This document shows, one piece after another, positions 1 through 64,000 of a stretch of 64,000 nucleotides of DNA; positions within the stretch are counted from its first letter, which is position 1, and each line of letters opens with the position of its first letter. The notes under the pieces were generated by a model. That model saw nothing but the letters and a program-made list of their open reading frames with translations, did not search any database and was not told the origin of the DNA. The position numbers and the translations under genes were made by a program. This DNA comes from Streptomyces sp. NBC_01478 (GTDB lineage: Bacteria; Actinomycetota; Actinomycetes; Streptomycetales; Streptomycetaceae), in the NCBI RefSeq assembly GCF_036227225.1, contig NZ_CP109444.1, forward strand, positions 11,017,501 to 11,081,500. The letters are read 5' to 3'.

Positions 1-1
1 G

Positions 2-460
2 CGCAAGGAGTGGGGAGGGCCCTTCCTGCTCAAGGGAGTCACCCGCGTGGACGACGCCAAGCGGGCCGTCGACGCCGGAGTGTCCGCCCTCTCCGTCTCC
101 AACCACGGCGGCAACAACCTCGACACCACTCCCGCCACCATCCGCGTACTCCCCGCGATAGCGGACGCGGTCGGCACGCAGATCGAAGTCCTCCTCGACG
201 GCGGTGTGCGTCGGGGCGGCGACGTGGCCAAGGCGCTCGCCCTCGGCGCCCGCGCCGTCCTGATCGGCCGCGCCTATCTCTGGGGCCTGGCCGCGAACGG
301 GCAGGCAGGCGTGGAGAACGTCCTGGACATCCTCCGCAGCGGCCTCGACTCGGCGGTCCTGGGCCTCGGGCACTCCTCCGTCCACGAGTTGACGCCGGAC
401 GACCTGGTCATCCCCCCGGGCTTCCCCCTCGTCCTGGGCCGCGACACCCCGGCCGCCTGA
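2..460 (+). CDS. mftD: MftD, pre-mycofactocin synthase (3' part only)
   Basis: C-terminal 152 residues of an FMN-dependent alpha-hydroxy-acid dehydrogenase family enzyme; the 5' part lies left of the window. The reading frame is open from base 2. Visible are the WGGPFLLKGV strand, SNHGGNNLD (lactate dehydrogenases of this family usually have HGGRQLD) and the FMN phosphate segment LLDGGVRRGGDV followed by GARAVLIGRAYLWGL. The NNLD variant, the ending HSSVHELTPDDLVIPPGF and the following mftE and mftF identify MftD, which oxidatively deaminates the peptide-derived AHDP intermediate to pre-mycofactocin. The stop is 2 bases before the mftE start, so it is the same operon. Confidence 0.93.
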   Translation, partial: RKEWGGPFLLKGVTRVDDAKRAVDAGVSALSVSNHGGNNLDTTPATIRVLPAIADAVGTQIEVLLDGGVRRGGDVAKALALGARAVLIGRAYLWGLAANGQAGVENVLDILRSGLDSAVLGLGHSSVHELTPDDLVIPPGFPLVLGRDTPAA

Positions 461-462
461 GC

Positions 463-1212
463 GTGTTCGGGGACCCGGCGACCGAACTCGCCCACACCGC
501 CTGGCCGTTGGTGCCGTCCGACGCGCTGGTCCTCCTGCCGATCGGCTCCACCGAACAGCACGGCCCGCATCTGCCGCTCGACACGGACAGCGTCATCGCC
601 GAGGCTGTCGCGCGGCGAGCGGCAACTGCCGTCCCCCGGGCGCTGGTTGCACCGACCCTTCCCTACGGCGCCAGCGGCGAGCACGCGGGCTTCCCCGGCA
701 CCGTCTCGATCGGCCACGAAGCGCTGCGCACGGTGCTGGTGGAGGCCGTACGCTCGCTGTCGCCGTGGGCCGGACGGATCGTCCTCGTCAACGGCCACGG
801 CGGCAACACCGCCACCCTCGGCACCGCCCTGAGGTTGTTGCGCACCGAGGGCCATGACGTGGCCTGGACCGGCTGCGCCGTTCCCGGAGGCGACGCGCAC
901 GCCGGTCGTTCCGAGACCTCGGTGATGCTCCATCTCGCCCCGGAACACGTGCACTTGGAGGCGGCGGTAGCCGGTGACACCCGTCCGCTGGCCGCGCTCC
1001 TCCCGGACCTGATGGCCCACGGGGTCCGCGCGGTCTCACCCTCCGGAGTCCTCGGCGACCCGACCGGCGCCTCCGCCGCGGAAGGACACAGAGCGATGGA
1101 CACGATGGTGTCGGCGGCCGTCCGCCGGATCACCGCCTGGACCGTGGACAACCGGGGCCGCCTCGCCGAACCGGTCCCGGGGGAATCGGCCCACCAGGTC
1201 GTACGACCATGA
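463..1212 (+). CDS. mftE: MftE, mycofactocin precursor peptidase (creatininase family)
   Basis: 249-residue creatininase-fold metallopeptidase. In known pathways MftE cleaves the modified MftA peptide to release its last two residues as AHDP. Family metal-site motifs are visible: STEQHGPHLPLDTD near residue 30, NGHGGN near 110 and GDAHAGRSETS near 145. I chose GTG at 463 because it lies directly after the mftD stop and gives the usual length of about 250; the open frame upstream is only the shifted frame of mftD. The stop overlaps the mftF start (ATGA at 1209-1212), so translation is probably coupled. Confidence 0.9.
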   Translation: MFGDPATELAHTAWPLVPSDALVLLPIGSTEQHGPHLPLDTDSVIAEAVARRAATAVPRALVAPTLPYGASGEHAGFPGTVSIGHEALRTVLVEAVRSLSPWAGRIVLVNGHGGNTATLGTALRLLRTEGHDVAWTGCAVPGGDAHAGRSETSVMLHLAPEHVHLEAAVAGDTRPLAALLPDLMAHGVRAVSPSGVLGDPTGASAAEGHRAMDTMVSAAVRRITAWTVDNRGRLAEPVPGESAHQVVRP

Positions 1213-2594
1213 CGTTGCCCGCCGGCTTCCTGGTCCTGCTCGACCGGCACACCCGGGTCGTGGACGGCGGCCGGGCCCTCGTCGGCGGCTTCCCGACCCG
1301 GCTGATCCGGTTGACCCCGCGGGCCCGACGCCTGCTCAGCGGGCGGACGTTGCGGGTGCGGGACGCGGCCGGCGCGCTGCTCGTGGACCGGTTGCTCGAC
1401 CTCGGCATGGCCAATCCCGTCGTAGCCTCGCTGCCGCTGCCCGCCGACCCCCGCTGCACGGTCGTCGTGCCGGTCCGCGACCGCCCACGTCAACTGGCCA
1501 GGCTGCTCAGCAGTGTTGCCGAGGAACACCCCGTGATCGTGATCGACGACGCGTCACGGCACCCGAGGGCCGTCGCCGCCGTGGCCGCCGAACACGGGGC
1601 CACCCTGGTTCCCTTGACGACGAACGTGGGCCCGGCCGCCGCCCGCAACGTCGGACTTCGGCTCGTCACCACCCCTTTCGTCGTGTTCGCCGACTCCGAC
1701 ATCGTGCTGCCCCCCGACACCGTGCCCACCCTCCTCCGGCACTTCGCCGACCCCGCCGTCGCCATGGCTGTACCCCGCATCACCGGGCTGCCCTCCGCCG
1801 CCCCGACCTGGATCGAACGCTACGAGAACGCACGCTCCTCGCTCGACCTGGGCGCCCACCCGGCCGGAGTCCGCCCCGGCAGCCCCGTCTCCTGGGCCTC
1901 CACGGCCTGCGTCGTGGCACGAGTGGACGCGCTGACGGACGGCTTCGACGAGGGGATGCGGGTCGGCGAGGACGTCGACCTGTGCTGGCGCCTGATCGAA
2001 GAGGGTCGACGCGTGCGTTACGAACCGGCCGCCGAGGCGGCACACGAACACCGCGCCCGGGCCGGCGACTGGTTGCTCCGCAAGGCCGTCTACGGCACCG
2101 GCGCGCAGCCCCTCGCCGAACGCCACCCGCGCTTCATCGCCCCGGTCGTGTTCGCCCCCTGGAGTGCCGCGTTCGTCACCGCCCTGCTCGCCCAGCGGCG
2201 TTGGTCGGTGCCCGTCGCCGGGGCCGTCCTCGTGGGTGTCACCGTCAGAATCGGCCGCAAGCTCGACGGCACCGGGCGCCCGTACCGGCTCGCCGCGCGG
2301 CTCACGGCCAACGGGGCGCTCGCGGCCGTGTCCCAGACATCGGCCCTGTTCAACCGGCACTGGTGGCCCCTCACGGTCGTCGGCTGTGTGGCGTCCCGCC
2401 GGGTGCGCAGGGCCGCCGCGATGGCCGCGCTGGCCGACATCGCCCTTGAGTACCGGCGCGACCGGGCCCACCTCGACCCGGTCCGCTACGGCGTCGCGCG
2501 CCGCCTCGACGACCTCGCCTACGGGGCCGGCGTGTGGCTGTCCGCCCTCAAGGGCCGCTCCACCGCGGCGCTGCGACCTCGCATCACCCGCTGA
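1209..2594 (+). CDS. mftF: MftF, mycofactocin glycosyltransferase (GT2)
   Basis: 461 residues. An N-terminal region of about 80 residues is followed by a GT-A family 2 glycosyltransferase domain: VVVPVRDRP near residue 87, DDAS near 115, a DSDI metal-binding motif near 160 and a later GEDVDLCWRL segment typical of the acceptor-side ED motif. The C-terminal third has hydrophobic stretches (APVVFAPWSAAFVTALLA), which suggests membrane association. In mycobacteria MftF adds a beta-1,4-glucose chain to pre-mycofactocin. It is the last gene of the mft operon here; 121 bases separate it from the next gene. Confidence 0.9.
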   Translation: MTLPAGFLVLLDRHTRVVDGGRALVGGFPTRLIRLTPRARRLLSGRTLRVRDAAGALLVDRLLDLGMANPVVASLPLPADPRCTVVVPVRDRPRQLARLLSSVAEEHPVIVIDDASRHPRAVAAVAAEHGATLVPLTTNVGPAAARNVGLRLVTTPFVVFADSDIVLPPDTVPTLLRHFADPAVAMAVPRITGLPSAAPTWIERYENARSSLDLGAHPAGVRPGSPVSWASTACVVARVDALTDGFDEGMRVGEDVDLCWRLIEEGRRVRYEPAAEAAHEHRARAGDWLLRKAVYGTGAQPLAERHPRFIAPVVFAPWSAAFVTALLAQRRWSVPVAGAVLVGVTVRIGRKLDGTGRPYRLAARLTANGALAAVSQTSALFNRHWWPLTVVGCVASRRVRRAAAMAALADIALEYRRDRAHLDPVRYGVARRLDDLAYGAGVWLSALKGRSTAALRPRITR

Positions 2595-2715
2595 TCCTTG
2601 GGTCCCGGTCAGCGGAAATCGGCCAGCGGGCGCCCGGTCCGGGAAAAGACACTGGGATCATCCCGCCGCGCGTCCGCGGCACTTGCGAAGTACCAGGCAG
2701 CAGGAGGTGTGCGGC

Positions 2716-3897
2716 GTGACGCACGAAGTGGTCAACCGTGTCGAGGATCTCGGGCCCGAACTGGCCGCACTCGCCGAAGAGAACGAGAAACTCGGCAAGT
2801 TGAGCGACCGCACCGTCGAACTGCTCCGCTCGGCAGGCGTGATCCGGCTCCTCCAGCCCAAGGAGTTCGGCGGCTACAGCGCCCACCCCCGGGACTTCGC
2901 GGAAGCGGTGATGGCCGTCGCACGGTACGACGGTGCCGCCGGCTGGGTGAGCGGTGTCGTGGGCGTACACCCTTGGGAACTGGCCCAGTTGGACCCCCGG
3001 CTCGCCCACGAGGTGTGGGACGAGAACCCGGACACCTGGATCGCCTCGCCGTACATGCCCAACGGCATCGCCGACCCGGTGGACGGCGGCTACGTCCTCA
3101 GCGGACGCTGGCCCTTCTCCTCCGGCAGCGACCACTGCGACTGGGACTTCCTCGGCGCCCTCGTCGGCGACGGCAAGGGCAAGCCGGCCGGCCCGATCTC
3201 CGTACTCCACGTCGTGCTGCCGCGCTCCGACTACGAGATCATCGACGGTACTTGGGACGTCGTCGGCCTGGCGGGCACCGGCAGCAAGGACGTCGTCGTC
3301 GACAAGGCGTTCATCCCCGCCTACCGCACCATCAAGCAGGAGACGGTCCAGGAGGGCAGCGCCGCCGAGGCGGTCGGACTCACCGACACCCTCTACAAAC
3401 TGCCCTTCAGCTCCATGTTCCCCCTCGGCATCACCGCTGCCGTCATCGGCATCTGCGAGGGTGCGCTAGCCCTCCACCTGTCCCAGCAGCGCGATCGCGT
3501 CGCCGTGACCGGCGTCCAAGTACGCGACGACCCCTACGTGTTGTACGCCGCCGGGGAGGCCGCGGCGGAGATCGCCGCCTCCCGGGTCCAACTGATCGAC
3601 GGCATCAGCCGGTTGTACGACCAGGTCGAGGCCGGGAAGCTCGTCACCATCGAGGACCGTTCCAACGTCCGCCGCAACCAGGTCCGTTGCGCATGGCGTG
3701 CCGTCTCCGCGCTGGACGAGATCTTCGTGCGGTCCGGCGGCAACGCGATCCGGCGCGACAACCCGATGCAGCGGTTCTGGCGGGACGCGCACGTGGGACT
3801 CCAGCACATGATCCATGTCCCCGGGTCCGCGTACCACGCCAACGCCCTGGCCCACATGGGACTTGAGCTGCCCGAGGCGATGCGCGTCCTGATCTGA
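2716..3897 (+). CDS. HsaA-like flavin-dependent monooxygenase, oxygenase component
   Basis: 393 residues, acyl-CoA dehydrogenase fold, group D flavin monooxygenase. Segments strongly recall HsaA, which hydroxylates 3-HSA to the catechol 3,4-DHSA in steroid degradation: LLQPKEFGG, AGWVSGVVGVHPWELA, FSSGSDHCDWDFLGALV, VVGLAGTGSKDVVV and PMQRFWRDAHVGLQH. The GTG start at 2716 has AGGAGG at 2702-2707. It is followed after 48 bases by a flavin reductase, the expected partner that supplies reduced flavin. The family also contains hydroxylases of other phenols and of polyketides, so the substrate is inferred from the HsaC-G-like genes at 47-56 kb. Confidence 0.8.
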   Translation: MTHEVVNRVEDLGPELAALAEENEKLGKLSDRTVELLRSAGVIRLLQPKEFGGYSAHPRDFAEAVMAVARYDGAAGWVSGVVGVHPWELAQLDPRLAHEVWDENPDTWIASPYMPNGIADPVDGGYVLSGRWPFSSGSDHCDWDFLGALVGDGKGKPAGPISVLHVVLPRSDYEIIDGTWDVVGLAGTGSKDVVVDKAFIPAYRTIKQETVQEGSAAEAVGLTDTLYKLPFSSMFPLGITAAVIGICEGALALHLSQQRDRVAVTGVQVRDDPYVLYAAGEAAAEIAASRVQLIDGISRLYDQVEAGKLVTIEDRSNVRRNQVRCAWRAVSALDEIFVRSGGNAIRRDNPMQRFWRDAHVGLQHMIHVPGSAYHANALAHMGLELPEAMRVLI

Positions 3898-3906
3898 CAT
3901 TGGATC

Positions 3907-3919
3907 TGACGGACCGTCA
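3907..3919. promoter_or_regulatory. Short perfect palindrome before the flavin reductase gene
   Basis: TGACGGACCGTCA is a perfect 13-base palindrome 27 bases before the start of the HsaB-like gene. It resembles a TetR half-site pair but lacks the flanks of the AGACCG..CGGTAC operators found elsewhere here. It could be an internal operator or chance. Confidence 0.3.
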
Positions 3920-3945
3920 AGAACGTGCGAGATCAAGGAGGGGCC

Positions 3946-4464
3946 GTGACGGACGCGGTCGAAGGGCGCTACTTCCGTGAGGTGCTGGGGCACTTCCCCA
4001 CGAGCGTGGTCGCCATCACCACGACGGACACCGACCGGCAACCCCGGGGAATGATCGTCGGAACCTTCATGTCCGTGTCCCTGGAACCGCCCCTGGTGTC
4101 CTTCCTGGTGGACGGTTCCTCCAACACCCTGCGGACGATCCGGACGGCCGGGCGCTTCTGCGCCAACGCGCTCGCGGGCAACCAGGAACGCCTCTCCCGG
4201 CAGATGGCCGGCGGCCCGAACCGCTTCGAGGGCGCCGACTGGCAGGATTCCCCGCTCGGCAATCCCGTCCTGGACGGAGTCGTCGCATGGGTCGACTGCA
4301 CCGTCGAGAAGATCGTCGAACTCGGTGACCACCAACTGGTCGTCGGCCGGGTCGGCACGCTCCGCGTCGAGTCGATGAAGACCCCCTTGCTCTTCTTCCG
4401 CGGTGGATACGGCGACTATCTGTCGAGCACGACCCTGCTGCTGGACAGCCTCGTCGGCTGGTGA
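3946..4464 (+). CDS. HsaB-like flavin reductase
   Basis: 172-residue flavin reductase-like FMN-binding split-barrel protein. Typical segments are FPTSVVAITT, SVSLEPPLVSFLV, GRFCANALAGNQE and a C-terminal LLFFRGGYGDY. It would use NAD(P)H to reduce flavin for the monooxygenase encoded just upstream, as HsaB does for HsaA. The GTG at 3946 is preferred over the in-frame GTG at 3925 because AAGGAGG lies just before it (about 3935-3941). It probably shares a transcript with the upstream gene. Confidence 0.82.
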   Translation: MTDAVEGRYFREVLGHFPTSVVAITTTDTDRQPRGMIVGTFMSVSLEPPLVSFLVDGSSNTLRTIRTAGRFCANALAGNQERLSRQMAGGPNRFEGADWQDSPLGNPVLDGVVAWVDCTVEKIVELGDHQLVVGRVGTLRVESMKTPLLFFRGGYGDYLSSTTLLLDSLVGW

Positions 4465-4518
4465 GAGAGCACAGAACAAAATGAGCCGCTCGATCGCGAG
4501 ATCAAAGGAGATCCGCTG

Positions 4519-5262
4519 ATGCGACAAGACCTGCATTTCAGACTGGAACGCATCTCTGCCTGGTGCGGATTCGTACTGCTGCTGGGATTCGCCGTCGCTT
4601 TTTCCGTCGGCCATCTCATCACGCCGATGGACCCGACGGAGAACGCCCAGGGCGTCGTCGAATTCCTCACCGACCATCAGACGGGCATCCTCGCCTGCGC
4701 CGCGATCATGGTCCTCGTCGTCCCGTTCGAGTACCCCTTCGTGGTCGTCACCAGCATGCAGATGCGCCGTATCGAGGGCGGGTGGGGTCTGCTGTCCATG
4801 ACCCAGCTCCTCACCGGCGTCGTCGCGCCGATCGGCTTCTTCTTCCCGATCGCGATACTCGCCGCCGCGGCCTATCGACCGGAGAGTCACTCTCCCGACG
4901 TCCTCTACGCGATGTCGGACATCTACTGGCTCATGCTGGTCGGCAACGCCTGCATATTCGTCCTTCAGGTCTGGTCGATCGGATACGCGGCACTCGTCGA
5001 CAACCGGGCCAAGCCGGTATTCCCGCGCTGGTTCGGATATCTCAACCTGGTGCTCGGAGTGCTGCTCATCCCGGGCGCCTTCGTCTTCCTCACCAAGACC
5101 GGACCGTTCGCCTGGAACGGCCTGCTCGCGAACGTCCTTCCCACGGCGGTGTATTTCATCTGGAAGATCGCCACGCCGATCGTGCTGCTGCGTGCCGTGA
5201 AATCAGAAGAGGAAGAGGCAAGGGCGACGGCCGCGGAACCCGCCGAACTGGCGAGCACCTAG
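4519..5262 (+). CDS. Six-helix integral membrane protein, function unknown
   Basis: 247 residues with six hydrophobic segments, roughly residues 13-33, 52-77, 92-115, 128-150, 168-190 and 197-222, and a charged C-terminal tail rich in Glu and Ala. AAAGGAG precedes the ATG at proper distance. I recognise no transporter or enzyme motif. Co-orientation with the HsaA/HsaB-like genes (54-base gap) suggests a role in the same pathway, for example substrate or electron handling, but that is inference. Its last 4 bases overlap the convergent TetR gene. Confidence 0.72.
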   Translation: MRQDLHFRLERISAWCGFVLLLGFAVAFSVGHLITPMDPTENAQGVVEFLTDHQTGILACAAIMVLVVPFEYPFVVVTSMQMRRIEGGWGLLSMTQLLTGVVAPIGFFFPIAILAAAAYRPESHSPDVLYAMSDIYWLMLVGNACIFVLQVWSIGYAALVDNRAKPVFPRWFGYLNLVLGVLLIPGAFVFLTKTGPFAWNGLLANVLPTAVYFIWKIATPIVLLRAVKSEEEEARATAAEPAELAST

Positions 5263-6017
5263 CACTCCGGCTGCACCGCGGCCGTTCCGGCGCGGCGGCG
5301 ATGTGCTCGCTGTCGGCAGGCCGCTCCGCAGTAGCGGGCCGGGCGGCCGGTGGGCCGGGCCTCGAGCCGGGCTCCGCACTCCTCGCATCGCGGTGCGGTG
5401 CCAAGCGCGCCGTGTCCGTCACGAAACACCCGTCCTTCCGTGACGGACACGGAACTCCGCAGACTCTCCAGCGCCAGCCGCACCATGCGGTGGCCGCCGT
5501 TCCGGTCGCGGTGCGCGGCCCACATGGTCGCGCACCCGACGGTGAGCGCGGCGACATCGTCCGTGCTGACATCGGTGCGGACCCCACCGGCCCGCTGGGC
5601 CGCGCGCAGCAGTTCGTCGAGTGCCTGGCGAAACCGTCGCGCCGACGCGGCCAGGCCGGGACGCGGCCAACTCGACTCCGTGGTCAAGGCGTCGCAGGCG
5701 TGCTTGCGCCCGTGGGACGTGTCGACGACCTCCAGGAGGAAGCCGAAGAAAGCGGCCACAGGGTCGGTGCGGGCCGCCCATCGCCGAGCGGCTTCCACCT
5801 GGTTGTCGATCTGCTGGACGAGTACGGCCTCCAGCAGGATGTCCTTGCTGGGGAAGTGCCGGTGGACGGTGCCGGCGCCGACTCCCGCCTGCCGTGCGAT
5901 CACGCCGATCGAGACGTCCAGGCCCTGCTCGTCGAACGCCCGCGAGGCGGCGGCGAGCACCTTCGTACGGTTGCGGCGGGCATCGGCCCGACCGACGTCA
6001 CGGGGAGGTGCGGTCAT
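5259..6017 (-). CDS. TetR-family regulator with C-terminal Cys4 zinc-finger-like tail
   Basis: 252 residues. The N-terminal TetR HTH spans about residues 15-60 (IGVIARQAGVGAGTVHRHFPSKD), then a helical ligand domain to about 190. Unusually, the C-terminus adds a cysteine cluster, CEEC at 211-214 and YCGAAC at 229-234, followed by a basic RQRAHRRR tail. The CxxC...YCxxxCRQR pattern resembles small zinc-binding tails found on various actinobacterial proteins. Start ATG at 6017 follows GGGATTACGTGAC on the minus strand. It is divergent from the NmrA-like gene, which it may control, and convergent with the membrane protein gene. Confidence 0.82.
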   Translation of the reverse strand: MTAPPRDVGRADARRNRTKVLAAASRAFDEQGLDVSIGVIARQAGVGAGTVHRHFPSKDILLEAVLVQQIDNQVEAARRWAARTDPVAAFFGFLLEVVDTSHGRKHACDALTTESSWPRPGLAASARRFRQALDELLRAAQRAGGVRTDVSTDDVAALTVGCATMWAAHRDRNGGHRMVRLALESLRSSVSVTEGRVFRDGHGALGTAPRCEECGARLEARPTGRPARYCGAACRQRAHRRRAGTAAVQPEC

Positions 6018-6029
6018 GTCACGTAATCC

Positions 6030-6048
6030 CTTGTCCGCCGGACTCAAG
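6030..6048. promoter_or_regulatory. Imperfect dyad between divergent TetR and NmrA-like genes
   Basis: CTTG-TCCG-C-CGGA-CT-CAAG is an inverted repeat 13 bases upstream of the TetR start and about 75 bases upstream of the NmrA-like start. Position and symmetry fit a TetR autoregulatory operator. Arms are perfect for four plus four bases but spacing is slightly asymmetric. Confidence 0.4.
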
Positions 6049-6122
6049 CGGGTGCAGCATTCCACATCGACCCCGGGCCGAACCCCAGCGTGCCCACCGA
6101 CAATCCCGGGGCGGAGGACGAC

Positions 6123-7022
6123 ATGACCACTGACCGCTTGGTCGTCGTGACCGGTGCGACCGGCCGACAGGGCGGCGCCACCGCACGCCGGCTCCTCGCG
6201 GCCGGCAGACCGGTGCGCGTACTCGTACGGGACCCGACCGCTCCCGCCGCCAAGGCACTCGAAAACGCGGGGGCCGAGCTCGCCCGCGGCGACTTCGACG
6301 ACCCGCCGAGTCTGCCCGCGGCGCTGGAGGGAGCGGCGGCGCTGTTCGCCGTGCCGCCCGTGGCATTCGGACCGGACGGGGCCGACGTGGAACGGGAGTT
6401 GGCCCGGGGCCGGGCACTGACCGATGCCGCGGCCGCCGTGGGCGTCGAGCACGTCGTGTTCACGGGCGTTGCGTCCACGCCGGGTCGTCCCGGTGGCTCC
6501 GAGGGAAAGAAACGCATCGAGGAGTACCTGCGGGAGCGGATCCGGTCGGTGACCGTGCTGCGCCCGGTGCGGTTCATGTCGAACTATCTCGGTTCCACGT
6601 CCATCGGCCTCGACGGCATCTTCGGCGGCGTGCACCGGCACATCTTTCCGCCCGACGAACCCGTCCAGATCATCGCGGTGGAGGACATCGCGGAGTTCGC
6701 CGCGCTGGCCTTCGAGCAGCCGGACCGGTTCGCGGGACGGAGCCTGGAACTGGCCGGGGACGCCCCCACCCCGGCCGAGGCGGTCGCCGCGATCAGCGAG
6801 GTCACCGGAGCCGCGGTGCGCTACGAGCAGATCACCCGCGCCGAGGCCGCCGCGCTCAATCCCGAGATCGCCCAGGTCCGCGATAGCTGGGCAGCCGGAT
6901 CACGCTGGCACGCCGATATCGAGGCGCTGCGCATCATCCACCCCGGACTCCGCACGCTCGCGGACTGGCTCGCCGAGTCCGGCGCCGCCCTGCTGCGGAA
7001 GCGACTCCACGAAACCGCGTAG
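6123..7022 (+). CDS. NmrA-family NAD(P)-binding protein
   Basis: 299 residues, atypical short-chain dehydrogenase of the NmrA/HSCARG type. The N-terminal Rossmann motif is GATGRQGGATARRLL, then VRVLVRD for NADP recognition and GVASTPGRPGG in the middle. No classic YxxxK catalytic pair is visible, so it may be a redox sensor or a quinone- or isoflavone-reductase-like enzyme. ATG at 6123 is preferred over 6090 because GGAGG stands about 7 bases upstream. It is divergent from the TetR gene on the left. Confidence 0.78.
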   Translation: MTTDRLVVVTGATGRQGGATARRLLAAGRPVRVLVRDPTAPAAKALENAGAELARGDFDDPPSLPAALEGAAALFAVPPVAFGPDGADVERELARGRALTDAAAAVGVEHVVFTGVASTPGRPGGSEGKKRIEEYLRERIRSVTVLRPVRFMSNYLGSTSIGLDGIFGGVHRHIFPPDEPVQIIAVEDIAEFAALAFEQPDRFAGRSLELAGDAPTPAEAVAAISEVTGAAVRYEQITRAEAAALNPEIAQVRDSWAAGSRWHADIEALRIIHPGLRTLADWLAESGAALLRKRLHETA

Positions 7023-7039
7023 CGCCCCGGCAGGTGTCG

Positions 7040-7678
7040 CTACGGGCAGGACTCCCCGAACTTCACCACGGAGAACTCCACCGGCTGTCCGCTCAGCTTC
7101 GTCCCGGCCGACGGCTTCTGCGAGCACACCTGCCAGTTCGACTCCACCAGTACGTAACGTCCGTCCCCGGAAGCGTCGTTGACCGTGATCGACGTACTGG
7201 AGTCGAGTGCGTCGCGGGCGGTGTTCACCGACTTCCCCTTGAAGTCCGGCATTTTCCCGCCGGCTTGAGCGGGTGCTGACTGGTCCTTCGCCGGGCAGGT
7301 CTCGTCGAGTTTCACCGCGCCGAAGTCGAGTCGGGTGTCCGTGGACGCGGTGGAGCCGGCCTTCACGTTCTGGGAGCAGACCTTCCAGTCCCGGTCGAGG
7401 ATCTGGTGCCGTTCGCGGCCGAGCGAGTCGTGGGACGTGAGGCTGTAGAAACCCTGTTTCTGGGCGGCGTCCTGGGCGGATTGGAGGCCCATACCCACGA
7501 ATTCGGGGACGGTTTTGGCCTTGCCGCCGGTCGTGGTCGTCGTACTTCCACCGCCGCCGGTGGTGTCGGTACGGCAGGCGGCCGCGCTGCCGCCGATGAC
7601 GAGGACACCCGCGGTGACCGCGCCGAGGAGTCTCCAGTCGCGCTTCCTCTTCGGCGGCGTAAATGAGGAGTTGGACAC
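7040..7678 (-). CDS. Putative lipoprotein with two PASTA-like repeats
   Basis: 212 residues. A basic N-terminus (PPKRKRDWR) is followed by a hydrophobic stretch ending in GGSAAAC, with Cys35 as a possible lipidation site, then a Gly/Thr-rich linker. Two repeats follow, starting VPEFVGMGLQSAQDAAQKQG near residue 57 and MPDFKGKSVNTARDAL near 140; both match the PASTA pattern of a Pro-Asp/Glu-Phe strand plus AxxAL helix. Each repeat is followed by a WxVCSQ segment and ends at a Cys. PASTA domains usually bind peptidoglycan or mediate surface contacts; no kinase domain is present. Start GTG at 7678. Confidence 0.68.
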   Translation of the reverse strand: MSNSSFTPPKRKRDWRLLGAVTAGVLVIGGSAAACRTDTTGGGGSTTTTTGGKAKTVPEFVGMGLQSAQDAAQKQGFYSLTSHDSLGRERHQILDRDWKVCSQNVKAGSTASTDTRLDFGAVKLDETCPAKDQSAPAQAGGKMPDFKGKSVNTARDALDSSTSITVNDASGDGRYVLVESNWQVCSQKPSAGTKLSGQPVEFSVVKFGESCP

Positions 7679-7796
7679 GGTACGCCCCCGATGTGTGGAT
7701 GAAGGGACACTGTGTCAGATGTACCCGGTCGACCGCACGTTGGGTGACGAACCGTGACAGTTTTCGAGGTGGGGGCGAACTCGCCACGGACCACTG

Positions 7797-8984
7797 CTAC
7801 TTGAGGTGCTGCCCCAGGAAGTCGACGATGTGCCCCATCGTCTCCTGCGTGGACCAGGGCAGGACGGCCGAGGTGTCGCTGGTGAAGGACAGGTCGCCGT
7901 GGCCCGCGCCGGTGAGGACGTAGCGGGTGCTCTCGATCCCCTTGGCGCGCAGTGCCGTGTGCAGGTTCAGGGTCTCGCTGGGGGAGACCAGGTTGTCGGC
8001 GCTGCCGTGGAACAGGACGAAGGGCGCCGTCTTGGAGCTGATGTGTGTCGCGGGGTCGGCCGCTGCGACCTCGCTGGTGCGGTCCGCGACCGACTTCTTG
8101 GTGCCGGGGCCGTAGACCCACTGGGCGGCGCTGTTGCCCGCCGCGTAGTTGGCCTTCTGCGCCGCCGTGTCGTAGTCGGCCGCGAGCTGGGACAGGTCGG
8201 CCGGGCCGAACTCGTCGACCACGCCCTGTACTTCACTGCTCTGGTCCAGATTGCCGCCGACGTCGAAGGACTTCTCCCCGTTGGTCGCGCCGGTCATCGC
8301 GGCCAGATAGCCGCCGGCGGACTGTCCCCACACGGCGACGTGGTCGGTGTCGATGGAGTACTTGTCGGCGTTGGCGCGGAGATACCGGATCGCGGACTTC
8401 ACATCGGCGACGGCGTCCTTGTACGTGGCACCGTCCTTGGTGGTGCGGTACTGGAGGCTGGCCACGACATAGCCCTGGTCGGCGACATAGGTGCGCTGAC
8501 TCAGGTTGGCGGTGCGGTCGGCCATGACGAACCCGCCGCCGGTCAGGTAGACGACCAGCGGCTTCTTGCCCGCCGTGGACGTGGGCACCTGGATGTCCAG
8601 CTTCAGGTCGCTCTTCTTGCCGTTGGTGGTCGGCGAGGAGTACGTGATGTCGTGCGTGGTGGTGATCCCCGAGGTGGCGCACTGGATCTGCGCGCCCTCG
8701 GGGTCGATCACGGTGCTGGTGCTGGTGTCCGACTTCTTGATGGTCTTGGCCACGGGGAGGCCTCCCGCGTTGCCCGACGGCAGCGCGGTGGGCGTCCCGG
8801 TCGCGGCGGCGGACGAGCCCGAGGGGCAGGCGGCCGTCTTGGCGCGGGCGCTGGTGGTGGACGCTCCGCCGGACGGGCTGCTGCCGCCGGAGGAACAGGC
8901 GGCCAAGGTCAGCCCCGCCGCGACGGCGACCATGACGGCAGCGCTTCCCCTCCGCCGAACTGTCCGTGCCTTCTCTTCGCGCAT
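7797..8984 (-). CDS. Lipoprotein alpha/beta-hydrolase (carboxylesterase type)
   Basis: 395 residues. A signal peptide with lipobox LTLAAC (Cys30) and a Ser/Gly-rich linker precede an alpha/beta-hydrolase domain. The oxyanion region is VYLTGGGF, the nucleophile elbow GQSAGGY (Ser222), the likely acid Asp330 in HGSADN and the His362 in GAGHGD. This is the layout of the hormone-sensitive-lipase/BD-FAE esterase group. ATG at 8984 is chosen because CGGGAG precedes it; the longer frame to 9071 would start inside the operator. It is divergent from a TetR gene with two matched dyads between, so it is probably repressed by that TetR. Confidence 0.8.
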   Translation of the reverse strand: MREEKARTVRRRGSAAVMVAVAAGLTLAACSSGGSSPSGGASTTSARAKTAACPSGSSAAATGTPTALPSGNAGGLPVAKTIKKSDTSTSTVIDPEGAQIQCATSGITTTHDITYSSPTTNGKKSDLKLDIQVPTSTAGKKPLVVYLTGGGFVMADRTANLSQRTYVADQGYVVASLQYRTTKDGATYKDAVADVKSAIRYLRANADKYSIDTDHVAVWGQSAGGYLAAMTGATNGEKSFDVGGNLDQSSEVQGVVDEFGPADLSQLAADYDTAAQKANYAAGNSAAQWVYGPGTKKSVADRTSEVAAADPATHISSKTAPFVLFHGSADNLVSPSETLNLHTALRAKGIESTRYVLTGAGHGDLSFTSDTSAVLPWSTQETMGHIVDFLGQHLK

Positions 8985-9013
8985 GACTGCGTCTCCCGCC
9001 GACATCTGATGGT

Positions 9014-9033
9014 AAACGGAGATCGGATCTCCG
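9014..9033. promoter_or_regulatory. TetR-type operator O1
   Basis: AAACGGAGATCGGATCTCCG contains perfect arms CGGAGAT and ATCTCCG around a 3-base centre. It lies about 30 bases upstream of the esterase start. It shares the core with O2 at 9057-9079. Confidence 0.7.
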
Positions 9034-9056
9034 CTTCGTTCTGCCACCGTAACACC

Positions 9057-9079
9057 AAACGGAGATTCCATCTCCGTTT
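9057..9079. promoter_or_regulatory. TetR-type operator O2
   Basis: Perfect inverted repeat with arms AAACGGAGAT and ATCTCCGTTT around TCC. Same core as O1, with centres 43 bases apart (four helical turns), in the region between the divergent esterase and TetR genes. A shared operator for both genes is the simple reading. Confidence 0.75.
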
Positions 9080-9188
9080 AAGGGGCTGGGGTCAACGACA
9101 GCGGCCGGACCTGATCAAGGGACGCGCAGCTCGCGGCAGTACGATGAGCCGGACGGTTCGACATCATCCGGAAGGCGGGACGACTGAC

Positions 9189-9854
9189 ATGGCGGAGCCC
9201 GCTGAACCCCGCAGGCCGCCACTGCGGCGCGATGCCGAGCTGAACCGCCGCCGTCTCATGGTCGCCGCCCGCGAGGTGTTCCGCGACCGGGGCCTCACCG
9301 CGACCCTCGACGACGTCGCCCGCCACGCGGGGCTCGGCGTGGGGACGGCCTACCGCCACTTCGCCAACAAGGAAGAGCTGGTCGACGCGGTCTTCGAGGA
9401 CATGATCGACCAGGTCGAGGCAACCGCCCGGGAAGCCGCCGCCGATCCCGACCCCTGGCACGGGCTGGCGTCCAGCCTGGAGAAGGTGTGCGAACTCCAG
9501 GCGCACGACCGCGGGTTGCGCGAGGTCGTGCTCGGCACCGGCAAGGCCGCCCAGCGACACGCCCTCGTCGACCGGCGGATCAAGCCCCTGATCGACCCGC
9601 TGATCGACCGCGCCAAGGCACAGGGGACGCTGCGAGCCGACGTCGAGCCCCTGGACCTGCCGATGGTCCAGCTCATGGTCGCGGCGATCACCGACCAGAC
9701 CGGAGTGCCCGACCTGTGGCGGCGCTACCTGCGACTTCTGCTGGACGGCATGCGCGCACAGCCGGACGGGGCGGAACTCCTGCCCCCGAGCACCGAGTTC
9801 CGCGGTTTTGGACCGGGCATGTTCCCCGCGGCGGAGCGCCCGCTTCATCCGTGA
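9189..9854 (+). CDS. TetR-family regulator (divergent from esterase)
   Basis: 221 residues. HTH at about residues 20-66: RRLMVAAREVFRDRG, then LDDVARHAGLGVGTAYRHFANKE. The C-terminal domain resembles the SCO1712/SbtR type. The only strong dyads upstream are O1 and O2, so autoregulation and control of the divergent lipoprotein esterase are likely. ATG at 9189 is weakly preceded by GGAAGG. The longer open frame beginning near 7806 is a shadow of the esterase gene. Confidence 0.83.
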   Translation: MAEPAEPRRPPLRRDAELNRRRLMVAAREVFRDRGLTATLDDVARHAGLGVGTAYRHFANKEELVDAVFEDMIDQVEATAREAAADPDPWHGLASSLEKVCELQAHDRGLREVVLGTGKAAQRHALVDRRIKPLIDPLIDRAKAQGTLRADVEPLDLPMVQLMVAAITDQTGVPDLWRRYLRLLLDGMRAQPDGAELLPPSTEFRGFGPGMFPAAERPLHP

Positions 9855-9894
9855 ACCCGGTCGGTGTCCCGCACCGGACCCGCTGCCGAAGACG

Positions 9895-10653
9895 CTAGAC
9901 GGAGAGCGCGAACCCGCCCGTCACCCGCAACGTCTCACCCGTGACGAACGACGCCTTCGACGAGACCAGATACAGCAGCGCCTCGACGATGTCCCGTTCC
10001 TCGCCCTCCCGTTGAAGGATCTGCTCGCCCAACACCCGCTTCGCCTCGGCCTCGGACAGTTCCGCGCGGACGGTGTCCGTGAAGATCAGCCCCGGGGCGA
10101 TCGCGTTGACGCGGATGCCGTCCGCGGCGAACTCGCGCGCGAAGGACACGGTCAGTCCCCGCACGGCGAGTTTGGAGACGCCGTAGATGCTGCGGTTCGC
10201 ATAGGCCGCCGACGAGGAGATGTTGACGATGGAGGCACCGGCGCGCCCCCGCATGGCCGGCAGTGCCGCGAGGGAGCAGATGACGACGCCCATGACGTTC
10301 ACGTCGAGGACGCGCCGCACGTTCGCGAGGCCGAGTTCGGTGAACGGACGGTTGTAAGCGGCGTGCAGGCCCGCGTTGTTGACCAGGATGTCGAGGCCAC
10401 CGTGCCGTTCGGCCACCTCGCCGACGACCGCCTCGACCGCGGCCTCGTCGGCGACGTCACAGGCCACTCCCGTCACGCTGCCGCCTGCGGCGGCGAGTTC
10501 GGCGGCAGCGGCCTCCGCCGCCGCGCCGTCGATGTCCGCGAGCACGACATGCGCGCCCCGCGCCGACAACGCGGCGCCGAACGCCTTGCCGAACCCGCGC
10601 CCGCCCCCGGTGACGAACGCGACCTTGCCGTGGTGCTCGTCATGTTCCGGCAT
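9895..10653 (-). CDS. SDR family oxidoreductase
   Basis: 252-residue classical short-chain dehydrogenase: cofactor motif TGGGRGFGKAFG, NNAG near residue 95, catalytic Ser in NISSSAAY and YGVSK with the YxxxK pair. Asp in VLADID after beta-2 favours NAD(H). It is third in a minus-strand set with a second SDR and an acyl-CoA dehydrogenase, so a 3-hydroxyacyl-CoA or ring-alcohol dehydrogenase role is plausible. It is convergent with the TetR gene on the left. Confidence 0.8.
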   Translation of the reverse strand: MPEHDEHHGKVAFVTGGGRGFGKAFGAALSARGAHVVLADIDGAAAEAAAAELAAAGGSVTGVACDVADEAAVEAVVGEVAERHGGLDILVNNAGLHAAYNRPFTELGLANVRRVLDVNVMGVVICSLAALPAMRGRAGASIVNISSSAAYANRSIYGVSKLAVRGLTVSFAREFAADGIRVNAIAPGLIFTDTVRAELSEAEAKRVLGEQILQREGEERDIVEALLYLVSSKASFVTGETLRVTGGFALSV

Positions 10654-10702
10654 TACGACTGCTCCCGTCGTCGTCCTGACTCCAACCAGCCCACGGCATA
10701 CG

Positions 10703-11467
10703 TCACTTGGGACCGAACCGCTGTCCCGCGTCGAGCCGCAGACACTGGCCGTTCAGCATCGGGTTGTCGACGATGGCGAGCGCGAGCTTGGCGTACTCCT
10801 CGGGGCGGCCAAGGCGTTTGGGGAACGCCGCGTCCTTGACCAGGACCGCCCGCGCCTCGTCCGGGATCTTCTCGACGGCTCCCGTGTCGAACAGGCTGGG
10901 CGCGATGGCCAGCACGCGGATGCCGAGCGAGCCGAGATCGCGCGCCATGGTGAGACACATCCCGGCGATGGCGGCCTTGGCCGCGCCGTAGGCGACCTGG
11001 CCGATCTGCCCCTCGAAGGCGGCGATCGACGACGTGTTGACGATGACACCGCGTTCGCCGTCGGGCTCCTCGGGCTCGTTGCGGCTCATGTGCGCGGCGG
11101 CGAGCCGGCTGACGTTGAAGGTCGCGACGGCGTTGAGGTCGAGGACGCGGCGGAAGGTGTCGAGGTCGTGCGGCCCACTCCGGCCGAGCGTCCGTTTCGC
11201 CGTACCGCCACCGGCGGTTGTGATCGAGACGTGCAGCCCGCCGAGCGACTCGACAGCCGCGGCCAGCGCACTCTCCGTCGCCTCGAAGTCCGTGACGTCC
11301 ACCGGCTCGAACCGCCCGCCCAGCGCCGCGGCGACCTCCGCACCGGCCGACGCCGGACGATCGAGTACGACGACGTCGGCACCGCGCGCCGCGAGCAACT
11401 CGGCACTGGCCCGGCCCATTCCGGAGGCACCGCCGAACACCACGGCTTTCTTGCCCTTGATCTCCAT
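10703..11467 (-). CDS. SDR, 3-hydroxyacyl-CoA dehydrogenase type II-like
   Basis: 254 residues. Segments GGASGMGRASAELL, NTSSIAAFEGQIGQVAYGAAKAA and GIRVLAIAPSLFDTGAV are characteristic of the HSD10-like 3-hydroxyacyl-CoA dehydrogenases, including the FEGQIGQ active-site loop and the YxxxK pair. It is encoded directly after the acyl-CoA dehydrogenase (24-base gap), as expected for a beta-oxidation operon. A close paralogue lies at 41186-41953. Unusual: the NNAG motif is replaced by TTAGGG. Confidence 0.83.
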   Translation of the reverse strand: MEIKGKKAVVFGGASGMGRASAELLAARGADVVVLDRPASAGAEVAAALGGRFEPVDVTDFEATESALAAAVESLGGLHVSITTAGGGTAKRTLGRSGPHDLDTFRRVLDLNAVATFNVSRLAAAHMSRNEPEEPDGERGVIVNTSSIAAFEGQIGQVAYGAAKAAIAGMCLTMARDLGSLGIRVLAIAPSLFDTGAVEKIPDEARAVLVKDAAFPKRLGRPEEYAKLALAIVDNPMLNGQCLRLDAGQRFGPK

Positions 11468-11491
11468 CGGTCGATTCCCTTTCGCTGGCGC

Positions 11492-12616
11492 TCAGGCGGA
11501 CGCGGCCGACCGCTGAAGGAGGGTGCAGAGCCGGTCGCGGTGGACGGCCGTGTCCCCGTACAGCACCCGGTCGGCCCTGGCCCGGCGCAGGTGGAGGTGG
11601 AGGTCGTGCTCCCAGGTGAAGCCGATGCCGCCGTGCAACTGCAGTGCCCAGGCGCCGACTTCACCGGTACCGGCCGTGGCGTAGGAGGCGGCGGCGCAGG
11701 CCGCCCGGGCGGTGTCGTCGGCGCCCGCGTCGGAGGCCATCGCCGCGTAGTACGTGGCGGCGCGGGTGCCGTGCACGATCAGTGCCATGTCCGCGCAGGC
11801 GTGCTTGACGGCCTGGAAACCGCCGATCGGCCGCCCGAACTGCACCCGGCTCTTGGTGTGTTCGACGGTCAGCTCCAGCATCCGCTCCATCACGCCGAGC
11901 GCGTCGGCACACCGCAGGACGGACGCCTCGTCGAGCAGGGCCTGGACGTCGGCCGGCCCGCCGTCGAGCCGCGCGTCGAGCGGCACGCGTACGGCGGCCA
12001 GGCGGACCTCGTGGAACGCGCGGGTCGGATCCAGGACGCGCTGCCGCCGGACGGTGACCCCGGGAGCCGCGCGGTCGACGACGAAGGACGCGGGTTCGCC
12101 CTCGTGGAGGGCGGTGACCAGCAGCCAGCGGGCGCCGCCGGCGTCCTGCACCACGGTCTTGACCCCGTCCAGGACGATCCCGTCCCCGTCGGTGCGCGCG
12201 GTGGCGTGGATCCCGTCCAGCGTCCAGGGCGCGTGTGGTTCGGCGAAGACCCAGGTCGCCCAGCCGTCCCCGGCGGCGAGCGCGGGCAGCACCTCGTCAC
12301 GCAGCCGCTCGGAACCGCCGTAGGCAATCGCCCGGCCGACCAGTGCCGTCGGGAGGAAAGGGCCCCGGCCGAGTGCGCGCCCGATCTCCTCGGCCACCAG
12401 GGCGAGTTCGACCAGTCCCTGGCCGGATCCGCCGTACTCCTCGGGCAGGGCAAGACCGGGCCAGCCGAGGTCGGACATCAGGCGCCACAGCTCGGGGTCG
12501 ACGTCCTCGGAGCGGTCCATCGACGCTCGCACGAGGGTGATCGGGGCCCGGTCGGACAGCAGGGCGCGCGAGGCCTCGCGCAGCATGGCCTGCTCCTCGC
12601 TGAGCTCGAAGTTCAC
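11492..12616 (-). CDS. Acyl-CoA dehydrogenase, small non-catalytic (FadE28/beta)-type subunit
   Basis: 374 residues. N-terminal EEQAMLREASRALL and LPEEYGGSGQGLVEL, then QFGRPIGGFQAVKHACADM and HGGIGFTWEHDLHLHLRRA near the C-terminus. The usual GGTxE catalytic loop is absent; the chain ends after VLYGDTAVHRDRL. This matches the small subunits that pair with a larger catalytic subunit in alpha2beta2 steroid acyl-CoA dehydrogenases. GTG start at 12616. It is first gene of the set running to 9895, with an AGTATACT-type dyad about 40 bases upstream. Confidence 0.82.
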   Translation of the reverse strand: MNFELSEEQAMLREASRALLSDRAPITLVRASMDRSEDVDPELWRLMSDLGWPGLALPEEYGGSGQGLVELALVAEEIGRALGRGPFLPTALVGRAIAYGGSERLRDEVLPALAAGDGWATWVFAEPHAPWTLDGIHATARTDGDGIVLDGVKTVVQDAGGARWLLVTALHEGEPASFVVDRAAPGVTVRRQRVLDPTRAFHEVRLAAVRVPLDARLDGGPADVQALLDEASVLRCADALGVMERMLELTVEHTKSRVQFGRPIGGFQAVKHACADMALIVHGTRAATYYAAMASDAGADDTARAACAAASYATAGTGEVGAWALQLHGGIGFTWEHDLHLHLRRARADRVLYGDTAVHRDRLCTLLQRSAASA

Positions 12617-12650
12617 CAGCCACCCCCGGTCCGCAGCGGATCAATACGAT

Positions 12651-12670
12651 GAAGAAGGTATCCTCTTTTC
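12651..12670. promoter_or_regulatory. AGTATACT-family dyad S1
   Basis: GAAGAAGGTATCCTCTTTTC, core GGTATCCT at 12657-12664 with AAGA/TCTT arms. It lies between the minus-strand acyl-CoA dehydrogenase set and the plus-strand thiolase and is one member of the recurring dyad family. Confidence 0.55.
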
Positions 12671-12727
12671 TGGCGATGGTCGAGATCCTTGACCTCTTCA
12701 AGGCGTTCTTCCGCCCACATTGCAGAG

Positions 12728-12745
12728 TTGAGTATCATCAATTGC
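12728..12745 (+). promoter_or_regulatory. Second dyad and likely leaderless -10 of the thiolase
   Basis: TTGAGTATCATCAATT at 12728-12743 is an inverted repeat (TTGA...TCAA) matching S2 (TTGAGTGTACTGAATT) at 12 of 16 bases. TATCAT at 12733-12738 ends 7 bases before the thiolase ATG at 12746, the usual -10 to +1 distance, and no ribosome site is present. A leaderless mRNA is therefore likely. Confidence 0.5.
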
Positions 12746-13918
12746 ATGACTGATGCCGTTCTGCTCGCCGCCTGCCGCACCGCGATCGGTACCGCTCGCA
12801 AGGGCACGCTCCGGGACACCAGCGCCTTCGACCTCGCCACCGTCGTCGTACGGGAGGCGGTGCGGCGCTCCGGGCTGCCGCTCGACCTGATCGACGACGT
12901 CGTGCTCGGCGAGACCCTGGCCGGAGGCGGGGACATCGCGCGCTACGCGGCACTCGAAGCGGGGCTGACCCATGTGCCGGGGCTCGCGCACAACCGGCAC
13001 TGCGCCTCGGGGCTGGCCAGCGTGGCGACCGCGGCCGCGGGGGTGCTCGCGGGCATGGACCGCGCGGTCGTCGCCGGCGGGACGCAGTCCTCGTCGACCG
13101 CTCCCGTCGCCCGGTACCGGATTCCGGGCACCGACGACTGGCAGGACCCCTGGAGGTCGCCCTCGCACGTCCCGACCCGCGAGGCGCCCAACGACGACAT
13201 GGCGACACTCGTCGGCTGGAACACGGCCCGGCTGACCGGCATCTCCCGTCAGGAGATGGACAGTTGGGCGCTGCGCTCGCATCAGCGGGCCGTGCGGGCG
13301 ATCGACGAGGGACGGTTCGCCGACGAGATCGTCCCGGTGGACGTCGTGGACCGCGACGGGACGAAGTCCGTGTTCGACACCGACGAGCACCCGCGGCGCG
13401 ACACCACCATCGAGAAGCTCGCGGCACTGAAGGTGCTGCGCCCCGAGATCGAGGGCTATTCCATCACCGCGGGCAACTCCAGCGGTGTGAACGACGGTTC
13501 GGCCGCGGTCGTCGTCGCCTCCTCCGAGATCGCCGACCGTCACGGGCTCACCCCGCTCGCCACCGTACGGTCGTGGGCGAGCGTCGGCGTCGATCCCGTG
13601 GAGACGGGACTTGCCCCGATCGCCGCCATCCGCAAGGCACTTGACCGGGCCGGACTGCGGATCGAGGACGTCGACCTGTTCGAGGTCAACGAGGCCTTCG
13701 CCGCGGTCGCCGTCGCCACCACCCGTGAACTGGGCCTCGACCCCGAGCGGGTGAATCCCTTCGGCAGCGGGTGCAGCCTCGGGCACCCGATCGCGACCAC
13801 CGGCGCCCGCATGGTCGTCACCCTCGCGCACGAACTGTGCCGCCGTGGCGGGGGCACGGCGGTCGCGGCCATGTGCGCGGGCGGCGGGATGGGATCCGCG
13901 ATGGTGCTCACCGTCTGA
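12746..13918 (+). CDS. Acetyl-CoA acyltransferase (thiolase)
   Basis: 390 residues. All thiolase catalytic residues are visible: Cys86 in NRHCASGLAS, His347 in GCSLGHPIATTGAR and Cys377 in MCAGGGMG. NEAFA precedes the GHP motif. It resembles FadA5-like steroid side-chain thiolases and would cleave 3-oxoacyl-CoA. The ATG at 12746 is chosen over the upstream in-frame start at 12689 because a -10-like box sits 7 bases before it and the protein then begins MTDAVLLAACRTAIG as in the family. It is alone in its transcription unit. Confidence 0.85.
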   Translation: MTDAVLLAACRTAIGTARKGTLRDTSAFDLATVVVREAVRRSGLPLDLIDDVVLGETLAGGGDIARYAALEAGLTHVPGLAHNRHCASGLASVATAAAGVLAGMDRAVVAGGTQSSSTAPVARYRIPGTDDWQDPWRSPSHVPTREAPNDDMATLVGWNTARLTGISRQEMDSWALRSHQRAVRAIDEGRFADEIVPVDVVDRDGTKSVFDTDEHPRRDTTIEKLAALKVLRPEIEGYSITAGNSSGVNDGSAAVVVASSEIADRHGLTPLATVRSWASVGVDPVETGLAPIAAIRKALDRAGLRIEDVDLFEVNEAFAAVAVATTRELGLDPERVNPFGSGCSLGHPIATTGARMVVTLAHELCRRGGGTAVAAMCAGGGMGSAMVLTV

Positions 13919-13933
13919 CTCGCGGAGCACCGG

Positions 13934-15412
13934 TCAGCGGGCCGCCCAGCTCACCGTCTTCGTCTGGAGATACTCGTCGAGTCCGAACTCGCCCCATTCC
14001 CGGCCGAGTCCGCTCTGCTTGTAACCGCCGAACGCGGCCCGCGGGTTCACGCCCGCGCTCCCGCCGTTGATCGTGACACCACCGGTGCGGAGCCGGGTCG
14101 CCATCTCGTACGCGGCCACGGTGTCGGCGCTCCAGACGGCGCCCCCGAGACCGTACTGGCTGTCGTTGGCGACGCGTACCGCCTCCTCGTCGGTGCGGAA
14201 CGGGATGACGACACCGACCGGTCCGAAGAACTCCGTCCGGGCGACGGTCATCGCGTTGTCCACGGCGGCGAAGAGCGTCGGCTCCATGAAGTAGCCCCTG
14301 TCGAGGCCGGCCGGGCGTTTGCCGCCGCAGACGATGCGCGCGCCCTCCTCCTCGCCGACCCGGATCAGCTTCTCGACCTTGGCGCGCTGGGCCTCGCTGA
14401 TGAGCGGCCCCATCGTGGTGGCCGCGTCGGCGGGGTCGCCCACCCTGACCCCGGCGAGGGCCTCGCTCAGCCGGTCGACCAACTCGTCATGGACGGACTC
14501 GTGCACGAGCGTGCGGGTCAGCAGTGAACAGCCCTGTCCCGCATGGGTGGTGATGCCGGCCAGCGCGGAGCGGACGGCGCCGTCGATATCGCCGTCGGCG
14601 CGCACGATGTTCGCCGACTTGCCGCCGAGCTCCAGGACGACCTTCTTCATGGAGGCGGCGGCCTGGGTGTACACCATGCGGCCCACCGTGTCCGACCCGG
14701 TGAAGCTGACGAGGTCCACCATCGGGTGCGTGGTCAGCTCGCGGCCGGCCTCGACGTCGCCGGTCACGATGTTCAGCACCCCCGGCGGCAGCCCGGCCGC
14801 GTCGGCGAAGTCGCCAAGGAGCAGCGAGTCGAGGGGAGTCTGGGGCGCCGGCTTCAGGACGACGGTGCAGCCCGCGGCGAGTGCCGGGATCACCTTCATC
14901 ATGCTGAGGAAGAACGGGAAGTTGTACGCCGAGATCAACGCGCACACCCCGAACGCCTCGCGGCGCAGCACCCCTTGGAAGATGCCGATGCCCGGCGAGA
15001 TCGTCGGATCCATCGGACGCTCCCACGCGAAGCCGGGAATCACCCGCTCCGCCATGTCCCGCAGATGCGCCACCGGCACCCGGGTCTGCAGACTCTCCGC
15101 GAGCGCGCGCACCGAACCCGCCTCGGCCATGTTGACCGCGACGAGTTCGGGCAGTCGTCGCTCCAACTCCTCGGCCATGCGCAGCAGTACGGCGCCCCGC
15201 TCGGCGGGCCGCATCCGTGGCCACGGCCCCTCGTCGAAGGCCCGCCGCGCCGCCTCGACCGCCCGCCGTACATCCGCGAGCGACGAGTCCGGTACCTCGG
15301 CGACCGTCTCCTCCGTAGCCGGATTGCGTACGACGATCCGCGCGTCCGACGTGCCGTCGGTGTGCCGTCCGTCGATGTAGAGCCGGGAAGAGAACGAGTA
15401 CGTCGTCGTCAT
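13934..15412 (-). CDS. NAD(P)-dependent aldehyde dehydrogenase
   Basis: 492 residues, full-length ALDH superfamily. Catalytic Cys295 in GQGCSLLTRT, Glu261 in LELGGKSANIV, Asn164 in AYNFP, and cofactor FTGSDTVGR near 238. ATG at 15412 has GAGGAG 9 bases upstream. It would oxidise an aldehyde formed during side-chain degradation. It is monocistronic, convergent with the thiolase, divergent from the amidohydrolase, with dyad S2 about 31 bases before its start. Confidence 0.86.
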   Translation of the reverse strand: MTTTYSFSSRLYIDGRHTDGTSDARIVVRNPATEETVAEVPDSSLADVRRAVEAARRAFDEGPWPRMRPAERGAVLLRMAEELERRLPELVAVNMAEAGSVRALAESLQTRVPVAHLRDMAERVIPGFAWERPMDPTISPGIGIFQGVLRREAFGVCALISAYNFPFFLSMMKVIPALAAGCTVVLKPAPQTPLDSLLLGDFADAAGLPPGVLNIVTGDVEAGRELTTHPMVDLVSFTGSDTVGRMVYTQAAASMKKVVLELGGKSANIVRADGDIDGAVRSALAGITTHAGQGCSLLTRTLVHESVHDELVDRLSEALAGVRVGDPADAATTMGPLISEAQRAKVEKLIRVGEEEGARIVCGGKRPAGLDRGYFMEPTLFAAVDNAMTVARTEFFGPVGVVIPFRTDEEAVRVANDSQYGLGGAVWSADTVAAYEMATRLRTGGVTINGGSAGVNPRAAFGGYKQSGLGREWGEFGLDEYLQTKTVSWAAR

Positions 15413-15442
15413 GAGCCGTCTCCTCATCAGGTGTGTCCCATG

Positions 15443-15458
15443 TTGAGTGTACTGAATT
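15443..15458. promoter_or_regulatory. AGTATACT-family dyad S2
   Basis: TTGAGTGTACTGAATT, core AGTGTACT at 15446-15453, followed by AGCGAGG as at S5. Located 31 bases upstream of the aldehyde dehydrogenase and upstream of the divergent amidohydrolase promoter. Confidence 0.55.
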
Positions 15459-15490
15459 AGCGAGGGCGGGCCAGGAGTGTGCCATGTTTA

Positions 15491-15519
15491 TTGACTAGAC
15501 CGGTCGGTACAGCTAACTT
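15491..15519 (+). promoter_or_regulatory. Promoter with embedded TetR-type operator
   Basis: TTGACT (-35, 15491-15496), 17-base spacer AGACCGGTCGGTACAGC, TAACTT (-10, 15514-15519). The spacer contains the dyad ACCGGTCGGT. The same layout occurs on the minus strand before the P450 gene at 36918-36946 and, weaker, at 56017-56044. Drives the amidohydrolase at 15583. Confidence 0.65.
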
Positions 15520-15582
15520 CGCAGATATCTGGGGGTCGGCCTTCTGGCTACGAACGACGGAGTTCGAAGAGAGGTACCGCCT

Positions 15583-16860
15583 GTGTTCAAGGAATTTGTC
15601 GTGTCCGGCGATTCGCACATCATCGAGCCGGTCGATCTGTTCAAGACCCGCCTGCCCAAGGAACTCCGCGAGCGCGCCCTCTGGGAAGAGGAGTTCACCC
15701 TCGACGAGCCGATCGTGCCGGGCGGCCACACGGAGTTCAAGAAGCTCCACACCATCGGGTTCGACGGCTGGACCATCTCCAAGTACCGCCAGACCGGCGG
15801 GGAGACCCCGGACGGCGATCCCGACCACATCATCCGGGACATGAACTTCGACGGCGTGGACGCCTCGGTCATGTTCCCCAACCTCTCGCTGTTCGTCCTG
15901 TTCACCGACGACCACGAGCTGTCGATGGCCCACGCGCGCGTGTGGAACGACTACCTCGTCGAGCGGTACCTCCCCTACAAGGACCGGCTGCGCCCCACAG
16001 CCGCGATCCCGATCACGGACGTCCCCGCGGCCGTGGCGGAGATCGAGCGGATCGCGAGGCTGGGACTCGGCGCGATCCTCCTCCCGGAGATCCCGCCGCT
16101 GCCGTACTACGCGCGGGAGTACGACCCGATCTGGGCCGCCGCCCAGGCGCACGGCCTGCCGGTCTTCATCCACGTGGCCACCGGTGGTGTGAAGGTCAAG
16201 GAGCAGATCTCCGGGACGGCACAGACCGTCCGGGGCCTGATGACGTCCATGAACATGGGCAAGGGGAATCTGACCGACGACATGGTGGCGGGCCGGACCA
16301 TGGGCTTCGCGGCCGGCGCCGGTGTGGCGGGTCCGCAGGGCATCATCGCCAGCCTGGTCGGCGGCGGGGTGTGCGAGCGCTTCCCCGACCTGCACTTCAA
16401 CCTGATCGAGTACACCGCCGGCTGGCTGGTCTCCTTCATGGGCTACATGGACAAGGCATGGAAGACGGGCACCGGCCAGGACCCCGACTGGTGGCTGGGC
16501 TTCTGGGACGACAACCGTGCGCCGACCGAACAGCCCTCCATGGGAAGGCTGTTCGCGATCAACGACAAGTGGCCCTACCCGCTCAAGCCCACCGAGTACG
16601 TCCGGCGCCAGATCCACGTGCAGTTCGCGGACGACCCCACGGCGGTCAAGGCCCGCCACATCACCGGTCTGTCGACGGTCATGTGGGGCAATGACTACCC
16701 GCACGCGGAGGGCACCTTCCGCAGCAGCGCCGAGTGCATCGCCGAGAACTTCGAGGGCGTGAACGACGAGGACCGTGCGGCCATCCTGGGCGGCACCCTG
16801 GCCGACGTCGTGCACTTCGACAAGAGCAGGAAACTCGCCCCGGTCACCGAGAGCGCCTGA
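15583..16860 (+). CDS. Amidohydrolase_2 family protein (ACMSD/decarboxylase-like)
   Basis: 425-residue metal-dependent TIM-barrel hydrolase. The N-terminal metal motif is SGDSHIIEP (DxH in place of HxH), with FIHVATGG in the middle and GNDYPHAEG near the C-terminus. The family includes ACMSD- and resorcylate-type decarboxylases and hydrolases of ring-cleavage products. GTG at 15583 follows AGAGAGG; an operator-containing promoter lies 64 bases upstream. A second member of the family is at 45166-46311. Substrate unknown; location argues for the same catabolic pathway. Confidence 0.78.
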   Translation: MFKEFVVSGDSHIIEPVDLFKTRLPKELRERALWEEEFTLDEPIVPGGHTEFKKLHTIGFDGWTISKYRQTGGETPDGDPDHIIRDMNFDGVDASVMFPNLSLFVLFTDDHELSMAHARVWNDYLVERYLPYKDRLRPTAAIPITDVPAAVAEIERIARLGLGAILLPEIPPLPYYAREYDPIWAAAQAHGLPVFIHVATGGVKVKEQISGTAQTVRGLMTSMNMGKGNLTDDMVAGRTMGFAAGAGVAGPQGIIASLVGGGVCERFPDLHFNLIEYTAGWLVSFMGYMDKAWKTGTGQDPDWWLGFWDDNRAPTEQPSMGRLFAINDKWPYPLKPTEYVRRQIHVQFADDPTAVKARHITGLSTVMWGNDYPHAEGTFRSSAECIAENFEGVNDEDRAAILGGTLADVVHFDKSRKLAPVTESA

Positions 16861-16871
16861 CCATCGGAACG

Positions 16872-16893
16872 GCGTTTCAGGGCACTGAAACGC
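16872..16893. terminator. Short hairpin after amidohydrolase
   Basis: GCGTTTCAG-GGCA-CTGAAACGC: perfect 9-base stem with a 4-base loop, 12 bases after the amidohydrolase stop. The first of two hairpins between convergent genes. Confidence 0.6.
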
Positions 16894-16897
16894 GACG

Positions 16898-16935
16898 GCA
16901 GCGGCGGGCGGCCCGAGGGTGCCGCCCGCCGCTGC
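16898..16935. terminator. Strong bidirectional terminator hairpin
   Basis: Perfect 15-base inverted repeat (GCAGCGGCGGGCGGC and its complement) with an 8-base loop, followed by TTCTCTC. Lies just beyond the 3' end of the LLM oxidoreductase gene and after the amidohydrolase. Confidence 0.75.
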
Positions 16936-16940
16936 TTCTC

Positions 16941-17945
16941 TCACGGCGTGGGCACTTCGCCGATCAGGGCGAGCGCGGCCCGGGCGTACGCGGCCCGGCG
17001 CCGATGGCTCACCAGGAAACTCGGCGGTGCGAAATAGCCGACGTCACGAGGCAGCGAACCGGCGCGACGGGCGAGCATGCCCTTCGCGTCGGCCGTCGTC
17101 CCGCACACGGCGATCCCGGTCAGCATCTCGTCGGTGACGGCGGCGGCCATCGCGTCGGTGTCACCGGTGCGGAACGCCTTGCGGAGCTGCGCCACCGGGC
17201 CCTCCCAGCCGTGGTGGGCGACGAACGGGTCGTACGTCTTCACCGTCAGATAGAAGGCGATCATGCGCCGGGCGTCGGCCACGGCGCGTTCGGGAGCGGA
17301 GTCGTCGACCGCCGTGATGACCCAGCCGTGCTCCAGGGGCGGCTCGGTACGGCCCGCGGCGACCGTGCCGCGCTCCACCGACGGTCGTACGACGTCGTTC
17401 CACCAGGAGTGGGTGAACAGCCCGTGCCCGATGACACCGTCGGCGACCCGGCCCGCCGTCGCGGCCATCCGCGTGTTGAACGCGGCGAGCAGGACGGGAA
17501 TGTCGAGCCGGCCGAGCACGGGCGCGCGGACGTCGGCGTCGATCGAGTAGAACTCGCCGTCGTAGTGGACCTTCTCGCCGTTCTCCGCGTGCAGCCAGGC
17601 GCGGACGGCGCCGACGGTCTCCGCGATCCGGTCCACCGCGCGGTCGGCGGGTACGTCGAGCCAGTCGCGGTTGATGCGGAACGCGGCGCTGCCCAGGCCC
17701 AGGAAGAGCCGTCCCGGTGCCTGGGCGTGGAGTTGGCGCAGCGCGGTGGCGTGCGCGTACGGGGTGCGGGCGAAGGCGTAGGCGATGGCGGGCCCCGCGA
17801 GGGCGCGCTCGGAGTTCGCGACGATCTCGGCGAGGGTGAGGTAGGCGTCATGGTCGACGAACTCGCCGGCGCAGAAGGCACCCGCACCGGCCTCCTCGGC
17901 CTCGTGCGCCACCTCACGGCCCGGCCAGGGCATGCCGAATCGCAT
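16941..17945 (-). CDS. LLM-class flavin/F420-dependent oxidoreductase
   Basis: 334 residues, luciferase-like TIM barrel. MRFGMPWPGRE start, GPAIAYAFARTPYAHA, LGLGSAAFRINRDW and a C-terminal VCGTTADAKGMLARRA region are typical of the actinobacterial F420-dependent LLM family. The reaction cannot be read from sequence; relatives reduce or oxidise ketones, alcohols or enoyl groups. Same strand as the enoyl-CoA hydratase upstream, but separated by 63 bases that contain dyad S3, so it may have its own promoter. Confidence 0.78.
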   Translation of the reverse strand: MRFGMPWPGREVAHEAEEAGAGAFCAGEFVDHDAYLTLAEIVANSERALAGPAIAYAFARTPYAHATALRQLHAQAPGRLFLGLGSAAFRINRDWLDVPADRAVDRIAETVGAVRAWLHAENGEKVHYDGEFYSIDADVRAPVLGRLDIPVLLAAFNTRMAATAGRVADGVIGHGLFTHSWWNDVVRPSVERGTVAAGRTEPPLEHGWVITAVDDSAPERAVADARRMIAFYLTVKTYDPFVAHHGWEGPVAQLRKAFRTGDTDAMAAAVTDEMLTGIAVCGTTADAKGMLARRAGSLPRDVGYFAPPSFLVSHRRRAAYARAALALIGEVPTP

Positions 17946-17972
17946 CAGAGCCAGCCCTCCGTAGAAGCTCGT

Positions 17973-17990
17973 AAAAAAGGATACTGTTTT
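17973..17990. promoter_or_regulatory. AGTATACT-family dyad S3
   Basis: AAAAAAGGATACTGTTTT, core AGGATACT at 17978-17985 with AAAA/TTTT flanks. It lies 28 bases upstream of the LLM oxidoreductase start. Confidence 0.6.
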
Positions 17991-18008
17991 AGGGAGGGTA
18001 GGGGAGTG

Positions 18009-18782
18009 TCAGCGGAGTGTCCACCGTCCCCGGGGTACCGCCGAGCGGTCCACCTCCGCCTTTCCGATCGGGTTGCCGATCTGGGTGTACGACAGCCCGG
18101 TGCGCAGGGCCTGCGTGCGGGTCGAGTCCAGGGACTCCCAGATCGCGCGCACCGTGCCCTGGATCGCGGCCGGCGGTTTGGCGGCGATGATGCGCGCGAT
18201 CTCGTCCGCCCGGTCCCAGAGTCGATCGCCCGGCAACACCTCGCTGACCAGGCCGATTTGAAGGGCGCGCGCCGCCGACAGGCGTTCGTCCAGGCCGAGC
18301 AGCGCGATCCGCAGGGTCTCGCCGAGCGGGATGCGACGGGCCAGCCCGATCGGTTCGAGCGCGGCGGTGAGTCCGTAGCTGACATGCGGGTCGAAGAAGG
18401 TCGCGTCGTCCGAACAGATCAGGATGTCGGCCTCGTTGAGCCAGTAGAACGCGCCTCCGGCGGTCATCCCGTGCACCGCGCAGACCAGGGGTTTCCACAC
18501 CTGGTTCAGCTTCGGCGACAGGAACTCCCCGGGGTCGGTCTGCGACCAGACGTTGGGGTGCCGGTCGATCCCTTCCTTCACGTCCATGCCGGTGCTGAAC
18601 GCGCGCTCGCCCGAGCCGCGCAACACCATGACGTGCACGTTGTCGTCGGTCCTGACCCGGTCCCAGATCGCGGAGAAGTCGTCCAGCATCTGCTGGTTGA
18701 AGCTGTTCATGGCCTGCGGTCGGTTCAGCGTGATCGTGGCGACATGGTCGGTCACCTCGAACAGGACGGTCTTGAGATCCAT
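18009..18782 (-). CDS. Enoyl-CoA hydratase/isomerase family protein, atypical active site
   Basis: 257-residue crotonase fold. ITLNRPQAMNSFNQQM opens the fold, then GSGERAFSTGMDVKEG, HGMTAGGAFYWLNEADIL for the oxyanion hole, and FFDPHVSYGLTAALEP. The position that usually carries the catalytic Glu (PEV/PEx) reads PHV, so standard hydration is doubtful; the family also includes isomerases, CoA hydrolases and C-C hydrolases such as steroid ring-D EchA20. ATG at 18782 has CGGAG 8 bases upstream; the longer upstream frame would run over dyad S4. Confidence 0.78.
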   Translation of the reverse strand: MDLKTVLFEVTDHVATITLNRPQAMNSFNQQMLDDFSAIWDRVRTDDNVHVMVLRGSGERAFSTGMDVKEGIDRHPNVWSQTDPGEFLSPKLNQVWKPLVCAVHGMTAGGAFYWLNEADILICSDDATFFDPHVSYGLTAALEPIGLARRIPLGETLRIALLGLDERLSAARALQIGLVSEVLPGDRLWDRADEIARIIAAKPPAAIQGTVRAIWESLDSTRTQALRTGLSYTQIGNPIGKAEVDRSAVPRGRWTLR

Positions 18783-18860
18783 CCGGCGACTCCGTTCGTC
18801 GACTCGGTTCGTCAGCTCGGTCTGTTCACCCGGTTCGTCATCTCGACGTGATCGAGGTAA

Positions 18861-18879
18861 GTAGTATACTTTTTTCTGG
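18861..18879. promoter_or_regulatory. AGTATACT-family dyad S4
   Basis: GTAGTATACTTTTTTCTGG, core AGTATACT at 18863-18870. Between the divergent enoyl-CoA hydratase (start 18782) and the operon that begins at 18926. Confidence 0.6.
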
Positions 18880-18925
18880 TCTTTGAGCGCCCGGAACGGA
18901 AACAAGATCCGCGGAGGAACCTGCG

Positions 18926-19234
18926 ATGAGGCCACGAGTGGGACAGATGCTCGCCAGCACGGTGGACACCACGGCGGTGATCGTCGTCCGCTGCCCCGAC
19001 AGCGAGGTGGACGTCACCTGCGGCGGCGCCCCCATGACCGAGGGCACCGCACCGGGTGCCGGCACCGGCACCGCCGACCCGGACCGGATGGGCGGGTCCC
19101 TGCTCGGCAAGCGCTACGCAGACGAGGACCTCGGCCTCGAACTCCTCTGCACCAAACAGGGACCGGGCACCCTCGCGGTGAACGGCGTCCCCCTGCCGGT
19201 GAAGAGCGCCAAGCCGCTCCCGGCCTCGGACTGA
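18926..19234 (+). CDS. Small conserved-looking protein, possible LvaB-like partner of the kinase
   Basis: 102 residues, soluble, with Cys23, Cys32 and a later ELLCTK cysteine; RCPDSEVDVTCGGAPM and LGLELLCTKQGPGTL are the most distinctive segments. GGAGG precedes the ATG. No domain is recognised directly. It heads an operon with an acyl-CoA ligase (19-base gap) and an APH-family kinase; in Pseudomonas the levulinate operon encodes a small protein LvaB that is needed by kinase LvaA beside ligase LvaE. Functional equivalence is a hypothesis from context and size. Confidence 0.6.
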   Translation: MRPRVGQMLASTVDTTAVIVVRCPDSEVDVTCGGAPMTEGTAPGAGTGTADPDRMGGSLLGKRYADEDLGLELLCTKQGPGTLAVNGVPLPVKSAKPLPASD

Positions 19235-19253
19235 GAAAGCGGGTGGTGCGCCG

Positions 19254-20768
19254 ATGAACGTGTCGATGATCCTGGACATGGCCGCCGAGGGCTTCGGCGA
19301 CCGGGTCGTGATCGGCCGCGCACAGGACGGGCTCACCCCCGTACGACTGCGCGAACTCGCGGCCGGTGGGGCCGAGTTGGTCCACACGGCCGGCGCCGAC
19401 GCGATCGTGTACCTGGCCACGAACGGACCCGCCTTCGCCGTCGCCCAGTTCGCCGCGGCCCACGCCGGGGTCCCGCTCGTGCCGGTCAACTACCGCCTGG
19501 GCGAAGAGCAGTTGGACGCGCTCCTCGCGAACCACCCGCACGCCCTGGCCATCGCCGCCCCCGGCCAGGACGCGGCACCGCGCCGGGCCGGGCTGCAGGT
19601 CCGCAGCCCGGCCGAGTGGCTCACGGAGGCCGCCGCGCACACCGATGCCGCCACCGAACCGGCACCGGCGCCCGACACCCCCGCCGTACTGATCTACACC
19701 AGCGGAACCACCTCGGCTCCGAAAGGTGTGCTCCTGCGCCACCACAACCTGGTGTCGTATGTGCTCGGCACAGTGGAGTTCGCCGCGGCGGACCCCACCG
19801 AAGCCGCGCTGATGAGTGTGCCGCCGTACCACATAGCCGCCGTCTCCAATGTGCTGACGAACCTCTACGCCGGGCGCCGCACCCTCACCCTCGACCAGTT
19901 CACCCCGGAGAGCTGGCTCGGCCTGGTCAGGGAGCAGCGGATCACGCACGCGATGGTCGTGCCGACGATGCTCGCCCGGATCATGGACACGGCAGGACTG
20001 GACCGTTCCGTGCCCTCGATGCGCTCGCTCGCCTACGGCGGTGCCAGGATGCCGGTGCGCGTGATCGAGACGGCGCTGCGCACCTGGCCGGCGGTGGACT
20101 TCGTCAACGCCTATGGCCTGACGGAGACTTCGTCCACCGTCTCGGTGCTGGGCCCGGCCGAGCACCGGGCGGCGATCGCGAGCGACGACCCCGCGATACG
20201 GGCCCGGCTCGGCTCGGCCGGACTGCCGGTACCGGGCATCGAGATCGAGGTCCGTGACGTCACCGGAGAGCCGCTCGGCGCGGGGGAGACCGGGCAGATC
20301 TGGGTGCGCGGCGAACAGGTCTCGGGGGAGTACGCCGGGCAGGGCTCCGCGGTCGACGAGCGCGGCTTCTTCCACACCCGCGACCGGGGCCGCCTCGACG
20401 CCGACGGCTACCTCCACATCGAGGGCAGGGCCGACGACACGATCATCCGCGGCGCGGAGAACATCGCGCCGGCCGAGATAGAGGATGTTCTGCTGCGGCA
20501 CCCGGACGTGCTCGACGCCGTCGTGGTCGGCGTCCCCGACGAGGAGTGGGGCCAGCGCATCGAGGCCGTCGTCGTACGCCGTGACGGGGCGGAGGTCGAC
20601 GCCGGGGCACTGCGCGCGGCCGTACGCGGCACCCTGCGCGGTTCGAAGACCCCGGACCGCATCACGTACTGGACCGAACTCCCGCGCACGGTGACCGGCA
20701 AACTGGTGCGCCGCGACATCGTGGCGGCACTGACCGCACCCGAGCACGGGACGAAGGGGCAGCCATGA
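19254..20768 (+). CDS. AMP-forming acyl-CoA synthetase/ligase
   Basis: 504-residue ANL superfamily enzyme. The P-loop motif is IYTSGTTSAPKGVLLRH near residue 143, then NAYGLTETSSTVS near 283, HTRDRGRLDADGYL near 375, and the C-terminal hinge and Lys region in TGKLVRRDIV. It would activate a carboxylic acid to its CoA ester. The stop overlaps the next start (ATGA at 20765), so it is coupled to the kinase gene. A second, more divergent ligase is at 29622-31118. Confidence 0.87.
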   Translation: MNVSMILDMAAEGFGDRVVIGRAQDGLTPVRLRELAAGGAELVHTAGADAIVYLATNGPAFAVAQFAAAHAGVPLVPVNYRLGEEQLDALLANHPHALAIAAPGQDAAPRRAGLQVRSPAEWLTEAAAHTDAATEPAPAPDTPAVLIYTSGTTSAPKGVLLRHHNLVSYVLGTVEFAAADPTEAALMSVPPYHIAAVSNVLTNLYAGRRTLTLDQFTPESWLGLVREQRITHAMVVPTMLARIMDTAGLDRSVPSMRSLAYGGARMPVRVIETALRTWPAVDFVNAYGLTETSSTVSVLGPAEHRAAIASDDPAIRARLGSAGLPVPGIEIEVRDVTGEPLGAGETGQIWVRGEQVSGEYAGQGSAVDERGFFHTRDRGRLDADGYLHIEGRADDTIIRGAENIAPAEIEDVLLRHPDVLDAVVVGVPDEEWGQRIEAVVVRRDGAEVDAGALRAAVRGTLRGSKTPDRITYWTELPRTVTGKLVRRDIVAALTAPEHGTKGQP

Positions 20769-21796
20769 GCGTCGCCACCAACAGCCCTGCGCTGCTACGG
20801 GAGTTGACCGACCGCACGGCAGCCGTCGTCGGCGGCTGGACGCCCGGCGCCACCGTCGACGGCGTCGAACCCCTCACCGGCGGCACTTCGAGCCTGACGT
20901 ACGTCGCCGCCCTGTCGGGTGTCCCGGCCGGGTACGAACGTGTCGTCCTCAAGGTGGCACCGCCCGGCCTGCCCCCGGTCCGCAACCGGGACGTGCTGCG
21001 CCAGGCACGCCTCATGTCGGCGCTGGCCGGACAGCCGGGTGTACGCGTACCGACGGTGCTGTTCTGCGACGCGGGCGCGCCCCCGGCCGTCCAGCCCTTC
21101 GTGGCCATGGAGTTGGTGCCGGGGGAGTGCGTCGAACCGGTGCTGCTGCCGCGCGGCACACTCGCCGAGGGGGAGGTGCGGAGGCGTGCCCTGGACGCGG
21201 CTCGCATGCTGGCCGCCCTGCATCGGGTGACGCCCGCGCGTACGGCGCTCGCGGCCGAGCCCGTGGTGACGCTCACCGGGGAGATCGACCGGTGGACCCG
21301 GGCGTTCGCCACCGTCTCCGACGATCTGCGCACCGGCCACGAGGTGGTCGCGGAGCGGCTGCGCGCGACCGTGCCCGCCGCGATGACACCGGTGTTCACC
21401 CACGGCGACTACCGGCTCGGCAACACCTTGTGCGCGGACGGCTCGGTCACGGCGATCATCGACTGGGAGATCTGGTCGCTCGGCGATCCCCGTGTCGACA
21501 TGACGTGGCTGACCTTCTTCACCGACGAGGCCCGCCACCCGGCCGCCGTGTCGGACGAGCCCACCGGCATGCCCGGCAAGGCCGAACTGGTCGACGCCTA
21601 CGAGGAGTTGCGCGGCGAACGGCTGCGGGACCTGCCGTGGTTCGAGGCGCTCACCAAGTACAAGGAGTCCGCGGCGACCGCGCTGTTGATCAAACGGGGC
21701 CGTAAATCAGGGCAGTTGAACGCCATGCATCAGCGGATGCTGCCCGCGCTGCCGGTGCTGCTTGACGAGGCGATGGAGCTGCTGGGAACGGCCTGA
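20765..21796 (+). CDS. APH-family phosphotransferase (LvaA / ACAD10-11 kinase-like)
   Basis: 343 residues. Kinase motifs: ATP-site Lys in VVLKVAPP, Brenner-type HGDYRLGN with catalytic Asp215, and IIDWEIWSLGDPRVDMTWL with metal-binding Asp233. This form, rather than drug-resistance APH enzymes, is typical of the kinase domain fused to acyl-CoA dehydrogenase in ACAD10/11 and of LvaA, which phosphorylate the 4-hydroxyl of 4-hydroxyacyl-CoA. The partner ligase is translationally coupled and an ACAD11-like dehydrogenase lies at 24040-25359. The 3' end overlaps the convergent TetR gene by 67 bases. Confidence 0.82.
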   Translation: MSVATNSPALLRELTDRTAAVVGGWTPGATVDGVEPLTGGTSSLTYVAALSGVPAGYERVVLKVAPPGLPPVRNRDVLRQARLMSALAGQPGVRVPTVLFCDAGAPPAVQPFVAMELVPGECVEPVLLPRGTLAEGEVRRRALDAARMLAALHRVTPARTALAAEPVVTLTGEIDRWTRAFATVSDDLRTGHEVVAERLRATVPAAMTPVFTHGDYRLGNTLCADGSVTAIIDWEIWSLGDPRVDMTWLTFFTDEARHPAAVSDEPTGMPGKAELVDAYEELRGERLRDLPWFEALTKYKESAATALLIKRGRKSGQLNAMHQRMLPALPVLLDEAMELLGTA

Positions 21797-22377
21797 AGCT
21801 GGTGGATGCCCAGATCGAGGGCCGCTTCGAGATGGGTGACCGAACCGGTGGACATCATGATCAGGACGCCGCCCTGGATACCGGCCAGCAGGGCGGCCGC
21901 GGCGCGGTCGGCGTCGAGGCCGGCGGGGATCTCGCGCTGGTCCTGCATGGCCCGGATACCGACGGCGATCTTGCCCTGCCACGAGGCGACGAGCTGTCTG
22001 GTGACGGCCTGCGCGCCGGGCGTGGCCGGGGTGAGCTGGGACATGAGCGCGTTGAGCGGGCACTGCTGCCCCTGCCGGCGATAGCGGTCGACGACCGTGT
22101 CCCGCCAGTCGTGCCAGGCCCGCCACGAGGTGAGCGCGCTGAGGTGGGGCTGCTGGTCGGACAGGACGCGGTCCGCCTCGTGCTGGGCCACGGCGAGCAG
22201 GAGCTCCTCCTTGCCGCCGGGGAAGTAGTGGAAGAGCTGGCTCTTGCTGGTGGCCGTACGGGCGCGGATGTCGTCCAGGGTCGTCTCCGTCACGCCGCGT
22301 GCGCGGAGCTCCGACGCGGCTCCTTCGACGATGCGCTGCCTGGTGGCCGCGCCCTTGGGTGTCAGTCGTGGTGCCAT
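21730..22377 (-). CDS. TetR-family regulator
   Basis: 215 residues. HTH at about 10-55: ATRQRIVEGAASELRARG and LDDIRARTATSKSQLFHYFPGGKEEL. The C-terminal domain is of the LmrA/YxaF-like type with QQCPLNALMSQL. ATG at 22377 (MAPRLTPKG) is chosen; upstream in-frame codons would read through the nested dyad at 22390-22425. Divergent from an SDR gene, which together with itself is its likely target. Its 3' end overlaps the kinase gene on the other strand. Confidence 0.8.
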   Translation of the reverse strand: MAPRLTPKGAATRQRIVEGAASELRARGVTETTLDDIRARTATSKSQLFHYFPGGKEELLLAVAQHEADRVLSDQQPHLSALTSWRAWHDWRDTVVDRYRRQGQQCPLNALMSQLTPATPGAQAVTRQLVASWQGKIAVGIRAMQDQREIPAGLDADRAAAALLAGIQGGVLIMMSTGSVTHLEAALDLGIHQLQAVPSSSIASSSSTGSAGSIR

Positions 22378-22389
22378 GCCACCATCCTG

Positions 22390-22425
22390 CCACTTTCTGG
22401 ACTTGCGGGTCCATTTTCTGAGTGG
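22390..22425. promoter_or_regulatory. Nested dyad between TetR and SDR genes
   Basis: Inner inverted repeat TGGAC-TTGCGG-GTCCA (22398-22413) inside outer arms CCACT (22390-22394) and AGTGG (22421-22425). Placed 13 bases before the TetR start and about 65 before the SDR start: likely operator of this TetR. Confidence 0.6.
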
Positions 22426-22490
22426 CAACTTTGCCGTTCCCAGCCGGTCGGATCAGCTTCCGGCGGTCGGATTCGGAGAGGCACAGCATC

Positions 22491-23246
22491 ATGACCAAGC
22501 GACTTGCCGGGCGGAAAGCCCTGGTCACCGGTTCCACCAACGGTATCGGCGTCGCCATCGCGGTGGCCCTGGCCGCCGAGGGAGCGTTCGTCGTCGTCAG
22601 CGGACGTGACGAGCGTCGCGGCGCCGAGGTGGTGGCCCGCATCGAGAAGGACGGCGGTGCGGCGGCCTTCGTGAAGGCGGATCTGTCCGCGGGCGCCGAG
22701 GTGATCGACCGCTTCGCCACCGACGCGCTCACCGCGGCCGGCGGGCGGATCGACGTGCTCGTCAACAACGCGGCGCTGCTGCTCACGCCCACCCCCACCG
22801 CCGAGGTCGCGCAGGAGACCATCGACGAGGCGCTGGCCGTGAGCGTGCGGTCGGTGTTCCTGCTCACCGGCCTGCTGGTGCCGCCCATGGCCGAGCGCGG
22901 CCAGGGTGCCGTGGTCAACCTCGGCTCCATCGCCGGCCTGCGGGGCAGCGCGCACTCTGCGCTCTACAACATGACCAAGGCGGCAGTGCACTCGCTCACC
23001 ACCTCGTGGGCCGCCGAGTACGGGCCGCACGGCGTCCGGGTCAACACCGTCGCTCCCGGCCCCACCTTGACCGAGAAGGTGGTGTCGATGGAGGAGCGAC
23101 TGGACCCGATCATCGCGCGCATGCCCTCCGGCCGTGCCGGCACCCCGGCCGAGGTGGCCTCCGCCGTCGTGTTCCTCGCGAGCGACGAGGCGTCCCAGAT
23201 CCACGGCGCCACCCTCACCGTCGACGGCGGATTCACGGCGGTGTAG
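22491..23246 (+). CDS. SDR family oxidoreductase
   Basis: 251 residues: cofactor loop GSTNGIGVAIAVAL, NNAALL, catalytic region NLGSIAGL with YNMTK as the YxxxK pair, and GVRVNTVAPGPTLTE. GGAGAGG lies about 9 bases before the ATG at 22491. Lies between the divergent TetR and a convergent SDR. In the LvaABCDE comparison an SDR (LvaD) completes the pathway as a 3-hydroxyacyl-CoA dehydrogenase, so this or the next gene could have that role. Confidence 0.8.
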   Translation: MTKRLAGRKALVTGSTNGIGVAIAVALAAEGAFVVVSGRDERRGAEVVARIEKDGGAAAFVKADLSAGAEVIDRFATDALTAAGGRIDVLVNNAALLLTPTPTAEVAQETIDEALAVSVRSVFLLTGLLVPPMAERGQGAVVNLGSIAGLRGSAHSALYNMTKAAVHSLTTSWAAEYGPHGVRVNTVAPGPTLTEKVVSMEERLDPIIARMPSGRAGTPAEVASAVVFLASDEASQIHGATLTVDGGFTAV

Positions 23247-23263
23247 GACCACGCGGTCGACGG

Positions 23264-24043
23264 TCAGTACAGCCCGCCGTCCACCCGGATCAGCGCTCCC
23301 GTCGTATAGCTCGACGCGTCGCTCGCGAGATACAGCGCGGTACTGACGATCTCCTCGGGCTGTCCCGGACGCCCGATGGCACTGCGCGTCGTCTGCCGCT
23401 TCTCCTCGGCCCAGGACTTGGAGATGTCGGTGAGGAACGGCCCGGCCGAGATCGTGTTGACCCGCACCGTCGGGCCGTACTCCAGGGCGAAGACCGTGGT
23501 CAGGGCGTTGAGCGCGGCCTTGGCGCCGGCGTACGGCCCGAAGCGGGGCTGGGGCATCAGCGCGCCGGACGACGAGACGTTGATGATCGAGCCCCCGTCG
23601 CCCGAGTCGGCCATCCGCTGCCCGACCAACGAGGCGAGCCGGAACGGGCCTTTGAAGTTGACGCCGATCACCTTGTCGAACAACTCCTCGCTGGTCTCGG
23701 CCGAGGAGGGGGCGAGCGGTGACATGCCGGCGTTGTTGACGAGGACGTCGACCTTCCCGAACTCCTCGTAGGCGGCGTCGGCGAGCCGGGCCAGGTCGTC
23801 CCAGTGGCCGACGTGCGCGGCGACCGGCAGGGCCCGGCGACCCAGGGCCCGCACTTCGTCCGCCACGGCCTCGCACGCGTCGAGTTTGCGGCTGGCGATC
23901 ACGATGTCGGCGCCCGCGGTGGCGAAGGCGCGCACCATCGCGAGCCCCAGGCCCCGGCTGCCGCCGGTGACGAGCGCGACCTTGCCGGAGAGGTCGAACA
24001 GGTCGGCCGGAGCAAGGGACTTGGTGTCGCGCTCGCCGCTCAT
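23264..24043 (-). CDS. SDR family oxidoreductase (FabG-like)
   Basis: 259 residues: TGGSRGLGLAMVRAFA, VNNAGMSPLAPS, NVSSSGALMPQPRFGPYAGAKAA with the YxxxK pair, and a C-terminal GALIRVDGGLY. The start ATG at 24043 overlaps the stop of the upstream acyl-CoA dehydrogenase (ATGA), so the two are co-translated. It probably oxidises the hydroxyacyl product made in that pathway. The long open frame extending upstream to 25429 is a shadow of the dehydrogenase gene. Confidence 0.82.
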   Translation of the reverse strand: MSGERDTKSLAPADLFDLSGKVALVTGGSRGLGLAMVRAFATAGADIVIASRKLDACEAVADEVRALGRRALPVAAHVGHWDDLARLADAAYEEFGKVDVLVNNAGMSPLAPSSAETSEELFDKVIGVNFKGPFRLASLVGQRMADSGDGGSIINVSSSGALMPQPRFGPYAGAKAALNALTTVFALEYGPTVRVNTISAGPFLTDISKSWAEEKRQTTRSAIGRPGQPEEIVSTALYLASDASSYTTGALIRVDGGLY

Positions 24044-25359
24044 CCGTCGACCCGGCCGGTGAGGCTGTCGTCCTCGATGACGTGGGCGTACCGCTTGCGG
24101 GCGGCCTCCAGCTTCGGCGGTATGTGCTCGCTGGGGAACAGACCCTCGGCCGGACGGCGGTTCTTCAGGAGCTGCTTGGCGATCGTGGTGCGGTGCACCT
24201 CGGTGGGGCCGTCGGCGAGCGCGAGGTTCGGCGCGGCCATCCACCATTTGGCGAGCGGGAGTTCGTTGGTGGTGCCGAGCGAGCCGTGCAGATGCAGGGC
24301 GCGCTGGATCACGTCGTGCAGCACCTTCGCCGTCTGCACCTTGCACATCGCGATCTGGGTGCGGGCCGCGCCGTGCGGCTGGGTGTCGATGATCCAGGCG
24401 GTGTGCAGCACCAGCAGCCGGAACTGCTGCAACTCCACCCAGGAGTCCGCGATGAACTGCTGCACCGCCTGCTTCTCGGCGAGAAGAGTGCCCTGAGTAC
24501 GCCGGGACACCGCACGCTCGCACATCATGTCGAAGGCGCGCGTGCACTTGCCGACCGTGCGCATCGCGTGATGCACCCGGCCCCCGCCGAGCCGGGCCTG
24601 GGCGACCTTGAAGCCCTCGCCGGGGCCGCCGAGCATGGCGTCGAGCGGGACCCGCACCTGGTCGTAGCGGATGTAGGCGTGGATGCCCTCGTCGAGGGAG
24701 TCGCGCTCGTCCATCGTGCCGACGTTGCGCTTGATCTCGATGCCGGGTGTCTCGGCCGGGACGATGAACATCGACATCCGGGCGTGCGGCGCGGCCTCGG
24801 GGTCGGTGACGGCCATGACGATGAGGAAGGCCGCGTACCGGGCGTTGGAGGAGAACCACTTCTCCCCGTCGATCACCCACTCGTCCCCGTCGCGCCGCGC
24901 CCGGCACACGAACTCCTTGGGATCGGCTCCCGCCTGCGGTTCCGTCATCGAGAAGGTGGAGACGATGTCCCCGTCGAGCAGGGGCTGGAGGTAGCGCGCC
25001 TTCTGTTCCCCGGTGCCGAACATGGCGAGGATCTCGGCGTTGCCGGTGTCCGGGGCCGCGGTGCCGAAGACGGTCGGGGCCCAGTAGGAGCGGCCGAGGA
25101 TCTCGTTGAGGTAGGCGAGCTTCACCTGGCCGTAGCCCGCTCCGCCGAGTTCGGCACCGAGATGGCAGGCCCACAGGCCCTGGGCCCGGACCTGTTCCTG
25201 GAGCGGCCTGAGGATCGCGCGTGCCTTCTCGTTGCGCGTGTCGTACGGGTCGCCGCCGTGCGGGAACAAGAGGTCGAGCGGCTCGACCTCCTCCCGGACG
25301 AAGGCCGCCGCCCAGTCCAGCTTGACCTGGAACTCGGGTTCGATCGAGAAGTCCAGCAT
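24040..25359 (-). CDS. Acyl-CoA dehydrogenase, ACAD10/11 (LvaC)-like
   Basis: 439 residues, longer than the other dehydrogenases here. FSMTEPQAGADPKEF and DGEKWFSSNARYAAFLIVM form the FAD/substrate core; HLHGSLGTTNELPLAKWW and LADGPTEVHRTTIAKQLLKN with the likely base Glu close the domain as in ACAD11-type enzymes. In ACAD10/11 and LvaC this domain acts on the phosphorylated 4-hydroxyacyl-CoA made by an APH kinase; such a kinase is encoded at 20765-21796. Its start is 42 bases from dyad S5. Co-translated with the SDR. Confidence 0.83.
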   Translation of the reverse strand: MLDFSIEPEFQVKLDWAAAFVREEVEPLDLLFPHGGDPYDTRNEKARAILRPLQEQVRAQGLWACHLGAELGGAGYGQVKLAYLNEILGRSYWAPTVFGTAAPDTGNAEILAMFGTGEQKARYLQPLLDGDIVSTFSMTEPQAGADPKEFVCRARRDGDEWVIDGEKWFSSNARYAAFLIVMAVTDPEAAPHARMSMFIVPAETPGIEIKRNVGTMDERDSLDEGIHAYIRYDQVRVPLDAMLGGPGEGFKVAQARLGGGRVHHAMRTVGKCTRAFDMMCERAVSRRTQGTLLAEKQAVQQFIADSWVELQQFRLLVLHTAWIIDTQPHGAARTQIAMCKVQTAKVLHDVIQRALHLHGSLGTTNELPLAKWWMAAPNLALADGPTEVHRTTIAKQLLKNRRPAEGLFPSEHIPPKLEAARKRYAHVIEDDSLTGRVDG

Positions 25360-25395
25360 CGGCCCTCCGGAAGGTGCGGGTCGGTCGGTGACAGC

Positions 25396-25418
25396 AAAAC
25401 AGTATACTTTTTAGCGAG
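25396..25418. promoter_or_regulatory. AGTATACT-family dyad S5
   Basis: AAAACAGTATACTTTTTAG with core AGTATACT at 25401-25408 and AAAA/TTTT flanks, followed by CGAGG as at S2. Between the divergent ACAD11-like gene and the long operon starting at 25472; the best-conserved member. Confidence 0.65.
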
Positions 25419-25471
25419 GTTCGGTCCATACTCGGAGTGCGTGACGGCAGATGAGTATGAGGAGTTGGTCG

Positions 25472-26704
25472 ATGCGCAGGCCGATGGAGGGCGTACGCGT
25501 TCTCGAAGTAGCCCAGTTCACCTTCGTCCCGGCGGCAGGGGCCGTGCTAGCCGACTGGGGCGCCGATGTGATCAAGATCGAACACGCCGAACGCGGCGAC
25601 GGGCAGAGGGGGTTGGTCAGAGTCCTCGGCTACGACGCCACCAGCAAGGGGTCGTCGTTCTTCCCGATCGTCGAGGGACCCAACCGGGGCAAACGCAGTG
25701 TCGGCCTCGCCCTGGAGAAGCCGTCGGCCCGCAAGGCGTTCGAGGAACTGGTCCGCCGCAGCGACGTGTTCCTCACGAACTTCCTGCCCGAGGCCCGCGC
25801 CAAGCTGCGCATCGACGTCGAGGACATCCGGGCGATCAACCCGGACATCATCTACGTACGGGGCAGCGGCTTCGGCCCGCGCGGCGACGAGGCCACCAAG
25901 GGCGGCTACGACAGCACGGCCTTCTGGGCGCGCGGCGGCAGCGCCGCCGGTGTCACACCGGCGGGCGCGGACCGGATGATCCGGATGCCCGCCGGCGCCT
26001 ACGGCGACTCGATGGGCGGCATGACGATCGCCGGCGGTATCGCCGCCGCCCTCTACTCCCGCGCGACGACCGGCGAACCCTCCGTGGTCGACGTGTCGTT
26101 GCTCGGGGTCGGCGCGTGGGCGACCCAGTTCACGGTCAACATGGCGCTGATGAACGGCGGACCGCTGCCGGTGAACGTCCAGCCCCGGCACGGCTCGCGC
26201 ACCAACCCGCTCATCGGGGCCTATCTGACCTCGGACGGACGCTGGATCGAACTGTCGATGCTCCAACCCGGCCGGTACTGGGCCGAGTTCTGCAAACTCG
26301 CAGGCCGCGGCGAACTCGCCACCGACGAACGCTTCGACAGCACCGAGAAGTTGATGGCCAACGCGGCACAGGCGGCCGGCATCGTCGCCGAACTCGTCGC
26401 GTCCCGCCCCTTCGCGGAGTGGGTCGAGATCCTCTCCCGGGGAGAGGGCCAGTGGTCGGCGGTGCAGAACGCCTGGGAGGTCGGCCAGGACCCCTCGCTG
26501 CGAGCCAACGGACTCATCGCCCCCGTCGTGGACGCCGACGGCGTGGACCGTGAACTCGTCGCCAGTCCCGTGCAGTTCGACGAGACCCCGGCCGACATCA
26601 CGCGGGCACCGCAGTTCGCGGAACACACCGACGAGGTCCTGCGCTCACTCGGTCTCTCCGACGAGGAGCTGATCGCGCTGAAGATCGACGGCGCGGCGAC
26701 ATGA
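25472..26704 (+). CDS. CaiB/BaiF (class III) CoA-transferase family protein
   Basis: 410 residues. EVAQFTFVPAAGAVLADWGADVIKIEH and NRGKRSVGL are hallmark N-terminal segments; Asp179 in GAYGDSMGG matches the catalytic Asp of formyl-CoA transferase. It would move CoA between acids or, if racemase-like, epimerise an acyl-CoA. ATG at 25472 has GAGGAG 7 bases upstream; two earlier in-frame ATGs lack this. First gene of a nine-gene operon to 35604. Confidence 0.83.
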   Translation: MRRPMEGVRVLEVAQFTFVPAAGAVLADWGADVIKIEHAERGDGQRGLVRVLGYDATSKGSSFFPIVEGPNRGKRSVGLALEKPSARKAFEELVRRSDVFLTNFLPEARAKLRIDVEDIRAINPDIIYVRGSGFGPRGDEATKGGYDSTAFWARGGSAAGVTPAGADRMIRMPAGAYGDSMGGMTIAGGIAAALYSRATTGEPSVVDVSLLGVGAWATQFTVNMALMNGGPLPVNVQPRHGSRTNPLIGAYLTSDGRWIELSMLQPGRYWAEFCKLAGRGELATDERFDSTEKLMANAAQAAGIVAELVASRPFAEWVEILSRGEGQWSAVQNAWEVGQDPSLRANGLIAPVVDADGVDRELVASPVQFDETPADITRAPQFAEHTDEVLRSLGLSDEELIALKIDGAAT

Positions 26705-26780
26705 CCGCCGTGGCAGACCTGACCGCCGTAGGAGATCCGGCCGCCGTGCGCATCCCGAACACCGTACGAGAGGAGCCGTG

Positions 26781-27980
26781 ATGAGCGCGACACTCGAACC
26801 CGACGGGACCCACCAGGGCGTCCCCGCCTACTACTTCGACAACCGGCTCGGCGGCCCGGTCCTCAGCCACCAGGAACGCTGGGACGAGATCGCCCGAACC
26901 CACTCCGGATTCCGCAGCACCATCGCGCGCGGATACTGGGTCGTCACCCAAGGTGCGGCCGTGCAGGAGGCGTTGCAGGACTGGCGGACCTTCTCCAACC
27001 AGTCCGTGACGGCGCTCGATCCGGACCCCAGGTTCCTGTGGATCCCGGAGATGCTCGACCCGCCCCAACACACCGCGTGGCGGCGCCTGTTGGGCAGCGC
27101 CTTCTCGCCCAAGACGGTCGCCGCCCGTGAACCGGAGATCCGGGAGGTCGCGTCCGGCCTGATCGACGGGCTGAAGGACAGCGGTTCCGCCGACGTCCTC
27201 GACACGTTCGCCCGCCGCTTCCCGACCCTGATCTTCATGCGTCTGATGGGGCTGCCCGAGGAGGATCTCCCGCAGTTCCTCGACTGGATCCACGACCTGC
27301 TGCATCTGTCCCACGGCGAAGACCCGCACGGCGAGCGGCAGTTGAGCGCGATGAACGCCGTGTCGGACTACTTCGAGCAGCAGATCGCGCTGCGCCGCGA
27401 GGCACCCCGCGACGACCTGCTGTCCCGCGCCATGACCTGGACGATCGACGACGAGCCGATCAGCGACCGGGACATGCACGCGTTCTGCATCCTGCTGTTC
27501 CAGGCCGGCTTCGACACGGTCCCGATCTCCATCGGCTGGGCCTTCTACCACTTCGCCACGCATCCGGAACAGCGCAGGGCGATCGTCGACGACCCGTCGC
27601 TGATCCCCACGGCGGTCGAGGAGATCCTCCGCGTCTACTCGTTCGTCGTCCCCGCCCGCAAGGCGACACGGGACGTCGAGATCGGCGGCTGCCCGGTCGG
27701 CGCGGGGGAGATGGTGATGCTCCCGCTCGCGGTCAGCAACCGCGACCCCGAGCGCTTCGAACGGCCCCTCGAAGTGGACCTGCGGCGCAAGGCCACCAAC
27801 CACATCGCGTTCGGTTCCGGCCCGCACCGCTGCCTCGGCTCCCACCTCGCCCGCCTCGAACTCAACGTGGCCGTCGAGGAATGGCACCGGCGCATCCCCG
27901 ACTACGGGATCACCCCCGGCCAGGACCTCGAACAGCACGGCAACATGTACGGCATCAAGCAGCTCCGGCTGGAGTGGTGA
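26781..27980 (+). CDS. Cytochrome P450
   Basis: 399 residues, soluble bacterial class I P450. I-helix FQAGFDTV (Asp-Thr present, next residue Val instead of the common Thr/Ser), ExxR in EEILRVYSF, heme loop FGSGPHRCLGSHLA with Cys351. A GTG three bases earlier is possible; AGGAG stands just upstream. Second in the catabolic operon; a ferredoxin suited to P450s is encoded at 47360 but no ferredoxin reductase is seen. Probably hydroxylates the substrate or an intermediate. Confidence 0.87.
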   Translation: MSATLEPDGTHQGVPAYYFDNRLGGPVLSHQERWDEIARTHSGFRSTIARGYWVVTQGAAVQEALQDWRTFSNQSVTALDPDPRFLWIPEMLDPPQHTAWRRLLGSAFSPKTVAAREPEIREVASGLIDGLKDSGSADVLDTFARRFPTLIFMRLMGLPEEDLPQFLDWIHDLLHLSHGEDPHGERQLSAMNAVSDYFEQQIALRREAPRDDLLSRAMTWTIDDEPISDRDMHAFCILLFQAGFDTVPISIGWAFYHFATHPEQRRAIVDDPSLIPTAVEEILRVYSFVVPARKATRDVEIGGCPVGAGEMVMLPLAVSNRDPERFERPLEVDLRRKATNHIAFGSGPHRCLGSHLARLELNVAVEEWHRRIPDYGITPGQDLEQHGNMYGIKQLRLEW

Positions 27981-27988
27981 GCGACGCC

Positions 27989-28462
27989 ATGACCTCACCG
28001 CTCAACCCAACAGACCTGTACCACACGGGAATTGTGGTCCCGGACGTCGAGGCGGGGAAGGCCTGGTTCACCCGGATCGCGGGTCACCGCTGGACCGAGA
28101 CCCAGGCCTACGACCTCACCGTGCGCCTGGCCGACGGCGAGCGCGTGCTCCCGCTGCGCTTCGCGTACTCGCTGGACGCCCCGCACCTCGAACTCGTGCA
28201 GGAGATCCCGGGCACGCCGTGGACCCCGTCCGGGCACCTGGCCACCCATCACCTCGGCTACTTCTGCGACGACCTGCCGACGACCTCCAAACGGCTGGAG
28301 GAGGCGGGCTTCCCGCTGGAGGCCTGCGCGATCGTCGACGGCTCCCCGTCGATCTTCGCCTACCACTTCGACCCGCACGGCGTACGCATCGAGATCGTCG
28401 ACCGCACCCGCATGCCGGCCTTCGACGCCTACCTCCGCTCCAAGGCACCGACGTGGCACTGA
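27989..28462 (+). CDS. VOC (glyoxalase/extradiol-fold) protein
   Basis: 157 residues, single glyoxalase_4-like unit with HTGIVVPDVEAG, HHLGYFCDDL and YHFDPHGVRIEIVD. His near the N-terminus and Glu near the C-terminus fit metal ligands. The size suggests a single-domain isomerase, epimerase or lyase rather than a dioxygenase. The start is uncertain: a GTG at 27977 overlaps the P450 stop (GTGA) and is equally possible. The last 10 bases overlap the next gene. Confidence 0.72.
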   Translation: MTSPLNPTDLYHTGIVVPDVEAGKAWFTRIAGHRWTETQAYDLTVRLADGERVLPLRFAYSLDAPHLELVQEIPGTPWTPSGHLATHHLGYFCDDLPTTSKRLEEAGFPLEACAIVDGSPSIFAYHFDPHGVRIEIVDRTRMPAFDAYLRSKAPTWH

Positions 28463-29592
28463 CGTTCACCGAGGAGCAGGAGGAACTCCGTACGACGCTA
28501 CGGCGCTTCCTCGCCGACAAGGCGCCGAGCGCGGCCGTACGCCGCGCGATGGACTCCGCCGAAGGCCACGATCCCCGGTTGTGGCGGCAGATGGCCGACC
28601 AACTCGGCCTGCACGGCCTCGCGTTGCCGGAGGCGTACGGCGGATCCGGCGGCGGGCCGGTCGAGTTGGGGATCGTACTGGAGGAGATGGGACGGGTGCT
28701 GCTGCCGTCGCCGTACTTCGCGACCGTCGCGCTCGCCGGCCAGGCCCTCACGGCCTCCGGCGACGAGGCGGCGCAGGCGCGCTGGCTGCCCGCGATCGCC
28801 GACGGCTCGCTGACGGCCACGCTGGCGCTCGCCGAGACGGGCGGCTCATGGGAGTTGGCGGACGTCGAGGCGTCGGCCGCGAACGGGACGGTGTCCGGCA
28901 CCAAGATGTTCGTCGTCGACGGACACACCGCCGACCTGATCCTCGTAGTGGCCCGTACCGGCACGGGACTTGGGCTCTTCGCCGTCGACGGTGACGCTCC
29001 CGGGGTGACCCGCACCCGGCTGGAGACCCTCGACCCGACCCGGCGGCTGGCCCGCGTCGACTTCGACGGCGCGCCCGCACTGCGGGTCGGCCCGGACGGG
29101 GACGCCTCGGCGTATCTGCGCACCGTGCTCGACCTCGTGGCCGTGGCGCTCGCGGCCGAACAGGTCGGCGGGGCACAGGCCTGTCTCGACACGGCCGTGG
29201 CGTACGCGAAGGTGCGCGTGCAGTTCGGGCGTCCCATCGGCTCCTTCCAGGCGGTCAAGCACAAGTGCGCCGACCTGCTCGTGCGGATCGAGGGTGCCCG
29301 GTCGGCGGCCTACCACGCGACGGCCGTGGCCGCCGATTCCCCGCCCGAACTGCCGTTGTCCACCGAGCAGTTGGCGCCCGCCGAACTGCCGGTGTCCGCA
29401 GCCCTGGCCGCGGCCTGCTGCGCGGACGCCTTCACCCACGCGGCCAAGGAGAACATCCAGCTCCACGGCGGCATCGGCTACACGTGGGAGCACGACGCGC
29501 AGCTCTATCTGAAGCGCGCGAAGTCGTCGGAGCAGTTGTTCGGGGGCCCGGCGACGTACCGGACCCGGTTGGCCGACCTGGTCGGAATCTGA
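28453..29592 (+). CDS. Acyl-CoA dehydrogenase, small non-catalytic (FadE28/beta)-type subunit
   Basis: 379 residues beginning LTFTEEQEELRTTLRRFL. LPEAYGGSGGGPVELG, QFGRPIGSFQAVKHKCADL and HGGIGYTWEHDAQLYLKRA are present, but like the protein at 11492-12616 it lacks the GGTxE catalytic loop near the C-terminus, ending LFGGPATYRTRL. I infer it partners with one of the larger catalytic subunits (37018-38217 or 41950-43137). The GTG at 28453 lies inside the end of the VOC gene, so translation is coupled. Confidence 0.8.
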   Translation: MALTFTEEQEELRTTLRRFLADKAPSAAVRRAMDSAEGHDPRLWRQMADQLGLHGLALPEAYGGSGGGPVELGIVLEEMGRVLLPSPYFATVALAGQALTASGDEAAQARWLPAIADGSLTATLALAETGGSWELADVEASAANGTVSGTKMFVVDGHTADLILVVARTGTGLGLFAVDGDAPGVTRTRLETLDPTRRLARVDFDGAPALRVGPDGDASAYLRTVLDLVAVALAAEQVGGAQACLDTAVAYAKVRVQFGRPIGSFQAVKHKCADLLVRIEGARSAAYHATAVAADSPPELPLSTEQLAPAELPVSAALAAACCADAFTHAAKENIQLHGGIGYTWEHDAQLYLKRAKSSEQLFGGPATYRTRLADLVGI

Positions 29593-29621
29593 GACCGACG
29601 TCCTGTCGAAAGGCTGATCAC

Positions 29622-31118
29622 GTGGGAATTCGCGACCGCCTGTCCCGCCTGCTGGCCGAAGCGCCGGCGGCTGCCGAGGCGATCGAGTACGACCGGAGCT
29701 GGTGGACCTGGGGGCAGGTCCAGCGGACCGCGCGGGGACTGGGCGAGGCACTCGACGCGCTGGGCCTGCCCGTCGGCGCCCGCGTCGGGGTCGTCCTGGA
29801 GAACCGGCCCGAACACGTCGCCGTGGTCGCCGCCGTGATCGCCTCCGGGCGCTGTCTGGTCATGCTCAGCCCACTCCAGCCCGCCGCCCGGCTCGCCGCC
29901 GACCTCGCCCGCTGCACACCGCCCGTCGTCGTGTCCGGAGCCGAAGTCCTCGCCCGCGAGGGCGTGTTGGACGCCGTGACCGCACAGGGCGCCGCCCTTG
30001 AGCTGGACACCGACGGGTCGCTACGACCCGCGGGCGGCACGGCACCCGCCGAGGCACCGACCCGCCCGGGCATCGCCGTGGAGATGCTCACCTCCGGCAC
30101 CACCGGACCCCCGAAACGCGTCCACCTGCGCATCGGCCAACTCGACCAGGCCCTCGTCTCCGGCGGCCAGACCCGGAAGGACGACCGGCTCCTGTCGGAA
30201 TCGGCGTCCCTCGTGGCCGCACCGCTCGTCCACATCGGCGGCCTGTGGCGGGCGCTGGCCTGCCTCGCCACCGGCCGCCGCATGCTCCTCATGCCGAGAT
30301 TCGCCGTCGACCCCTGGGTGAGCGCGGTCGAACGCCACCGACTCCGCGCGGCGAGCCTGGTCCCGGCCGCGATACGCGCCGTACTCGACGCGAACGTCCC
30401 GAAGGAACGCCTCGCCACCCTCCAGGTCGTCACCTCCGGCACGGCACCCTGCCCGCCGGAACTCGCCGACGCCTTCTTCCGCACGTACGGCATCCCCGTC
30501 CTGATGACCTATGGCGCAACGGAGTTCGCCGGGGCCGTCGCCGGCTGGACCCTCGCGCTGCACGACCACTGGTGGCAGCGCAAGGCCGGCAGCGCCGGAC
30601 GCGCCTTCGCGGGCGTGGAGTTGAGGGTGACCGGCGACGACGGCGGCGAACTGCCGGTCGGCCGGACCGGTCGGCTCGAAGTGCGGACCGAGCAGAGCAC
30701 CCACGGCGGCCGGACCTGGGTGAAGACCAGCGATCTGGCCCGGATCGACGCCGACCGGTTCGTGTGGATCGAGGGCCGCGCCGACGACGCCATCATCCGC
30801 GGCGGCTTCAAAGTGCAGCCGGAGACCGTCAAACGGATCCTGGAGACCCACCCGGCCGTACGCGAGGCCGCCGTCGCCGGACTGCCGGACCCACGGCTCG
30901 GTGAAGTACCGGTCGCGGCAGTCGAGTCGGAGCCGGGGCGGCCCGTACCGGACGCGGCCGAACTCACCGCCCTGTGCCGTACCCACCTCATGCCGTACGA
31001 GGTGCCCGCCCACATCGTCGTCGTCGACGAACTGCCCCGCACCCCGTCGAGCAAGGTGAGCCGCGTCGAACTGCTCGACCTCGTACGGGCCCGGCTCGCC
31101 GAGCACACCAAGGCATGA
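29622..31118 (+). CDS. AMP-forming acyl-CoA synthetase/ligase
   Basis: 498-residue ANL enzyme. MLTSGTTGPPKRVHLR is the P-loop, MTYGATEFAG the A5 motif, TSDLARIDADRFVWIEGRADD the A7-A8 region, and TPSSKVSRVEL carries the C-terminal Lys. The N-terminus is shorter than usual. GTG at 29622 has AAAGG 8 bases upstream; the frame continues open upstream as a shadow of the dehydrogenase gene. It activates a carboxylic acid for the beta-oxidation enzymes of the same operon. Confidence 0.85.
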   Translation: MGIRDRLSRLLAEAPAAAEAIEYDRSWWTWGQVQRTARGLGEALDALGLPVGARVGVVLENRPEHVAVVAAVIASGRCLVMLSPLQPAARLAADLARCTPPVVVSGAEVLAREGVLDAVTAQGAALELDTDGSLRPAGGTAPAEAPTRPGIAVEMLTSGTTGPPKRVHLRIGQLDQALVSGGQTRKDDRLLSESASLVAAPLVHIGGLWRALACLATGRRMLLMPRFAVDPWVSAVERHRLRAASLVPAAIRAVLDANVPKERLATLQVVTSGTAPCPPELADAFFRTYGIPVLMTYGATEFAGAVAGWTLALHDHWWQRKAGSAGRAFAGVELRVTGDDGGELPVGRTGRLEVRTEQSTHGGRTWVKTSDLARIDADRFVWIEGRADDAIIRGGFKVQPETVKRILETHPAVREAAVAGLPDPRLGEVPVAAVESEPGRPVPDAAELTALCRTHLMPYEVPAHIVVVDELPRTPSSKVSRVELLDLVRARLAEHTKA

Positions 31119-31172
31119 GTGTCCCGAAGCGTCACAAGGAGTAACCGCGGTGTCCAGCAAGGAGGTTGACCG

Positions 31173-32423
31173 GTGAGCGATACCGAGGAGAAGGCCGCCG
31201 AGCGGTTCGGCGTGCTGACGGACGAGGCGGTCGAACGCTCCCGGCGCCGGCTCGGCGTCCCCCAGCCGCAGCGCAACCCGCCGCACAACTACGAGGTCAC
31301 CTGGGACGGTTCACGCCACTTCGCCTACGGCTACGGCGACGCCAACCCGCTCTACTGCGACCCCGAGTACGCGGCGAAGACCCGCTGGGGCTCGCTCGTC
31401 GCACCGCCGACCTTCCTCTACACGATGGGCGAGGACGCGGCCCCGACCCCGGACCCCGAGACGAAGGCCCTGCTCAAGGGGGACCCCTTCGCCGGTCTCG
31501 GTTCCTACCAGGCGGTGATGGAGTTCGAGTGGTGGCGACCCCTTCAACTGGGCGACCGCTGCCGGGTGTTGCAGACCCAGGTCGGGGTTCAGCTCAAGCA
31601 GAGCAGTTTCGGCGGGCGTACCGCACATGTCGTCCGCGACTACCTCTACGCCAACGGACGCGGCGAGATGCACGCCCTGCGCCGCGGCACCTGGATCAAC
31701 GCCGAACGGCACACCTCGAAGAAGCGGGCCAAGGAGGCGCTGGAACAGCAGCCGTACTCGGCCGAGCAACTCGCCGAGATCGACGCGGCGTACGCGGCCG
31801 AGACCCGGCGCGGCGCCGAACCCCGCCACTGGGAGGACGTCGAGATCGGCGAGGAACTGCAACCCCGCGTGAAGGGCCCGCTGACCACCACGGACGTGGT
31901 CGTCTGGCACCTCGGCTGGGGCATGCAGCTCACCCCGCCCGGCGCCTTCGGGATCGCGGCGGCCGTACGGCGCAAGGCCCCCGGCCTCTATCCGCCCAAC
32001 CGCCTGGGCGTCCCGGACACCGTGCAACGCCTGCACTGGGAGCCCGAACGGGCCCGGGAACTCGGCCTGCCGGGCCCCTACGACTACGGCGGTATGCGCG
32101 AGACCTGGCTCTGCCATCTCCTCACCGACTGGATCGGCGACGACGGCTGGCTGTGGAAACTCCGCTGCGAACACCGCAAGTTCAACTACCACGGCGACAC
32201 CACCTGGGTGCGCGGCAGGGTCGTCGACAAGCAGCAGGTGGACGGGCGGAACGAGGTGCACATCGAGGTGCGCTGCGAGAACCAGCGCGGCGAAGTCACC
32301 ACACCCGGCACGGCAGTTGTGCTCCTGCCGACCAGGGAGCGGGCCGTCGAACTTCCCTTGCCGCCCGCCCCGGACCTGGACGGCATGGTCGCCCACGAAC
32401 TTGAGCGGTTCGCGGTCAAGTGA
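31173..32423 (+). CDS. MaoC/FAS1-like dehydratase, fused double hot-dog
   Basis: 416 residues. N-terminal FAS1-like dehydratase hot-dog with GYGDANPLYCDPEYA and LVAPPTFLYT, then a second hot-dog region from about residue 215 (DVEIGEELQPRVKGPLTTTD). In steroid catabolism the MaoC hydratase ChsH1-ChsH2 is a heterodimer; here both halves lie in one chain. It would hydrate an enoyl-CoA. AAGGAGG at 31159-31165 supports GTG 31173. The canonical His of the hydratase motif is replaced by Tyr in NPLY, which is common in this subgroup. Confidence 0.8.
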   Translation: MSDTEEKAAERFGVLTDEAVERSRRRLGVPQPQRNPPHNYEVTWDGSRHFAYGYGDANPLYCDPEYAAKTRWGSLVAPPTFLYTMGEDAAPTPDPETKALLKGDPFAGLGSYQAVMEFEWWRPLQLGDRCRVLQTQVGVQLKQSSFGGRTAHVVRDYLYANGRGEMHALRRGTWINAERHTSKKRAKEALEQQPYSAEQLAEIDAAYAAETRRGAEPRHWEDVEIGEELQPRVKGPLTTTDVVVWHLGWGMQLTPPGAFGIAAAVRRKAPGLYPPNRLGVPDTVQRLHWEPERARELGLPGPYDYGGMRETWLCHLLTDWIGDDGWLWKLRCEHRKFNYHGDTTWVRGRVVDKQQVDGRNEVHIEVRCENQRGEVTTPGTAVVLLPTRERAVELPLPPAPDLDGMVAHELERFAVK

Positions 32424-32456
32424 ACGGCAATCGAGAACGAGAATTCAGGAGGCAGG

Positions 32457-33221
32457 ATGTCGGACGAGGTGCTGGTGGAGCGCCGAGGAGCGGTCCAGGT
32501 CATCACGATCAACCGTCCCGCGGTGAAGAACGCGCTCGACGCGGGGGTGGCCGCCGGAGTCGCCGCCGCCGTGGACGAGCTGGACGAGTCGGACGAGCTG
32601 CGGGTCGGCGTGCTCACCGGGGCGGGCGGCACGTTCTCGGCGGGCATGGACCTCAAGGCCTGGCTGCACGGCGAGAGTCCCGCGATCGAAGGCCGCGGAC
32701 TGTGCGGGATCACGATCACCCCGCCGCGCAAGCCACTGATCGCCGCGGTCGAGGGCTGGGCGCTGGCCGGCGGCTTCGAGCTGCTGCTCGCCTGCGATCT
32801 CGTCGTGGCGTCCCGCACGGCGCGGGTCGGGGTGCCTGAGGTGAAGCGGTCCCTGGTCGCCCGGGCCGGCGCGGCACTGCGACTACCCCAACGAGTCCCG
32901 TACGCCATCGCGTTGGAACTGCTGCTGACCGGCGAACCCATCACCGCCGAACGCGCGGCCGAGGTCGGACTGGTCAACCGGCTCACCGACGAGGGCGGCG
33001 CGCTCGCCGGCGCGCTGGAACTCGCCACGACCATCGCGGCGAACGGCCCCCTCGCCGTCGCCGCCACCAAGCAGATCGCGCAGTCCGCCGCCGACTGGAC
33101 GCTGGAGGAGGGCTGGACCCGGCAGGCCGAGATCGCGTCGCCGGTGTTCTCGTCCGAGGACGCGCGGGAAGGGGCCGCCGCCTTCGCCGAGAAGCGGCCG
33201 CCGGTCTGGAAGGGACGCTGA
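32457..33221 (+). CDS. Enoyl-CoA hydratase
   Basis: 254-residue crotonase. ITINRPAVKNALDAGV, GAGGTFSAGMDLKAW and EGWALAGGFELLLACDLV form the CoA and oxyanion sites; VGVPEVKRSL carries the PEV Glu that is missing in the protein at 18009-18782. GGAGG precedes the ATG. Likely hydrates trans-2-enoyl-CoA in the operon pathway. Confidence 0.85.
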   Translation: MSDEVLVERRGAVQVITINRPAVKNALDAGVAAGVAAAVDELDESDELRVGVLTGAGGTFSAGMDLKAWLHGESPAIEGRGLCGITITPPRKPLIAAVEGWALAGGFELLLACDLVVASRTARVGVPEVKRSLVARAGAALRLPQRVPYAIALELLLTGEPITAERAAEVGLVNRLTDEGGALAGALELATTIAANGPLAVAATKQIAQSAADWTLEEGWTRQAEIASPVFSSEDAREGAAAFAEKRPPVWKGR

Positions 33222-33273
33222 CAGCGTCGTAGAACCGTCGGGATCCTCAAGTCAGGCTGCACGGGAGGGTGTT

Positions 33274-34431
33274 GTGACCACAGGACCGCTGTCCGGCTGC
33301 CGCGTCGTCGAGTTGGGTGGCATCGGACCGGGCCCGTTCGCCGGCATGCTGCTCGCCGATCTCGGCGCGGAGGTCGTCCGGGTGGATCGCCGAGAGCGGG
33401 CGGACGAACCCGACGCGGGCGGCCCCGGGGATGTGCTCAACCGAGGGAAGCGCTCGGTCGTACTCGACCTGAAACACCCGGCCGGACCCGCCGCCCTCCT
33501 CCAACTCGCGGGGCGCGCCGACGTGTTGATCGAGGGCTTCCGCCCCGGCGTCACCGAACGCCTGGGCATCGGACCGCACGAGTGCCTCGCCCGCAACCCC
33601 CGGCTTGTCTACGGCCGGATGACCGGCTGGGGCCAGACCGGCCCCCTCGCGGCGGCCGCCGGACACGACCTCACCTACATCGCCCTCACCGGCGCACTCG
33701 GCGCGATCGGAGACGCGGCAGGCCCCCCGCAGATACCGCTGAACCTCGTCGGCGACTTCGGGGGCGGCGGCTGCTACCTCGTGATCGGGGTACTGGCCGC
33801 CCTGCATGCCGTAGGACGCACGGGAGTCGGCCAGGTCGTGGACGCGGCGATCGTCGACGGGACCGCACACCTCCTCGCGAGCACCTTCGGCAAACTCGGG
33901 CGCGGGGTGTGGACCGACGAGCGGGGCGTCAACCAACTGGACGGCGGCTGGCCCTTCTACGCCGTCTACGAGACCAAGGACGGGCGGCATGTGGCGGTCG
34001 GCGCGCTGGAGGCCAAGTTCTACGGGCGTCTGATCGAGCTGCTGAAGCTCGACGTCGATCCCGACCTCCAGCACGACCGGTCGACCTGGCCGGAACTGCG
34101 CCGCCGCCTGACGGAACGCTTCGCGGAACACACCCGCGACGAATGGGCGGCCGTGTTCGAGGGCACCGACGCCTGCGTCGCACCCGTCCTCGGCCTCACC
34201 GAGGCGGCAGCACACCCCCAACTGGCCGCGCGCGGCAGCCTGTTCACCCGCGACGGCGTCGTCCAGCCCGCCGCGGCTCCCCGTTTCTCGGCGACACCCT
34301 CGAGCCCCGGCCCGGCGGCACCACCCGTGGGCGCCGACACCCGCGCCGTGTTCCGGGACTGGGAGATCGCCGGCGCCGGCGCACTCCTCGACAGCGGCGC
34401 CGCCGTCCAGTTCCCCACTGATTCCCGCTGA
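33274..34431 (+). CDS. Alpha-methylacyl-CoA racemase-like class III CoA-transferase
   Basis: 385 residues. His131 in AAGHDLTYIALTGALGAIG and Asp161 in NLVGDFGGGG match the catalytic pair of AMACR/MCR; a later ALEAKFY supplies a plausible Glu. AMACR enzymes set the configuration of 2-methylacyl-CoAs before dehydrogenation, for example the sterol or bile-acid side chain. GTG at 33274 with GGGAGG upstream. Its presence supports a branched side chain in the substrate. Confidence 0.83.
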   Translation: MTTGPLSGCRVVELGGIGPGPFAGMLLADLGAEVVRVDRRERADEPDAGGPGDVLNRGKRSVVLDLKHPAGPAALLQLAGRADVLIEGFRPGVTERLGIGPHECLARNPRLVYGRMTGWGQTGPLAAAAGHDLTYIALTGALGAIGDAAGPPQIPLNLVGDFGGGGCYLVIGVLAALHAVGRTGVGQVVDAAIVDGTAHLLASTFGKLGRGVWTDERGVNQLDGGWPFYAVYETKDGRHVAVGALEAKFYGRLIELLKLDVDPDLQHDRSTWPELRRRLTERFAEHTRDEWAAVFEGTDACVAPVLGLTEAAAHPQLAARGSLFTRDGVVQPAAAPRFSATPSSPGPAAPPVGADTRAVFRDWEIAGAGALLDSGAAVQFPTDSR

Positions 34432-34458
34432 ACCCTTGAGCCACCGAGAGGACCTTCC

Positions 34459-35604
34459 ATGCCCGAGGCCGTCATCGTCGACGCCGTACGCACGCCCATC
34501 GGCAAGCGCAACGGCTCCCTGGCCGCCGTACACGCGGCCGATCTGTCGGCACATGTGCTCACCGCACTGGTGGAACGCACCGGCGTGGACCCCGGCACCG
34601 TGGACGACGTGATGTGGGGCTGCGTGACCCAGGTCGGCGACCAGTCGAGCAACATCGCCCGGTTCGCCGCCCTCGCCGCGGGCTGGCCCGAGCATGTGCC
34701 GGGGGTGACGATCAACCGGGCCTGCGGCTCCAGCCAGCAGGCCGTCGACTCCGCCGCGCACGCCGTCATGGCCGGGCAGTACGACCTGGTGGTGGCCGGC
34801 GGCGTGGAGACCATGACCAGGGTCCCGCTCGGCTCGCACCGGACCACCGGCCAGCCGTACGGACCCGCCGTCCTGGCCCGCTACAACGGGTTCCAGTTCA
34901 GCCAGGGCGTCGGCGCCGAGCTGATCTCCGAGCAGTGGGGCCTCAGCCGCACCCGGCTCGACGAGTTCGCCTCCGAGTCGCACGCCAAGGCCGCCGCGGC
35001 GATCGACTCGGGCATCTTCGACGACCACATCGTGCCCATCGAGGTCGACGGCACCAAGTTCACCGTCGACGAGGGCCTGCGGCGCGGCACTTCGGTCGAG
35101 ACCCTCGCCAAACTCAGGCCCTCGTTCAAGGACGACGGCGTGATCCACGCCGGGAACGCCTCCCAGATCTCCGACGGCGCCGCCGCGCTGCTCATCACAA
35201 CTCCCGAACGGGCAAGGGAGTTGGGCCTCAAGCCGATCGCCCGCTACCACTCGGGCGCGGTCAGTGGCGCGGACCCGATCATGATGCTGACCGGGCCGAT
35301 CCCGGCGACCGAGAAGGTGCTGCGCAGGTCCGGCCTGTCCATCGAGGACATCGGAGCCTTCGAGGTCAACGAGGCGTTCGCACCGGTCCCGTTGGCGTGG
35401 CTCGCCGAGACCGGTGCCGACCCCGAGCGGCTCAACCCGCTCGGCGGAGCGATCGCGGTCGGCCATCCGCTCGGCGGCTCCGGCGCCATCCTGATGACCC
35501 GGCTGCTCGCCCGGATGCGGCAGCGCAACCTGCGCTACGGCCTCCAGACGATGTGCGAAGGGGGCGGCACGGCCAACGCCACGATCCTCGAACTGCTCCC
35601 GTGA
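34459..35604 (+). CDS. Acetyl-CoA acyltransferase (thiolase)
   Basis: 381 residues with Cys89 in NRACGSSQQAV, His336 in VGHPLGGSGAI and Cys366 in MCEGGGTANAT, the complete catalytic set of a degradative thiolase. NEAFAPVPLAW precedes the GHP motif. Last gene of the operon that begins at 25472; it releases acetyl- or propionyl-CoA. Convergent with the P450 at 35639, only 34 bases apart, without a clear hairpin between. Confidence 0.87.
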   Translation: MPEAVIVDAVRTPIGKRNGSLAAVHAADLSAHVLTALVERTGVDPGTVDDVMWGCVTQVGDQSSNIARFAALAAGWPEHVPGVTINRACGSSQQAVDSAAHAVMAGQYDLVVAGGVETMTRVPLGSHRTTGQPYGPAVLARYNGFQFSQGVGAELISEQWGLSRTRLDEFASESHAKAAAAIDSGIFDDHIVPIEVDGTKFTVDEGLRRGTSVETLAKLRPSFKDDGVIHAGNASQISDGAAALLITTPERARELGLKPIARYHSGAVSGADPIMMLTGPIPATEKVLRRSGLSIEDIGAFEVNEAFAPVPLAWLAETGADPERLNPLGGAIAVGHPLGGSGAILMTRLLARMRQRNLRYGLQTMCEGGGTANATILELLP

Positions 35605-35638
35605 CCTGCTGGACGCCCCCTGCACTCCTACGAGAGAT

Positions 35639-36880
35639 TCACCAGGCGACCGGCAACTCGTAGATGCCGTAAGCCTGGGAGTCCTCCTTGAACTTCAACT
35701 CCGAGACGTCCACGGCGAGTCGGAGCGTCGGGATCCGGCGGAACAACGTGCTGAAGACGACGTGGAGTTCGATGCGCGCGAGCTGCTGGCCCACACACTG
35801 GTGCGGGCCCCAGCCGAACGCGTGGTGGTGGGCCGCGCTGCGGGTGAGGTCGACCTTCTCGGGGTCGGGGAACGCCTGCGGGTCCCAGTTGGCGGCCGGC
35901 AGCGACGCGATGACACCCTCGCCCGCGCGGATGACCTCACCGTCGATCTCGATGTCCTCCAGCACGGCCCGGCGCGCCAGCAGATGCGGGATGGTGAGGT
36001 AGCGCAGCAGCTCCTCGACCGTGCTCGTCACATACTTCGGATCGTCCGAGTGCGCACGCAGGCCCGCGAGTTGGTCCGGGTTCTCCAGCAGCAGCGCGGT
36101 GCCCAGCGTGATCATGTTGGCGCTGGTGTCGTGCCCGGCGACGAGCAGGATATGCCCCAAGGGGGCGGCTTCCTTCATGGAGAGGTCGCCCGCCTTGACG
36201 CGCGCGGCGAGGTCGGAGAGGACGTCCTCTCCGGGATCGTCCATCTTGCCCTCGATGAGCTTGGCGATGTAGCCGACCAGTGTGGCCGTGCTCTCCGCCG
36301 CCCTCTCCGGGGTCTTGAACCGCGCGTTGGTGACTCCCGCGTGCTCCTGGAAGAACTCGTGGTCGTCGTACGGCACCCCGAGCAGCGCGCAGATCATCAG
36401 TGACGGCAGAGGCAGGGACAGAACCTGGTTCAGGTCGACCGGCTGGGGACCGGCCAGCATCTTGTCGATCAGGTCGTCGGTGATCCGCTGGATCTCCGGG
36501 CGGATCTTCTCCATCCGGTGACGGGTGAACGAACTCGTCAACATCCGGCGCCACCGGGCGTGTTCGGCACCGTCGGTGTTGTTGATGGACAGCCGTACGT
36601 CGGCCGCGTGTGCCTTCATCGCCTCGGTTGTGTGCGGGTATCCGGGCGCGGCGATGTTGGCGCTCAGTCGCGGGTCCGTCAGCAGTTCGCGCTGGGCGGC
36701 GTGGGTCGTGACGACCCAGGGGGTGGTGCCGTCCCAGGTCTTGGCCCGGACGAGGGCCTTCCCCGTGTCGTGCAGCTTGAGCAGCCCCGGCGGCGGCGCG
36801 AACGGGCACTCGCCCGACCGCGGCGACGGGTACTCCGGCAGCTCTTCGGCGACGTCGGTTCCGGCCACGTTCTCGGTCAT
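35639..36880 (-). CDS. Cytochrome P450, CYP105-like
   Basis: 413 residues. I-helix LLVAGHDTSANM, ExxR in EELLRYLTIPH, heme loop FGWGPHQCVGQQLARIEL with Cys362. Overall look is that of the streptomycete CYP105 group, whose members hydroxylate many xenobiotics, macrolides and vitamin D. ATG at 36880 (MTENVAG) follows GAGAGGA; the frame is open to 36907. A clear promoter with an operator in its spacer lies at 36918-36946, so it is tightly regulated. Confidence 0.87.
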   Translation of the reverse strand: MTENVAGTDVAEELPEYPSPRSGECPFAPPPGLLKLHDTGKALVRAKTWDGTTPWVVTTHAAQRELLTDPRLSANIAAPGYPHTTEAMKAHAADVRLSINNTDGAEHARWRRMLTSSFTRHRMEKIRPEIQRITDDLIDKMLAGPQPVDLNQVLSLPLPSLMICALLGVPYDDHEFFQEHAGVTNARFKTPERAAESTATLVGYIAKLIEGKMDDPGEDVLSDLAARVKAGDLSMKEAAPLGHILLVAGHDTSANMITLGTALLLENPDQLAGLRAHSDDPKYVTSTVEELLRYLTIPHLLARRAVLEDIEIDGEVIRAGEGVIASLPAANWDPQAFPDPEKVDLTRSAAHHHAFGWGPHQCVGQQLARIELHVVFSTLFRRIPTLRLAVDVSELKFKEDSQAYGIYELPVAW

Positions 36881-36917
36881 CGTTCTGGTGTCCTCTCGTC
36901 GGCCCATACCTCACCGA

Positions 36918-36946
36918 ACGATACGTCGACCGATCGGTACAATCAA
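36918..36946 (-). promoter_or_regulatory. Promoter with embedded TetR-type operator (P450)
   Basis: Read on the minus strand: TTGATT, 17-base spacer GTACCGATCGGTCGACG, TATCGT. The dyad ACCGATCGGT sits in the spacer, the same design as at 15491-15519. Predicted transcript start near 36911, about 30 bases before the P450 ATG. Confidence 0.65.
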
Positions 36947-36986
36947 TCTTTCGGCCACCTGTCCCGCTGTTCGCAATATGCATATC

Positions 36987-36998
36987 GACCGGACGGTC
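36987..36998. promoter_or_regulatory. Upstream copy of the ACCG..CGGT operator
   Basis: GACCGGACGGTC, perfect 5-base arms around GA, flanked by ATC and TAT. About 55 bases upstream of the P450 promoter; possibly a second repressor site for cooperative binding or looping. Confidence 0.5.
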
Positions 36999-37017
36999 TA
37001 TTTGAGAACAGTGCAGC

Positions 37018-38217
37018 TCAGCGAGGCTCCCGCGGCATCCCGAGCCCCCGCTCGGCGACCTGTGTCCGCAGCACCTCGTTCGCCCCGCCCGCGATCGTGT
37101 ACGCGCGCGAGTACAGATGCGCGTCCTGCCACCAGCCGTCCGCCACGGCGTCCTCGTCGCCCTCGACCAGCAGTCCGTCCGTGCCCTGCAGGCCCAGGCC
37201 GAAGTCGACCAGGTCGTGGTTCAGCTCGCTGAAGAAGATTTTGCCGAGGAGGGCGTCGGCGGGCCGTTCCGTGTCGTGCAGCATCCGTGACTGCGCGAGA
37301 GCGATCACCGCGGCGTTCACCTGCACCCGTGCGGCCAACTCGCCGATCGCCTGCCGGGTCGCGGAATCGTCGAGCGCGGGCCCGCCGTCGACCGTCGTAC
37401 GCGCGGCGAGACGCAGCAAGTCGTCCAGTACGGCGACCAGTTCGACACCGCGCGCGGCCACGCCGGAACGCTCGTGGCCGAGGCTGCTCATCGCCACCCG
37501 CCAGCCGTCGTCCACCCGGCCGATCACGTTCGCGGCCGGGATGCGGACACCGTCGAGGAACACCTCGTTGAAGTCGGTGGTCCCGGTGATCTCCCGCAAC
37601 GGACGGATGTCGACGCCCGGGCTGCGCAGATCGAGGGCGAACGCCGTGATGCCCCTGTGCTTCGGGGCCTCGCGGTCGGTGCGCGCGAGCAGGTAACCCA
37701 TGTCGGCGTGCTGGCCGTTGGTCGTCCACACCTTCTGGCCGTCCACGACGAACACCGCGTCGTCGCCGTCGCCCTCGCGAACCGCCCGCGTGCGCAGCGC
37801 CGCCAGGTCGCTGCCCGCCTCGGGCTCGCTGAAGAGCTGGCACCACACGTCCTCGCAGGAGCGGATACGGGGCAGGAAGCGCGCCCGCTGGTCGTCGGTG
37901 CCGAACTCCAGCAGTGCGGCGGAGGCCAGCGAGGCGGCGCCGATCGGCTGCCAGGTACGGGCGCGGGCGATCTCCTCGGCCACGACGGACGGTTCCAGCG
38001 GATGCGCGTCGGGACGGCCGCCGTACTCGGCCGGCCAGTCGATCCCGAGGAAGCCCGCCTGGTACAGCTTGGCGGTCCACTCCCGGATCGCCGGCATCAA
38101 CTCCGGTTCCGGTGCGCGCACCCCCGCACGGTTCTTGATGCCCGGGGCGTGCTCCGCGACGAACGCGCGCACCTTCCTCCGGAACGCTTCGAGCTCGGGC
38201 GTGGACTCCAGTCGCAT
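37018..38217 (-). CDS. Acyl-CoA dehydrogenase, large catalytic (FadE26/29/alpha)-type subunit
   Basis: 399 residues. GIDWPAEYGG, QLFSEPEAGSDLAALRT and DGQKVWTTNGQHADMGYLLART are typical of the larger steroid FadE subunits; the C-terminal TIAGGANEVLRTQVAERGLG contains the catalytic-loop Glu. It has no adjacent small subunit; beta-like partners are encoded at 11492 and 28453. Monocistronic and divergent from the duplicated GntR gene with a long inverted repeat between. Confidence 0.84.
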   Translation of the reverse strand: MRLESTPELEAFRRKVRAFVAEHAPGIKNRAGVRAPEPELMPAIREWTAKLYQAGFLGIDWPAEYGGRPDAHPLEPSVVAEEIARARTWQPIGAASLASAALLEFGTDDQRARFLPRIRSCEDVWCQLFSEPEAGSDLAALRTRAVREGDGDDAVFVVDGQKVWTTNGQHADMGYLLARTDREAPKHRGITAFALDLRSPGVDIRPLREITGTTDFNEVFLDGVRIPAANVIGRVDDGWRVAMSSLGHERSGVAARGVELVAVLDDLLRLAARTTVDGGPALDDSATRQAIGELAARVQVNAAVIALAQSRMLHDTERPADALLGKIFFSELNHDLVDFGLGLQGTDGLLVEGDEDAVADGWWQDAHLYSRAYTIAGGANEVLRTQVAERGLGMPREPR

Positions 38218-38261
38218 CGCTGTCGGCTCCCTGTTCTCGTGCCGCGGCCCGGAAATGAGGT

Positions 38262-38295
38262 CACTGTAACCGGGCCGATCACCCGGTTGCCAGTG
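38262..38295. promoter_or_regulatory. Long inverted repeat between ACAD and duplicated GntR genes
   Basis: Arms CACTGTAACCGGG (38262-38274) and ACCCGGTTGCCAGTG (38281-38295), 6-base centre; one arm carries a one-base insertion. Positioned 45 bases before the acyl-CoA dehydrogenase start. Candidate operator for the GntR gene product, or a local regulator. Confidence 0.5.
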
Positions 38296-38409
38296 CCTGT
38301 GACCCTAAAAAGTGGCCTCAACTTGGTTCCAGGTACCCGAACGGCACGCCTCCGGCCCAGGTGACGAATAGACTGGGGATCCGCAATATCCGCCTCAGAG
38401 GAGTTGGCC

Positions 38410-39882
38410 ATGGCGACTGCCGTCGACCGCGAGCCCGCCGACGGCGAGACCGGTGTCCCGGTCGGCAAGCTGGCCGCGCAGACCGCCCGCCGTATCGAGG
38501 CGACCGTGATCCGCCAGGGCTGGCCGGTGGGCGAGTCGTTGGGCTCGGAGGTGGACCTGCGGGAGCGGCTCGGGGTGAGCCGCGCGGTGCTGCGCGAGGC
38601 GGTACGGCTCGTCGAGCACCACCAGGTGGCCAGGATGCGGCGCGGCCCGAACGGTGGCCTGATCGTCTGCGCACCCGACGCGGGACCGGCCACCCGCGCC
38701 ATGGTGATCTACCTCGAATACGTCGGCACGAGCGTCACCGACCTGCTCCAGGCCCGCCTCCTGCTGGAGCCGATCGCCGCGGGACTGGCCGCCGAGCGCA
38801 TCACCGAGGAGGGCATCGACACCCTCCGGACCACGCTCGATGCCGAACTCGACCACTGGGACGAACCAGGCGTCCACTCCCAGGACCCCCTGCACCCCGT
38901 GCTCGGCCAGTTGTCCGGCAACCCGGTGCTGCACCTGTTCGTCGACGTGCTCACCCGGCTCACCGCCCGCTACGCGCACACCTCCCGCCGTATCTCCAAG
39001 GCCGAGATGCACGCGGCGAAGGACACCTCGCACCGCGCGCACAAAGCCGTCGTCGACGCGGTGATCGCGGACGACGGAGCCCGCGCGCAGACGGAGCTGA
39101 CCGCGCATCTGGAGTCGGTGGCAGGCTGGATCGAGAAGCACCGGGTGCGGCGCGGGCAGCGGATCGCGGGCAACGTCGTCGAGCCCGAACTGGTCGAGGG
39201 CCCGCGGGCCAAGCTCGCCGAGGTGGTCGCGGCGCGCATCCACGACGACATCGCCGCGCGCGGCTGGCAGACCGGCATGGTGCTCGGCTCGGAGGCCGAC
39301 CTGCTGGCCCGCTACTCGATCAGCCGGGCCGTACTCCGGGAAGCCGTACGGCTGTTGGAGTACCACTCGGTGGCCCGGATGCGCCGCGGCCCCGGTGGTG
39401 GCCTGATCGTCACCGAGCCCGAGCCGCAGGCCAGCATCGACACCATGGCGCTGTTCCTGGAGTACCAGGGCGTCACGGCCGACGACCTGCGGATCGTGCG
39501 CAACGCCATCGAACTCGGCATCGTCGCCCGGGTCACCGCGAGAGTCGCGGAGGGCGACAAAGAGGTGACCGAACGGTTGGGCAAGGCCGTGCGCTGGAGC
39601 ACGGAGGGTCCCGCCGACGACCCGCGCAAGGCCGACCTCTTCCACACCGAACTGGCCGCACTCTCCGACAACCCGGTGCTGTCGCTGTTCCTGTCCATCA
39701 TTACCGAGCTGTTCCGCCGCCACGCCTCCGGCCATGACCGGCCGCTGCCCGGCGACACGGCGGCGGACGAGGTCCAGCACGTCCACCAGCGGATTCTCGA
39801 CGCCATCGTCGAGGGTGACGCGGGGGTGGCCCGGCACCGGATGCGCCGCCACCTGGACGCGCTGATCCCTTGGTGGCACTGA
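38410..39882 (+). CDS. Tandem-duplicated GntR/FCD (FadR-type) regulator
   Basis: 490 residues made of two full FadR-type units. Unit 1: winged HTH about 20-88 (LGVSRAVLREAVRL), FCD about 95-240. Unit 2: HTH about 262-336 (YSISRAVLREAVRL), FCD about 345-485. The wings are nearly identical (VARMRRGPNGGLIV and VARMRRGPGGGLIV). A single chain thus carries two DNA-binding and two ligand domains, acting as a built-in dimer. AGAGGAG precedes the ATG at 38410. FCD domains usually sense small organic acids. It lies in the centre of the acyl-CoA region, 87 bases from dyad S6, and is a candidate regulator of the dyad family. Confidence 0.87.
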   Translation: MATAVDREPADGETGVPVGKLAAQTARRIEATVIRQGWPVGESLGSEVDLRERLGVSRAVLREAVRLVEHHQVARMRRGPNGGLIVCAPDAGPATRAMVIYLEYVGTSVTDLLQARLLLEPIAAGLAAERITEEGIDTLRTTLDAELDHWDEPGVHSQDPLHPVLGQLSGNPVLHLFVDVLTRLTARYAHTSRRISKAEMHAAKDTSHRAHKAVVDAVIADDGARAQTELTAHLESVAGWIEKHRVRRGQRIAGNVVEPELVEGPRAKLAEVVAARIHDDIAARGWQTGMVLGSEADLLARYSISRAVLREAVRLLEYHSVARMRRGPGGGLIVTEPEPQASIDTMALFLEYQGVTADDLRIVRNAIELGIVARVTARVAEGDKEVTERLGKAVRWSTEGPADDPRKADLFHTELAALSDNPVLSLFLSIITELFRRHASGHDRPLPGDTAADEVQHVHQRILDAIVEGDAGVARHRMRRHLDALIPWWH

Positions 39883-39902
39883 TTTCCTGACGCTCGACCG
39901 GC

Positions 39903-39939
39903 AACGCCCCTGTGTGGCCTTCGGGTTCACGGGGGCGTT
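39903..39939 (+). terminator. Hairpin after the duplicated GntR gene
   Basis: AACGCCCCTGTG pairs with CACGGGGGCGTT (12 pairs, one G-T) around a 13-base loop, 20 bases after the stop codon. No strong T-run follows. Confidence 0.55.
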
Positions 39940-39968
39940 CTGCTGCACCGGGCTGTGTCGGGCGAGGC

Positions 39969-39989
39969 TAATTAGGTATACTGAATAGG
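39969..39989. promoter_or_regulatory. AGTATACT-family dyad S6 with -10-like core
   Basis: TAATTAGGTATACTGAATAGG, core GGTATACT at 39975-39982, ATTNAG...CTGAAT arms. TATACT (39977-39982) could be the -10 of the operon starting at 40009; no good -35 is seen, suggesting dependence on an activator or overlap with a repressor. Confidence 0.55.
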
Positions 39990-40008
39990 TCGAGCCGAAG
40001 GAGATCCG

Positions 40009-41157
40009 ATGCGCCGGACCCTGTTCGAAGAGACCCATGAGGACTTTCGTCTGCTGGTCCGTGACTTCCTCGCCCGCGAGGTGGTCCCGTCGTACGAGGA
40101 CTGGCGGCGCGCCGGACTCGTCCCCCGCGACCTGTTCACCGCACTGGGCAAGCTCGGCATCATCGGCACGTCGATCCCGGAGGAGTACGGCGGGGGCGGC
40201 CAGGACGACTACCGCTACAACGCGGTGATCCAGGAGGAGTGCGCCCGCGCCTGTGTCACGCTCGGCGGTCTGCGCACCCATCTCGACATCGTCGTCCCGT
40301 ACTTCACCGGCCTGGCCAATGCCGAGCAACGGGCGCGCTGGCTCCCGGGGTTGGCCTCAGGCGAGCTGTATACCGCGATCGCGATGAGCGAGCCCGCCAC
40401 CGGCTCCGACCTCGCCGGCATCACCACCCGCGCGGTCCGCGACGGCGACCACTTCGTACTCAACGGGGCCAAGACCTTCATCACCGGCGGCCACCACGCC
40501 GACCTCGTCATCGTGGTCGCCCGCACCGCTGTCGACCCGGAGAACAGGCGGTCCGGACTGTCCCTGCTCGTGGTCGAGAAGGGCATGCCCGGCTTCACCG
40601 TCGGGCGCAAGCTGGAGAAGATCGGGCTGGCCGTCCAGGACACCGTGGAACTCGCCTTCGACGACGTGCGCGTGCCCGCCGCCAACCTCCTCGGCGAGGA
40701 AGGCGCCGCCTTCACTCTCCTCGGCCGCAACCTCGCCCAGGAGCGCCTGGCCATCGCGGTCGGCGCGGTCGCCCAGGCCCGTACCGCCATCGACCTGACC
40801 GTCGCCTACGTCCGCGACCGGAACGTGTTCGGAAAGCCACTGGCCCAGTTCCAGAACACGAAGTTCGAACTCGCCGCCCTGGACGCCGAGTTGACGGCCG
40901 CGCAAGCTCTGCTCGACGCGGCGATCAGTGCGCTCGTCGCGGGCGAACTGGACCCCGTGGACGCGGCCCGGACCAAGCTGTTCTGCACCGAGACACAGGG
41001 GCGCGTGGTCGACCGCTGTCTCCAACTGCACGGCGGCTACGGCTACATCCTCGAATCCCCGATCGCCCGCCTGTACGCGGACGCCCGCGTGACCCGTATC
41101 TACGGCGGTACCAGCGAGGTCATGAAGCTCATCATCAGCAAGTCCCTGGGCCTTTGA
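40009..41157 (+). CDS. Acyl-CoA dehydrogenase, homotetrameric type
   Basis: 382 residues. IPEEYGGGGQDDYRYN, AMSEPATGSDLAGITT, NGAKTFITGGHHADLVIVVART, FGKPLAQFQNTKFELA, LQLHGGYGYILESPIARLY and IYGGTSEVMKLIISKSL, the last with the catalytic Glu. This is the canonical short/long-chain ACAD layout. GAAGGAG precedes the ATG. First gene of an operon ACAD-SDR-ACAD-quinone oxidoreductase to 44111. Confidence 0.87.
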   Translation: MRRTLFEETHEDFRLLVRDFLAREVVPSYEDWRRAGLVPRDLFTALGKLGIIGTSIPEEYGGGGQDDYRYNAVIQEECARACVTLGGLRTHLDIVVPYFTGLANAEQRARWLPGLASGELYTAIAMSEPATGSDLAGITTRAVRDGDHFVLNGAKTFITGGHHADLVIVVARTAVDPENRRSGLSLLVVEKGMPGFTVGRKLEKIGLAVQDTVELAFDDVRVPAANLLGEEGAAFTLLGRNLAQERLAIAVGAVAQARTAIDLTVAYVRDRNVFGKPLAQFQNTKFELAALDAELTAAQALLDAAISALVAGELDPVDAARTKLFCTETQGRVVDRCLQLHGGYGYILESPIARLYADARVTRIYGGTSEVMKLIISKSLGL

Positions 41158-41185
41158 AGACCGTGCAGACCATGAGGAGTTGGGT

Positions 41186-41953
41186 GTGAACATCGACGGT
41201 TCAGCGGCACTCGTCACCGGCGGCGCCTCCGGGCTCGGCCTCGCCACCGCGCGGCGCGTCATCGAACGCGGCGGACGTGTCGTCCTCGCCGACATCTCCG
41301 AGGAGCAGGGCGTCAAGGCGGTGGCCGACCTCGGCGAGGCCGCACGCTTCGTCCGTACCGACGTCACCGACGCGACCGAGGTGAGCGCCGCCCTCGACGC
41401 GGCGGAGCAATTCGGCACCCTGCGCGCCGTCGTGCACTGCGCCGGACGCGGCGGCGACCGCACCCGGATCATCGACCGCGACCGCAACCCCGGCGAACTC
41501 GACACCTTCGCCGAGGTCGTACGCGTCAACCTGATCGGCACCTACAACGTCCTGCGTCTCGCCGCCGTCCGCCTCGCCGGCAACGAGGTCGTCGACGGCG
41601 ACCGGGGCGCCGTGGTGCTCACCGCGTCGGTCGCCGCGTTCGACGGCCAGATCGGGCAGACCTCCTACACCGCGGCCAAGGCCGGAGTCCACGGCATCAC
41701 CCTCGTCGCCGCCCGCGATCTGGCCAGTTGGCAGATCCGCGTGAACACCATCGCCCCCGGCATCATGGACACCCCGATGCTCGGCCGTCTGCGCGCCGAC
41801 ATCCGCGACGGCCTCGCCGCCTCCGTCCCGCATCCCAAGCGACTCGGCGACCCGGACGACTTCGCCCGCCTCGCCGTGGAGATGCTGGAGAACCCGTATC
41901 TCAACGGCCAGACCGTCCGCCTCGACGGCGCCATCCGCATGGCCCCGCGATGA
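41186..41953 (+). CDS. SDR, 3-hydroxyacyl-CoA dehydrogenase type II-like
   Basis: 255 residues, paralogue of the protein at 10703-11467: TGGASGLGLATARRV, HCAGRGGD, TASVAAFDGQIGQTSYTAAKAG with the YxxxK pair, and NTIAPGIMDTPML. The FDGQIGQ loop is the HSD10-type signature for 3-hydroxyacyl-CoA or hydroxysteroid oxidation. GTG at 41186 has GAGGAG 6 bases upstream. The stop overlaps the next start (ATGA). Confidence 0.84.
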   Translation: MNIDGSAALVTGGASGLGLATARRVIERGGRVVLADISEEQGVKAVADLGEAARFVRTDVTDATEVSAALDAAEQFGTLRAVVHCAGRGGDRTRIIDRDRNPGELDTFAEVVRVNLIGTYNVLRLAAVRLAGNEVVDGDRGAVVLTASVAAFDGQIGQTSYTAAKAGVHGITLVAARDLASWQIRVNTIAPGIMDTPMLGRLRADIRDGLAASVPHPKRLGDPDDFARLAVEMLENPYLNGQTVRLDGAIRMAPR

Positions 41954-43137
41954 CAGAGGACGAGACCGACGAGACCGACCAGCAGTTCCGCGCCCGCCTG
42001 CGGGCCTTCCTGACGGAGCAGCACCCGGGGCGCCGGCCCAAGGACCCCGTCGAGCGGGTCGCCTGGCAGAAGAAGTGGCTCGCCGCGCTCTACGACGCCG
42101 GTTACGCAGGCCCGAGTTGGCCGCGCGCGTACGGCGGCATGGACCTCTCCTTCGCACGCCAGGTCAGCTACCAGGAGGAGTACGCGCGCGCCCGCGTTCC
42201 CGGACCCCTGGGCACCGGACTGGGCATCGCCGCCCCCACCCTCATCAAATACGGCACGCCCGAGCAGAAGGAGCGCCACCTGCGCCCCATGCTGCGCGGC
42301 GACATGGTGTGGGCCCAGGGCTACTCCGAACCGGAAGCGGGCTCCGACCTCCCCGCGCTGCGTACGACGGCACGGCGCGAGGGCGCGGAGTACGTCGTCA
42401 ACGGGCAGAAGGTGTGGAACAGTTCGGCCGACATCGCCGACATCGTCTTCACCCTCGTCCGCACCGGACCGCCCGACTCCCGCCAGGACGGCATCAGTTA
42501 CCTCCTGATCGACGCACACGCCCCCGGAGTCACCGTACGACCGCTGCGCGACCTGACCGGCGACGCGCACTTCTGCGAGATCTTCTTCGACGACGTCCGC
42601 GTCCCGGTCGCCGACCGGATCGGTGAGGAGAACGGCGGCTGGCCGCTGGTGCGGACGAGCCTCGGGCACGAGCGGGCAGCAGGGGCGATGAACCAAGCAG
42701 CCCTGTACCGGCGGGTGTTGGACGAGTTGATCGAGCTCGCCCACGAGCGCGGGGCCACGGCCGACCCGATCGTCCGTGACCGCCTCGCCGACTTCGAGAT
42801 CCGCGTACGCGTCATGAGGCTCACCGGCATGCGCACCATCGCCGACATCATCGCCAAGGGCGAGCCCGGGCCCGCCTCTTCGACGGCGAGGCTGTTCATC
42901 GTGGCCTTCGAGCAGGAGCTGCACGAGTTCGCGCTCGACCTGCTCGGACCGTACGGCATCCTCGACCGCCGCGACCCGCACGCCGTCCAACGCGGGCGCT
43001 GGGTATGGGGGTTCCTGCGCACCCGGGCCTCGTCGATCGGCGCGGGCACCGCCGAGATCCAGCGCAACACGATCGCCGAGCAGGTGCTCGGCCTGCCCCG
43101 TGACCCGGCGATGCCGACCGTGGAGAGGACCCGATGA
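41950..43137 (+). CDS. Acyl-CoA dehydrogenase, large catalytic (FadE26/29/alpha)-type subunit
   Basis: 395 residues. WQKKWLAALYDAGYAGPSWP, AQGYSEPEAGSDLPALRTTA and NGQKVWNSSADIADIVFTLVRT are typical of steroid FadE26/29-like alpha subunits. The C-terminal SIGAGTAEIQRNTIAEQVLGL loop holds the catalytic Glu. Inferred to pair with one of the small subunits at 11492 or 28453. Translationally coupled on both sides by ATGA overlaps. Confidence 0.85.
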   Translation: MTEDETDETDQQFRARLRAFLTEQHPGRRPKDPVERVAWQKKWLAALYDAGYAGPSWPRAYGGMDLSFARQVSYQEEYARARVPGPLGTGLGIAAPTLIKYGTPEQKERHLRPMLRGDMVWAQGYSEPEAGSDLPALRTTARREGAEYVVNGQKVWNSSADIADIVFTLVRTGPPDSRQDGISYLLIDAHAPGVTVRPLRDLTGDAHFCEIFFDDVRVPVADRIGEENGGWPLVRTSLGHERAAGAMNQAALYRRVLDELIELAHERGATADPIVRDRLADFEIRVRVMRLTGMRTIADIIAKGEPGPASSTARLFIVAFEQELHEFALDLLGPYGILDRRDPHAVQRGRWVWGFLRTRASSIGAGTAEIQRNTIAEQVLGLPRDPAMPTVERTR

Positions 43138-44111
43138 AGGCCGCACGCTGCACGGAGTTCGGGCCGCCCGGTGGTCTCTCGGTCGTCGAGCTCGACGACC
43201 TCCGGCCCGGACCGGGCGAGGTACTGGTCCGCGTACACGCGGCGGCGGTGAACTTCCCGGACGTACTGATCGTGGCGGACCGCTACCAGGTGTCCGCGCC
43301 GCTGCCCTTCACGCCGGGCAGTGAATTCGCCGGTGTGGTCGCCGAGTTGGGCCCGGGCGTGTCCGGCCCGCCGGTCGGCTCACCCGTCGCCGGGGCGGTG
43401 CTCACCGGCGCGTTCGCCGAACAGGTCGTGGTGCCCGTCGCGAGCCTGCGCCAGGTGCCCGAGGGGCTCGACATGGTGCACGCCGCCGCGTTCCACGTCA
43501 CGTACGCCACGGCCTACCACTCGCTCGTCACCGTGGGACAGGGTAGTGCGGGGGAGTGGGTGGCGGTGCTCGGCGCGGCCGGCGGGGTGGGCTCCGCCGC
43601 GGTCGACATCGCGACGCGGCTCGGTATGCGGGTGGTCGCCGCCGCGTCGAGCCAGGAGCGGCTGACGGTCGCCCGCAAGCTCGGAGCCGAGGCCGGTGTC
43701 GACTACGTCCACGAGGATCTCAAGCTCCGCACAAGGGAGTTGACCGGCGGCGAGGGCGTCCACCTCGTGATCGACCCGGTGGGCGGCGACCACGCGGAGG
43801 CCGCCCTGCGCGCGCTGCGCCGGGGCGGCCGGTTCGTCACGGTCGGGTACGCCGACGGGAAGATCCCGCGCATCCCCTTGAACCTGGTGCTGCTCAAGGA
43901 CCTGGTCGTGCGGGGCTTCGAGATCCGTACGGTGCGGCAGTACGCCCCGGATGCCGTGGCGGCCGCCGACCGCGCCCTCGCCGGGATGGTCCGGGACGGG
44001 ATGCGCCCGCTCGTCTCCCGGGTCCATGCCCTCGCCGAGGTGGCGACTGCCCTGACCGATGTCGCCGAGCGCAGGACCACCGGCAAGGTGGTCCTGGACC
44101 TCACCTCGTAG
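43134..44111 (+). CDS. NADPH:quinone oxidoreductase-like MDR protein
   Basis: 325 residues of the zinc-independent medium-chain dehydrogenase family. N-terminal GroES-like domain with EVLVRVHAAAVNFPDVL, cofactor loop GAAGGVGSAAVDIATRLG near residue 143, and a C-terminal RRTTGKVVLDL. No zinc-binding Cys/His set. It could reduce an enoyl or quinone intermediate. Last gene of the operon from 40009, starting within the preceding stop (ATGA). Confidence 0.82.
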   Translation: MKAARCTEFGPPGGLSVVELDDLRPGPGEVLVRVHAAAVNFPDVLIVADRYQVSAPLPFTPGSEFAGVVAELGPGVSGPPVGSPVAGAVLTGAFAEQVVVPVASLRQVPEGLDMVHAAAFHVTYATAYHSLVTVGQGSAGEWVAVLGAAGGVGSAAVDIATRLGMRVVAAASSQERLTVARKLGAEAGVDYVHEDLKLRTRELTGGEGVHLVIDPVGGDHAEAALRALRRGGRFVTVGYADGKIPRIPLNLVLLKDLVVRGFEIRTVRQYAPDAVAAADRALAGMVRDGMRPLVSRVHALAEVATALTDVAERRTTGKVVLDLTS

Positions 44112-44120
44112 CAATGGCCG

Positions 44121-44984
44121 TCAGAACGTGGGGAGTTGAGGACGCTTGCGGACATAGCCGCCGGCGTCCACCCGCATCTGCATCCCCGTGACGTAGCGGG
44201 ACTCGTCGGAGACCAGGAAGAGCACCATGTCGGCGACGTCCTCCGGCTCGACGTACGGGATGTCCATACCGGTCGTCGCGGGGAACGACACCAGGGCGTC
44301 CTCGCGGGTCGGGTTCTCGAGGTCCGGCCGGAACGAGCGATACATGATGTCGCTGTTGAGCATGTCCGTGTTGACGTTGGTGGGGTGCAGGCCGTTGACC
44401 CGGATCCTCCGCGACAGCAGCACTGTGGCCAAGTCGTGCACGAACGCGGCCACTTGGCGCTTGGCGAAGGAGTAACCGAGACCGCCGGGACCGTTGGACG
44501 GGCTGTCGACGGTCGCCGGGGTCAGAGCCGCGATGGAACCGGTCGCCACGATCGAGGCGCCGTCCGGCAGATGGGGCAGGGCGGCCTCGACGGCGTGCAC
44601 GACGCCGTTGAAGTCGACGGTGACGGCGTCGATGAACGCCTGGACGCCCTGCTGGGGACCCAGCGGGGCGATACCGGCCTGCGCCACCACGGCGTCGAGC
44701 CGCCCGAGTTCGGCCACCCCGTCGGCCACGGCCGCCTTGAGAGCAGCCGGATCCCGTACGTCCGCCTTGCGCGCCACGATGCGCCGGCCGAGCTTCTCGA
44801 CCTGGCGCACGGTCTCGTCCAGGTCGTCCTGAGTGGCCAGCGCATACGCGTTGGTGGCGATGTCCTCGCACAGGTCGACGGCGATGATGTCGGCGCCCTC
44901 CGCGGCCAGCCGGAGCGCGTGGGCGCGGCCCTGTCCACGCGCCGCCCCGGTGATGAACACGACCTTGTCCTGTACTCGGCCCAT
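44121..44984 (-). CDS. Mycofactocin-type SDR
   Basis: 287 residues. The N-terminus GRVQDKVVFITGAARGQGR followed by LRLAAEGADIIAVDLC is the signature of the SDR subfamily (TIGR03971 type) that depends on mycofactocin as electron acceptor and holds its NAD tightly. Longer than ordinary SDRs, with the usual insert after LCEDI. Active-site SYSFAKRQVA has a YxxxK-like pair. Mycofactocin genes are at the left edge of this window. Probably oxidises a hydroxyl of the substrate. Convergent with the quinone oxidoreductase, 9 bases apart. Confidence 0.85.
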   Translation of the reverse strand: MGRVQDKVVFITGAARGQGRAHALRLAAEGADIIAVDLCEDIATNAYALATQDDLDETVRQVEKLGRRIVARKADVRDPAALKAAVADGVAELGRLDAVVAQAGIAPLGPQQGVQAFIDAVTVDFNGVVHAVEAALPHLPDGASIVATGSIAALTPATVDSPSNGPGGLGYSFAKRQVAAFVHDLATVLLSRRIRVNGLHPTNVNTDMLNSDIMYRSFRPDLENPTREDALVSFPATTGMDIPYVEPEDVADMVLFLVSDESRYVTGMQMRVDAGGYVRKRPQLPTF

Positions 44985-45013
44985 CCTGGGGCTCCTTCCG
45001 CCGGAGATAAAAG

Positions 45014-45028
45014 AGTAGCCTGAATACT
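45014..45028. promoter_or_regulatory. Weak AGTATACT-family dyad S7
   Basis: AGTAGCCTGAATACT has AGTA/TACT arms split by 7 bases, in an AT-rich patch 30 bases upstream of the mycofactocin-type SDR and upstream of the divergent amidohydrolase operon. Weaker than S1-S6. Confidence 0.35.
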
Positions 45029-45165
45029 GTTCGATGGTGCTGTTCGTGATCCATGATCGGTATCAAGTCCCCTGACCGCTGGCCGGTTTCCGTTCAGTGG
45101 GACCTGAACAGTGCACACAATTCGGCCGGTGCTAGAGAGTCCATGAGATTCGAGGGAGCACATCG

Positions 45166-46311
45166 ATGCCATTGCAGCCGTGGATGAAGTTGCTGTCGAC
45201 CGACGACCACCTGATCGAGCCGCCGCGCCTGTGGACGGACCGCCTGCCGGCGAAGTACCGCGACGTCGGACCGCGGATCGTGGAACAGGCGCGCGGAGAG
45301 GGCCAGGCCCCGGCCGAGGTGTGGAACTACGAGGGCCGCATCTACCCCTACATCGGCCTGAACGCCGTCGCGGGCAAGTCGCCCGAGGAGTTCGGCCTCG
45401 AACCCACCCGCTACGACGAGATGATCCCGGGCTGTTACGACCCGAAGGCCCGGCTGCGCGACATGGACCTGGACGGCGTGTGGGGCGCGCTGTGCTTCCC
45501 GTCGTTCCCGCGCTTCGCCGGCACGATCTTCCTGGACGGCGAGGACCGCCGACTCGCCCTGCTGTGCGTCCAGGCGTGGAACGACTTCGTGCTCGACGAG
45601 TGGTGCGCCACCGCCCCCGGCCGGCTCATCCCGCTGGTCATCCTGCCGCTGTGGGACGTCGACGCCTGCGCCGCCGAGATCAGGCGTACGGCGGCCAAGG
45701 GCGCCAAGGCGATCTCGTTCCCGGAGAACCCGGTCCCGCTGGGCCTGCCGTCGTTCCACACCGACCACTGGGACCCGGTGTTCACGGCGGCCGTGGAGAC
45801 CGACATGCCGCTGTGCCTGCACTTCGGCACCTCGGGCGCGGCCCCCAAGACGGCTCCGGAGGCGCCCTTCGCGGTGACGATCACCCTGTTCGCCACCAAC
45901 TCGATGTACGCGGCTGCCGACCTGCTGTTCTCCCCGGTGCTCCACAACCACCCGCGGCTGAAGATCGGCCTGTCCGAGGGCGGGATCGGCTGGATCCCGT
46001 ATCTGCTGGAGCGCGCCGACGGCACCTGGGAGCGGCACCGCTTCTACCAGAACGTCAACCAGACCGTGCGGCCCTCGGAGCTGTTCCACAAGCACTTCCA
46101 CGGCTGCTTCATCGACGACCGGTTCGGTGTGGAGGTACGCCACCACATCGGCGTCGACAAGATCACCTGGGAGTGCGACTACCCGCACTCGGACTCGTAC
46201 TGGCCCAAGAGCCGCGCCTACGCGGCCGAGGTCCTCGCCGACGTACCGGACGACGAGGTGCACAAGATCGTGGAGCTGAACACCCGCCGTCTCTACAACC
46301 TCCCCGCATGA
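45166..46311 (+). CDS. Amidohydrolase_2 family protein
   Basis: 381 residues. STDDHLIEPPRLW carries the DxH metal motif, LHFGTSG a central His, and ECDYPHSDSYWP the C-terminal metal/acid region. Same family as 15583-16860 but diverged. Family members hydrolyse or decarboxylate ring-cleavage products. GAGGGAG precedes the ATG. First gene of a four-gene operon with a tiny protein, a mycofactocin-type SDR and a ferredoxin; its stop overlaps the next start (ATGA). Confidence 0.8.
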   Translation: MPLQPWMKLLSTDDHLIEPPRLWTDRLPAKYRDVGPRIVEQARGEGQAPAEVWNYEGRIYPYIGLNAVAGKSPEEFGLEPTRYDEMIPGCYDPKARLRDMDLDGVWGALCFPSFPRFAGTIFLDGEDRRLALLCVQAWNDFVLDEWCATAPGRLIPLVILPLWDVDACAAEIRRTAAKGAKAISFPENPVPLGLPSFHTDHWDPVFTAAVETDMPLCLHFGTSGAAPKTAPEAPFAVTITLFATNSMYAAADLLFSPVLHNHPRLKIGLSEGGIGWIPYLLERADGTWERHRFYQNVNQTVRPSELFHKHFHGCFIDDRFGVEVRHHIGVDKITWECDYPHSDSYWPKSRAYAAEVLADVPDDEVHKIVELNTRRLYNLPA

Positions 46312-46517
46312 GCGGGCGCCCGCAGTCCGAGCGCTCCGACTGGACCGACCTCGACCTGCTGACCCGCGACGAGGCGTACGGCCGCCTCCAGGAGGAGATC
46401 GCTTTGACCGACCGACGTCTCGCCGAACTCGGCGCGGACGACCAGGCTGAGCGCGAGCTCCTCGACACCCGGCTGCGCGCCCTGCGCGAGGCTGCCGAGG
46501 ACCTGAATGTCCGCTGA
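46308..46517 (+). CDS. Small coiled-coil-like protein, unknown
   Basis: 69 residues, highly charged and probably helical throughout (LQEEIALTDRRLAELG, AERELLDTRLRALREAAEDL). No cysteines, no membrane segment. The ATG overlaps the amidohydrolase stop by four bases (ATGA), and GC-rich codon use continues across it, which supports it as real. It may be a partner or assembly subunit of the amidohydrolase; not recognised as a known family. Confidence 0.65.
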   Translation: MSGRPQSERSDWTDLDLLTRDEAYGRLQEEIALTDRRLAELGADDQAERELLDTRLRALREAAEDLNVR

Positions 46518-46533
46518 GCCAAAGGGAGTTGGC

Positions 46534-47346
46534 ATGGGACGTGTGGAAGGCAAGGTGGCGCTCGTCACGGGAGCGGCCCGCGGTCAGGGGCGCTCGCATG
46601 CGGTGCGGCTGGCGGAGGAGGGGGCCGATGTGGTCGTCACCGACGTGTGCCACGACATCAGCGACGAGCTGCCCTACCCTCTGGCGTCCAAGGAACAGCT
46701 AGAAGAGACCGCCGAGTTGGTGCGGGCGACCGGCCGTCGATGTGTCGCCGTGCAGGCCGATGTGCGCTCGGTGGGGGAGATGCGGGTCGCCGTCGACGCG
46801 GCGCGGGAGGAGTTCGGGCGGCTCGACACGCTCGTGGCCAACGCGGGGGTGATGAGCATCGGCGCGGCCTGGGAACTCTCCGAGGAGGCCTGGGACGTCG
46901 TCATGGACGTCAACCTCAAGGGCCCCTGGAACGCCGTGCGGGCCGCGATCCCCTGGATGATCGAGGCCGGACAGGGCGGCTCCGTCATCATCACCAGCTC
47001 GGCCGCCGGCATCCGCGGTCATGTGCCGTACGCCCACTACGTGGCGAGCAAGCACGGAGTGGTCGGCCTGATGAAGGCGCTGTCCAACGAACTCGCCCCG
47101 CACCGCATCCGGGTGAACACCGTGCACCCCACCGGCGTCAGCGACACCGGCATCACCGTCGGCGTCCCGATCGAGGAACTCGCCGAGCGGGAACCACTGT
47201 TCGCGCTCGCCGCGATGAACCCCCTCGCTCCCTACGTCGAGCCGCGCGATGTGTCGAACGCCGTCCTGTTCCTCGCGTCGGACGAGGCGCGCTATGTCAC
47301 CGGCCTCCAGTTCACCGTCGACGCGGGCTCGACGAACAAGCCGTAG
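46534..47346 (+). CDS. Mycofactocin-type SDR
   Basis: 270 residues. GRVEGKVALVTGAARGQGR and RLAEEGADVVVTDVC match the mycofactocin-dependent SDR subfamily, with the characteristic insert LPYPLASKEQLEETAELV, NAGVM, SSAAGIRGHVPYAHYVASKHG with the YxxxK pair, and ARYVTGLQFTVDAGSTNKP. AAAGGGAG precedes the ATG at 46534. Followed by a ferredoxin gene 13 bases on. With the SDR at 44121 it ties the catabolic cluster to the mft genes. Confidence 0.86.
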   Translation: MGRVEGKVALVTGAARGQGRSHAVRLAEEGADVVVTDVCHDISDELPYPLASKEQLEETAELVRATGRRCVAVQADVRSVGEMRVAVDAAREEFGRLDTLVANAGVMSIGAAWELSEEAWDVVMDVNLKGPWNAVRAAIPWMIEAGQGGSVIITSSAAGIRGHVPYAHYVASKHGVVGLMKALSNELAPHRIRVNTVHPTGVSDTGITVGVPIEELAEREPLFALAAMNPLAPYVEPRDVSNAVLFLASDEARYVTGLQFTVDAGSTNKP

Positions 47347-47359
47347 AACGGAGTTGTGG

Positions 47360-47551
47360 ATGAAGATCACGATCGACTCCTCGCTGTGCTCCGGGCACGC
47401 GAGGTGTGCGGCGGCGGCGCCGGAGGTGTTCCGGCTCGACGACGACGGCTACGCGCTGCCCTACGAGGGCGAGGTGCCACCGGAACTCGAACAGGCGGCC
47501 AGGGACGGGGAGTCGGCCTGCCCTGAGCGGGCCATCACCGTCGAGCGCTGA
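47360..47551 (+). CDS. Ferredoxin with CxxHxxC...CP cluster motif
   Basis: 63 residues. Ligands Cys10, Cys16 and Cys54, with His13 at the position of the second Cys of [4Fe-4S] ferredoxins; Pro55 follows the last Cys. This pattern is typical of small actinobacterial ferredoxins serving P450s, normally [3Fe-4S]. It likely feeds electrons to the P450s at 26781 or 35639. GGAG precedes the ATG. Last gene of the operon from 45166, followed by a strong terminator. Confidence 0.87.
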   Translation: MKITIDSSLCSGHARCAAAAPEVFRLDDDGYALPYEGEVPPELEQAARDGESACPERAITVER

Positions 47552-47554
47552 CAC

Positions 47555-47591
47555 GGAACAGCCCCACGGTCGTGGACCGTGGGGCTGTTCC
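47555..47591. terminator. Strong terminator between ferredoxin and dioxygenase genes
   Basis: Perfect 17-base stem (GGAACAGCCCCACGGTC and its complement) with loop GTG, directly after the ferredoxin stop. The two genes converge, so it may serve both. Confidence 0.8.
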
Positions 47592-47605
47592 GCTGCCTGC
47601 TCGGC

Positions 47606-48478
47606 TCAGCCGGCGGGCTGCGGCGGCGGGGTGAAGTGGTGGCCCCAGAACGCGCCGTCGGTGATCTCGTAGACGGGCACCGGCTCCGGCACCTTCAGGC
47701 CGTTCCAGCCGAACTCGACGGCGTAGTTCTCCGGCGACCAGACGTAGAAGGACACCATGTGGTCGTTGGTGTGCTTGCCGAGTGAGTGCATCATCGGGAC
47801 TTCGAGCTTGCCGGCCCGGTCCAGGGCGCGGCCGACGTCGTCCAGCGTGTTCCCCTCGACCATGAAGTGCAGCAGCCGCCCTGGGCCCGGCGCCGGGGTG
47901 ACGCCCAGGGTGTGGTGGCGGGGGTTGCAGCCCATGAACCACGTCGTGCCGCCCGGTGAGCGCATCGTGTTGCGCTCGATGAAGCCGAGGACGTTGACGT
48001 AGAAGTCGAACGTGCCCCGCGCGTCCTCGGCGGAGACGATCGCGTGCCCGAAGCCCATGTCGCCGGTCAGGAAGCCCGAGACCAGCGGCGTGTGCACCGG
48101 TACGTGGTCGAGGATCGCGCCGTAGAACAGCTCGACCGGGTTGCCGCCCGGGTCGTTGAACTTGACGAAGCCGGTGACCCTGCGTTCCGCGGCCTCGTCC
48201 TCGGTGCCGGCGGTCACCTTGATGCCGGTCTTCTCGACGTCGGCGACCAACCGGGCCAACTCCCGCTCGTCGATGACCTCGAAGCCCAGGGCGGTCATCC
48301 CGCTCTGCGACCCGGGGGAGACGACGATACGGGCCGGATAGTCGTCCATCCGGTAGTACAGGGATTCCGGGTCGCCGCCCTCAACTGGCATCAGGCCGAG
48401 GAAATCCGCCCCGAACACCTTCCATTTCTCGATGTCGCTGGACTCCAGCCGTACATACCCGAGTGAGCGCACACCCAT
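47606..48478 (-). CDS. Extradiol catechol dioxygenase, HsaC/BphC-like (VOC superfamily)
   Basis: 290 residues, two-domain type I extradiol dioxygenase. Iron ligands are in the expected places: His145 (GFGHAIV), His204 (LLHFMVEG) and Glu255 (YAVEFGWNG); active-site His189 (RHHTLG) and His240/Tyr245 (NDHMVSFYVW) are also present. It should cleave a catechol meta to the hydroxyls, as HsaC does for 3,4-DHSA. Divergent from the HsaD-like hydrolase gene. Substrate assigned only from context. Confidence 0.86.
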   Translation of the reverse strand: MGVRSLGYVRLESSDIEKWKVFGADFLGLMPVEGGDPESLYYRMDDYPARIVVSPGSQSGMTALGFEVIDERELARLVADVEKTGIKVTAGTEDEAAERRVTGFVKFNDPGGNPVELFYGAILDHVPVHTPLVSGFLTGDMGFGHAIVSAEDARGTFDFYVNVLGFIERNTMRSPGGTTWFMGCNPRHHTLGVTPAPGPGRLLHFMVEGNTLDDVGRALDRAGKLEVPMMHSLGKHTNDHMVSFYVWSPENYAVEFGWNGLKVPEPVPVYEITDGAFWGHHFTPPPQPAG

Positions 48479-48646
48479 CAGGCTCTCCCATCAACGTCGT
48501 CAAGTCCTGGCAGCCCGACGCTAATCAGCCCGGCGGACAAGGGGACGTCCCGGTCCCACTGATCGGGAAGAGTGCGACACCCGGTCGGGACGCGGTGGCA
48601 CGGTGACTGTCGCCTGTCACCCCGCGACCGGAGGCCACGCACCGCC

Positions 48647-49507
48647 ATGACACTCACCGCTGAGGACACCCTGCGCGAACTGCACACCGACGAGGGCACG
48701 TTGCGCTACCACGAAGTGGGCGACGGGCCGCCCCTGCTTCTGCTGCACGGCTCCGGTCCGGGTGTGACCGGCTGGCGCAACTACCGGGGAAATCTCCCCG
48801 TGTTCGCGAAGCACTTCCGCTGTCTCGCCCTGGAATTCCCGGGGTTCGGGGTCAGCGACCCCACCGACGAGAACCCGATGATGGCGGCCCCGAAGGCCGT
48901 GCTGCGTTTCCTCGACGGCCTCGGCCTCGAGCGCGTCGACGTCATCGGGAACTCCATGGGCGGCTTCGTCGCCGCCGGACTCGCCGTAGCCCACAAGGAC
49001 TTGTTCCGCAGGGTCGTCACCATCGGCGGCGTGGGCCGCAACATCCTCTCGCCGGGCCCCAGCGAAGGCCTCAACCTGCTGGTCGAGTTCGCCGAGAACC
49101 CGACCCGGGAGAACCTGGTCCAGTGGCTGCGGTCGATGGTCCACGACGCGTCCCTCCTCACCGAGGAACTCATCGAGGAGCGCTGGACGACCGCCACCGA
49201 GCCCGCGACCCTGGAGGCCTCCCGGCGGATCTACGGCCGGCAGGCCATGGCCGCGATGCAGGCCGCGCAGGCCCACTCCGACCAGCCCATCTGGGCCGCC
49301 CTCCACAAGATCACCGCGCCCACGCTGCTGACTTGGGGCCGCGACGACCGGGTCACACCGCTCGAGAGCGCGCTCATCCCGATGCGTACGATTCCCCAAG
49401 CGGAACTGCATGTGCTGCCCGACTGCGGCCACTGGGCCATGATCGAGCAGAAGGAGGCCTGGGAGAGCGTGGTCCTGGCCTTCCTGACCCGCCCCGAGGC
49501 GACCTGA
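48647..49507 (+). CDS. Meta-cleavage product hydrolase, HsaD/BphD-like
   Basis: 286-residue alpha/beta-hydrolase. HGSGPGVTGWRNY oxyanion loop, nucleophile Ser103 in GNSMGGF, acid in WGRDDRVTPLE (Asp233/234), and His262 in DCGHWAMIEQKEAW. The GSGPG loop and GNSMGG elbow are typical of C-C bond hydrolases acting on ring-cleavage products. ATG at 48647 has GGAGG 12 bases upstream. Expected to act on the product of the divergent dioxygenase. Followed by a TetR gene after 24 bases. Confidence 0.85.
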   Translation: MTLTAEDTLRELHTDEGTLRYHEVGDGPPLLLLHGSGPGVTGWRNYRGNLPVFAKHFRCLALEFPGFGVSDPTDENPMMAAPKAVLRFLDGLGLERVDVIGNSMGGFVAAGLAVAHKDLFRRVVTIGGVGRNILSPGPSEGLNLLVEFAENPTRENLVQWLRSMVHDASLLTEELIEERWTTATEPATLEASRRIYGRQAMAAMQAAQAHSDQPIWAALHKITAPTLLTWGRDDRVTPLESALIPMRTIPQAELHVLPDCGHWAMIEQKEAWESVVLAFLTRPEAT

Positions 49508-49531
49508 GCGTCGGCGGGAGGACCGGACGAC

Positions 49532-50152
49532 ATGGGGGGCGACGTGGCGAGACCCGCTGAGGGACGGCAACCGGCGGCCCCGATGTCGAGCGGCCAGGCC
49601 GCGCGCCGGGTCCGCATCCTCCGCGCCGCCTCCGAACTCGGCGCCCGCGAGGGGCTCGCCAGCGTGCAGATGCACGACGTGGCCAAGGAGGCCGGCGTCG
49701 CCATCGCCACCCTGTACCGCTACTTCCCGTCCAAGCCGTACCTGTTCATGGCGGTCCTGGAGTGGCACATCGAGCAGTTCCTCGGCGGTCAGACGACCGT
49801 CGCCGAGGAGGGCACGGACGCCGCCGCCGAGATCGCGGAGCTGCTCATCACGCTCAGCGTGAAGCTGCTGGACAGCCCCCTGCTCGCCTCGGCGGTGGCA
49901 CTGTCGTCGTTCACCGAGTACACGAGGATCGTCCCGGCCCGCATGGACCTCGTCGACAGCGCCCTGGGACAGGCCATCCTGCGCCTGCTCTGCGCCGGCG
50001 TCCGCGAGGCCTCCGAGACCGACCGCAGCAGGGCACGCCTGCTCATCTACGGCTGGTGGGGGCTGTTCGTGGCCATGCTCACCGAGGAGCTCTCCACCGC
50101 GGAGGCGGAGACCAACATGCGCCTGGCCGCACGGCTGCTCCTCACGCCGTAG
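49532..50152 (+). CDS. TetR-family regulator, KstR-like HTH
   Basis: 206 residues. HTH about 20-65: RILRAASELGAREG and VQMHDVAKEAGVAIATLYRYFPSKPYLF, close in style to KstR, the repressor of steroid catabolism in mycobacteria. The C-terminal domain is also of similar length. Probably co-transcribed with the HsaD-like gene. I see no KstR-type TAGAAC..GTTCTA operator in the window, so its target is open; the ring-cleavage promoters are candidates. Confidence 0.8.
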   Translation: MGGDVARPAEGRQPAAPMSSGQAARRVRILRAASELGAREGLASVQMHDVAKEAGVAIATLYRYFPSKPYLFMAVLEWHIEQFLGGQTTVAEEGTDAAAEIAELLITLSVKLLDSPLLASAVALSSFTEYTRIVPARMDLVDSALGQAILRLLCAGVREASETDRSRARLLIYGWWGLFVAMLTEELSTAEAETNMRLAARLLLTP

Positions 50153-50278
50153 TCGCCGTGGTCGCCGCGGTCGCAGGGATTGTCGAGGTCGCCGGGGTCG
50201 CCGCGAAAATGTGAAGCAATTCTTACGTCCCCCTGGCCGCGGGGTCATCTCCCGTATTCCGTAGGTAGCTTGGTTCCC

Positions 50279-50310
50279 GTCGGCGGCAGCCCGTTCCTCT
50301 TGCCGCCGAC
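50279..50310 (+). other. Hairpin in the leader of the DM13 lipoprotein gene
   Basis: GTCGGCGGCA and TGCCGCCGAC form a perfect 10-base stem with a 12-base loop, 32 bases before the start codon and without a T-run. It could be a terminator for the TetR gene, an mRNA stabiliser or a translational control element. The stretch 50151-50207 before it has several GTCGCCG repeats and no gene. Confidence 0.45.
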
Positions 50311-50341
50311 TCCCAGCGGAATCAAGAACAGGAAGTTCGGC

Positions 50342-50782
50342 ATGCGGAAAATCGGGTTTGTCGGCGTGGCTCTCGTTGCCCTTTCCTTCACGCTCACGGC
50401 GTGCGGCGGGTCCGACAACAGCGACTCCACCTCGAAAGCGGCGCCCTCCATGTCGGCCTCGAAGGCGGCGATGAAGTCGGCCGACAAGTCGGGAATGTTC
50501 GCGGGGCTCAACGGCAAGAAGGTGACCGGCTCCGCGCAGGTGAGCGGCTCGGGCGTCACGCTCTCCGGCTTCGCGTCCGACGAGGGCCCGGACCTGCATG
50601 TCTACCTCACGAACGGCACGGATGAAGCCGCCGTTTCCGCAGGCAAGCAGCTCGGTGCCGTCAAGTTCGACAAGGCGTCCCAGATGTTCGAACTCAACGG
50701 CGTCGACGCGTCCATGTACAGCAACGTGGTCATCCACTGCGACAAGGCGAAGGCGGTATTCGGCGCCGCGAAACTGTCATGA
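50342..50782 (+). CDS. DM13-domain lipoprotein
   Basis: 146 residues. Signal peptide with lipobox FTLTAC (Cys21), a Ser/Lys-rich linker, then a DM13 domain: LNGKKVTGSAQVSG, DEGPDLHVYLTNG, QLGAVKFDKASQMFELNGV, SNVVIHCDKAKAVFGAAKL with the conserved Cys. DM13 domains are thought to take part in redox or electron transfer outside the membrane. GGAAG precedes the ATG. Its stop overlaps the DoxX-like start (ATGA). Confidence 0.8.
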   Translation: MRKIGFVGVALVALSFTLTACGGSDNSDSTSKAAPSMSASKAAMKSADKSGMFAGLNGKKVTGSAQVSGSGVTLSGFASDEGPDLHVYLTNGTDEAAVSAGKQLGAVKFDKASQMFELNGVDASMYSNVVIHCDKAKAVFGAAKLS

Positions 50783-51288
50783 AGTCGTCTAATTCACGCC
50801 CGACTCTGATCGCGGCGGCCCTCGCCGGCGCGATCAGAGTCACCCTCGGTGTCCTGTGGCTCCATGAAGGAACGTTGAAATACCGGGCGCATTTCGGGGC
50901 TGCGGACATCCTGCTGGTGGCGAACAGCGCGAAGTCGAACAGTAGGGTTCCGGGTTACTTCAAGAGTTTCGCGGATTTCGCACTCGCGGGCTGGCCGCAT
51001 TTCTTCGGCTTCGCGATGCCCCTGCTGGAGACATTGCTGGGAGTCGCCCTCGTCCTGGGGGTGTTCTCCCTGCCCGCCTCTTTCATGTCGGCATTCACCT
51101 TGCTGACGTACTGGAGCGCGGACCAGCTCATCACCGAATATCCGATCATGGTCGCCCTCTCGACGGTGGTCATCGCCTGGCCGCTTTTGGCCTCACATTT
51201 CTCCGTGACGACTCTCGCGGAAAGGTCCGTGGGCCGAAGGCGTCCGGACGTGGTGGTGTTCCGGGAGCCGTTCCGTCGCTGGCTCTGA
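50779..51288 (+). CDS. DoxX-like membrane protein
   Basis: 169 residues with about four membrane helices (IRVTLGVLWLHEGTLKY, FGFAMPLLETLLGVALVLGVF, FMSAFTLLTYWSADQL, IMVALSTVVIAWPLLA). LWLHEGTLKYR matches the DoxX/quinol-oxidase small-subunit pattern. Coupled to the DM13 lipoprotein by a four-base overlap, so the two may form a membrane redox unit. Convergent with the KstD-like gene 6 bases on. Confidence 0.75.
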   Translation: MKSSNSRPTLIAAALAGAIRVTLGVLWLHEGTLKYRAHFGAADILLVANSAKSNSRVPGYFKSFADFALAGWPHFFGFAMPLLETLLGVALVLGVFSLPASFMSAFTLLTYWSADQLITEYPIMVALSTVVIAWPLLASHFSVTTLAERSVGRRRPDVVVFREPFRRWL

Positions 51289-51294
51289 CGCGCG

Positions 51295-52902
51295 TCAGTC
51301 CGTGCCGCCCGCGATGTCCAGCACCGCCAGGTACGAGAACGCGACACTCGAACCGATGGGAGCCCCCGCGCCCGGGTACACGCGTCCCGTCATCGCGGCC
51401 GCGGTGTTGCCCGCCGCGTAGAGCCCCTCGATCGGCGAGCCGTCCGGGCGCAGCACCCGCGCGTGCTCGTCGATCTTCAGGCCGCCCTTGGTGCCGATGT
51501 CCGCGGGGAGGATGGTCGCGACGTAGTACGGCGGGGTGTCGAGCGGGGGGAGCAGCGGGTTGGGCGAGTCGCTCATGGGCGGCGGTGCCGGGTAGTTCAG
51601 CTCGGGCAGGGCGGGGAAACCCAGGACGTACTGAGCCATCTGGTCCCAGGGTGTCTCGCCACGATGGAACTTCTCGTCGACGCCGGTCCGCGCGTAGCCG
51701 TTGAACTCCTCGATGGTCGCGCGCAGGGCTTCCAGCGGTACGTCGATCAGCTTTGCCAACTCCTCAAGGGTGTCGGCCTTCTTCAGCGCACCCGACTCGA
51801 ACCACTCGGGGCGGACCGGCTGGTCGTAGGGGCCGCCGAAGCTGTCCCGGTCGAGCTGGCGCTGGTCGATGATCCAGTGGGCGGGGATGTGCGAGACGCC
51901 TGTGGTGGTGTGCAGGCGGACGATCTCGCGGCCCGCCTGGTCGTAGGGGCGGGTCTCGTTGACGAAGCGTTCGCCCGCCGCGTTGACCCAGATTCCGCCC
52001 CGGGTGCCCGTGTGGAAGAGCGGAAGGCCGTCCGGCCACACGAGTCCGGGCGTGAACCAGGCCGCGTCGAGCAGGTCGGTGGCGGCGCCGACCGCGATGC
52101 CTGCCTGGAGTGCGTCGCCCGTGTTGCCCGGGGCGCCGTGGGTCCACTCGCTGCCGCGCTCCGGAATCGGCTGGTACTTCTCGCGCAGCTCGCGGTTGCG
52201 CTCGAAGCCGCCGGCCGCGAGGATCACCCCGCCCGTGGCGCGGAACGTGACCTGTTCGCCGTCGCTCACCGCCTCCACGCCGACGACCCTGCCGTCCTCG
52301 ACGACGAGGCCCTCCAACGCGGTGTTGAGGCGGAGCGAGCCGTGGCCCGTCTCCAGGAACGCCGCCAACGTCCTGCCGATCAGCGCGCGGCCCCCGCCGA
52401 GGACCGGGCCTTCGTCATGGCCCCACCGCTGGGTGGGCAGGCAGGCGCGGACCAGCGGGGCGTGTTCTCCGAGTTCGGCGACGGTGACCTGCGGCGGGAA
52501 AATCGTGTGCCCGGTCGGGGACGAGCCGGTGACCGACGGATAGTAGTCCGGCACCGGGAGATGCACGAACGACTGGAACCACGGATTCTTCTCCAGCTCG
52601 TCGATCAACTCCACGCCGGCCCGCAGATAGGCATCCTGGAGCGGCTCGCGTGATGCGTCGTCGACGGTGCTGCGCAGATAGGTCCTCGCGTCCTCGACAC
52701 TGTCGTCGAGCCCGGCCCGCCGCATGGGCGCGGAACCGGGGTACCACAGACCGGAACCGGAGTAGGCGGTGGTGCCGCCCACCCGGTCCGTCTTCTCGAT
52801 GACGAGCGTCCGCAGCCCGCGTGACGCTGCCAGGTAGGCACCGACCAGACCCCCGCCCGACCCGACCACGATCACGTCGTAGACGTCCTCGTTGCTGGTC
52901 AT
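51295..52902 (-). CDS. FAD-dependent 3-ketosteroid Delta1-dehydrogenase (KstD) family protein
   Basis: 535 residues. N-terminal FAD motif VVGSGGGLVGAYLAASRG, EKTDRVGGTTAYSGSGLW, and the family's C-terminal block YVATILPADIGTKGGLKID, LYAAGNTAAAMTGRVYPGAGAPIGSSVAFSYLA. This is the layout of KstD and related 3-oxosteroid dehydrogenases, which introduce a double bond in ring A. ATG at 52902 has GAGGAGGT just upstream. Divergent from the hydratase-aldolase operon. Substrate could be another cyclic ketone, but steroid-like is most likely. Confidence 0.82.
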   Translation of the reverse strand: MTSNEDVYDVIVVGSGGGLVGAYLAASRGLRTLVIEKTDRVGGTTAYSGSGLWYPGSAPMRRAGLDDSVEDARTYLRSTVDDASREPLQDAYLRAGVELIDELEKNPWFQSFVHLPVPDYYPSVTGSSPTGHTIFPPQVTVAELGEHAPLVRACLPTQRWGHDEGPVLGGGRALIGRTLAAFLETGHGSLRLNTALEGLVVEDGRVVGVEAVSDGEQVTFRATGGVILAAGGFERNRELREKYQPIPERGSEWTHGAPGNTGDALQAGIAVGAATDLLDAAWFTPGLVWPDGLPLFHTGTRGGIWVNAAGERFVNETRPYDQAGREIVRLHTTTGVSHIPAHWIIDQRQLDRDSFGGPYDQPVRPEWFESGALKKADTLEELAKLIDVPLEALRATIEEFNGYARTGVDEKFHRGETPWDQMAQYVLGFPALPELNYPAPPPMSDSPNPLLPPLDTPPYYVATILPADIGTKGGLKIDEHARVLRPDGSPIEGLYAAGNTAAAMTGRVYPGAGAPIGSSVAFSYLAVLDIAGGTD

Positions 52903-53017
52903 CCTGACCTCCTCAGGTGTGCTGACGCTTCTCGACGGCCGAGCGCGGCTCAACGCCACAACCTCTCGCAATGTGCCGGCGACGGTATCGAGCCAACTGC
53001 GCGGCTCCGCCCCGGTA

Positions 53018-53032
53018 TCTCGCTGAGCGAGA
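53018..53032. promoter_or_regulatory. Palindrome between KstD-like gene and hydratase operon
   Basis: TCTCGCTGAGCGAGA is a perfect 15-base palindrome around a central G, about 115 bases from each start. Candidate operator for the IclR-type or KstR-like regulator; no second copy found in the window. Confidence 0.45.
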
Positions 53033-53145
53033 CGGTTCGTCCATGCCCGAGTCCACCCCGGATCCAGTCCCGGTGAGCGGAACGCGCGTGACCGTGATCG
53101 GGCGGCGATGCCCAGGCTGGAGACCATCACGAGGTGAGGATGCGA

Positions 53146-54003
53146 ATGACAGACGTTTGGGAACCGAGGGCGGTGGCGGACCGCGAGGCGGCGGTGACCG
53201 AGGCGGTCGCACGACTGACGCGCGCGGCCCGTGATCGTCAACCGTGCGCTCCCGTACGGGACTTGCTCGGCGCCACCGACATCAGCCTCGCCTACGCCGT
53301 CCAACAACGCATCGTGGCCGACCGGATCGCCGCCGGAGCACGGGTCGTCGGCCGCAAGATCGGACTCACCTCGGAGTCGGTGCAGCGCCAAGTCGGCGTC
53401 GACCGGCCCGACTTCGGTGTGCTGCTGGCCGACATGGACGTCAGCGCGCTGCCGGCCGTGCCGAGCGGACGGCTGCTGCAGCCCAGGGTCGAGGCCGAGA
53501 TCGCGTTCGTCCTCGCCGACGACCTCGACGACGGCGTCCTCGACATCGAGCGGGTCCGGTCCGCCGTCGCGTACGCGGTCGCCGCGCTGGAGATCGTGGA
53601 CAGCCGGGTCGCCGACTGGGACATCGCGATCACCGACACCGTCGCCGACAACGCGTCCAGCGGACTGTTCGTACTCGGCGGCGAGCGGGTCGAGTTGAAG
53701 GCGTTCGAACCCCGGGACGTGACGATGCGGCTGTACGCCGACGGGAAGCTCGCCTCGGAGGGCGACGGCACGGCCTGCCTCGGCGATCCCCTTGCCGCGC
53801 TGCTGTGGCTGGCGCGCACCGCCCGGGAGTTCGGTGACCCGCTGCGGGCCGGCCAGGTCGTGCTCTCCGGAGCGCTGGGTCCGCTCGTCCCCACCCCGCC
53901 AGGAGTCACCGTACGGGCCGAGATGTCCGGCCTCGGCACGGTGACCGCGACGTTCTCGGCCAACGAACCGGACTCATCGGACTCTTCGAAGGAACAGGGA
54001 TGA
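53146..54003 (+). CDS. 2-keto-4-pentenoate hydratase, HsaE/MhpD-like
   Basis: 285 residues of the fumarylacetoacetate hydrolase superfamily. [38 protein letters not shown] with metal-binding Glu residues, EIVDSR and [14 protein letters not shown] are typical. It hydrates the 2-hydroxydienoate released by the HsaD-like hydrolase to a 4-hydroxy-2-oxo acid. ATG at 53146 (MTDVWEP) has GAGG 6 bases upstream; in-frame starts at 53134 and 53140 are possible. The stop overlaps the next start (ATGA). Confidence 0.88.
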
Positions 54004-54950
54004 CGAAGACCAAGGTGGCCATCATCGGTTCCGGCAACATCGGGACCGACCTGATGATCAAGGTGCTGCGGCTGTCCGACACCCTGGAGATGGCCGCGAT
54101 GGTGGGCATCGACCCGGACTCGGACGGCCTCGCCCGCGCCGCGCGCCTGAAGGTGCCCACCACCCACGAGGGCGTGGACGGGCTGATCCGGATGGACGGC
54201 TTCGACGACATCGAGATCGTCTTCGACGCCACGTCCGCGAAGGCGCACGTCGAGAACGCCAAGCGCCTCGCCCCGTACGGCAAACGGCTCGTCGACCTCA
54301 CCCCCGCCGCCATCGGACCGTACGTCGTGCCGCCGGTGAACCTCGACGAGCACGTGGCCAACGATGTCGACAACCTCAACCTGGTCACCTGCGGCGGCCA
54401 GGCCACCATCCCGATCGTGCACGCGGTCAGCCGGATCACACCGGTGCCCTACGCCGAGATCGTCGCCTCCATCGCCTCGAAGTCGGCCGGGCCCGGAACC
54501 CGCGCCAACATCGACGAGTTCACGGAGACCACCTCCGCCGCGATCGAGAAGGTGGGCGGTGCCCAGCGCGGCAAGGCGATCATCGTGCTGAACCCGGCCG
54601 AGCCGCCGCTGATCATGCGGGACACCGTGTACTGCCTGATCGGCGACGCCGATCACGAGACGGTCCGAGCCTCCGTGGAGGGCATGGTGGACGCGGTCGC
54701 CGAGTACGTGCCCGGCTACCGGCTCAAGCAACAGGTGCAGTTCACCCCGATCCCGGCCGGTGATCCGGTCCACACCCTCTTCAGCGGCGACGCCTCCGAG
54801 GTCACCACCAAGGTGTCCGTGTTCCTCGAAGTCGAGGGCGCCGCCCACTACTTGCCCGCCTACGCGGGCAACCTCGACATCATTACCTCGGCCGCTCTGC
54901 GGGTCGCCGAGCGCATCGCCCAGCGCTTCTCCACGGAGGTGACCCGATGA
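54000..54950 (+). CDS. Acylating acetaldehyde/propionaldehyde dehydrogenase, HsaG/DmpF-like
   Basis: 316 residues. Rossmann motif [17 protein letters not shown], catalytic Cys131 in [18 protein letters not shown], and a C-terminal [20 protein letters not shown]. It converts the aldehyde channelled from the aldolase to acetyl- or propionyl-CoA using NAD+ and CoA. Overlaps both neighbours by ATGA, consistent with the known aldolase-dehydrogenase complex. Confidence 0.92.
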
Positions 54951-55957
54951 CCGCCAGGCTCTATGTGCAGGACGTCACCCTCCGGGACGGCATGCACGCC
55001 ATCCGGCACCGGATCACGCCCGCGAACGTGGCCGCCATCAGCGCGGCCCTGGACCAGGCGGGCGTGGACGCCATCGAGGTCGCCCACGGCGACGGACTGT
55101 CCGGCGGCAGCCTCAACTACGGCCCCGGCAGCAACACCGACTGGGAATGGATCGAGGCCGCGGCCGGCGCCATCCACCGGGCGACGCTGACGTCCCTGCT
55201 GCTGCCCGGCATCGGCACCATCGCCGAACTCAAGCAGGCCTACTCCCTCGGCGTCCGCTCGGTCCGCGTCGCCACCCACTGCACCGAGGCCGACGTGGCC
55301 GCCCAGCACATCGCCACCGCGCGCGAACTCGGCATGGACGTCTCCGGCTTCCTGATGATGGCCCACATGACCGACCCCGCCGAACTCGCCCGCCAGGCAC
55401 GGCTGATGGAGTCCTACGGCGCGCACTGCGTGTACGTCACGGACTCCGGCGGCCGGCTGACCATGGACGGCGTGCGCGACCGTATCCGCGCCTACCGGGA
55501 CGTGCTCGACCCGGACACCCAGATCGGCATCCACGCGCACGAGAACCTCTCGCTGTCGGTCGCCAACTCCGTTACGGCGGTGGAGGAGGGCGTGACCCGG
55601 GTCGACGCGTCCCTCGCCGGACAGGGCGCGGGCGCCGGCAACTGCCCGATCGAACCGTTCATCGCCGTCGCCAACCTCCTTGGCTGGAAGCACGGTTGCG
55701 ACCTGTTCGCGCTCCAGGACGCCGCCGACGACCTGGTCCGCCCGCTCCAGGACCGGCCGGTGCGCGTCGACCGGGAGACCCTCACGCTCGGCTACGCGGG
55801 CGCCTACTCCAGCTTCCTGCGGCACGCCGAGACGGCGGCCGGACAGTACGGTCTGGACGCGCGCACCATCCTCCAGGAGGTGGGCAGGCGGGGGCTGGTG
55901 GGCGGGCAGGAGGACATGATCGTGGACATCGCGCTGGACCTCACGCGCGGCTGCTGA
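54947..55957 (+). CDS. dmpG: 4-hydroxy-2-oxovalerate aldolase, HsaF/DmpG-like
   Basis: 336 residues, DRE-TIM aldolase. [11 protein letters not shown] supplies Arg13, Asp14 and His21; [13 protein letters not shown] supplies metal-binding His residues; [15 protein letters not shown] is the substrate loop. It splits 4-hydroxy-2-oxo acids to pyruvate and an aldehyde for the coupled dehydrogenase. Last gene of the HsaE-G-F-type operon and followed by a GC-rich hairpin. Confidence 0.93.
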
Positions 55958-55971
55958 GCCCGCGTTCCAGT

Positions 55972-56010
55972 AGCGTCGCTTCCCGGTCCACAGGCCGGGG
56001 GCGGCGCTTT
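55972..56010 (+). terminator. Hairpin after the aldolase gene
   Basis: AGCGTCGCTTCCCGG pairs with CCGGGGGCGGCGCT (several G-T pairs) around a short loop, followed by TTT. Ends the hydratase-dehydrogenase-aldolase operon. Confidence 0.5.
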
Positions 56011-56016
56011 CGCGCG

Positions 56017-56044
56017 TTGATTAGACCGGGCGTACCAATAAACT
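56017..56044 (+). promoter_or_regulatory. Promoter with diverged ACCG-type operator (IclR gene)
   Basis: TTGATT (56017-56022), 16-base spacer AGACCGGGCGTACCAA, TAAACT (56039-56044). The spacer begins AGACCG as at 15497 but the second arm is degenerate. Predicted start near 56051. Confidence 0.5.
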
Positions 56045-56139
56045 CGTGCACGCCTCTTGGCCCGCGTCCGACGCCGTTGATACGTTGACGACGGCGCCGA
56101 ACTAGAATTGATTTCAGTTTGAGCAGAGAGGCATTGACG

Positions 56140-56964
56140 ATGACGTCTGCCCTTCGCCTGGAACCGCGATACGAGGCCGACCGGCATGCGCTGCCACCGT
56201 CGATGATGGAGCGCGTCACGCTGATCATGGACCTCTTCGAGCGGCCCCAGACACACCTCACCCTCGAAGTGGTGTCCCGCCGGACCCACCTCCCGCGCTC
56301 CACCACCCACCGGATCCTCGACCAACTGGTGCGCCTGGACTGGCTGCACCACACGGTCGCCGGGTACGCGCTGGGGCCGCGCGCGCTCGGTCTCGGCGGG
56401 CGGGAGATCGGGCACAGCACGCTGCGCGCGGCGGCCGCGCCCCAACTCCTCGACCTGGCCGTCCGGACGAAGATGGTCGTCCATCTCGCCGTCCTCGACG
56501 GCCCGGAGATCTACTACCTCGACAAGATCGGCGGCCGGGCCGCGGTCGACATCCCCTCCCGCGTCGGCGGGCGGGCGGTCGCCCACTGCACCGGGCTGGG
56601 GAAGGCGATGCTCGCCTGGCTGAGCCCGGAGGAGATCGACGCCCGGTACCAGCAGTCGATGGAGTGCCGCACCTCGCACAGCATCGGCCGACTCGACCTG
56701 CTCCACCGGGAGTTGAGCACGGTACGCCGACGCAACGGGCTGGCGATCGACCGGGGCGAGTGTTTCCCCGACCTGGGCTGCGTCGGCCTCGCCCTGCGCG
56801 GACCCGACGGTCCGATCGGCGCGATCTCGGTCGTCGGCGACGGACGGGCCCCGCTGGAACTGGTCGCTCCGCTGGTCGTCAACGCCGTACGGGCCGTGTC
56901 CGAGGAGCTGTTCGGGGGCGGGGAGTCGTATCGGCGGGACGTGCCGGAGGCGGTGACCTTGTAA
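56140..56964 (+). CDS. IclR-family regulator
   Basis: 274 residues. Winged HTH about residues 22-80 (ERVTLIMDLFERPQ, LTLEVVSRRTHLPRSTTHRIL) and a C-terminal IclR effector domain with YLDKIGGRAAVDIPSRVGGR, HCTGLGKAMLAWL and DRGECFPDLGCVGLAL. ATG at 56140 has AGAGAGG 8 bases upstream, preferred over TTG 56119. Located just after the hydratase-aldolase operon, whose expression it may control; IclR proteins often govern aromatic catabolic operons. Confidence 0.85.
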   Translation: MTSALRLEPRYEADRHALPPSMMERVTLIMDLFERPQTHLTLEVVSRRTHLPRSTTHRILDQLVRLDWLHHTVAGYALGPRALGLGGREIGHSTLRAAAAPQLLDLAVRTKMVVHLAVLDGPEIYYLDKIGGRAAVDIPSRVGGRAVAHCTGLGKAMLAWLSPEEIDARYQQSMECRTSHSIGRLDLLHRELSTVRRRNGLAIDRGECFPDLGCVGLALRGPDGPIGAISVVGDGRAPLELVAPLVVNAVRAVSEELFGGGESYRRDVPEAVTL

Positions 56965-56975
56965 GCGGGTGGTGG

Positions 56976-57875
56976 TCAGGCCGCCGTGGGGTGCACGGAG
57001 AGCAGGTCCGCGAGGTCGACGCGGGCCAGGAAGTCGCGCCGGATGCGGTCGGCCACGACGGAGACCGCCTCGGAACCGTCGTCGGCCGGGTCGATGTGCA
57101 CCCGGTACGGGCGCTGCCCCGAGGGGAGTGCGACGATGCGGGCGATCTCGTCGGAGACCAGCGAGGCGTCCGCGCCCTCGGGTGCCAACGCGGCGAGTTT
57201 CTCCGCGACTTGGGTCATCAGGCCGGCGTACCGCGTCTCGTACTCCGCCGCGACGACGCCGTCCGCCGGATGCCCGGCGTGCGCGAAGTGGTTCGTGCCG
57301 CTGGTGAACGAACCCGGTACCACGATGGAGGTCTCCACGCCCCAGCGGGCCAGCTCGGCCGCGTAACTGGCGGCGAGGGAGTCCATCGCGGCCTTGGCGG
57401 CGAAGTACGGCGCCAGATACGGCGGGGTGCCGCCCTTCACGCTCGAACTCGACACCCAGATCACCAGACCCCGGCCTGCCTTGCGCAGGTGGGGCAGCGC
57501 GGCGCGGTTGACGCGCTGGGTGGAGAGGACGTTGACGTCGTACAGCTCGGCGAGCTGCTCGGGCGTGAAGGCCTCGGCCGGTCCGGTGACCATGTGGCCG
57601 GCGTTGTGGATCAGGACGTCGATGCGGCCGTGCTCGGCGAGGACGCGGTCGATCGCCGCGTCGACGGAGTCCTGCGCGTTGACGTCGAGTTCTATGGAGC
57701 GCAGGTCGACGCCGTGGTCCTTGCTGTAGTCGGCGGCGGCCTGAACCTGGGGCGCGTTCCGGGTGGTGGTGTTGCGCATTCCGGCGTAGACGGTGTCGCC
57801 CTTGTCCGCGAGGGTGCGGGCGGTGAGGGCGCCGAAACCGCTGGAGGCGCCGGTGATCACGACGATGTTGCTCAT
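56976..57875 (-). CDS. SDR family oxidoreductase
   Basis: 299 residues: TGASSGFGALTARTLA, HNAGHMVTGPAEAF, WVSSSSVKGGTPPYLAPYFAAKAA with YxxxK, and GVETSIVVPGSFTSGT. Longer than a basic SDR through a C-terminal extension. ATG at 57875 has AAGGAG 8 bases upstream. Third gene of a minus-strand set TetR-SDR-SDR that appears separate from the catabolic region. Confidence 0.8.
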   Translation of the reverse strand: MSNIVVITGASSGFGALTARTLADKGDTVYAGMRNTTTRNAPQVQAAADYSKDHGVDLRSIELDVNAQDSVDAAIDRVLAEHGRIDVLIHNAGHMVTGPAEAFTPEQLAELYDVNVLSTQRVNRAALPHLRKAGRGLVIWVSSSSVKGGTPPYLAPYFAAKAAMDSLAASYAAELARWGVETSIVVPGSFTSGTNHFAHAGHPADGVVAAEYETRYAGLMTQVAEKLAALAPEGADASLVSDEIARIVALPSGQRPYRVHIDPADDGSEAVSVVADRIRRDFLARVDLADLLSVHPTAA

Positions 57876-57904
57876 GGGATTCACTCCTTGCAGAGGGGGG
57901 AGGC

Positions 57905-58648
57905 TCAGGCCAGCCCGCCGTTGGCGAACAGCACCTGGCCGTTGATCCAGCGGGCCGGACCGGCGAGGAACGCGACCGACTCCGCGATGTCGTCCGGGGT
58001 GCCCAGGCGCTCCAGCGGGGCGGCCTTGGCGAGGTTCTCGATCGTCGTGTCGTCCTTGCCGTTCAGGAACAGGGGGGTCGCGGTGGGGCCGGGGGCGACG
58101 GCGTTCACGGTGATGTCCTTGCCGCGGAGTTCGCGGGCCAGGACGAGGGTCATCGCCTCGACCGCGGCCTTGCTCGCCACATAGCCGCCGTACGTCGGGA
58201 ACTTCGTGCGGGTGACGGTGGTGGAGAAGTTGATGATCGCGCCGCCCGCGCGCACCCGGCGGGCCGCCTGCTGGGAGACGACGAACGTGCCGCGGATGTT
58301 GGTGCGGTGCATACGGTCGAGGTCGTCGAGGTCCAGGGTGGCGATGGGGGACAGGGCCATGATCCCGGCGGTGTTCACGACCACGTCGAGGCCGCCGAAC
58401 TCCGCCTCGACCGCGTCGAACGCGGCGGACATCGCGTCCTCGTCGGCCACGTCTCCGCCGACCGGTATCGCCCTGCCGCCGGCCGCGACGATCGCGGCGA
58501 CCGTCTCGTCGGCCTTCGCCTTGTTGCCGGCGTAGTGCACGCCGACCGCGATGCCGTCCTTGGCCAGCCGTTCGGCGACCGCGCGGCCGATGCCGCCGGA
58601 ACCGCCGGTGACCAGGGCGACGCGGGTGGTGGTCTCGGTGTCAGTCAT
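57905..58648 (-). CDS. SDR family oxidoreductase
   Basis: 247 residues: TGGSGGIGRAVAERL, VNTAGIMALSPI (NTAG instead of NNAG), NFSTTVTRTKFPTYGGYVASKAA with YxxxK, and GPARWINGQVLFANGGLA. Similar to 3-oxoacyl-ACP reductase-like SDRs often repressed by an adjacent TetR. Its start overlaps the end of the TetR gene by 8 bases, so they are co-translated. Confidence 0.82.
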   Translation of the reverse strand: MTDTETTTRVALVTGGSGGIGRAVAERLAKDGIAVGVHYAGNKAKADETVAAIVAAGGRAIPVGGDVADEDAMSAAFDAVEAEFGGLDVVVNTAGIMALSPIATLDLDDLDRMHRTNIRGTFVVSQQAARRVRAGGAIINFSTTVTRTKFPTYGGYVASKAAVEAMTLVLARELRGKDITVNAVAPGPTATPLFLNGKDDTTIENLAKAAPLERLGTPDDIAESVAFLAGPARWINGQVLFANGGLA

Positions 58649-59348
58649 GGTGAGGGCCCTTCTGGGAGGTGGGGATCTGCGTGAGCCACTGCCCGAGCAG
58701 GGCCGACTCCGCGGGGGTGAACGGTTCGGGGGTGAGGTCGTCGAGGGACGAGAGCAGCGTGGTCGCGGCTGCGGCGCGGGCGTCCGCGGCCGGGGTGTCC
58801 GCCGCGGGATCGAGCAGGATCGCCTGATGGATCGCGTCCCGGACCAGCCGCGACAGGCCGGAGTCCGGATACAGCGTGGGACGGGTGATCAGCGACAGGG
58901 ACACCCCGGTGTTGGCCGACATGACCATGCGTGCCGCGATCTCCGGTGCGACACGAAGGCGGCCCTGCGCGGCGAGCCGTTCAAGGTCTCCACGGAGGAT
59001 GCGCATCGCCTCCTCCGCGGCCTCGGGCACGGAACGCAGCGCCGGGGCGAACATCAGCTTGTAGGCGTTGGGGTGTGCCAGCGCGAACGCCGTGTGGCTG
59101 TCCCAGCCGGCCCGGAGGTCCCGCAGCGGGTCCTCGGACTTCTCGGCGGCGCGCTTCGTCTCCAGGTACTGGTCCCAGACGTGGTCGACCGTCGCCGCCA
59201 GCAGCCCGTCCTTGTCGCCGAACAGTCGGTACAGCACCGGCTGCTGCACACCGGCCGCCTCGCACACCGCGCGAGTGGACACATCACCACTGGGTGACTG
59301 GGCGATCAGCTCGGCCGCCGCTTCGATTATCAGCGATCTCGTGTTCAT
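58641..59348 (-). CDS. TetR-family regulator
   Basis: 235 residues. HTH about 5-50: SLIIEAAAELIAQSP and STRAVCEAAGVQQPVLYRLFGDKDGLL. The C-terminal domain is of the TetR_C type with AFALAHPNAYKLMFAP. ATG at 59348 is chosen over a 12-residue longer frame that would run through the inverted repeat at 59357-59400. First gene of the set with the two SDRs, which it probably represses. Confidence 0.82.
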   Translation of the reverse strand: MNTRSLIIEAAAELIAQSPSGDVSTRAVCEAAGVQQPVLYRLFGDKDGLLAATVDHVWDQYLETKRAAEKSEDPLRDLRAGWDSHTAFALAHPNAYKLMFAPALRSVPEAAEEAMRILRGDLERLAAQGRLRVAPEIAARMVMSANTGVSLSLITRPTLYPDSGLSRLVRDAIHQAILLDPAADTPAADARAAAATTLLSSLDDLTPEPFTPAESALLGQWLTQIPTSQKGPHHD

Positions 59349-59356
59349 GTAATCGA

Positions 59357-59400
59357 CGATAACATCGATTCGTAACGCCGACAACAGTCATTTGTTATCG
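59357..59400. promoter_or_regulatory. Inverted repeat upstream of TetR-SDR-SDR
   Basis: CGATAACA (59357-59364) and TGTTATCG (59393-59400) are exact complements spaced by 28 bases; each is followed or preceded by ATCGAT-like bases. AT-rich for this genome and placed at the expected promoter of the TetR gene: likely operator pair. Confidence 0.5.
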
Positions 59401-59407
59401 ATGAAAA

Positions 59408-59451
59408 CAAGGGCGCCTCCCACCGCGTCGATGCGGTGGGAGGCGCCCTTG
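59408..59451 (-). terminator. Strong terminator after the ThuA/RICIN gene
   Basis: Perfect 19-base stem (59408-59426 with 59433-59451), 6-base loop; on the minus strand it is followed by TTTTCAT, a real T-run. Ends the secreted-protein operon at 59469-64000. Confidence 0.85.
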
Positions 59452-59468
59452 CGGTGCCGTGCGGTGGC

Positions 59469-60767
59469 TCAGGACTGCACGGCGAGTTGGAAGGCCTGCG
59501 CGGTGGAGCCGTCGCAGGTCCGCTGGGTGAGCTGGACACTGTTGGTCGCCGCCGTGGCGGCGGTCAGGCACTTGCCGCTGTGCCGGGCGACGAAGTGGTA
59601 GCGCCCGCTCGTCTCACGCACCGGCTGCCACTGCTGGTTCGTGCCGCCGGAGTAGGCCCACAGTTGCAGTGGCGCGTTGTCCGCCGTCGAGCGGTCGGTC
59701 ACGTCGATGACCTGCGCCGGGTTGCCGCGCGCGGTGATCTCCATGTACCCGCTGTCGGTGGAGCGGAACTGGTACTGCTGTGCCGTGGTGCCGTTGCAGG
59801 CGTACTGCTGGATCGCCGTCCCGTTGGCCGTGGCCGCCGAACGGGCGTCCACACACGTGCCGTTGCCGCCGTTCTGCACGGAGTACCAGGCGGTCTCGGA
59901 GATCGGGGTGTCCGTCGGCGGCGTCGAAGTGTCGCCCCCGCCCAGCCACTTGAGCCCGTTCAGCAGGAACTGGTTCTGGGTGGCGCTCGCGAACGTCGAC
60001 GACAGCCGCGTGTTGGTCGTGTAGTTCATCGCGTTGTGACCGAAGTTCGCGTACAGCATCTTGTACTTCGTGTTGGTCCACAGGATCGGGTAATACCCGC
60101 TGTACCAGGACTGGTTGGGATCCGTGCCGACCGGGAAGCTGCTCGGGTCGATCGACGCCAGGATCTTGATGTCCGGGTTCTGCCGCAGATCGTTGGACCA
60201 GCTGTACCACTCGCTGACCGACGAGGTGAACGTGGCCGGCAGGGCGGCGGTGGGCGGGATCGTGTGGTCCTCCACCTTCAGGGTCACCGCGGTCGGACCC
60301 CAGGTGTTGGACACGAAGTTCCCCGAGCCGAGGAACGTGTTGTGGTACCAGGACCAGCTCGCCGCGTTCGTCGTGAAGGCGGAGACATGGAAGCCCATGA
60401 AGCCGCCGCCACCCCTCATGTACGCCTCGAAACCGGTGCGTTGGGCGGCGGTCTGCGGCAGGTCGTCGAGGAACAGGACGACTTGGTACGCGTTGACCCC
60501 GCCGTTGGCGAGCAGGTCCCAGTTGGTGCTGGCCGTGTAGGTGTAGCCGTTCGCCGCGGCCTGCTGCGGGAACCAGACGTTCGCCTCCTTGTCGAAGTCG
60601 ATGTGCGCCGCGTCGTAGGTGCCGCTGTAGAGCGCGAGGATCTTGAACGGCGTCGCCGCGGTACTCGCCTGGGCCGCGGGCGGTACGGCCGCGAGGCCCA
60701 GCAGAGTCGCCAGCAGGAGGAGGACCCGCAGGAGCGCGCGAGTGGAACCGGATCTGATGGTGTTCAT
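59469..60767 (-). CDS. Secreted ThuA-like protein with C-terminal RICIN domain
   Basis: 432 residues. Sec signal peptide ending PPAAQAS near residue 35. ThuA-like glutamine-amidotransferase fold at about 40-275 (FKILALYSGTYDAAHIDFDKE, FLDDLPQTAAQRTGFEAYMRG, GGGFMGFHVSAF, ILWTNTKYKMLYANFGHNAMNY), then a ricin-type beta-trefoil (CVDARSAATANGTAIQQYACN, QLWAYSGGTNQQWQPV, CLTAATAAT). Probably an extracellular carbohydrate-binding or sugar-modifying enzyme; ThuA domains occur in trehalose use and glycoside degradation. Follows the next upstream gene by 27 bases. Confidence 0.8.
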   Translation of the reverse strand: MNTIRSGSTRALLRVLLLLATLLGLAAVPPAAQASTAATPFKILALYSGTYDAAHIDFDKEANVWFPQQAAANGYTYTASTNWDLLANGGVNAYQVVLFLDDLPQTAAQRTGFEAYMRGGGGFMGFHVSAFTTNAASWSWYHNTFLGSGNFVSNTWGPTAVTLKVEDHTIPPTAALPATFTSSVSEWYSWSNDLRQNPDIKILASIDPSSFPVGTDPNQSWYSGYYPILWTNTKYKMLYANFGHNAMNYTTNTRLSSTFASATQNQFLLNGLKWLGGGDTSTPPTDTPISETAWYSVQNGGNGTCVDARSAATANGTAIQQYACNGTTAQQYQFRSTDSGYMEITARGNPAQVIDVTDRSTADNAPLQLWAYSGGTNQQWQPVRETSGRYHFVARHSGKCLTAATAATNSVQLTQRTCDGSTAQAFQLAVQS

Positions 60768-60794
60768 GTAGGTGATCGATCCTTTCCGTGCGGT

Positions 60795-63017
60795 CTACGG
60801 GTAGTTGGTCAAGTAGGCGACGTTGGTGCTGGAGTTGGACGGCCCGCCGGTGCTGTTGATGATGTGGCTGATCGTGCCGACCCCGCCCAGCGAGACGGTC
60901 ACCATGTCGTGGAACTTGACCCCGGACACGCTCGGCACCTCGAAGGCGCGATCGGCGACCACTGCGGAGTTGGAGCTGAAGTAGCAGTAGCTGCCAAGTC
61001 CCCAAGCCTCGTGGGTGGTTACGCCGGCGGCGACCTTGTAGGCGGGGTAGCCCTTGCCGGTGCCGTTCATCCAGGAGGCCTGGTTAGGCGGGTCGTAGGG
61101 CATCTCGTTCTGGAAGAAGTACGTCCGGCCGCCGTTGCCGTTCCAGACGACCTGGGTCTTCTGGAAGTGCTCGACGAACAGGCCGTACGCCGTCACGTTG
61201 GCGGCGTTGACGATCAGCCCGGTGTCCGCCGTGTTGGCGGTCCAGCCGACCGTTCCGGAGTTGCCGTGGTCGGCCCGCCAGATCCAGGTGTGGTCGATGA
61301 TCGTGTTGGCGCTGTTGATGACAACGGAGTTGGTGGCCTTGCCGACGGTGGCGCCGCCGATGCGGACGAAGACATCGGACAACTGCGTCGGGTCGGAGGC
61401 GTGCGTGGCGGTCGAACCGGACGGGCCGATCTGCACCAGCGTCGCGGAGTTGGTGGTGCCCGCGTCGATCAGCAGACCCGCCAGCTCGATGCCGTCCACG
61501 TCGGCGGTGGAGATCGCGGTGATCCCGCCGTCCGGCACGAAGGTGGCCAGGCCCATGCCCAGCACGACCGTGTCGGGGCGCGTGATGTTGATCGTCTGGT
61601 TGAGGTGGTAGACGCCCGGGGTGACCAGCAGGTTCTTGCCGGCCGCGAGCGCGGTGTTCATGTCGGCCGCGGTGGCGCCGGGCTTGACGATGTAGAACTG
61701 GTCGATCGGCAGCGACTTGCCCGCCGGGGTCTTCCCGCTCCACGTGGTGCCGACGGCGTTGGACTGGAGGCCGGGCACGAACACCTGGTAGGCGCCCGCG
61801 CTGTCGACGTACAGGAAGGGCTTCTCGCGGATCGTCGGGGAACTGGCGACGTTGGTGTACGTCGGGAAGGACTGGGCGGGTGCGCCCTGGTCGCCGACGA
61901 AGACCATGTTCCAGTTGGAGCCGGACCAACTGCCCATCGTGGAGTTGCGGGTGAGGAACTGCTGCTGGGAGCCGGACTGGATCTGGCCGTCGACCTTGGT
62001 GTCGGAGATGAAGCCGCCGCTGGACCAACCGCCGTCGTCCAGCGCCAGGTTGCCGCGCACGTGCATGCGCCGGTACGGGGCGGCCTGAGAGACGGCCCAA
62101 CGGTCGGTGCCACCAGTGGGGTTGACCGACAGGTTCTCGGCGTCGCGCCAGAAGTTCTGCGTCGCGTTGCCCTGGAACCAGTCGGCCTCCGCGTGCACCG
62201 CGCCGTTGATGGTCACGTCGTCCGGCGAGAAGCCGAGGCCGGCGACCTGCGTGTAGAAGCCCACGTTGGCGTTCGCGCTGTAGGTACCCGGCTTGAACAG
62301 CAGGGCCTGGCGGGCCGAGCCGAACTGGTTGGTCTGCTGCTGGGAGAAGACCGAGTCCAGCTTGGACTGGATGCTCGACGCCGACATCGACGGGTCGAAC
62401 ACCGTCACGTTCGGGCCGAAGTCCGGGGTGCCCGGCGGGTTCGTCGTGGCGCCGCCGAGGGTGAAGGACTGCGCGGCGGTGCCGTTGCAGGTGTACTGCG
62501 CCAACTGCACGCTGTCGGCGGTCGACGCGCTCGGCACGTCGAGGCACTTGCCGCTGTTGCGGTTGACGAAGTGGTAGGCGCCGTCGGACTCGACGACCGG
62601 GAGCCACTGCTGGTTGTTGCCGCCGGAGTACGTCCACAACTGGATGAGCGCGGAGTCGGCGGTCGAGACGTTGGTGACGTCCCAGGCCTCGGCGCCGTTC
62701 AGGTTGCTGTTCACGCGGTAGTAGCCGCCGTCGGTGGCGACCAACTGCCAGTTCTGCGCGGTGCTTCCGTTGCACGTGTACTGCTGGACGGCGGTGCCGT
62801 CGGCACTCGCGGCCGAGCGGGCGTCGACACACTTGCCGCTGGCCTTGTTGACCACGGTGGTGTAGCCGGTCGGTATCGCGGCCGCGGCCGTGCTCGCCGC
62901 GCTCGCCGAGCCCTGCGCCGCGAACTCGATGCCGGTCACGGTGGTGGCCACGAGCGCGACCGCCGTGAGCGCTCTCGGTATGGCGTGGCGGCCGGACAGT
63001 CTTTTCCGTCTGAGCAC
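60795..63017 (-). CDS. Secreted RICIN-domain protein with beta-helix catalytic-like region
   Basis: 740 residues. Signal peptide to about residue 41 (GSASAAS). RICIN trefoil at about 48-190 with CVDARSAASADGTAVQQYTCN, IQLWTYSGGNNQQWLPV and CLDVPSASTADSVQLAQYTCN. The remaining 540 residues have the repetitive small-residue pattern of a right-handed parallel beta-helix (FGPNVTVFDPSMSASSIQ, VVLGMGLATFVPDGGITAIS, NTIIDHTWIWRADHGNSG), seen in polysaccharide lyases and GH55/GH87-like enzymes. No exact family or catalytic residues assigned. GTG start with AGGAGA upstream. Confidence 0.75.
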   Translation of the reverse strand: MLRRKRLSGRHAIPRALTAVALVATTVTGIEFAAQGSASAASTAAAAIPTGYTTVVNKASGKCVDARSAASADGTAVQQYTCNGSTAQNWQLVATDGGYYRVNSNLNGAEAWDVTNVSTADSALIQLWTYSGGNNQQWLPVVESDGAYHFVNRNSGKCLDVPSASTADSVQLAQYTCNGTAAQSFTLGGATTNPPGTPDFGPNVTVFDPSMSASSIQSKLDSVFSQQQTNQFGSARQALLFKPGTYSANANVGFYTQVAGLGFSPDDVTINGAVHAEADWFQGNATQNFWRDAENLSVNPTGGTDRWAVSQAAPYRRMHVRGNLALDDGGWSSGGFISDTKVDGQIQSGSQQQFLTRNSTMGSWSGSNWNMVFVGDQGAPAQSFPTYTNVASSPTIREKPFLYVDSAGAYQVFVPGLQSNAVGTTWSGKTPAGKSLPIDQFYIVKPGATAADMNTALAAGKNLLVTPGVYHLNQTINITRPDTVVLGMGLATFVPDGGITAISTADVDGIELAGLLIDAGTTNSATLVQIGPSGSTATHASDPTQLSDVFVRIGGATVGKATNSVVINSANTIIDHTWIWRADHGNSGTVGWTANTADTGLIVNAANVTAYGLFVEHFQKTQVVWNGNGGRTYFFQNEMPYDPPNQASWMNGTGKGYPAYKVAAGVTTHEAWGLGSYCYFSSNSAVVADRAFEVPSVSGVKFHDMVTVSLGGVGTISHIINSTGGPSNSSTNVAYLTNYP

Positions 63018-63069
63018 GGATTCTCCTGTGGTGATGGGGGGTTGGGGAGGAAAGTCGGAGGGGCGTCCG

Positions 63070-64000
63070 TCAGCCGGTGTACTGGGCGAAGATGCTGGTG
63101 AACTGCCAGTTGCTCTGGCTCACGCCCGAGCAGGTGTCGTCGTTCGGGTAGGCGCCCGGGCAGGGCCGGTCACGGTTGGCCGACCAGAACGTCAGCCGCG
63201 CGAGGTGGTGCGCCTGCGCGTAGCCGAGGATGGTCTGGAAGTCGGCGGTGGTGACGGTCTCGTTGTTGTCGGTGATGCCGTTCATCGAGGAGATGCCCAT
63301 GTCCCGGTAGGCCGCGTCGTCGCTGTAGCCGTACGCGTTCTTCAGCGCGGTCTTGAGACCCTCGGCCGCCCGCTGGGTGAGCGTGCCCATGTTCTGGCCC
63401 GCGCCGCCGAAGTCGAACGGCATGATCGTCCAGGCGTCCACGGTCAGCCCGGAGGAGGCGGCCCGGTTGATGAGACTCGTGTCGGGACCGCTCTGCCCGG
63501 TGCCGATGGTGACGTACACCTTGATGCCCGGGTTGTTGGCCTTGACGGTCTTGAGCGCGTCCACGGTCCGCTGCTGCACGGTCCCGTTGCTGTACGCGTC
63601 GGCCTCGATGTCGATGTCGATGGCCTTCAGCGAGTAGGCGCTGATGACCTTCTGGTACGCCGCCGCCAGTTCGCCCGCGCTGGAGCATGAGCTCTCCAGC
63701 TTGTTGCCGCTGTAGCCGCCGAAGGACGGGACGACGTCACCGCCGTTGGCGCGCACGGTGTTGATGGTCGACTGGTCGACTCCGCCGGTCAGCGCCCGGC
63801 CGCCGTCCCACTGCGGGTTGCAGTAGCCGTTGCTCAGGACGAACGCGAGCGTGAACCACTTCACGCCGGTCGCGTTCATGACAGTCGTAGGGCTGGGCGG
63901 GTTCCCCCAGCCGTTGTAGAGGTACGGGGCGACGGCCATCGGCGCGGTCGTGGGCGGGGTCGTGCCGCCGGCGGCGGGGGCCGTCCACTTCTGGTTGGCG
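63070..64000 (-). CDS. GH18 chitinase-like protein (N-terminal part beyond window)
   Basis: About 310 C-terminal residues visible. A Pro/Thr linker (APAAGGTTPPTTAPM) follows a sequence ending ANQKWT, which looks like the end of a RICIN or other carbohydrate-binding domain. The catalytic domain begins near VAPYLYNGWG; VVPSFGGYSG and the GH18 signature region KAIDIDIEAD (DxxDxDxE variant with the probable acid Glu) are present, and IMPFDFGG and LTFWSANRDRPC follow. It resembles the Streptomyces chitinase group that includes ChiC/ChiD-like GH18 enzymes. Secretion is inferred. Confidence 0.83.
   Translation of the reverse strand, partial: ANQKWTAPAAGGTTPPTTAPMAVAPYLYNGWGNPPSPTTVMNATGVKWFTLAFVLSNGYCNPQWDGGRALTGGVDQSTINTVRANGGDVVPSFGGYSGNKLESSCSSAGELAAAYQKVISAYSLKAIDIDIEADAYSNGTVQQRTVDALKTVKANNPGIKVYVTIGTGQSGPDTSLINRAASSGLTVDAWTIMPFDFGGAGQNMGTLTQRAAEGLKTALKNAYGYSDDAAYRDMGISSMNGITDNNETVTTADFQTILGYAQAHHLARLTFWSANRDRPCPGAYPNDDTCSGVSQSNWQFTSIFAQYTG

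Follow-up and report, generated by a model that had tools for sequence, protein, structure and literature searches.

Known kinase-lyase routes for 4-hydroxy acids

The use of 4-hydroxy acids by means of a kinase and a lyase is a recently described route, represented by mammalian ACAD10 and ACAD11, in which a 4-hydroxyacyl-CoA kinase is fused to a 4-phosphoacyl-CoA lyase (PMC12440821, PMC11342911), and by the levulinate pathway of Pseudomonas. The LvaABCDE proteins of the latter pathway were read on plasmid p12939-PER (L302), where LvaB is annotated as a protein of 118 aa. Rand et al. 2017 is reportedly the primary paper on the lva genes.

The locus analysed here lies in the 12.1-Mb genome of a soil actinobacterium, in a window of 64,000 nucleotides (the whole stretch of DNA that was analysed). 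Similar to LvaABCDE, it encodes a kinase, a lyase of the acyl-CoA dehydrogenase type, an SDR and an acyl-CoA ligase, but the order of the genes and the surrounding cluster are unlike those of the Pseudomonas pathway. Kinase and lyase, fused in ACAD10/11, are here separate genes in two operons with a common operator-like site. In our reading, to which we give a probability of about 0.68, the locus encodes a putative counterpart of the ACAD10/11 (LvaA/LvaC) pathway that is split and co-regulated, its kinase belonging to a third lineage and its small protein being linked to the ligase. The proposal of a split kinase and ACAD10/11-type lyase accompanied by an SDR and a ligase, made in a previous sequence-only reading, is supported at the level of sequence, including the common site.

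Gene organisation

All six open reading frames listed previously, for a small protein, a ligase, an APH-family kinase, two SDRs and an ACAD11-like dehydrogenase, were confirmed. That inventory was incomplete, as a TetR regulator gene between the kinase and SDR1 genes had been overlooked as the seventh gene. The forward strand carries the genes of the small protein of 102 aa (18926..19234), which matches no Pfam and no NCBIfam family, of an AMP-binding acyl-CoA ligase of 504 aa (19254..20768; PF00501/PF13193), and of the APH-family acyl-CoA kinase candidate of 343 aa (20765..21796; PF01636). They are followed by TetR (21733..22377, reverse strand; PF00440, PF16925), SDR1 (22491..23246, forward strand; PF13561), SDR2 (23264..24043, reverse strand; PF13561), and the candidate lyase (24040..25359, reverse strand), in the strand pattern + + + / - / + / - -. 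The start of SDR1 at 22491 is our choice within an ORF spanning 22422-23246. An enoyl-CoA hydratase/isomerase gene (ECHa, 18009..18782, reverse strand; PF00378) is divergent from the small gene, which it also adjoins in Streptomyces loci and in Nocardia L217, and a CaiB/BaiF CoA-transferase gene (CaiB1, 25451..26704, forward strand; PF02515) is divergent from the lyase operon.

A single operon of six genes is ruled out by the alternating strands and by the resemblance of TetR and SDR1 to an insertion. Among the related clusters compared, matches to these two genes at 40% identity or more were found only in L205 and L206; in L016, L207-L210, L217, L221, and L223 the flanking genes are present and such a match is absent. 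TetR and SDR1 therefore likely represent an insertion, and SDR1 does not belong to the core. The core SDR is SDR2, LvaD-like by position, whose gene shares 4 bases with the co-oriented lyase gene and stays beside it in near relatives. The identities of SDR2 to LvaD (39% over 247 aa) and of the ligase to LvaE (29% over 508 aa) are at the usual level for large superfamilies.

The lyase

The product of 24040..25359 is a candidate 4-phosphoacyl-CoA lyase of the ACAD10/11-LvaC subgroup. In PMC12440821, R626, R631, H634, and R637 together with the catalytic D753 are given as marker residues of the ACAD11 lyase, and they correspond to R256, R261, H264, R267, and D383 in the window protein. LvaC, taken as positive control, has the identical five residues (RRHRD set). 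Six acyl-CoA dehydrogenase frames are present in the window, and only 24040..25359 possesses the set, the other five serving as negative controls. The closest PDB matches are 4hr3 (5e-83) and ACAD11 itself (8v3u, 3e-78), which makes ACAD11 the closest solved relative after 4hr3, and the best entry other than these reaches 2e-44. Identity to LvaC is 33% over 402 aa. These matches and the residue set agree with the earlier description of the enzyme as ACAD11-like.

The kinase and its pairing with the lyase

The kinase retains the catalytic HGD..N and DWE elements, the former within the motif HGDYRLGN, which starts at residue 213, and the latter within DWEIWSLGD, which starts at residue 233. In the kinase tree, clade II constitutes one side of a branch with a support of 100/100, and the window kinase falls in this clade, whereas the ACAD11 kinase domain falls in clade I and LvaA, with DUF6285-linked kinases, in clade III. 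The window kinase is placed outside clade III, and it does not group with clade I either, lacking both the alphaC Glu and R176 (ACAD11 numbering); it has Gln and Gly at these positions, and DWEIW. Modelling described in PMC12440821 puts the arginine R176 of the ACAD11 kinase on CoA. On the tree, the window kinase represents a third lineage, separate from the ACAD11 and LvaA kinases. Its identity to LvaA is 30% over 224 aa, and among solved structures its best phmmer matches are 9fsg (5e-13) and Rv3168 (3ats, 2e-10), the ACAD11 kinase scoring less well (1e-7). Literature searches retrieved nothing on clade II kinases or on the small protein.

Outside the genome of the window, a lyase with the signature residues lies within 3.5 kb of the kinase in 17 of 24 kinase places and is missing from that distance in the remaining seven. 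In Rhodococcus BH4 the lyase is located on the plasmid of the kinase, about 50 kb away. One kinase sub-branch is paired with lyases bearing Tyr in place of H634. Hand-picked stretches centred on lyases contained a kinase in 27 out of 40 cases, comprising 26 of clade I, one unclassified fragment, and none of clade II. When lyases on their tree are labelled by partner, 'clade II' requires at least three changes, which may correspond to one gain and two losses.

A kinase acting independently of the lyase, for example on an antibiotic or another metabolite, and sharing only the neighbourhood with it, would fit the wide use of the APH fold, the seven places without a signature lyase nearby, and the Rv3168-type kinases as nearest solved sequences. 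We consider this very unlikely in view of the 17 paired places and of the common operator-like site, which is absent elsewhere in the genome. The cut-offs of the NCBIfam resistance-kinase models were also far from reached (34.9 bits versus 205 for the APH(3') model, at most 17.5 bits for macrolide models), and by these curated thresholds the kinase is not a resistance enzyme.

The small protein and the acyl-CoA ligase

The small protein had been proposed to play the part of LvaB, and this assignment did not hold. LvaB is a member of DUF6285 (PF19802; 85 bits, cut-off 28.1), and the small family shows no relation to it (hhalign probability 0.1%, HMM scores of at most 0.5 bits); by these comparisons the small protein is not a member of the LvaB family. 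No DUF6285 gene was detected in the 12.1-Mb genome, unlike the situation of LvaA, which adjoins one, and none lies within 3.5 kb of the kinases of clades I and II that were examined as a set.

The genomic neighbourhood points to the ligase as partner. Among 80 loci of the small protein, 59 have a ligase gene on the same strand within 300 bp, and 15 have a kinase anywhere in the fetched stretch; the other 65 lack a kinase in stretches of which some are shortened by contig ends. Both orders of the small and ligase genes were found, and the two sets inspected for fused ligase-small ORFs contained none. On a tree of 116 ligases, adjacency to the small gene needs 7 changes compared with 33.5 in shuffles, therefore the small-linked ligases are strongly clustered, yet they do not form one clade. 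From this linkage we infer that the small protein assists the ligase rather than the kinase.

The AF2 model of the small protein (pLDDT 91.5) predicts a two-repeat desulforedoxin-like fold. Residues 3-40 of the model align with all 36 residues of desulforedoxin (1DXG) at 1.1-1.3 A, with a TMt of 0.85 and a weak E-value, and the second half of the model shows three strands in the same order. Desulfoferrodoxin_N was rejected as Pfam assignment, since it matched one of 77 family members (E 0.042), and the proposed fold therefore rests on the model and on the weakly scored structural match. A sequence match to subtilisin inhibitor (E 0.04) vanished with the family profile, and kinship to it was dropped.

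A diverged LvaB acting as a kinase subunit would be of similar size (102 versus 118 aa), and the small gene does stand in the gene string of the kinase, not only in the window but also in Streptomyces and part of the Nocardia loci. Given the unmatched DUF6285 profiles, the predicted desulforedoxin-like fold, the 65 of 80 loci that are kinase-free in their partly shortened stretches, and the kinases of clades I and II without a DUF6285 neighbour in the set examined, we attach hardly any credence to it. The desulforedoxin-like repeats also raise the idea of a rubredoxin/desulforedoxin-type electron carrier that would serve the cluster's P450s or its monooxygenase. The four-cysteine metal site of desulforedoxin was not found among the 77 members: position 33, where the second Cys of the CC pair would probably stand, is occupied by Gly in 77/77, and position 11 is Cys in only three. 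The positions were matched by eye to the desulforedoxin sequence. As the usual neighbour of the small gene is moreover a ligase, an electron carrier is highly improbable.

A common operator-like site

A palindromic operator-like site precedes the two operons of the module. Site 2, between ECHa and the small gene (18859..18874), contains an exact AGTATACTTTTT at 18863-18874, and site 3 (25397..25412), which separates the lyase gene from CaiB1, contains another at 25401-25412, with 13-nt arms that are 85% complementary. Site 1 (17974..17989) is degenerate, deviating from AGTATACTTTTT at one position on one strand and at two on the other, and lies directly upstream of an LLM-class (F420-type) oxidoreductase gene (16941..17945, reverse strand; Bac_luciferase PF00296), a proposed regulon member by this position; its product scores 155 bits against TIGR03617, under the cut-off of 278. 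No such site was found upstream of SDR1.

Allowing at most one mismatch, AGTATACTTTTT has four matches in the 12.1-Mb genome, at three places that are all around the module, and the reversed control has none. The exact core precedes both operons in 7 of the 18 loci inspected; it is absent from the module-bearing loci Streptomyces L209, Nocardia L217, and Nocardia L223. We propose that the kinase and lyase operons are co-regulated through this common site. TetR 21733..22377 is an unlikely regulator of it, because relatives without this TetR retain the site. Further regulator genes of the window encode FCD/GntR (38404..39882), TetR (49532..50152), and IclR-like (56119..56964) proteins.

Surrounding cluster and proposed pathway

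The surrounding genes form a steroid-like cluster. Similar to 9,10-seco steroid catabolism, it includes relatives of HsaA, HsaC, HsaD, and KstD, a hydratase, an acetaldehyde dehydrogenase, and a 4-hydroxy-2-oxovalerate aldolase, and it also encodes P450s, a monooxygenase, and thiolases. However, the four relatives all score below the equivalog cut-offs (HsaA 379/450, HsaC 288/450, and HsaD 267/400 bits), and no CoA_trans (IpdAB-type) gene is present within the window, for which reasons the canonical 9,10-seco pathway was rejected.

In the proposed pathway, the ligase would convert a carboxylic acid from ring cleavage to its acyl-CoA, and SDR2 may reduce a carbonyl at the gamma-carbon, if present, by analogy with LvaD. 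The clade II kinase, working without a neighbouring LvaB, would phosphorylate the resulting 4-hydroxyacyl-CoA, and the lyase, with its full set of phosphate-contact residues, would eliminate the phosphate with the assistance of FAD to give a 2-enoyl-CoA. The hydratase and thiolases of the cluster could then lead this product into beta-oxidation, while the small two-repeat protein would assist the ligase. The substrate would presumably yield a 4-hydroxy acid or a lactone; the cluster genes do not reveal where the gamma-hydroxy intermediate arises.

Kinase and lyase might instead cooperate on a hydroxyl other than that at C4, such as the 5-hydroxyl of a HIP-type steroid-ring acid. The known HIP-type intermediates bear a 5-oxo/hydroxy group, the cluster is steroid-like, and the kinase deviates from ACAD11 at the CoA-contact position. 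Against this, every residue by which the ACAD11 model (PMC12440821) positions the 4-phosphate above FAD is conserved, and we regard action on another position as unlikely.

Action on a 4-hydroxyacyl-CoA remains our preferred reading, and a broader proposal is made tentatively. MbtH proteins serve adenylation domains. Possibly, a third lineage of APH-type kinases, with repeated exchange of partners, removes gamma-hydroxyls from ring-derived, steroid-like CoA thioesters in bacteria, and one branch of ligases has a dedicated small partner, a two-repeat desulforedoxin-like protein whose metal site was lost, in an MbtH-like role.

The small protein, unmatched by Pfam and NCBIfam models, can now be given a predicted fold and, as its candidate partner, the ligase. 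The genome-unique operator-like site bounds the module and narrows down the genes worth testing. Here the known lyase type is coupled to a different kinase lineage, in clusters apparently built for the breakdown of polycyclic rings, and therefore the route may extend well beyond simple 4-hydroxy acids.

Layout of the module

The window (11,017,501–11,081,500) belongs to a one-contig genome of 12.1 Mb, and the module has its closest named relatives in Streptomyces. The genes named in the sequence-only reading were present where it had placed them, namely a 102-residue small protein (18926–19234), a ligase (19254–20768), an APH-family kinase (20765–21796) and SDR1 (22491–23246) on the plus strand, followed by SDR2 (23264–24043) and the candidate lyase (24040–25359) on the minus strand. 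That gene list overlooked a TetR gene between kinase and SDR1 (21733–22377, minus strand). Together, TetR and SDR1 (21733–23246), lying between the kinase and SDR2, resemble an insertion, common among the compared clusters only to the fetched stretches L205 and L206.

The proposal that the small protein plays the LvaB (DUF6285) part was not borne out; by sequence family it is not LvaB. Paralogues with no adjoining ligase are found elsewhere in the same genome (L176) and in the same genus (L177). A shorter relative (9901–10179 of stretch L178), matched over its second half only, possesses a CxxC motif and more cysteines, and is perhaps a metal-binding form. The right end of the window (59469–63939) contains frames with signal-like N-termini, judged by eye, and a change in GC skew.

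Lyase signature

The top solved relatives of the lyase are 4hr3 (5e-83) and ACAD11 (8v3u, 3e-78); the remaining solved acyl-CoA dehydrogenases match only from 2e-44 on. For ACAD11, contact with the 4-phosphate is assigned to R626, H634 and R637 and the role of base to D753, whereas R631 is described as a general feature of the family (PMC12440821). In the PDB alignment, whose chain index is the paper's numbering minus one (checked at D753N in 8v3v), these residues (RRHRD) correspond to R256, R261, H264, R267 and D383. A script found the set in 65 out of 155 ACAD-like frames of L016–L018, L101–L200 and the window, a sample chosen for such genes. Within the window, one out of six ACAD frames carries it, that at 24040–25359. 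The set is also kept in LvaC of p12939-PER and its Stutzerimonas counterpart. By this signature, the predicted lyase is a member of the ACAD10/11-LvaC subgroup. In stretch L174, a lyase-like frame near 573 reads RRHWD, with Trp at R637, a kinase fragment nearby and a small-protein gene about 9 kb beyond.

Kinase phylogeny

The kinase possesses the motifs HGDYRLGN and DWEIWSLGD but differs from ACAD11 in having Gln for the alphaC Glu and Gly for R176. Its top solved relatives (phmmer) are 9fsg (5e-13) and Rv3168 (3ats, 2e-10), with 3dxp and the ACAD11 kinase (1e-7) next. Eighty-eight kinases were placed in a tree (IQ-TREE, careful setting), leaving out 4 of 82 kinase matches with fewer than 230 matched residues and two outliers; three groups emerged, each on one side of a branch. 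Group I contains the ACAD11 kinase (31 rows, 97/80), group II the window kinase (27 rows, 100/100), and group III LvaA and the DUF6285-linked kinases (27 rows, 100/99), the linkage having been checked for all of these but kin_L299. 9fsg and Rv3168 lie outside all three, nearest to group I among grouped rows. Groups were first assigned by motif and partner, so that Gln and DWEIW occur throughout group II by definition; since it was named beforehand, its forming one clade is the actual test. The program warned that II and III join each other by long stems, which makes any branching order of the three groups tentative. The window kinase belongs to neither of the two known clades, ACAD11's and LvaA's. 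A second kinase-lyase pair is present in the same genome (L179, near 1,120,000), with a group I kinase.

In 17 out of 20 DUF6285-centred stretches (L101, L103–L108, L111–L120), the ACAD near the DUF6285-linked kinase has no lyase set. The tag FRQSE occurs 17 times at the signature positions among scored ACAD frames, presumably in those 17 ACADs. They would make a second kind of kinase-ACAD pairing. In Lva-like operons of Thermus thermophilus HB8 pTT27 (L204) and a Stutzerimonas stutzeri plasmid (L300), a histidine phosphatase gene adjoins DUF6285. For Pseudomonas citronellolis, a phosphatase gene is reported close to the homologue of LvaA, where lvaB is absent (PMC6692424).

Pairing of kinase and lyase

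Among 296 genomes drawn from the class, the window's own included and the first few candidates per genome scored, kinase relatives (E <= 1e-30) were found in at least 24 and lyase relatives (E <= 1e-60) in at least 204. Of the 24 kinase places that lie in other genomes, 17 have a signature lyase (RRHRD or RRYRD) no more than 3.5 kb away; the others are L142 (10 kb away), L143, L144, L145 (11 kb), L155, L158 and L164 (contig end). In L159–L163, a sub-branch of clade II kinases adjoins RRYRD lyases, Tyr replacing the phosphate-contact histidine. In reverse, 40 lyase-centred stretches (L121–L140, L181–L200) were hand-picked among the lyase matches listed, omitting those previously fetched with a kinase. 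An APH kinase was present in 27; in 26 of these it belongs to group I and in one it is an unclassified fragment, and no group II kinase was found among the 40.

In a lyase tree built in quick mode from 73 rows, with 18 rows without nearby kinase and 2 unclassified uncounted, the 20 rows with group II partners require at least three label changes, explicable as three separate gains or as a single gain with two losses. Under either scenario partners switched repeatedly, a point in favour of a shared reaction.

Operator-like sites

Six window matches to AGTATACTTTTT with at most two mismatches were found versus 0.07 expected, and none of 100 shuffles reached six. The site being palindromic, the six fall at three places: before the LLM oxidoreductase (site 17974–17989; gene 16941–17945, minus), between the hydratase (18009–18782, minus) and the small-protein gene (18859–18874), and between lyase and CaiB1 (25397–25412; CaiB1 25451–26704, plus). 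With at most one mismatch the whole genome has four matches, all at these places, and none to a reversed control pattern. Of 18 loci inspected, 7 (L016, L205, L206, L207, L208, L210, L221) have the exact ten-base core ahead of both operons; the other 11 do not, among them L209, L217 and L223, which hold the module, and L201, which lacks it. Ten of 302 fetched loci contain the exact core: those seven, two of the window's genome, and Nocardia L230 (one copy). No operator-like site was found before SDR1. The sites suggest a putative private regulon whose members would be the LLM oxidoreductase, the hydratase, the small protein, the ligase, the kinase, SDR2, the lyase and CaiB1.

Surrounding cluster and predicted function

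Several ring-degradation proteins in the window score under their cut-offs, including those like HsaA (379 bits, cut-off 450), HsaC (288, cut-off 450; in the genome-wide comparison 287, with the next at 52), HsaD (267, cut-off 400) and KstD (485, cut-off 789), and a 2-oxopent-4-enoate-type hydratase (283, cut-off 350). Acetaldehyde dehydrogenase and 4-hydroxy-2-oxovalerate aldolase are each above theirs. The window further encodes two mycofactocin-coupled SDRs and two P450s, and a plasmid of Streptomyces sp. NBC_00080 has the same cluster. CoA_trans (IpdAB-type) was found at ten places genome-wide, none in the window. A steroid-like polycycle that is broken down to a gamma-oxo or gamma-hydroxy acid, or bears a gamma-lactone side chain, as cardenolides do, would fit as substrate, with no single one favoured.

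The module is predicted from its sequences to work like LvaA/LvaC and ACAD10/11. It would represent a variant of the known kinase-lyase route, with a kinase outside both known clades.
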